Virus record (IMG/VR): IMGVR_UViG_3300030106_002109
Location: 17,578 to 38,254 of that record
Direction: 5' to 3' (one strand)
Length of the DNA stretch: 20,677 nucleotides
DNA from: a virus
In this document: in pieces, positions 1 through 20,677 of the stretch
Layout of the letters: the number at the start of each line of letters is the position of its first letter
How positions within the stretch are numbered: position 1 is the stretch's first letter
The notes under the pieces: model-generated
Database searches by the model: none
What the model was told of the DNA's origin: nothing
What the model saw: the letters and a program-made list of their open reading frames with translations, nothing else
Position numbers and translations under genes: made by a program

Positions 1-4
1 GTGT

Positions 5-49
5 TGGGTGTATTTAACCCCCTCATTTATGAGGGGTTAAATACACCCA
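5..49. repeat. Long inverted repeat (hairpin copy 1)
   Basis: A near-perfect inverted repeat pairs 6-21 with 33-48, with one bulged C and a T/A-rich loop around 26-29. It lies directly upstream of the first gene, about 25 bases before its ribosome binding site, and is followed by an A/C-rich, probably unstructured leader. There is no T-tract on either side, so it does not look like a classical intrinsic terminator. An almost identical copy is at 404-454 and a covarying relative at 1695-1741. Likely roles are a terminator for an upstream gene, an mRNA processing or stabilising element, or a protein-binding dyad. The structure is seen; the role is inferred. Confidence 0.85.
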
Positions 50-87
50 CTAACAAACAAACAATCAATCATTGGAGGTTGATTCAT

Positions 88-399
88 ATGCAAACCAACA
101 CAGAACCTAAACGGGTTAAGTGCAATCCACAGTATGTGGACGACACCGAATGGGAGCTTGATCGGACTAATCCGACTGGGATCCGTACCCGTATTAATGT
201 GTTTAGTGCGGCAACGTACATCGAAGGGTATGAGCACGAAATTACGCTCACAGTCGATGGCTCGGAGCTAGACCTGTGGAAAGTTCTACAGATCATTGAT
301 TGCCTGAATTTGGGGCATGATGATAAGTGGACTGCCGAGAACTGGGAAGTTCGAGTAGGTCAAGTTGCGGATATCCGCGCTAACGCCTTGGGAGACTGA
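88..399 (+). CDS. Hypothetical phage protein, 103 aa
   Basis: The reading frame is open from the window start, but the ATG at 88 is the likely start because a strong GGAGGT (74-79) lies 8 bases before it and the upstream part is the hairpin. The product is soluble, mixed in charge and acidic overall, with no membrane segment, signal peptide or cysteine cluster. I do not recognise a family. It stands alone: the repeat hairpins at 5-49 and 404-454 bracket it, so it may be transcribed or processed as a single-gene unit. Small early proteins of this kind often act on the host, but nothing in the sequence shows this. Confidence 0.75.
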   Translation: MQTNTEPKRVKCNPQYVDDTEWELDRTNPTGIRTRINVFSAATYIEGYEHEITLTVDGSELDLWKVLQIIDCLNLGHDDKWTAENWEVRVGQVADIRANALGD

Positions 400-403
400 G
401 GCA

Positions 404-454
404 GTTGGGTGTATTTAACCCCCTCATTTATGAGGGGTTAAATACCCCCACAAC
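404..454. repeat. Long inverted repeat (hairpin copy 2)
   Basis: This is a second copy of the hairpin at 5-49, nearly identical over about 46 bases. One substitution (C at 446 where copy 1 has A at 45) leaves a single mismatch in the stem. The outer bases GTT (404-406) and AAC (452-454) can extend the pairing. It starts five bases after the stop codon of the first gene and precedes the tRNA-like element. There is no T-tract, so it may be a processing site or a factor-dependent terminator. Confidence 0.85.
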
Positions 455-476
455 AAAAGATGCGACGGCATCTGGC

Positions 477-571
477 GGAATGTAGCTAATAGAGCAGGCC
501 ATTAGGCAACTGGCAGCACAGGCATGTGGCTGAGGGCGCTGAGGCCACGGGGTGCAAGTCCCCACATTCCA
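477..571 (+). ncRNA. tRNA-like structured RNA (possible degenerate tRNA)
   Basis: Bases 477-483 pair perfectly with 564-570, followed by an unpaired A at 571, like a 7-bp acceptor stem with its discriminator base. Bases 549-563 form a 4-bp stem around TGCAAGT, a close match to a tRNA T-arm. A D-arm-like piece (485-495) has a very short loop lacking the GG pair. A candidate anticodon arm (498-514) has a 9-base loop, or a 7-base loop without the usual U33. A long internal segment (515-548) can form other hairpins (514-532, or 526-530 with 544-548). No CCA is encoded. It may be a class-II-like tRNA, a degenerate tRNA, or a tRNA mimic. I cannot assign an anticodon. Confidence 0.4.
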
Positions 572-601
572 CGCTTCTGAGTGAGTGTCCCACCCACTTG
601 G

Positions 602-607
602 TATAGT
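602..607 (+). promoter_or_regulatory. Possible -10 promoter element
   Basis: TATAGT lies 36 bases before the ATG at 644, in the otherwise unexplained stretch between the tRNA-like element and the DUF932 gene. I see no convincing -35 box at the normal spacing, so this is only a weak candidate. Actinobacterial promoters often keep only the -10 box. Confidence 0.2.
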
Positions 608-631
608 AAATAACAATCAACAAATACACAT

Positions 632-637
632 GGAGGT
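632..637 (+). promoter_or_regulatory. Ribosome binding site deciding the ATG at 644
   Basis: GGAGGT ends six bases before the ATG at 644. The in-frame GTG at 638 directly abuts this site and would leave no spacing, so the start at 644 is preferred. Confidence 0.75.
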
Positions 638-643
638 GTGTTT

Positions 644-1624
644 ATGACATGGGAAACAGTAATTGACCACTCAAGTGGTCACGACTTTCTGACCAATGAG
701 GTCAGTGAGCATGGACGAAACGTCTTTGACGTAGCGTCTGAGGTGAATGCGGACTTCGGTTGTCACGTATCACCTAAAGGATATTTGGATCCGATAACAA
801 ACCAGTTTGTTGTCCCCAAATATGAGACAGGTAACAAACGTGGCAAGCCACGAGGCGTGTATGTGTTGCGTAATGACACGATGGTTCCCTTGGGGGATCA
901 CTCTGGTCGCTACCCACATCGTGACGGTTACAAACATGTGTTCGAGACAATAGAAACTTTGTTTCCGAATACTTGCACAGACATCACTGTGTTTGGTCAA
1001 GGTGAACGTCTTGCGATTACACAGCAGATAGGTGACAGGATCGAAATTGTGGACGGGGACTTCATTGACCCTGTTGTAATTACAATCATGTCGCTGAACG
1101 GAATGTGGCCTACAGGAATGTTTGCCTATGACTTCCGTGTTAGCTGTGCGAACATCATCAACCTTGCGGATGCTTTCATTAAGGTGAAAGCAACGAAGAA
1201 TCACGACAACATGTTGACCTTACGGTCTGCGGTGTTGGAAGCCAGTAAGGCTGAAAGTGAGCAGGTTGCGACGTTTGCACGCAAACTGAGCGAATCGACA
1301 CTTAGTGATAGTGCGTTCTATCGGATGCTTGATCGGATTATTCCGATGGCAGACATGGACGCTCCCACTAAAACTCGGAACGCTGTAGATGCGAAACGTG
1401 CTGCGATCCTTAACGCTTGGTCACAAGAAACTAATGGTGACTGGGGTAATGGATGGCTCGCATACAACGCATTCCAAGGTGCTGAACAGCATCGAATCAA
1501 CCAAGGCTTCAAGTCTACGACTGCTGCAAAGCAGAAGGGGCTAATCAAATCCTTGGACGGCAAAACACCTATAGCTGACGCTGCGGAACAATACCTCCGT
1601 GAGCAAATGTTGGTAGGTGTATGA
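644..1624 (+). CDS. DUF932-family phage/plasmid protein, 326 aa
   Basis: The product matches the general layout of the DUF932 (TIGR03299) family, which is common in phages, plasmids and integrative elements. An N-terminal beta-rich part is followed by a segment with the conserved feel of 'RVSCANIINLADA', a helical middle with 'LSESTLSDSAFYRMLDRI', and a C-terminal part containing 'NGWLAYNAFQGAEQHR'. The length is typical of the family. Its biochemical role is not established; members are often found beside replication and recombination genes. The gene has its own leader and stands alone: upstream is the tRNA-like element, downstream a nested hairpin (1641-1686). Start choice rests on the GGAGGT at 632-637. 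I am fairly sure of the family, but not of the function. Confidence 0.8.
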   Translation: MTWETVIDHSSGHDFLTNEVSEHGRNVFDVASEVNADFGCHVSPKGYLDPITNQFVVPKYETGNKRGKPRGVYVLRNDTMVPLGDHSGRYPHRDGYKHVFETIETLFPNTCTDITVFGQGERLAITQQIGDRIEIVDGDFIDPVVITIMSLNGMWPTGMFAYDFRVSCANIINLADAFIKVKATKNHDNMLTLRSAVLEASKAESEQVATFARKLSESTLSDSAFYRMLDRIIPMADMDAPTKTRNAVDAKRAAILNAWSQETNGDWGNGWLAYNAFQGAEQHRINQGFKSTTAAKQKGLIKSLDGKTPIADAAEQYLREQMLVGV

Positions 1625-1640
1625 AGATAGGCTAGGTGTG

Positions 1641-1686
1641 GGGAGGCCAGGTGATACCTAACGGTATACCTCCCTCCTGGCCTCCC
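1641..1686 (+). terminator. Nested stem-loop after the DUF932 gene
   Basis: An 11-bp GC-rich stem (1641-1651 with 1676-1686) encloses a second hairpin, ATACC (1654-1658) with GGTAT (1663-1667) around a TAAC tetraloop. It begins 16 bases after the stop codon, which suits a transcription end or an mRNA 3'-end stabiliser. No run of T follows, so a classical intrinsic terminator is not fully supported. Confidence 0.5.
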
Positions 1687-1694
1687 TATCTCCC

Positions 1695-1741
1695 CTCGGT
1701 GTATCGCACCCCTCACTTAGTGAGGGTGCGATACACCTGAG
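1695..1741. repeat. Inverted repeat (hairpin copy 3, covarying)
   Basis: Bases 1698-1712 pair with 1724-1737, with one bulged C and a TTA loop. The architecture equals that of copies 1 and 2, and the outer GGTGTAT/ATACACC arms are identical to copy 1. The middle of the stem differs on both sides in a compensatory way, which argues that the pairing is maintained by selection. It precedes the ribosome binding site of the next gene by about 25 bases through an A-rich leader. Confidence 0.85.
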
Positions 1742-1765
1742 AAAACAAATAAATCCACAAACCAT

Positions 1766-1772
1766 AGGAGGT
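1766..1772 (+). promoter_or_regulatory. Ribosome binding site deciding the ATG at 1778
   Basis: AGGAGGT ends five bases before the ATG at 1778. The earlier in-frame TTG at 1772 lies inside this site, so it is not the start. Confidence 0.75.
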
Positions 1773-1777
1773 TGAAT

Positions 1778-2149
1778 ATGTGGGTATTTACAGAGGACGG
1801 TTTCTTTTCAACCGTCGAAGATTACAAAGCTGGCAACGAAGGTGGCCTGCTTGTACGTGGCCGAGATGTGAAATCTCTTGAGAGATTCTGCGCCAAAACA
1901 AAGACTCCATTAGATTGGATTCAGACAACTCCTGAGCGTGATTACCCTTTCAGGGTAAGTGTGCCTCGGGAAGTGTGGGTCCATTACGTTATGTCTACGG
2001 CCCGTGACATTGACTACAACGACTTCAAGTCGCATTGCAAAGCGCTTGCCGCTTACAGCGACTCCGAAGCTGGGTTGACTAGTCAACAACTAATGGCGAT
2101 GGGCATGGTCTGGGCAGTCATGTACGACGACTGGGCCGAACGTCCATGA
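1778..2149 (+). CDS. Conserved hypothetical protein, 123 aa
   Basis: The product begins with 'MWVFTEDGFFSTVED', has a central 'DYPFRVSVPREVW', and continues with 'IDYNDFKSHC' and a C-terminal 'GMVWAVMYD'. From memory this layout resembles a widespread bacterial and phage conserved hypothetical family without an assigned function. There are no membrane segments or catalytic motifs that I can name. A strong ribosome binding site (1766-1772) supports the start. Its stop overlaps the next start in an ATGA arrangement at 2146-2149, so the lysozyme-like gene is probably translated by coupling to this one. Confidence 0.8.
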   Translation: MWVFTEDGFFSTVEDYKAGNEGGLLVRGRDVKSLERFCAKTKTPLDWIQTTPERDYPFRVSVPREVWVHYVMSTARDIDYNDFKSHCKALAAYSDSEAGLTSQQLMAMGMVWAVMYDDWAERP

Positions 2150-2481
2150 ACCTTTGGTTGGCTATCTGGTCAATCCTTGACTTCGCATCGGTGAATTATG
2201 AGCCACCGAATGCGGAGATCCCCGAAGTTGTTTGCGAATACTTCGCAGACGACTGCGTAAGGGCGCTGGGGATTGCGTGGTGCGAGTCACTACACAATCC
2301 CCATGCGTACAACGGGGTAGATCATGGATTATTTCAAATAAACGAACATTATTGGGGCCATGTTTTTGAAAAACATTGGCCGAAACGATACGAAGTGGTG
2401 CAGTCAACATGGATGGCGCACTACATACATGAGAACACCCGTGGTGGGTGGCGGTTATGGACTTGTGGGAGGTACAAGTGA
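2146..2481 (+). CDS. Lysozyme/transglycosylase-like protein, 111 aa
   Basis: The product has a hydrophobic N-terminus (residues 1-15, a possible weak signal or anchor). Then comes 'IAWCES' with a probable catalytic Glu47, followed by 'DHGLFQIN' (59-66) and a C-terminal 'WRLWTC'. The Glu followed by a G-L-F-Q-I-N block is the hallmark of the lysozyme-like/SLT fold, which cleaves the glycan strand of peptidoglycan. Cys46 and Cys107 could form a disulfide. At 111 residues it is a minimal version of the fold. It sits in the early strand, far from the amidase and holin, so it may be a virion or entry enzyme or an accessory lysin. It starts inside an ATGA overlap with the previous gene. Confidence 0.7.
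   Translation: MNLWLAIWSILDFASVNYEPPNAEIPEVVCEYFADDCVRALGIAWCESLHNPHAYNGVDHGLFQINEHYWGHVFEKHWPKRYEVVQSTWMAHYIHENTRGGWRLWTCGRYK
2467..2473 (+). promoter_or_regulatory. Ribosome binding site deciding the GTG at 2478
   Basis: GGGAGGT lies four bases before a GTG that overlaps the previous stop as GTGA (2478-2481). This makes the GTG at 2478 likelier than the in-frame GTG at 2448 or ATG at 2457. Confidence 0.6.
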
Positions 2482-2741
2482 CAGTTATTGCAGAAGCCAA
2501 ATGCACTATGGATAAGTGTGGGCGAATCGACCGAACCAATGTGGACGAAGAGAAACTTCGTCGTTGGATAAACGGTGAGTTAATACAAAATGTTTGGCCT
2601 GAAATGTCGGCAATAGACAGAGAGATTGTTATGCAATCTCAATTTGCCTACAGCGCTAGGCGCATCGTGGCCGAACCTATGTACATTTGCCCGAAATGTT
2701 GGGCGGTAATGGACAAAGCGTTAGGCATTGACGATGAGTGA
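2478..2741 (+). CDS. Small four-cysteine (zinc-binding-like) phage protein, 87 aa
   Basis: Cys9 and Cys14 near the N-terminus and Cys71/Cys74 (CPKC) near the C-terminus could bind one zinc ion. Between them lies 'RRWINGELIQNVWPEMSA', which resembles a segment seen in small phage proteins of unknown function ('W..GELIQ...P.LS..R'). The fold is probably a zinc ribbon with an inserted helix. The start at GTG 2478 fits the GTGA overlap and the strong ribosome binding site. The gene overlaps the HNH gene by eight bases, so it is in the same mRNA. Function unknown; DNA or protein binding is a guess. Confidence 0.7.
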   Translation: MTVIAEAKCTMDKCGRIDRTNVDEEKLRRWINGELIQNVWPEMSAIDREIVMQSQFAYSARRIVAEPMYICPKCWAVMDKALGIDDE

Positions 2742-3423
2742 GCGGCCAACCAGATATCAGAAATACAGAAACAAAAAATGCTGGGCAATTATGACCGACG
2801 GTACTCAATGCACAGGCATACGTAGGTCTAGTAAACCTTGGACAGGTCCAGGTTCACGCGACGGCCTGATTGCTTTATGCAATGGACACAACACTCACTT
2901 CATTAAATATGGTGAGCCACGTACAGACATTCCGTTGCATGCGATGATGCCTATGACGTTTGAAGAACGTGTTGAGCATTACATGAACCCTGTTAATGGG
3001 TACATACGCATAAGCCCTTATGGTTGTTTCTTGTGGCAACGCACTAAGTTGCAAAAAGGGTATGGGTTAGTTAATTCCAAGGTAATAGCTGCGAGGTGTG
3101 GCACAAAGAACAATGTGCAAACGCATCGGATGATGTGGATTTACGCAAACGGTGACATACCTGAAGGCAAACAGGTGCATCACAGTTGCGGCAACCCCTC
3201 CTGTTGCAACCCTAATTGCTTGTACTTGTTGACTGGTCCCGAAAATTCCGAAGAAGCGTCCAGGTATCACTACTGGAAAAACAAATACCAAGAACTAGAA
3301 CGAGAAATGGTAGACAAGAATAAACAAATTAAAAGTTTGGAGAGGCGTCTTGCCAAAGAAAAAAACAAAGATAAGCAAAGAGGAACGGGAGGCTTGGCAA
3401 AAAAAAGCAATGAGCAGAAATAA
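2734..3423 (+). CDS. HNH endonuclease with N-terminal zinc-finger-like region and C-terminal coiled coil
   Basis: Three parts are visible in the 229 residues. First, a Cys/His cluster (Cys16, Cys26, Cys49, His52) could be a zinc finger for DNA binding. Second, an HNH-type nuclease core includes 'GYGLV', 'THRMMWIY' (His131), 'GKQVHHSCGNPSCCNP' (149-160) and 'LYLLTG'. Third, a lysine-rich helical tail from about 180 looks like a coiled coil. Free-standing phage HNH proteins are often homing endonucleases; some help DNA packaging. The usual last His of the NP-x-H-L motif is Cys162 here. ATG 2734 is preferred over the in-frame TTG at 2728 and overlaps the upstream gene by eight bases; its ribosome binding site is weak. 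Confidence 0.8.
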   Translation: MSERPTRYQKYRNKKCWAIMTDGTQCTGIRRSSKPWTGPGSRDGLIALCNGHNTHFIKYGEPRTDIPLHAMMPMTFEERVEHYMNPVNGYIRISPYGCFLWQRTKLQKGYGLVNSKVIAARCGTKNNVQTHRMMWIYANGDIPEGKQVHHSCGNPSCCNPNCLYLLTGPENSEEASRYHYWKNKYQELEREMVDKNKQIKSLERRLAKEKNKDKQRGTGGLAKKSNEQK

Positions 3424-3440
3424 CCCTGTCATCTTTGATG

Positions 3441-3647
3441 ATGACTCATTTACTAAACAAGAAATTGAAAGAACCCGTGGCTAGATACAGCAATTTGAAA
3501 TACATCGAATGGGAACCATCCGATTTCACACGGCACGGTTTCATAGCTACCTACGCACTAGGTGGCTGTCGTTGCACGCTCTGTTCTGAGCGGTGGCACG
3601 AATGGGACCAACCGTGGAAGGAAGTAAACCGAACACCTGCTTCGTAA
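3441..3647 (+). CDS. Small Cys-rich (CxCxxC) phage protein
   Basis: The conserved-looking core is 'RHGFIATYALGGCRCTLC', a pattern found in many small actinophage proteins with a presumed zinc knuckle. There are two adjacent ATGs (3438, 3441) without a clear ribosome binding site. GTG at 3477, giving about 56 residues, is an alternative preceded by a weak GAAAGAA. The start is therefore uncertain. It lies 17 bases after the HNH gene and is followed by the dyad cluster (3686-3768), so it probably ends this transcript. Function unknown; a nucleic-acid-binding role is a guess. Confidence 0.6.
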   Translation: MTHLLNKKLKEPVARYSNLKYIEWEPSDFTRHGFIATYALGGCRCTLCSERWHEWDQPWKEVNRTPAS

Positions 3648-3685
3648 CGAAACTGTAATGTGGAATCAGAACAGGTGTCCGCTAT

Positions 3686-3768
3686 ACTAAGTAATTACTT
3701 AGTCTCCCCCAACCTCTGGTAGGTGGTTGGGGGGTACTTAGTACCACTCAGTGTCCTACCCCACTGAG
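3686..3768. promoter_or_regulatory. Cluster of four dyads before the replication operon
   Basis: Four inverted repeats sit side by side in the gap before the gene at 3780. They are an 18-base perfect palindrome (3686-3703), a 9-bp stem of CCCCCAACC (3706-3714) with GGTTGGGGG (3725-3733), a short palindrome with a TTA centre (3733-3745), and a 7-bp stem (3747-3753 with 3762-3768). The first palindrome overlaps a TATACT (3683-3688) that could be a -10 box. ACTTAGT or CTTAGTA pieces recur in the first and third dyads. The layout suits an operator/promoter region plus a terminator for the upstream genes, or a replication origin. No T-tract follows the GC-rich stem. Confidence 0.6.
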
Positions 3769-3779
3769 AGAATGACAAC

Positions 3780-4580
3780 ATGAACGAATACCCCTTACAC
3801 AAAGACAGCGAAGGTCGCTGGGTGCATACATGGGTGAGGCAGTCCACAATAAAGACTGCCGATATGTGTTTAGAAAGATTCCGAAACACTATCTTCAACC
3901 TTGTAAGCGAAGAAATAAAAGACGCAGCCACACTAGGTACTGCCTGCCACGCAGTAGCTGAGGATGCACTCAACACCCGTAAGACGGGTGGCGAGATGAC
4001 ACAACAGGACATGATCGACTCGTTCGAGATGTACTGGGAGGAAGCTCTGCCTACCATCGAAGTATGGAACAGCTATTCAGGTGAGAGCGCATACGCAGAA
4101 GGGCTACGCAAGATCGAGAACTGGCGCACCGAGGTGCTGCCAGAACTACAACCCGTAGAGGTTGAGGAATATTTCAATTTAGTTTTCCATGAAGATGACA
4201 ATAGGATTGTCAAGTTTTCTGGCACCATCGACTTAGTTGAAGAGGACAGACTATGGGACTGGAAGTTTCCTAGTCGGGACTACAGCAGGGATCGGTGGCA
4301 GTACGAACGCTGGGACGTTCAGTCAATGGCGTACTGCTGGGCTAAAGGTATTTCTAATTTCTCTTATGCGGTCATGCACCCAAAGGGTGTCGGTCGCATG
4401 GATATAGTTCGTGACGACAGCCATACAGATTGGCTTCGTCAAAAGGTCTTAGGGCTATGCCACGTCGTTGAATCCGAGATGACTAAATATCCTCTCGGTG
4501 ATGACGGCTGGTGGTGTTCTGAGAAATGGTGTCCAGCGTGGACACGGTGTAAAGGCGCAATCATAGGAGGCGCAAAGTAA
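3780..4580 (+). CDS. Cas4/AddB-like PD-(D/E)XK exonuclease with Fe-S cysteines
   Basis: The 266-residue product has the RecB-type nuclease motifs. These are 'QSTIKTADMC' near the N-terminus, 'LGTACHAVAEDAL' with the conserved His, 'FSGTIDLVEEDRLWDWKF' supplying the Asp and D-x-K, and 'QSMAYCWA' as the Q-x-x-x-Y motif. Cys30 together with Cys246, Cys251 and Cys257 forms the one-plus-three cysteine set that holds a 4Fe-4S cluster in Cas4 and AddB nucleases. The enzyme probably degrades or resects DNA ends during recombination. It opens the replication block after the dyad cluster. The ribosome binding site is weak (GAGAG). Its stop overlaps the next start as TAATG. Confidence 0.82.
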   Translation: MNEYPLHKDSEGRWVHTWVRQSTIKTADMCLERFRNTIFNLVSEEIKDAATLGTACHAVAEDALNTRKTGGEMTQQDMIDSFEMYWEEALPTIEVWNSYSGESAYAEGLRKIENWRTEVLPELQPVEVEEYFNLVFHEDDNRIVKFSGTIDLVEEDRLWDWKFPSRDYSRDRWQYERWDVQSMAYCWAKGISNFSYAVMHPKGVGRMDIVRDDSHTDWLRQKVLGLCHVVESEMTKYPLGDDGWWCSEKWCPAWTRCKGAIIGGAK

Positions 4581-5296
4581 TGGCATGGAAGCCAATGGAG
4601 CCGCACGAGCGTGCGAGCATAGAAGCACAGGTGATACTCAAAGGTGCTGTCGAACTGACAGCAGCGCAGGTATCAGCGAATGCAACAGATCCCAATGAGG
4701 ATATTCTCACAACACTGACGGATAATGCGACAGTGTTAGCGAACATTCTTGGGGATGTTAAAACACAATTAGGGGCAGCGCCCCAACCAGCAGCAGCGCC
4801 AGCGGCGGCAACAGAAACCGAAGCGGTAGCGGCTGTAACCCAAGCATTCCAAGGGGCGACAACTGCGCCTCGGGGACAAAGCCAGTATCTAGGAGATGAG
4901 GATTACGATGCGGTGCATAAGATATTCCTCGCTGAAAAGAGTGCTGGGATTGTATATGCGTCCAAAGAATCTGCGTTTATGGACAACCAGGCGATTCGTA
5001 AACTGTTTCAAACAGGAATTCGCCAGTTTCCTCAAGATTATTGGGCAGACTCAATGCGAGGTAAAGATATCCCGACAACGAAAACAGGGAAATGCGGACT
5101 CGGTGATTTCAAACTCAAGAAGGGACTGTCCATCGGAGAAGATGGACAATTCTACGTAGGCAAAGGTGACGGTAACCATCCTCTTGCAAGCAAGAGCGGT
5201 TACTTCGCTGGACTACAGAAGAACACTTCTTGGTCATGGCCTGAACGACCTGAACCAGTTGACCCACAGGGTTGGCTTGTTGGCGTAAGTGCCTAA
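4580..5296 (+). CDS. Unknown protein between nuclease and ATPase, 238 aa
   Basis: I do not recognise this family. It has a helical N-terminal part (residues 1-62, starting 'MAWKPMEPHERASIEAQ'), an Ala/Pro-rich linker (66-79), and a C-terminal basic/aromatic domain from about 100. That domain includes 'DYDAVHKIFLAEKSAGIVY' and 'KTGKCGLGDFKLKKG'. A flexible linker joining an N-terminal helix bundle to a lysine-rich domain would suit a DNA- or partner-binding protein. The gene has a strong AGGAGG (4565-4570), overlaps the nuclease by one base and the ATPase gene by eight, so it is certainly co-translated with them. A role as single-strand-binding or recombination mediator is plausible from position only. 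Confidence 0.75.
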   Translation: MAWKPMEPHERASIEAQVILKGAVELTAAQVSANATDPNEDILTTLTDNATVLANILGDVKTQLGAAPQPAAAPAAATETEAVAAVTQAFQGATTAPRGQSQYLGDEDYDAVHKIFLAEKSAGIVYASKESAFMDNQAIRKLFQTGIRQFPQDYWADSMRGKDIPTTKTGKCGLGDFKLKKGLSIGEDGQFYVGKGDGNHPLASKSGYFAGLQKNTSWSWPERPEPVDPQGWLVGVSA

Positions 5297-6287
5297 AGAA
5301 ATCAGCTTGGAGGAGGCGAGGGATCTCGTCACGGGGGCGGCAACTGCGTCCGCCCCCGAACCTCCTGCCGCTGAACCACAAGAGATCGAAGGTGTAAGCG
5401 CCCAAGATCTACGCAGACTGTTCACCCCCAAGGGGGAACAAGTACGTCGGATGCGACACGACCTACGCGCAGGCAACGAATGGAGCTTCGGAGTACGAGC
5501 CTTTGACGAGGCCACACTCGGAGGAGCAAGACCAGGGCAACTAGTAACCCTGATAGGTAGATCGCATACAGGTAAAACGTTGCTTGCGATGAACATGGTT
5601 GCGAAGAATCGCAACCATCGCACACTTTGGGTTAGCCCCGATGAAACAGAAACAATGTTTTGGGGACGATATTCATCTATTCGGTTGGAGTTCGATCAAC
5701 GAGAATGGCTAGGCCGACTCATCCGAGAGGATGCGACGGCATGGGAACGAGTCGAACAAATCATGGAGGACGAAAAGAACCTCCACTTTGAATCCACTGG
5801 CATGAGTGTCGATGATCTAGACAAAGCGCTACGGATTGCATCTACCACTTTGTGGGGAGGCAAACGACCAGAAGTTTTAGTTTACGATTTCCTAGAACTG
5901 ATCCGAGGCGGCGAAGCTGGGGACGCAGCTAGCGTCCAAGCGAAGATCGAATCGTTTAAGCAACTGGTATCTGACTGGCGATTGGTGGGAGTAATCATTC
6001 ACCAATCTGGCAGAGGTACAGGTAACCGTGGCAAAGCTGGCGGCATTGAAGCAGGCAGGTACGCATCCACAAGTGAAAGCCATTTCTTAATTGAAACATG
6101 GCGTAGGTGGGATGACACCAACCTAGACGAGGAAACTCGTGCTCATTACGAGGACGAAGTTTCCGCTGGCCTGTGGAAAAACAAAGCTGGAGATGGGGAA
6201 AAAGCTGAGGTAAACCTCACCATTGACAGCAGCGGACGTATTCTGGAGCCAGGAGTTACATGGGAACAAGGCACGTTCGATGGATAG
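5289..6287 (+). CDS. RecA/DnaB-fold ATPase (replicative helicase-like), 332 aa
   Basis: A Walker A motif 'GRSHTGKT' (90-97) and a Walker B 'EVLVYD' ending at Asp200 show a RecA-type ATPase. They are followed by 'VGVIIHQSGRG' (233-243), which sits where DnaB/RepA-type helicases place their H4 motif. The first 45 residues are low-complexity and Ala/Pro-rich. The protein is shorter than bacterial DnaB and lacks its N-terminal primase-binding domain, as is common for phage RepA/DnaB-like ATPases. It probably unwinds DNA at the phage fork or loads a partner. GTG 5289 is the likely start, coupled to the previous stop; its ribosome binding site is weak. Its stop overlaps the primase start. Confidence 0.8.
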   Translation: MPKEISLEEARDLVTGAATASAPEPPAAEPQEIEGVSAQDLRRLFTPKGEQVRRMRHDLRAGNEWSFGVRAFDEATLGGARPGQLVTLIGRSHTGKTLLAMNMVAKNRNHRTLWVSPDETETMFWGRYSSIRLEFDQREWLGRLIREDATAWERVEQIMEDEKNLHFESTGMSVDDLDKALRIASTTLWGGKRPEVLVYDFLELIRGGEAGDAASVQAKIESFKQLVSDWRLVGVIIHQSGRGTGNRGKAGGIEAGRYASTSESHFLIETWRRWDDTNLDEETRAHYEDEVSAGLWKNKAGDGEKAEVNLTIDSSGRILEPGVTWEQGTFDG

Positions 6288-7323
6288 CGCAGCAGCAAAC
6301 GTATTCAGTAACGTCTTTCAAGGGTTCCCCTATGCCTACGGCACCGACTCTGGCGGATGCCGCTGGACCCCACTCTCAACAGAACTGTTTGAGAGGCACC
6401 TAGAAGGCTCTGAGATGATCGGAATCTATCCGATGGTCTACGACCCCTATAAGAAGGGAACTGGACCAGCAGGGTTCCTACAATCAGGAGAACCTTTAGA
6501 TTCACGACCCATATATTCCGACATGAAAAGGGATTTATGGATGTGCATGTGGGGAGCCATCGATATAGACGAAGGCGACACCGACTCAGAAATTATTGCT
6601 AAAAACGCAATCAAACTATTTGAAGCCCTTGAAATTACAGCGTGGCTAGAACGATCACGCAGTAAGGGCTACCACGTCTGGGTGTTCGCTGAACAATGGA
6701 CACCCGTCACCCTCATGCGCAAAGCATTACAAGCAGTAATGCAACTCGCAGGAGGAGACTACGACGCTGTATACCCCAAATCAGATTGGCTAGACGGCCC
6801 ACCAGGAAACTACATTCGCCTCCCCTACGGAGGAGAACGACCCTACGGGCGACAAGTAATGGTCAACACCGAATCAGGGGAAACCTACGATATTTGGGAT
6901 TTCATAATAGGAGCCGAAGCAGAGAGAACCCCACTAGAAGATCTACAACGAGCAGCAGAGCTATACCAAGACCCCGAACCTGATATCCCACCACCACGAG
7001 ACTACAGCAAAGAACCACTCATGCGAATAGATGGTTCACGCCTACGAGGACTGGCGTTAATGATGTACCGTAACGGGCCAGTGGAATATTACAGACAACA
7101 CGGAGCAGGCAGAGGGCGACACGGATTCCTTAACCGTTTCGCACGAGCAATGTTTGAATCAGGATTTGAACGAGGCGACGTAGTGTCATGGACCAACGAC
7201 CTAGACTCACGACTAGGCCAATGGTACGACGAAGGCCCAAAGTTTATGGGCCGACGGGACGGCGACCGACAAATGGAACGGCTAGTGGACGATGCCCAAA
7301 AAAGAGCAACCAGACACGTATGA
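6280..7323 (+). CDS. Archaeo-eukaryotic primase (AEP) superfamily protein, 347 aa
   Basis: Three AEP motifs are visible in the expected order: 'GAIDIDEGD' with Asp95 and Asp97 (metal-binding D-x-D), 'SRSKGYHVWVF' with His132, and 'GNYIRLPYGG' (176-185). The protein probably makes primers, and some AEP members also polymerise DNA (prim-pol). The C-terminal third (about 240-347) is helical and may be a primase C-terminal or DNA-binding region. The frame is open upstream to a TTG at 6223, but ATG 6280 gives the usual 8-base overlap with the ATPase gene. It probably works with the helicase-like ATPase next door. Confidence 0.82.
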   Translation: MDSAAANVFSNVFQGFPYAYGTDSGGCRWTPLSTELFERHLEGSEMIGIYPMVYDPYKKGTGPAGFLQSGEPLDSRPIYSDMKRDLWMCMWGAIDIDEGDTDSEIIAKNAIKLFEALEITAWLERSRSKGYHVWVFAEQWTPVTLMRKALQAVMQLAGGDYDAVYPKSDWLDGPPGNYIRLPYGGERPYGRQVMVNTESGETYDIWDFIIGAEAERTPLEDLQRAAELYQDPEPDIPPPRDYSKEPLMRIDGSRLRGLALMMYRNGPVEYYRQHGAGRGRHGFLNRFARAMFESGFERGDVVSWTNDLDSRLGQWYDEGPKFMGRRDGDRQMERLVDDAQKRATRHV

Positions 7324-7657
7324 GCTAGTCATAGAAGGACGGCCCCGAACAAAGGGCCGTCCACGTATGACTCGTGGCGGACGTGCCTACACACCTAAAG
7401 AAACGGTCGAAGCAGAAAACCGTATCGTCGAAGCTGTAGGCGACAACCCTCCAGTGTTTGAAGGGCCAGTAAAATTAGAATTACATTTTACGAACGAAAG
7501 CACATACGTAAAAATCACGGCGCTACCAGATTGGGGTAAACCCAAGCTGCGTGGCGACCTTGATAATTACATCAAACTAGCTGCTGATGGGCTACAGAAA
7601 TCAGGGATCATTCCAAATGACAGAGATGTAGTTTGGGTACAGGCAGAAAAAACATGA
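7292..7657 (+). CDS. RusA-like Holliday junction resolvase, 121 aa
   Basis: The N-terminal 'GRPRTKGRPRMTRGGRAYTP' (16-35) is the RusA signature. 'RGDLDNYIKLAADGL' supplies Asp89 and Asp91, and 'NDRDVV' supplies a third acidic residue near 110-112. RusA enzymes act as dimers that cut four-way DNA junctions, which phages need before packaging recombining DNA. The length is normal for the family. The gene starts 32 bases inside the primase gene and ends in an ATGA overlap with the next, so it is tightly coupled. Confidence 0.88.
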   Translation: MPKKEQPDTYELVIEGRPRTKGRPRMTRGGRAYTPKETVEAENRIVEAVGDNPPVFEGPVKLELHFTNESTYVKITALPDWGKPKLRGDLDNYIKLAADGLQKSGIIPNDRDVVWVQAEKT

Positions 7658-8106
7658 AGTTCCAAGACCTAGATTTTTCTGAACGGCTCAACCAAATGGG
7701 CGACTTAGCCGAAGGCAAGTTTGAAGAAGTAGCCCCGTGGCCCTATACACGCTACGGCCTGAACAGGCCACCCTTTCGATTAAACAACGTTCCTCGCCAA
7801 ATTTGTTACACACCTGACTACCTGACAGAAAACTATTTAGTAGAAGTACAAGGGTTTGGGCGTAGCCAGGAAATCCACATGAAGGTAGACAAACTCAAAG
7901 CCTTAACTTGGTGGCATGAACAAATGGAAGTCTTACTGTTTTTGTACGACTCTTTATTTGACCGTCATACCTTTCTCCGATTCCACACAATCAGAGACTT
8001 GTGCCTGCAATCACCAACAAAATTTTTTCCAGATAATAGAAAAGAATATTTCGCCATACCAGCCGACATAGCATGGAGGTATGGTCAAGAAGGAATTTCC
8101 CTTTGA
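7654..8106 (+). CDS. PD-(D/E)XK nuclease-like protein, 150 aa
   Basis: The core reads 'GDLAEGKFEEVA' (Glu20), 'CYTPDYL' (Asp55), 'LVEVQGFG' (Glu64, Gln66) and a Lys-rich helix 'MKVDKLKALTWW'. This is the E...PD...E-x-(K/Q) order of the PD-(D/E)XK fold, with Gln in the place of the usual Lys. It may be a phage endonuclease, active or degenerate. ATG 7654 overlaps the RusA stop as ATGA and is preferred to an upstream in-frame TTG (7633). Position beside RusA suggests a role in DNA processing. Confidence in the fold is moderate. Confidence 0.65.
   Translation: MKFQDLDFSERLNQMGDLAEGKFEEVAPWPYTRYGLNRPPFRLNNVPRQICYTPDYLTENYLVEVQGFGRSQEIHMKVDKLKALTWWHEQMEVLLFLYDSLFDRHTFLRFHTIRDLCLQSPTKFFPDNRKEYFAIPADIAWRYGQEGISL
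8075..8080 (+). promoter_or_regulatory. Ribosome binding site directly abutting the ATG at 8081
   Basis: GGAGGT is followed immediately by ATG, with no spacer. No other start codon lies upstream in this frame. Such spacing should initiate poorly, so the downstream gene may depend on coupling with the overlapping gene upstream. Confidence 0.5.
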
Positions 8107-8464
8107 TCCTCTTGATCTTTCATGGAAAGCTCAAGGGAATCCACAACAAAAACAAACTGAAATAGAAATACTTCAAGAAGCTGCACCCTACGCAGCATTA
8201 GAAGAATCCCAAGAAGAGCGCATACAGCTACAAAACGCTGTATTAGATGCTTTCGATGAGCTAGACGAATGGGAAATCTGGTTACTGAATGCGTTGCTTT
8301 ACGAGCGGCGCAGCCTCAGAGAAGTCGAACGTATGCTCAAGATCCCTAAGACAACAGTGGCACGTAAACGTGACTACATCTTAAGGAAACTCAAACGGGC
8401 ATTAGAAAAACACCCAATAGTCAGAGACTATTTAAGTTTTCTACTCATCTACTTCATAGTCTGA
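8081..8464 (+). CDS. Sigma-70 region 4-like helix-turn-helix protein, 127 aa
   Basis: Residues 55-109 resemble sigma factor region 4: 'AFDELDEWEIWLLNALLYER' followed by a helix-turn-helix 'SLREVERMLKIPKTTVARKR' (78-97) and a basic third helix. Sigma region 2 is absent, so this is not a complete sigma factor. Similar short proteins are frequent in actinophages, where they are thought to affect transcription. The first 45 residues are acidic and Gln-rich, perhaps a flexible tail. The C-terminus is hydrophobic ('LSFLLIYFIV'), which is unusual for a DNA-binding protein. It is the last rightward gene; its end overlaps the opposing gene by 24 bases. Confidence 0.72.
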   Translation: MVKKEFPFDPLDLSWKAQGNPQQKQTEIEILQEAAPYAALEESQEERIQLQNAVLDAFDELDEWEIWLLNALLYERRSLREVERMLKIPKTTVARKRDYILRKLKRALEKHPIVRDYLSFLLIYFIV

Positions 8465-8761
8465 GTCGTCCATTGCATCAGCCGACGCAAGAATCAGGCC
8501 ACTGATTATTGCAAACACATGGCTGTGCAAAGGACTGTTCTCAAAATCGTTAATCATTGACTCCGCAGAGAACGCCATAGCGTGCTCAAACGGCAACACA
8601 ATCATTACCGCTAACGAATCATCATGCCATTTAGCATGATTCCCGTCAGACACATCTAACAGATGAGAATTGTTTTTTATGTCAGTGTAAATTTCCGAGG
8701 CAAGATAACCGTACTCTTCGGACCAGTCCTCCCATTGAGCAGACTCCTCCTCGGCGCTCAC
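8441..8761 (-). CDS. Small acidic protein after the holin, 106 aa
   Basis: I do not recognise a family. The protein is strongly acidic and starts with 'SAEEESAQWEDWSEEYGY'. A mid-section contains 'AVMIVLPFEHAMAFSAES', a hydrophobic stretch 'VFAIISGLILASADA' lies near the C-terminus, and the end is 'DDSDYEVDE'. GTG 8761 is preferred because it overlaps the holin stop as TAATGTG. The frame is also open upstream to 8851, with GTG codons at 8794 and 8800, but those starts lie inside the holin gene. Being the last leftward gene after amidase and holin, it may modulate lysis. That is a guess from position only. Confidence 0.55.
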   Translation of the reverse strand: MSAEEESAQWEDWSEEYGYLASEIYTDIKNNSHLLDVSDGNHAKWHDDSLAVMIVLPFEHAMAFSAESMINDFENSPLHSHVFAIISGLILASADAMDDSDYEVDE

Positions 8762-8762
8762 A

Positions 8763-8966
8763 TTAACCGACCAACGAAGCTGACCGCGAATCACCGACAC
8801 GAGTCGCAGCAACAGCCTTACCAATAGCAATGACAGCAGCAACCGCACCAATTTTCAACGAATCCGTCCAGTCAGGACCAGGGACAGCCATAGCGCCTAC
8901 AAAACCCTGGCAGAACGTAGCCAAACCACGTTCAAAACAATCTCTCAAAAAATCTAGATTAAACAA
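8763..8966 (-). CDS. r1t-like phage holin, 67 aa
   Basis: The layout 'FLRDCFERGLATFCQGFVGAM...DWTDSLKIGAVAAVIAIGKAVAATRVGDSRSASLVG' follows that of r1t-type holins of actinophages. An amphipathic start is followed by two hydrophobic segments (about 14-28 and 37-54) and an R-V-G-(N/D)-x-x-x-A-S-L-V ending. Holins permeabilise the inner membrane at lysis time so that the endolysin can reach the wall. The gene starts with TTG, chosen because AAGGAGA (8971-8977) is correctly spaced and no ATG or GTG is available. It lies nine bases after the amidase gene, forming a lysis cassette. Confidence 0.8.
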   Translation of the reverse strand: MFNLDFLRDCFERGLATFCQGFVGAMAVPGPDWTDSLKIGAVAAVIAIGKAVAATRVGDSRSASLVG

Positions 8967-8970
8967 AATA

Positions 8971-8977
8971 TCTCCTT
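8971..8977 (-). promoter_or_regulatory. Ribosome binding site deciding the holin TTG start
   Basis: Read on the minus strand, AAGGAGA lies about five bases before the TTG at 8966. It overlaps the stop codon of the amidase gene (8976-8978), a compact stop/ribosome-site fusion. Confidence 0.75.
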
Positions 8978-9725
8978 AGACGGACCAGAGGTACCGCCAA
9001 GTTACAGGGCCAACATTTCCATCCTTGCGGATAGGAAAGTTGGCTTGAAATTCTCGTACAGCTTTTTGTGTCGCACGACCGAAAATGCCGTCCACCACAA
9101 GCTGTGCGTTAATGCGTTCATTCAAACGTGCCTGCAAAGTAGCCACGTTCTTCCCCCTAGACCCACGGTGTAAAGGCTTACGGCGGAAATCAACCCCCAA
9201 AGACTCCATCTCTTCCAACCGAACATCCCAATCCAAAGCAGTAGGCGTATTCGTCATCGGCATCCCAGAATGAATCCAGTCAGCTAAACCGTCACCAGGG
9301 CAATAAGTGGTGCCGAAATCTCTATGACATTTGACCCACAAATGGTCGCCATACTCTTTCCGCATTGCCTCTACGACGGTAAGAATCGCCTCCTTCCCTG
9401 TCTCAGTTAGATCGTCACCCGAACCAATATAGGAAATGGAAGTGGTTTTAGAGTTCTGCCCTTTCGTAGCCGCACCTTGCTTCCAACCACGACCCTCAAA
9501 GATCTCGCCAGTCTCACCAGAAACCAACCAGTTGTAAGCGATAGAACGCCAGCCCCGAGTCTTGACATGATACTTGTCATGCTGACGGACTCGATCCCAC
9601 GGAGAGGACGGAGAACCAGTCGTATGATGCACAACAACACCTATGGGGACACGGCGAAATTCGCTTAACCTCTTACCAGAGTCAATGGCCCCCCATTCGT
9701 CACGGGAAATGAACTGCATACCCAT
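8976..9725 (-). CDS. Endolysin: N-acetylmuramoyl-L-alanine amidase (PGRP/Amidase_2) with peptidoglycan-binding domain
   Basis: Residues 1-155 form an amidase_2/PGRP domain with the zinc ligands in 'VVVHHTTG' (His33/34) and 'CHRDFGTTYCPGDGL' (His134, Cys142), plus 'IAYNWLV' (Tyr64). The enzyme cuts the bond between N-acetylmuramic acid and L-alanine in peptidoglycan. Residues 185-249 are a PG_binding_1 domain ('SRGKNVATLQARLN', 'VDGIFGRATQKAVREFQ', 'VGPVTW') that anchors it to the wall. There is no signal peptide, so release through the neighbouring holin is expected. ATG 9725 or the second ATG (9719) may be used. The upstream gap is 14 bases and contains a short repeat. Confidence 0.9.
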   Translation of the reverse strand: MGMQFISRDEWGAIDSGKRLSEFRRVPIGVVVHHTTGSPSSPWDRVRQHDKYHVKTRGWRSIAYNWLVSGETGEIFEGRGWKQGAATKGQNSKTTSISYIGSGDDLTETGKEAILTVVEAMRKEYGDHLWVKCHRDFGTTYCPGDGLADWIHSGMPMTNTPTALDWDVRLEEMESLGVDFRRKPLHRGSRGKNVATLQARLNERINAQLVVDGIFGRATQKAVREFQANFPIRKDGNVGPVTWRYLWSV

Positions 9726-9750
9726 AGGGTAGTTCGTCCCTATAGGGTAG
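9721..9750. repeat. Direct repeat with palindrome at the giant gene/endolysin junction
   Basis: ATAGGGTAG occurs twice, at 9724-9732 and 9742-9750, 18 bases apart. CCCTATAGGG (9738-9747) is a perfect 10-base palindrome. The repeats span the stop codon of the giant gene and the start of the endolysin gene. It could be an operator or RNA element controlling lysis, or chance. No promoter box is clear. Confidence 0.45.
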
Positions 9751-12700
9751 CTCCAGCCAAAGACCGCTCTTGTTTCATTTCATCTCGCATCTCATACATG
9801 CGAGACTGAAGCTCTCGGTCCTGCTCCCACTTAGTGTTCGTACGCAAACCAGCACCAAACATAAATGAAATCCAAGTAGACACAGCACGCTTCTGATAAC
9901 GCTCCTCATCAGGGAACAAGCGACGCAAATCACTCAAAGTTGGCAACAACTGAGCCATAGCATGAAGCTCATAATCCTTCATTGCCCACTGGCCCTTACT
10001 GTTCTTCGCAGCGATACCAGGCAACGACAACATATCCATCAAGAAAGGAACCTTCGCATACGCACGAGGCACAACCTGATACTTACCGTCAAAGTTGTAG
10101 CCCTTCCAAAGATTCTGTTTAGCTTTCCACTCATACGGAGCTTTGATCAACGGAGTGATCTGCGTACCAAACGAAGCCAACGCTGTCTGTATGCGATCCA
10201 TAGCAGATTCATCTCTATCGAATCTCAATGACGGTTCAATAAGCTCCATCGGAGCTTTGAACGGCATGTCAGGAAGAATAAACATATTCTCACCGTCGTA
10301 CGTAAACGGAGTCTGGATAGCACCCTGACGTTGCATCCACTCAGGAATAACCTTAGGACGCTCCTGCCCGTACTCCATCTCTTTCTTAAGCGAAGTGTAT
10401 TTATTGAACACCGCTGGACGACGAGCAGCCATCTCAAACATCAAAGGCATATTCTTCCGAGTCCACGTATAGAACGGAACAACCTTCTTAACAACATTTC
10501 GTTCAAAGTCAGACAAATCGTCATAATCGAAATGGAATTTCATTACATTATCGAAAGCCTCATCCGCAGAATTACCTTTCAACAACGTGTCAAACCCCAA
10601 ACTTCCTCGCAAGAAAGTTTCAGTAGCCATACCAAAGTTCCTAGACAACCTCAAAGGCAAGTTCTGAGAAGAAGCAGGGTTCATGGCAGTTGCCAAATTG
10701 ATCTTTTTTCCACCAATCTTTACGGTAGTTTTTCCAACTCCAGGTCCAGCAGTATCGACAAACTCACTAGCAACCTGCGCACCAGCAGCACCCAACGAAC
10801 CAGTCTCAGCTAACTCACGCACATAATCAACATGTTCAGCGCTTACATTGTTGGGGTTGATCCCACGAGCACGCATCGCCTTACGCATCTTGGATGCCCT
10901 ATCAGGCATCCCCAACCGCACAGCTTCTTCCTCTTGGAACTTCCAATACGCACGCATAAATCTGCGATACGACGACCAGTTCATGCCAGCCAGATGGTTC
11001 ATAAATACACCTGACATAAAGTTCCTGCCGTGGAACCCAGGCTTTGCAATCATGTAAGCACGCAACAAGTTGTGCAGCTTGTCGTATTTACGGAAGAACG
11101 CTTTAGCGCCCCCACGGGCGACGAAGCGTTCAGCAGCCACCATACTTTCAACAATGTTTGGTGGCCCTTGAGCAATGGCACCTATCGGCTTCATGCCTGT
11201 AGAAAAAGCCGCTTCCAAAACAGCTTCTCTTCCACCGATCCTATGAATTTCTGTTCGCTGTTCGGCGGTAGAACTGAGTAGATCAAACCAGCCTTCTGCC
11301 CCATCTTCCATTTCATCCAACGCCATACGTATGCGTTGACCGTCAGCTTCAATAAGAATATTGGTAGCTATTTTCAAATCGATAAGATCGTCACTAGGTA
11401 TGTCGTAAAGACTTACACCGTCACCAATTCCTAAAGTATTTAACGTATCAACCGCTGCATCAATTTGACGTTGCGCTGCATCTAACTCCCCAACCAAAAT
11501 GCGGTTCTGAGCCGCTGTCGCAACTCGCTGTTCCGCTATTTCAGCAGCAGCCTCACGTTGATCGAGAGCGTACTCAAACGAAGTTTTAGCTTGATTGAAA
11601 TCTCCCTTAGCTAATTCTAAATCAGATACAACTTGCGACCGTTCCATAACCAACTGTTCCAAAGCATCTCCCTCTGGGAGATCTTCTACGACTTTCGCAG
11701 CAGGAAACGCATCAACCACGTTTCTGTCCATGTCCTCAAGGAATTGGGAAGCACCCACAAAATCAGAAGTCAGTTCAAAATCAGGATCAAATGGATAACC
11801 TGCCCCGTGACTTCCACCTTTGTAATTGATAGCCAGAGGATCGGTCACCATGTAGTTCGGCCACCAGGAATAGTTCTTTTTATCAAATGTTACGGGCATC
11901 TTGGAAACCATGTCCGTAACGCCTTCTCGGTTCATCCATGCGATGGTGTGGTAACCATCGACAGATAAAGAAGTCTTAAACTTTTCAAGAAAATCCATGT
12001 ACATTCGGCCAGCAACTCTCTTGATGTCCGCTGCATCTACAGCGGCTTCAGCGAATTCCAAAGCAGTACCCGTGACAGAACCATACTGGCCACTTCTAGG
12101 TTTGATTGTTCTACCGCCTACAACATTAATCCACCCTCTACCAAACGACATAGAAGCGTCCTTATGCTTAAGTTTTTCATAAGAGGCACCACCTACTAGC
12201 CTCCGCTCTATACCCTTGCCATCCCACACGTCAGGATTCAAGTTCGGATCAATGTCATTAAAAAGTTTGAGTGCTGCATCCAAAAACTCTTCAGGGTTAC
12301 CCAAAAAAGCTGTAAGTGTATCGGCATCAATCCCCAGATCGACTGCCTGGTGAAACTTGCGCCCGTGTCTGCTTCGTAACAGAACAGCAAAATTGATTAG
12401 CTCGTGCCCTTTCAAGTTCTTCAATTTTTGAGCAACCTCTTGATACTCAGGTCGCACAGAAACAGGGTCAAATGCTTTTATTCTTTGAGCAATTTCAATA
12501 GGTTCCAAAACATCTTCTTTGGCACCAGTGATTGCTCCCGTTTTACCCCACTCATCCAGCTTGTTCAAAGTTTCTATGAACTGATTAAAAAATTCAGGAT
12601 CGTCATCTAAGACTCTCCCCACTTGATCGAATATCAGTTCATCACTAGAAGTTACTGCGGACTGTCTTGCTTTCTTGCCACTCTCTGTCAGTTCAGTTAA

Positions 12701-15700
12701 ACGCTGCGATATAGACGACAATTTAGTGGGATCAGTTTCAACACCCATTTGGATAGCTAATTCCGCTGCTAACCTGGCTTCCTTCTCGGCCAAGCCATAA
12801 ATCTTGATACTTTCTCCACCCAAAGGAACATTAAGCTCAAGATTGTAAACAGTATTGCCCCATCCCCCGAATTTAATATTTCCTGGCGTTGCGTTTATCG
12901 CAAGATAATCTCCCCAAGTGATATCATCTATGTCTCCGTACCGTCCCCAAACATTTTTTACCCCACCACTACTTGTAGTGTGATTCAAACGAGTAACCGC
13001 ATCAGGCACCTGACCTGTCGCCACCATCGAAGAAGTCACACCCTCAGGAGTAAATGGAGCCAAAGGAGCGGCAGTAGGAGCCATCGATAGGTTTTCTATC
13101 GAACCCGTGTTTACCCCAACCATGTAATAAGTGTCACCAAAGCGTTGATTTATAGTGCCTACAGGCATTCCGTCGGTACCCAACTGGTCTTTAATGATCT
13201 TCTTAAACACATTGAGAGGAGTTGCCTGACCGCCTTCTGCTTTCGGCACCTGAGATACAGGAAATTCCCACAACACGCCAGGAGGCGTACCAAGAATAGG
13301 GTCATCAGCAGGCATAGACATCACAATCTCGGGTGCAAATCCTGCATCCGAGGTTTTGGGATCAATAAGTATGACCCCGATTTTTATGTCATCTGGTAAA
13401 TCGTTCCCATCTACGATTCCAGCAAAATCTTCAAATATCTCACCCCAAGCGTCGTCAGGATCTAATACGTCTGCCCAACCATCTGCTTCTAATAGATTAA
13501 AGAAATCTTCAAACCGTTCCCAAGGTATAGGGTCACCGATGCCATCCACAAAGCCAGAGTTGAACAAAACCTGACTAGCTTCCAACGCAGGTTCTACACG
13601 GTTGGAATTGGCGGAGATCCCCAGATCATCCCTAAACACCTCCGTAATCAGAGCATCAGCATCCTCTGGAAGTACTCCTTTGACAGCCTGAGTGGACTCA
13701 TTAGGAGAAAGCCAAGACTTCAACCCTAATTGCTGGGCAGTTTGTTGTTTATCGCTGTAAACAACTGGTTGCTCAGGACCAAGACTTCTTTCCGTAAACG
13801 CATCTTCAATGACCTTTTCGTTAAACCCTCTACTTGCTAACCCAGCTTTCTCAAACTCTTCTGTTCCCAACTCATAGAAAGGTTTCTGAAACCTTTCAGA
13901 CATCACACGAGTTCGAGCTTCCAAGAAATCAGCGAAATACGCAATGTCAGCGTCAGACATGTCTCCTGCATGTCGGCGCACAAAATTAGGAAATCCTCCA
14001 TACCTTGCCCGTAACGAAAGAATCATGTCCAACTGTTGAGACACCTGACCAGCGTCAACATCGCCTGTCAATCCAGCCGCCCAAGGATTCATACCTGCAT
14101 CAGCCAAAGTTTCCAAATCACTAACTTCTAAATAATTCCAACCAACATCTTCTTTAGGTAAACCTTGCGCCCTGAAACCAAACGATCCACCATTGTCAAT
14201 ACGAACAACCGCAGTTTCAGTTAAATGCCACGGAGCTAAACCAATGTTGTCAAACCCCGTACCTGCCGCATCCCAGTTAGCCAAAATAACGTCAGCAGTA
14301 AATCCTTGAGCAGCCTGCTCCTGAAAACTGAGAACATCTGAAGCATCTGAAGGTACGACATCACCTACTTGCCGAAGGCCAGTATTAGGATCAGTCCACG
14401 TAAACAACTGGTTTGGACTCATACCCGTAGACATCACGGTCTGAAAGTCATCAAGCATGGGAGCGATGTGGTTTACGGTCCCATCAGCACCATACGACAT
14501 GTAAGAGTTAGGGGCACCAAGCCCCAACTCACGATAGAAAGCATTAGCCAACACTTCGCCAGCCGCACGACGAGGTGAAGGAATCGGTGCACCATTCTCA
14601 CCCAACCGAGGAGTTGGCTCCATCCCACCTGTATCTACAACTTCGTTGTATTGCTTTACGTAATAACGCTTACCACTTGCATCTACATACTCGCCACCAG
14701 GATTAGATCCAGACGGTCCTGCAACTTGCCGCAGATCGTCAATCCCAGGACGAACCTGCCGCAACGGAATCTGATGAGAATTTCTCGCAACCTCAATAGC
14801 ATTCAACTTTTGTTTCAAAAGAACATAATCAGCAACAGTCAAAATCTGCTCGTCACCACTTTTATCAACATACGACAAATTCAACGGTTCCCCACGGGCA
14901 GCTATCTCATCCCCCAAATCCTGTATGCGTCCACCTATCTTCTCTTCAATTTGCGTAGTAATGGCGGCCCAATCAGCTTCGCTAGAAGCAGAAGGACCGA
15001 TGGAGGGAAAATCATTAACTGCATAATAAACAGCCAACTCGGGTTCCATTCCGTCCATCATCACGGAAACCGACTTCCCGACAGTGGGCATCTCAGCTTC
15101 AATCGCTTCGTCAACTACTTCACGAATAGCCATTTGAGCTTCCAAAGCATTCTCTGGAGTTGGGAGAAGAATATCTTCTCCCGTTGCTTCCCTATAACTG
15201 TTCGCCACATTCAACGCTTCTTCAAGCTCTTGATTAATGCGGTTACGCATGTACGAAACTTTGTTAATCGGGTTGTTCGCAGCAACTTCAAGGTTTATGA
15301 GATCAATGTCTCTTTCTACCCCCATCCACAGGCCAACCCCCTGAGTGTCAGCCTGATCCAAAATTCCATCAACTAAACCAATCGCATCCTGAACCACAAT
15401 TTGTGTGCCATCAGGAGCAACAAAAATTCCAGTTGGATCAAAAGAAGGATCGCTTACATCGACTTGCGCCATCTCTCGGGCAAAAGCATCAAAGTTTTCG
15501 CCCGAAGTAAAGACTTCCCGAATTGCTTTTTCCAACCACAGCTTCTGTGCAGTTCCACTCGCAATCGTTTCATAAGCCCACCTGAAACGACCCTGATCTC
15601 CACGAATCGCATTCAAATCATTTAGCAATCCTTGTCGCTGCTTCTCCAAAGCAACTAGTTGCTCACCCTCAGCCCCAGGAATATTTCCTTCGACTTGATC

Positions 15701-18220
15701 CAAAATATCCTGAATTTCTTTTTGTCGTTCTTCAAGCCCCAACACTCGTTGTTCTTCAACAGATTTCTTTTGGAACAACTCATCTTCTTCGCGACGAGCC
15801 ACATCCAAAAGATGTTGTGCCTCATCTGCAAGTTCTTCAGAACGACGCAAAGTAAGTCGAGCAGTTTCTAACTTAGCGCCTACAGCCGACTGCACTTCAT
15901 AAGCAGCACGAATAACATCAGCTTGCCGAGCAGCAAACTTCTCTTCAGCTTTCAACAGTTTCGCTGAAGCCGCTCTTGCCGCCTCAGAAGGCAACCGCAC
16001 GTACTCCACAAACCGATGCTGCAAAATACCGCTCTCAGTTAAAAGCGTTTGGGTATATGTTTCACCCACCCGAGGGGCAACCTGATCGACCCAACCCCGA
16101 AGAGCCATGTTGATGTCATCAACGAACAAGGCATAATCGCCACCATTACGTTCAATAATGTCAGCTATCTGTTTCTCAACAGAACCAGCAACCTCACCAG
16201 TAAGTTCATCAACTGTTCCAGGTGCAAGCAAAGTCTCACCAAAAAACTCGTCTGTTGCTTCGCCACTCTGCTTCAACTTTGAAGCAGCTTCCTCTACAGA
16301 AATACCATCCGCAGCAGCTTTAGCTTCTGCTGCTTTATCAAAATCTTGTCTACTTAAATACGAACGACGAAGCTCAGGACCAGTCGGCTGATACGCACCA
16401 CGTCCCCTATGGGTTCTTTGAGAGTACCTTCCACTCGCCCCCAACGCTTCCTGAAGAGCCTCCCTAGCTTCATCAGTCAACTGCCGAGGAACATAATTAT
16501 CTACGCTTGAAAGAAACTCTGAACCACCCATCTGGTTCGCCATAACACGAAGCTCTTCAATGCCCTCTTGAACCGTATTCAACAACGAATCATCAAGAAC
16601 AGCCAACTGCGCTGCCGCTGCCTCATCCCCACCAACAGCGTGATACACCATCGCAGGGTCAGCACCAGCATCTTCAATAGCCTCAGTTATAAGACGCACT
16701 CTCTGAAGCATCTGCGTTTTAGCGTACTTACCCTTAGAGTTACCACGAGCAACAGAGTGAATAAGACGCTTACCTTGCTGAATAAGAACAACATCATCAG
16801 TAGAACGCAATGTTCGCTTCAAATCCTGTAAGCGTCCACCTACTAAAGCCTGCCCTGCTTTAGAAAGACCTGCCCTATTAACAGCACCTCGCACTCCCCG
16901 AGGCAAACCCATAGCAAGTTTGCCAATAATCGGAGTTTCCGAAGTCATAAAACGAATACCAACAGGAGCCTGAACCCCTGCCCGAGTGACCTTATTAATA
17001 GCCCTCTCAATCGGATCAGCAATACGCAAAGCACGACCAATAGGTCCAGTACCAGGCACCTTCATGCCAATACCAATTTTCATTCCTGCTGCTTCATCAG
17101 CAGTCAAAAACGCTTTATGTCCAAGACTGGCTTCTTCAGTAGCTTCCCGAGTAGCTCGCTCTATAGCTTCCCTAATTGCATCCTCGGTAGTATCTTCACC
17201 AAGTTCCCGAACTGCTCTATTGACGTTACGTTCTACCGCAGCCGCAACATTATCTGCTGAAGATCGACCAGCTTTATCTATTTCACTTCGAGCAACAAAG
17301 TTTGCAGCACGACGCAACTCGTCACCATCAATAAAACTCGCACCCTTTTGCATTGCCTTAGAAGAAATGTTGTAAAAATCTGTAACGTCATCAGCAACAG
17401 ACTTACCAATCTTTACCGTACTAGTAACAACCTCTGCGGCGTCGTCCCCGACCTTAGCGAAAACATCTAATTCCCATCCGCCGCTTCTACCTTTACGTAA
17501 CTGAACTTGCCCAAAACGACCTGCTTCTCCACGAGCAAGCCTGTCACCAAGTTCCATAAATACGTTGTCGCCAAGACCCCGAGCTACATCATCACCTGCT
17601 GTCCGAGTGATATGACCCAACGTAACTTTACGCAAATTTTCTGCTATCGCTTTGCGACCCAAACTGCGAGCGCCGCCACCAGCGAGCTTCGCAGTAAACG
17701 CAGCACCTTTCCCAACTAAACCAATGTAAGAAAGAGGATCTAAAAGAACATCACCAGTAAACCCCAAAGCAGCAGCACCAAACTTCTGCCAACCACTATC
17801 ACGATTCTGCATCAAATCGTAATCATGCAATAAACGACCAAACGTATAGTTCTCGTTGTATTGCTTACGCAAATCCCCAAAATTAAAACCTTGACCTGTA
17901 ACCAAGTCAATGCTTTCCTTGGCTAACGAAGATCCCAAAGCCAAAGGCTTTTGAATAATGTTAAAGAAGCCGCCTACAGGCCCACTAGCTAACGCTTTCT
18001 GCCACGCAGGAGTAGCAGAATCTATATAGCCTTCCTCTACCCAATCATAAGTAGTCGGACCAATAGCAGGCTTATAAATAGCTTGCCGAGCAGCATCAGG
18101 AGTACCAACCCCCAAAATCTGGGCTACACGAGAACCAGTCTCAGGAGTAGAAGGAACCTTAGGTTTAGTATCAGTTCCCAGAATTTCAGATATTCGGCTC
18201 CGATTGGTTGGTACTGCCAT
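9740..18220 (-). CDS. Giant multidomain phage protein, 2826 aa (probable internal virion/polyvalent protein)
   Basis: One uninterrupted frame of 8481 bases. The N-terminal region (1-200) contains glycine/alanine-rich hydrophobic segments ('GAAALGFTGDVLLDPLSYI'). Coiled coils are seen at about 750-875 and 2187-2260. A kinase-like segment lies at about 1165-1410 and a candidate ADP-ribosyltransferase-like segment at about 1740-1800. The C-terminal 450 residues ('AYMIAKPGFHGRNF' near 2395, 'FYTWTRKNMPLMF' near 2585) resemble the conserved ends of very large phage proteins with polyvalent-protein or internal-virion roles. Such proteins can be packaged and ejected with DNA, carrying enzymes into the host. 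It lies between a repeat-rich 754-aa gene and the endolysin in one transcript. The multidomain reading is inference; the exact function is unknown. Confidence 0.7.
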   Translation of the reverse strand: MAVPTNRSRISEILGTDTKPKVPSTPETGSRVAQILGVGTPDAARQAIYKPAIGPTTYDWVEEGYIDSATPAWQKALASGPVGGFFNIIQKPLALGSSLAKESIDLVTGQGFNFGDLRKQYNENYTFGRLLHDYDLMQNRDSGWQKFGAAALGFTGDVLLDPLSYIGLVGKGAAFTAKLAGGGARSLGRKAIAENLRKVTLGHITRTAGDDVARGLGDNVFMELGDRLARGEAGRFGQVQLRKGRSGGWELDVFAKVGDDAAEVVTSTVKIGKSVADDVTDFYNISSKAMQKGASFIDGDELRRAANFVARSEIDKAGRSSADNVAAAVERNVNRAVRELGEDTTEDAIREAIERATREATEEASLGHKAFLTADEAAGMKIGIGMKVPGTGPIGRALRIADPIERAINKVTRAGVQAPVGIRFMTSETPIIGKLAMGLPRGVRGAVNRAGLSKAGQALVGGRLQDLKRTLRSTDDVVLIQQGKRLIHSVARGNSKGKYAKTQMLQRVRLITEAIEDAGADPAMVYHAVGGDEAAAAQLAVLDDSLLNTVQEGIEELRVMANQMGGSEFLSSVDNYVPRQLTDEAREALQEALGASGRYSQRTHRGRGAYQPTGPELRRSYLSRQDFDKAAEAKAAADGISVEEAASKLKQSGEATDEFFGETLLAPGTVDELTGEVAGSVEKQIADIIERNGGDYALFVDDINMALRGWVDQVAPRVGETYTQTLLTESGILQHRFVEYVRLPSEAARAASAKLLKAEEKFAARQADVIRAAYEVQSAVGAKLETARLTLRRSEELADEAQHLLDVARREEDELFQKKSVEEQRVLGLEERQKEIQDILDQVEGNIPGAEGEQLVALEKQRQGLLNDLNAIRGDQGRFRWAYETIASGTAQKLWLEKAIREVFTSGENFDAFAREMAQVDVSDPSFDPTGIFVAPDGTQIVVQDAIGLVDGILDQADTQGVGLWMGVERDIDLINLEVAANNPINKVSYMRNRINQELEEALNVANSYREATGEDILLPTPENALEAQMAIREVVDEAIEAEMPTVGKSVSVMMDGMEPELAVYYAVNDFPSIGPSASSEADWAAITTQIEEKIGGRIQDLGDEIAARGEPLNLSYVDKSGDEQILTVADYVLLKQKLNAIEVARNSHQIPLRQVRPGIDDLRQVAGPSGSNPGGEYVDASGKRYYVKQYNEVVDTGGMEPTPRLGENGAPIPSPRRAAGEVLANAFYRELGLGAPNSYMSYGADGTVNHIAPMLDDFQTVMSTGMSPNQLFTWTDPNTGLRQVGDVVPSDASDVLSFQEQAAQGFTADVILANWDAAGTGFDNIGLAPWHLTETAVVRIDNGGSFGFRAQGLPKEDVGWNYLEVSDLETLADAGMNPWAAGLTGDVDAGQVSQQLDMILSLRARYGGFPNFVRRHAGDMSDADIAYFADFLEARTRVMSERFQKPFYELGTEEFEKAGLASRGFNEKVIEDAFTERSLGPEQPVVYSDKQQTAQQLGLKSWLSPNESTQAVKGVLPEDADALITEVFRDDLGISANSNRVEPALEASQVLFNSGFVDGIGDPIPWERFEDFFNLLEADGWADVLDPDDAWGEIFEDFAGIVDGNDLPDDIKIGVILIDPKTSDAGFAPEIVMSMPADDPILGTPPGVLWEFPVSQVPKAEGGQATPLNVFKKIIKDQLGTDGMPVGTINQRFGDTYYMVGVNTGSIENLSMAPTAAPLAPFTPEGVTSSMVATGQVPDAVTRLNHTTSSGGVKNVWGRYGDIDDITWGDYLAINATPGNIKFGGWGNTVYNLELNVPLGGESIKIYGLAEKEARLAAELAIQMGVETDPTKLSSISQRLTELTESGKKARQSAVTSSDELIFDQVGRVLDDDPEFFNQFIETLNKLDEWGKTGAITGAKEDVLEPIEIAQRIKAFDPVSVRPEYQEVAQKLKNLKGHELINFAVLLRSRHGRKFHQAVDLGIDADTLTAFLGNPEEFLDAALKLFNDIDPNLNPDVWDGKGIERRLVGGASYEKLKHKDASMSFGRGWINVVGGRTIKPRSGQYGSVTGTALEFAEAAVDAADIKRVAGRMYMDFLEKFKTSLSVDGYHTIAWMNREGVTDMVSKMPVTFDKKNYSWWPNYMVTDPLAINYKGGSHGAGYPFDPDFELTSDFVGASQFLEDMDRNVVDAFPAAKVVEDLPEGDALEQLVMERSQVVSDLELAKGDFNQAKTSFEYALDQREAAAEIAEQRVATAAQNRILVGELDAAQRQIDAAVDTLNTLGIGDGVSLYDIPSDDLIDLKIATNILIEADGQRIRMALDEMEDGAEGWFDLLSSTAEQRTEIHRIGGREAVLEAAFSTGMKPIGAIAQGPPNIVESMVAAERFVARGGAKAFFRKYDKLHNLLRAYMIAKPGFHGRNFMSGVFMNHLAGMNWSSYRRFMRAYWKFQEEEAVRLGMPDRASKMRKAMRARGINPNNVSAEHVDYVRELAETGSLGAAGAQVASEFVDTAGPGVGKTTVKIGGKKINLATAMNPASSQNLPLRLSRNFGMATETFLRGSLGFDTLLKGNSADEAFDNVMKFHFDYDDLSDFERNVVKKVVPFYTWTRKNMPLMFEMAARRPAVFNKYTSLKKEMEYGQERPKVIPEWMQRQGAIQTPFTYDGENMFILPDMPFKAPMELIEPSLRFDRDESAMDRIQTALASFGTQITPLIKAPYEWKAKQNLWKGYNFDGKYQVVPRAYAKVPFLMDMLSLPGIAAKNSKGQWAMKDYELHAMAQLLPTLSDLRRLFPDEERYQKRAVSTWISFMFGAGLRTNTKWEQDRELQSRMYEMRDEMKQERSLAGATL
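13990..14730 (-). other. HipA/PI3K-like kinase domain inside the giant protein
   Basis: Residues about 1165-1410 carry the motif order of HipA/phosphoinositide-kinase-like folds. These are 'GKRYYVKQYN' with the ATP-binding Lys1189, 'AGEVLANAFYRELGL' with Glu1222 as the partner acid, 'ANWDAAGTGFDNIGL' with catalytic Asp1317 and metal-binding Asn1325, and 'VRIDNGGSFGF' with Asp1342 as the DFG-like acid. All key residues appear present, so the domain could be active on protein, lipid or nucleotide substrates. The motif layout is seen; the fold assignment is from memory of the family and needs a profile search. Confidence 0.62.
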
Positions 18221-18229
18221 GAAGCCTCA

Positions 18230-20494
18230 CTATCTACGTTGCGAAATGCTGGACATCTCCAACTGTCTTGCCTGTCTTGAAGCTGTCTCAGCGTCCGTTA
18301 GATCCTTAAACAATTCTGCATAAAGAGTGTCAATCATCGAAGTTTCAGCCACGGTCAAACCCTTAGCGCCAAACGCATCAGTAGTCCGTAACCCTTCAAG
18401 GTACTGTTCACGCAACTCAGCAGCCTTCTTTGCTTCTTCTTCACTCTTGACGGTACCTGCATAGTTGCCGTTCATTGCGTCAATACCCAGTAAAGCATTT
18501 ACGTGAACAAAGAAATCGGAATCTAGTTTTGGATACTTTTGTTGGAGGTTCTGTACCGTTCCAGCAGGGAACGCTTCTTGACCGATACCAGCAAGCCTTT
18601 GCGTTTCAATCCAATCTTCACGCAACGCCTCACGTTCGCCACCTGTCATTTGTCGCCAGATAGCAACATCTACTTTGTATAGATCAGCAGCAGTTTGCTC
18701 ATCAGCAGCTTCAGCTTGAGCAGCTATTTGCGCTGCTTCACGTTGCAGTCTTGCAGCATCTTGCTGCGCAGCACGTTGAATTGCATCCTGTTCAGCCTTG
18801 AACCTTTGACTTGCTTCACGTTCAGAAGTTTGGAACGCACGACTCAAAGCAGACTGTTCACCCGAGAACGCACGGCTAAGAGCGGACTGTTCAGCAGAGA
18901 AATCACGGCCAAGCTGCGCTTGATCCGCCTGGAAATCACGACCCAACTGGGCTTGCCCAGCTTGGAACGCCTGCGTATCTTTCCGAATCAAATCACCAAC
19001 AAGAGCCTCAATCATTCTCTGATCCCGACCAATGTTGAAATTCTCTTGACGCATCGCTTCACCAAGAACACGTTCAGCTTCTTCAGCATCCAAACCAGCT
19101 AACGCTTCATTCAGATTGCTTTGCAACTGTTGGGTGTATGCGAACTCTTGATCACCTAAAGCTAACTCTGCTTCAGAAGCAAGTTGCGCAGGAGCGGCCA
19201 ACCGCTCCGCAGCAGCCATATCTGCAACCTGAGCCAAGCGAGCCATCGCATCCTGCGATGACATAGCTTGCGACGCAGCCTGAGAACCCACAATCTGAGC
19301 AACCTTTTCAAACTCGTCAGTAACCTGATCGCCAAGACCCTCACGGGCAGCAGCCAAACTAGCGTCCGTGCCAGCCTGCATTTCTTGAGCACGAGCAGCA
19401 ACAGCATCTACAAGACCCTGCTGTACACCAGCACGGTCAGCGTCTAACACACCAAGCTCTGTTTCCAAAGCAGCTTTAATATCACCAATCTGGCCTGTGC
19501 GACGCAACACGCTCGCAGCAAGCTGATCAACAGCTTCAGTATTCAAACCACGCAGGTTTGCTTCTCGTTCAGCCATCATGTTACGAATCATGTTGCTGAA
19601 ATCACGAGTAGAAAGTTCTCCGTATAGAGAACGAATAGTGTCGCCTACAACGGGTGTGCCACCTACACCAGTACCTGTACCTGTACCAGTACCCGTACCA
19701 GTACCCGTACCAGTACCTGTTCCAGTTCCTGTTCCAGTTCCAGTTCCAGTTCCTGTACCTGTTCCAGTACCAGTACTTTGCGCAGCAACGTAATCAGCCA
19801 TAGCCTGATTAGCTTGAGCTTGAATAGCGTCTAAATCAATGTTCAGGGCATTAAACCCTTGACCCCTGGGTTTGGATCTGAGCTTCTCACCCTCTAAACC
19901 ACCCAACCCTGTTGGTTGAGTAGCTCTAGCAACAGCAGCATCAATACCAGCTTGAAGATTGTCTAAACCACCAGCAGGAGGACCTTGCGGTCCCCAACCT
20001 TGTTGTCTACCCAAAGTCCCAGGATCTATAACTGACCAGTCAGTACCACTTCTTGGTCCAGCCCCACCAGGGCTTTCAGATCTCGGATCAAAAGGATTAC
20101 GAATATTAATAGCGTTACGACGTGTTTGGCCTTCCGCAGCAGCATAATCAGCCGCCAAATTAGCAATAGCCCGATTCAACTGTTGACTACCCACAGGAGT
20201 TCCAGGTAACGCAAATTGGTCACCCTCTCTGTATCCCTGTCGAAGATCACGACCCATAGCAATCGGGAGTTTCGACTGCACTTTGTCCACCCCAGGAGCA
20301 AACGCATGAGCAGCAGCACGGTCCATAAGACCGCCCTCACCAATAGCTTTATCTATAGCAGCAGAAGCGGCATTAGCCGCAGCCGCTGCACCAGTTCCCA
20401 AACCACCAAAATAGCCTGGTGATTTAACACCAGAACGACGCATCCTCTCAGCATCAGCGGCGGCTGCCGCTCTACGTTGAGCTTCAGTAGCCAT
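18230..20494 (-). CDS. Repeat-rich, coiled-coil phage protein, 754 aa
   Basis: I do not recognise a named family. The N-terminus is Ala/Gly-rich (residues 20-60). Residues 241-276 are an 18-copy Thr-Gly tract, an unstructured spacer. Residues 300-500 are Ala/Glu-rich helices, 510-575 hold six 11-residue repeats, and a helical tail follows (580-754). Cysteines are absent. Such an elongated helical protein next to a giant virion-like protein suggests a structural or ejection role, for instance an internal core protein. It starts at ATG 20494 in a TAATG overlap with the upstream CDS and ends ten bases before the giant gene start, so all three are probably one transcript. Confidence 0.7.
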   Translation of the reverse strand: MATEAQRRAAAAADAERMRRSGVKSPGYFGGLGTGAAAAANAASAAIDKAIGEGGLMDRAAAHAFAPGVDKVQSKLPIAMGRDLRQGYREGDQFALPGTPVGSQQLNRAIANLAADYAAAEGQTRRNAINIRNPFDPRSESPGGAGPRSGTDWSVIDPGTLGRQQGWGPQGPPAGGLDNLQAGIDAAVARATQPTGLGGLEGEKLRSKPRGQGFNALNIDLDAIQAQANQAMADYVAAQSTGTGTGTGTGTGTGTGTGTGTGTGTGTGTGTGTGTGVGGTPVVGDTIRSLYGELSTRDFSNMIRNMMAEREANLRGLNTEAVDQLAASVLRRTGQIGDIKAALETELGVLDADRAGVQQGLVDAVAARAQEMQAGTDASLAAAREGLGDQVTDEFEKVAQIVGSQAASQAMSSQDAMARLAQVADMAAAERLAAPAQLASEAELALGDQEFAYTQQLQSNLNEALAGLDAEEAERVLGEAMRQENFNIGRDQRMIEALVGDLIRKDTQAFQAGQAQLGRDFQADQAQLGRDFSAEQSALSRAFSGEQSALSRAFQTSEREASQRFKAEQDAIQRAAQQDAARLQREAAQIAAQAEAADEQTAADLYKVDVAIWRQMTGGEREALREDWIETQRLAGIGQEAFPAGTVQNLQQKYPKLDSDFFVHVNALLGIDAMNGNYAGTVKSEEEAKKAAELREQYLEGLRTTDAFGAKGLTVAETSMIDTLYAELFKDLTDAETASRQARQLEMSSISQRR
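18770..18967 (-). repeat. Six 11-residue repeats (33-base units) in the 754-aa protein
   Basis: Residues 510-575 consist of six units beginning with Phe: FQAGQAQLGRD, FQADQAQLGRD, FSAEQSALSRA, FSGEQSALSRA, FQTSEREASQR, FKAEQDAIQRA. The first four form two near-identical pairs, so tandem duplication is recent. An 11-residue period (hendecad) fits an extended, slightly right-handed coiled coil. Confidence 0.85.
19667..19774 (-). repeat. 18-copy Gly-Thr coding repeat (6-base units)
   Basis: The minus strand reads 18 tandem Thr-Gly codon pairs (residues 241-276 of the 754-aa protein). Third positions vary (Gly as GGT or GGA-type, Thr as ACT, ACA or ACG), so purifying selection on the amino acids is likely rather than simple slippage alone. 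The tract is probably a flexible linker between the N-terminal and helical domains. Confidence 0.9.
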
Positions 20495-20677
20495 TACAAA
20501 CCGCCCACCGTTTGCGCAATCGCAAACCGACGCAACGCATTAGCAATCTGATCCTCAATCATCGAACCATACAACTGCTCCTCCAACAAATTACGTTGCT
20601 GATCCAACTGCCTACGAGCCTCCTCAGTCTGAGCAGCCACACCAAAACGAGCCAACTCAGCCTCACCCGCAGCAATC
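20494..20677 (-). CDS. Partial CDS, C-terminal 60 residues of an unidentified protein
   Basis: The minus-strand frame is open from the right window edge to a TAA at 20494-20496, which overlaps the next ATG as TAATG. The visible end is helical and charged, including 'EARRQLDQQRNLLEEQLYG' and ending 'AQTVGGL'. It belongs to the same leftward transcript as the 754-aa and giant proteins and is probably another structural or core protein. Its start and most of its sequence lie outside the window. Confidence 0.7.
   Translation of the reverse strand, partial: IAAGEAELARFGVAAQTEEARRQLDQQRNLLEEQLYGSMIEDQIANALRRFAIAQTVGGL

Follow-up and report, generated by a model that had tools for sequence, protein, structure and literature searches.

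A repeated two-part leader with conserved RNA-level pairing before most genes of a rightward block in an uncultured phage

The viral record IMGVR_UViG_3300030106_002109 comprises 38,254 bases, and the stretch analysed here, called the window, covers its positions 17578 to 38254 (20,677 nucleotides). L124 and the window are two locus ids for the same contig. The beginning of the window carries part of a rightward block with three long hairpins (copies 1 to 3), the genes led by copies 1 and 3, a tRNA-like segment behind copy 2 and a DUF932 gene (Table 1). Past the DUF932 gene and ahead of copy 3, a further strong hairpin (GGGGAGGCCAGG ... CCTGGCCTCCC) is located at 1640–1690. On the minus strand, a single ORF of 2826 residues (9740–18220) is found among leftward genes, and a 754-residue ORF contains a long Gly-Thr run made from 12- and 18-base repeats (19668–19770). 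A Pro-Thr-Val-type run is located near the start of L124.

Table 1. Hairpins, short stems, genes and related features of the block; positions refer to the window unless another locus is named.
Feature	Position	Strand	Details
Long hairpin, copy 1	4–50	+	arms TGGGTGTATTTAACCCC / GGGGTTAAATACACCCA, bulged C; model score 73.8 bits
Short stem with Shine-Dalgarno (SD) sequence, copy-1 gene	63–84	+	AATCAA ... TTGATT, loop TTGGAGG
Gene led by copy 1	88–399	+	103 aa; no Pfam-type function, no PHROG match
Long hairpin, copy 2	404–452	+	model match 405–451, 72.4 bits
tRNA-like non-coding segment after copy 2	474–572	+	acceptor-like GGAATGT/ACATTCC, T-arm-like GGGGTGCAAGTCCCC, enlarged middle arm
Short SD stem, DUF932 gene (644–1624)	626–641	+	ACACA-TGGAGG-TGTGT; no long hairpin directly upstream
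Long hairpin, copy 3	1695–1740	+	arms GGTGTATCGCACCC / GGGTGCGATACACC, bulged C; 24.1 bits
Short SD stem, copy-3 gene	1760–1773	+	AACC-ATAGGA-GGTT
Gene led by copy 3	1778–2149	+	123 aa; no PHROG match
Promoter-like TATACT fused to perfect palindrome ACTAAGTAATTACTTAGT	3683–3703	+	
Second TATACT/ACTAAGTAATTACTTAGT site	L124 14208–14228	+	
Divergent hairpin	L124 15703–15745		before a gene, same kind of place
Divergent hairpin	L124 16046–16086		before a gene, same kind of place
tRNA-like segment in relatives	L131 2120–2188; L220 6857–6926; L224 6640–6710		

The three long hairpins are present where the original prediction had placed them, and each surpasses all of its 200 dinucleotide shuffles in folding (z of −6.9, −3.7 and −9.0 for copies 1, 2 and 3). 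Their bulged C and the compensated inner block, TTAA/TTAA versus CGCA/TGCG, had been read correctly, as had the missing T-tract: at most three T occur in the 8 nt past the hairpin in 63 of 64 distinct copies from the record and related phages. However, the outer arms GGTGTAT/ATACACC, described as common to all three, do not hold for copy 2, whose 3′ outer arm is ATACCCC, and the loop is shared by copies 1 and 2 but not by copy 3, which has a different one. In addition, copy 2 is followed by the tRNA-like segment and not directly by a gene.

Searching the record with the outer arms yielded one more copy, and a palindrome scan of positions 1–18000 and the window yielded all others. Altogether the record contains ten hairpins of a common plan and two divergent ones, all within one rightward block, and many more are present in relatives; no hairpin of the family was found by the palindrome scan among the leftward genes, including terminase and portal. 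The copies found with a covariance model lie at L124 14616, 14936, 15235, 15544, 16349, 16570, 17172 and 17581 (the last being copy 1 of the window) and at window 405 and 1695, copy 3 being absent from the model's own alignment. The covariance-model search that the original prediction had proposed thus recovers ten copies in the record, three of them in the window. The outer arms as such were rejected as the signature of the element, because none of 80 control viral loci fetched for the GGTGTAT/ATACACC pair matches the model.

The apical CCCC-C-TC/GA-GGGG with its bulged C is constant while the arms of the stem vary freely. A core-based scan of 114 related loci and the window gave 106 hairpin readings from 32 sources. 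Among 23 distinct 7-base arms, whose register was set by the C and G runs and not by pairing, 98.8% of cells are paired versus 52% after shuffling, a figure favoured by selection in that the scan demanded at least six outer pairs. Without this arm filter, 21 of 21 core matches have complementary flanks in 12 versions, two of them in a shifted register. One step of the analysis took 47 of the 49 distinct hairpins, leaving out those of L136 and L165. Covariation was assessed in alignment A2, 28 sequences (26 distinct) chosen for a single-C bulge and equal length. Here 12 of 18 pairs are changed on both sides, the covariation score amounts to 0.366 compared with 0.090 in shuffled alignments (none of 500 reaches the observed value), and sliding the partner column by 1 to 3 positions lowers the paired cells from 92.5% to at most 57%. 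Two of the three outcomes that would have refuted the original prediction, a lack of further copies and a lack of covariation in related phages, did not occur, the covariation being strong. Six apical pairs are invariant in the alignment, the sequences themselves having been found through the core; because most copies of the relatives were located in this way, the fixed apex is partly a matter of ascertainment, but the record's own copies were located as palindromes. Orthologous genes also carry different arm versions. The MSNWIEG gene is found behind three versions in different phages, and before the MESYYMDG gene the whole arm pair is swapped in otherwise near-identical leaders.

Regarding their place, 78 model matches were considered, hand-picked from the result tables with one strand each and with several contigs present twice (e.g. 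L124/window, L139/L226). A gene with a ribosome site lies behind 63 of the matches, at a median hairpin-to-start distance of 26 nt (interquartile range 23–28), whereas the distance from the previous stop to the hairpin has a median of 7 and an interquartile range of 5–71 among the matches examined. The place of the hairpin is tied more to the downstream start than to the upstream stop. No start is called behind the other 15, seven of which lead segments that are tRNA-like or begin so and three a second conserved non-coding type; the remaining five are L162, L165, L176, L191 and L171, the gene of L171 being cut by the contig end. The orientation is likewise biased. Where the 5′ side bears the extra C, 63 of 76 hairpins are followed on the same strand by a ribosome site and a start within 45 nt; where an extra G is borne by the 3′ side, this applies to 1 of 20 (L165); the 30 readings beyond the 76 are mostly the same palindromes on the opposite strand. 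In the palindrome scan of 12 loci a start follows 34 of 37 core hairpins; the 29 other hairpins precede a start in 7 cases, some of which are located inside genes.

In most leaders the start codon is closely preceded by a second element, a short stem whose loop contains GGAGG or GGGAG. Its sequence varies with compensation, as in CCGAA-TGGAGG-TTCGG, GCGGC-AGGGAG-GCCGC, TCGAC-TGGGAG-GTCGA, CCGAT-GGAGGAA-ATCGG and GGGTA-GGAGG-TACCC, and predicted folding of whole leaders gives two hairpins. The short stem has a mean length of 4.27 bp in 55 distinct leaders compared with 3.08 ± 0.12 bp when the 5′ flanks are reassigned (reached by none of 2000 permutations), with 12 of the 55 having a weak stem of 3 bp or fewer. 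A wider scan, run independently of the core, yielded means of 4.08 bp in 127 hairpin-led starts and 2.86 bp in 697 others, and stems of at least 4 bp in 71% and 26%, respectively; in both statistics related leaders count as independent, exact duplicates alone having been removed. Within the record the contrast is modest (4.4 in 10, 3.0 in 17 and 3.5 in 6), in a comparison that excluded starts without a ribosome site and in which a few of the start coordinates deviate by one to two bases. Judged by the compensatory changes, both stems pair at the RNA level, the long hairpin being an RNA structure under selection.

The tRNA-like segment is conserved behind the same hairpin in L131, L220, L223 and L224. 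Its acceptor-, D- and T-arm-like parts are conserved, and the arm in the anticodon position is variable, either enlarged or shortened. ARAGORN calls a tRNA (tRNA-Glu) in L224 only, and the fold z ranges from −0.6 to −3.7, the member in the window reaching only −1.1. The second non-coding type, at L124 15590–15702 and also behind hairpins in L145 and L221, folds as a long stem (−54 kcal/mol in L124). Since some hairpins lead such segments, the hairpin is not purely translational. The original prediction had included neither these hairpin-led non-coding segments nor the SD-presenting short stem, nor the way in which orthologous genes exchange arm versions.

The hairpin block is flanked by the two promoter-like sites of Table 1. 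With up to two mismatches, TATACTAAGTAATTACTTAGT occurs on the plus strand at exactly two places of the record, 14208 and 21260, and at corresponding places in several relatives. Each site is followed by a hairpin of its own (14231–14259 and window 3696–3743). The fusion of TATACT and palindrome could possibly represent an early promoter with its operator. A search of L124 14100–18000 for sites of the sigma-70-like type revealed no excess after the hairpins, with 2 matches versus 5.4 expected by shuffling. We infer that a single long transcript spans the block.

The position before starts, the presence of both genes and non-coding segments behind the hairpins, the absence of both a T-tract and promoter-like sites nearby, and the conserved pairing suggest a leader in two parts. 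The first would be the long RNA hairpin, usually a few bases past the previous stop codon, and the second, about 25 nt further on, the short stem with the SD sequence in its open loop, ahead of the start codon. If the block is made as a single long RNA, the long hairpin would stop a nuclease or cover the new 5′ end whenever this RNA is cut or decays, so that the downstream cistron or non-coding RNA would be kept as a unit. The ribosome site in its open loop would then allow the unit to be translated without help from its neighbours, and the fixed apex, bulged C included, is probably a recognition site for a nuclease or some other protein. It is in line with this proposal that a hairpin or ribosome site near the 5′ end can stabilise downstream RNA, as stated in the passages cited from PMC3997798. 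That the two-part leader turns each cistron of a long early RNA into a 5′-protected, independently translated unit appears to us about evenly poised between right and wrong. Several observations count against it. Invariant apical pairs would be needless for a general 5′ protector and suggest a more specific function, and with the previous stop just 3–10 nt away in most copies, the base of the stem could be opened by a ribosome that terminates there. Moreover, some starts of the block, such as window 644, have a short stem without the long hairpin, some hairpin-led starts have weak short stems (the 12 of 55 given above), and the short-stem contrast within the record is modest. Were the proposal correct, this phage gene block would be built of interchangeable RNA leaders, each providing end protection and an open ribosome site.

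A tentative variant, to which we attach clearly less confidence, is a post-transcriptional code used by a clade of uncultured phages, in which the class-specific apex on a free stem would mark each early cistron and non-coding RNA for one processing or protecting factor while the SD stem would set translation separately. Early expression would in that case be tuned cistron by cistron at the RNA level with very few promoters. The apex is also central to an RNA regulon, where it would bind a phage or host protein that switches all early units together, the arms serving as a mere scaffold. The same apex on changing arms in 10 of the 12 hairpins of the record, the six invariant pairs (in sequences found through the core), the unpaired C retained beside the apex and the other apical classes on variable arms in relatives are all compatible with such a switch. 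Still, no candidate protein for the apex was found, and even an apex without function could stay uniform if the copies had spread or been homogenised recently; we regard the regulon as unlikely. PeSL cassettes have reportedly been described for T4-type phages, by Arbiol in 2010 and Comeau in 2014, and the hairpins might mainly be recombination seams, repeats for shuffling gene cassettes as proposed for those PeSLs. Near-identical repeats at gene boundaries, and the same gene behind different hairpin versions and upstream sequences in different phages, fit this idea. Recombination seams need shared sequence, however, and not compensated change in both arms, and they leave the SD stem and the orientation bias unexplained, which makes a main role of this kind improbable.

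Hairpins that end or attenuate transcription between genes would account for strong stems directly past stop codons, and a T-tract is reportedly absent from some terminators of actinobacteria. Against this stands the scarcity of T behind 63 of 64 copies, which led to the rejection of an identity as intrinsic terminators, and the distance is fixed to the next start and not to the previous stop; since no promoter-like site follows the hairpins in L124 14100–18000, termination would also leave the next gene without a start of its own. A role in termination or attenuation therefore has a small probability. Least of all do we expect the hairpins to be DNA sites, operators or replication sites, and not RNA structures. 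They are inverted repeats between genes, and for the extended start-associated sequences (ESAS) of mycobacteriophages the authors of the ESAS paper favoured a DNA-binding role, but the freedom of the arm sequences while pairing is kept, for which DNA operators were rejected, and the one-sided bulge facing the downstream gene make this very improbable.

In its layout the element falls among the intercistronic and start-associated elements of phages. RNase III sites lie between the early genes of T7, and the present hairpins resemble them in standing between early genes of a presumed single transcript; they differ in being tied to the downstream start and repeated with a fixed apex. In most copies the stem has about 17–20 pairs, with a bulge and often a mismatch, and is shorter than the 22 nt taken as the minimum RNase III target in one study (PMC5371410). 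Processing by RNase III is possible. The RNase III part of the original prediction is not specifically supported, whereas its wider notion of a repeated regulatory or RNA-processing element is borne out by the further copies, the strong covariation within and between phages and the fixed place before starts. PeSLs (PMC4503421) are likewise stem-loops that bound shuffled phage genes; in them a terminator-like stem-loop is coupled with an early promoter, whereas the present hairpins have no T-tract and, for sigma-70-like sites in L124 14100–18000, no promoter behind them. The 5′-terminal stabilising stem-loops of Emory et al. 1992, as cited in PMC3997798, share the stem upstream of a ribosome site and a less structured spacer, but are presented there as single leaders at the transcript start, whereas the stem here is repeated inside a gene block.

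Strikingly alike in layout are the start-associated sequences (SAS) and ESAS of cluster K mycobacteriophages. In the passages cited from PMC3203893 and PMC12699233, these are repeats in one orientation before the starts of non-structural genes, with wide gene gaps, the ribosome-site repeat having the complementary ends GGGNNNNNNNCCC and an upstream inverted repeat accompanying about half of them. An inverted repeat upstream of a start-associated sequence in a subset of non-structural genes is present here as well. However, SAS is one conserved 13-bp sequence, whereas the short stem described here has many sequences, and the same passages report little support for RNA hairpins in ESAS, in contrast to the strong compensatory change observed here. 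With up to two mismatches, the 13-bp SAS motif GGGATAGGAGCCC has no match on either strand of the whole record. Given the absent motif, for which SAS membership was rejected, and the differing evidence for pairing, the leader is not a member of SAS/ESAS, though it may work alike. SAS/ESAS, PeSLs and RNase III sites are thus similar to the element in layout, and its description was not found in open-licence PMC papers. The leader offers a case with clear RNA pairing for the role of start-associated repeats, which was left open in the cluster K phages.

Among viral contigs, 337 terminase relatives were found, and the leader could serve as a signature by which the strategy might be followed across this large, uncultured group. 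The core CCCCCTC[A/T]TTTATGAGGGG is present in 15 stretches of viral contigs. The covariance model, built from the 28-sequence alignment, matches 16 of the 27 sources taken together as close relatives (window included). Of 80 loci with a terminase, it matches 16, but many of these loci stop short of the early block. The closest named relative, MW202803 (50% in the terminase, 41% in the portal), has no model match up to an E-value of 1. Positions 1–8000 of the window have no nucleotide match in named phages, and the copy-1 hairpin yielded only matches over about half of the query in named phages and plasmids. Rfam 15 covariance models gave two matches on the window up to an E-value of 1, both far under the gathering score and outside the block. 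A genome scan returned just two contigs, binned as Acidimicrobiaceae and Euryarchaeota and both without a model match, which may be mis-binned phage contigs.

In more distant relatives, the wider scan shows other hairpins at the same place. Its 127 hairpin-led starts comprise 58 of the CCCC-TC class, 18 of a GAA..TGAA class (e.g. TGAACGAAGTGAA), 12 with CTCTCT/AGAGAG and 39 unclassified. In L180, L163, L186 and L204, hairpins of the second class with the apex TGAACGAAGTGAA or a near version stand on very different arms before ribosome-site stems; an apex of this type could form tandem G·A pairs. The CCCC-TC core itself is also found in L134, a contig for which Puniceispirillum phage HMO-2011 is the best named match, and in the unplaced contigs L125, L127, L130, L132 and L136; neither L132 nor the leader of L134 has a match in named phages. 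Its occurrence there implies that the element is not confined to this clade or arose more than once. In the HMO-2011-like contig L134 (4731–4749) and the similar contigs L133 and L130, the same core is carried on different arms before a ribosome site.
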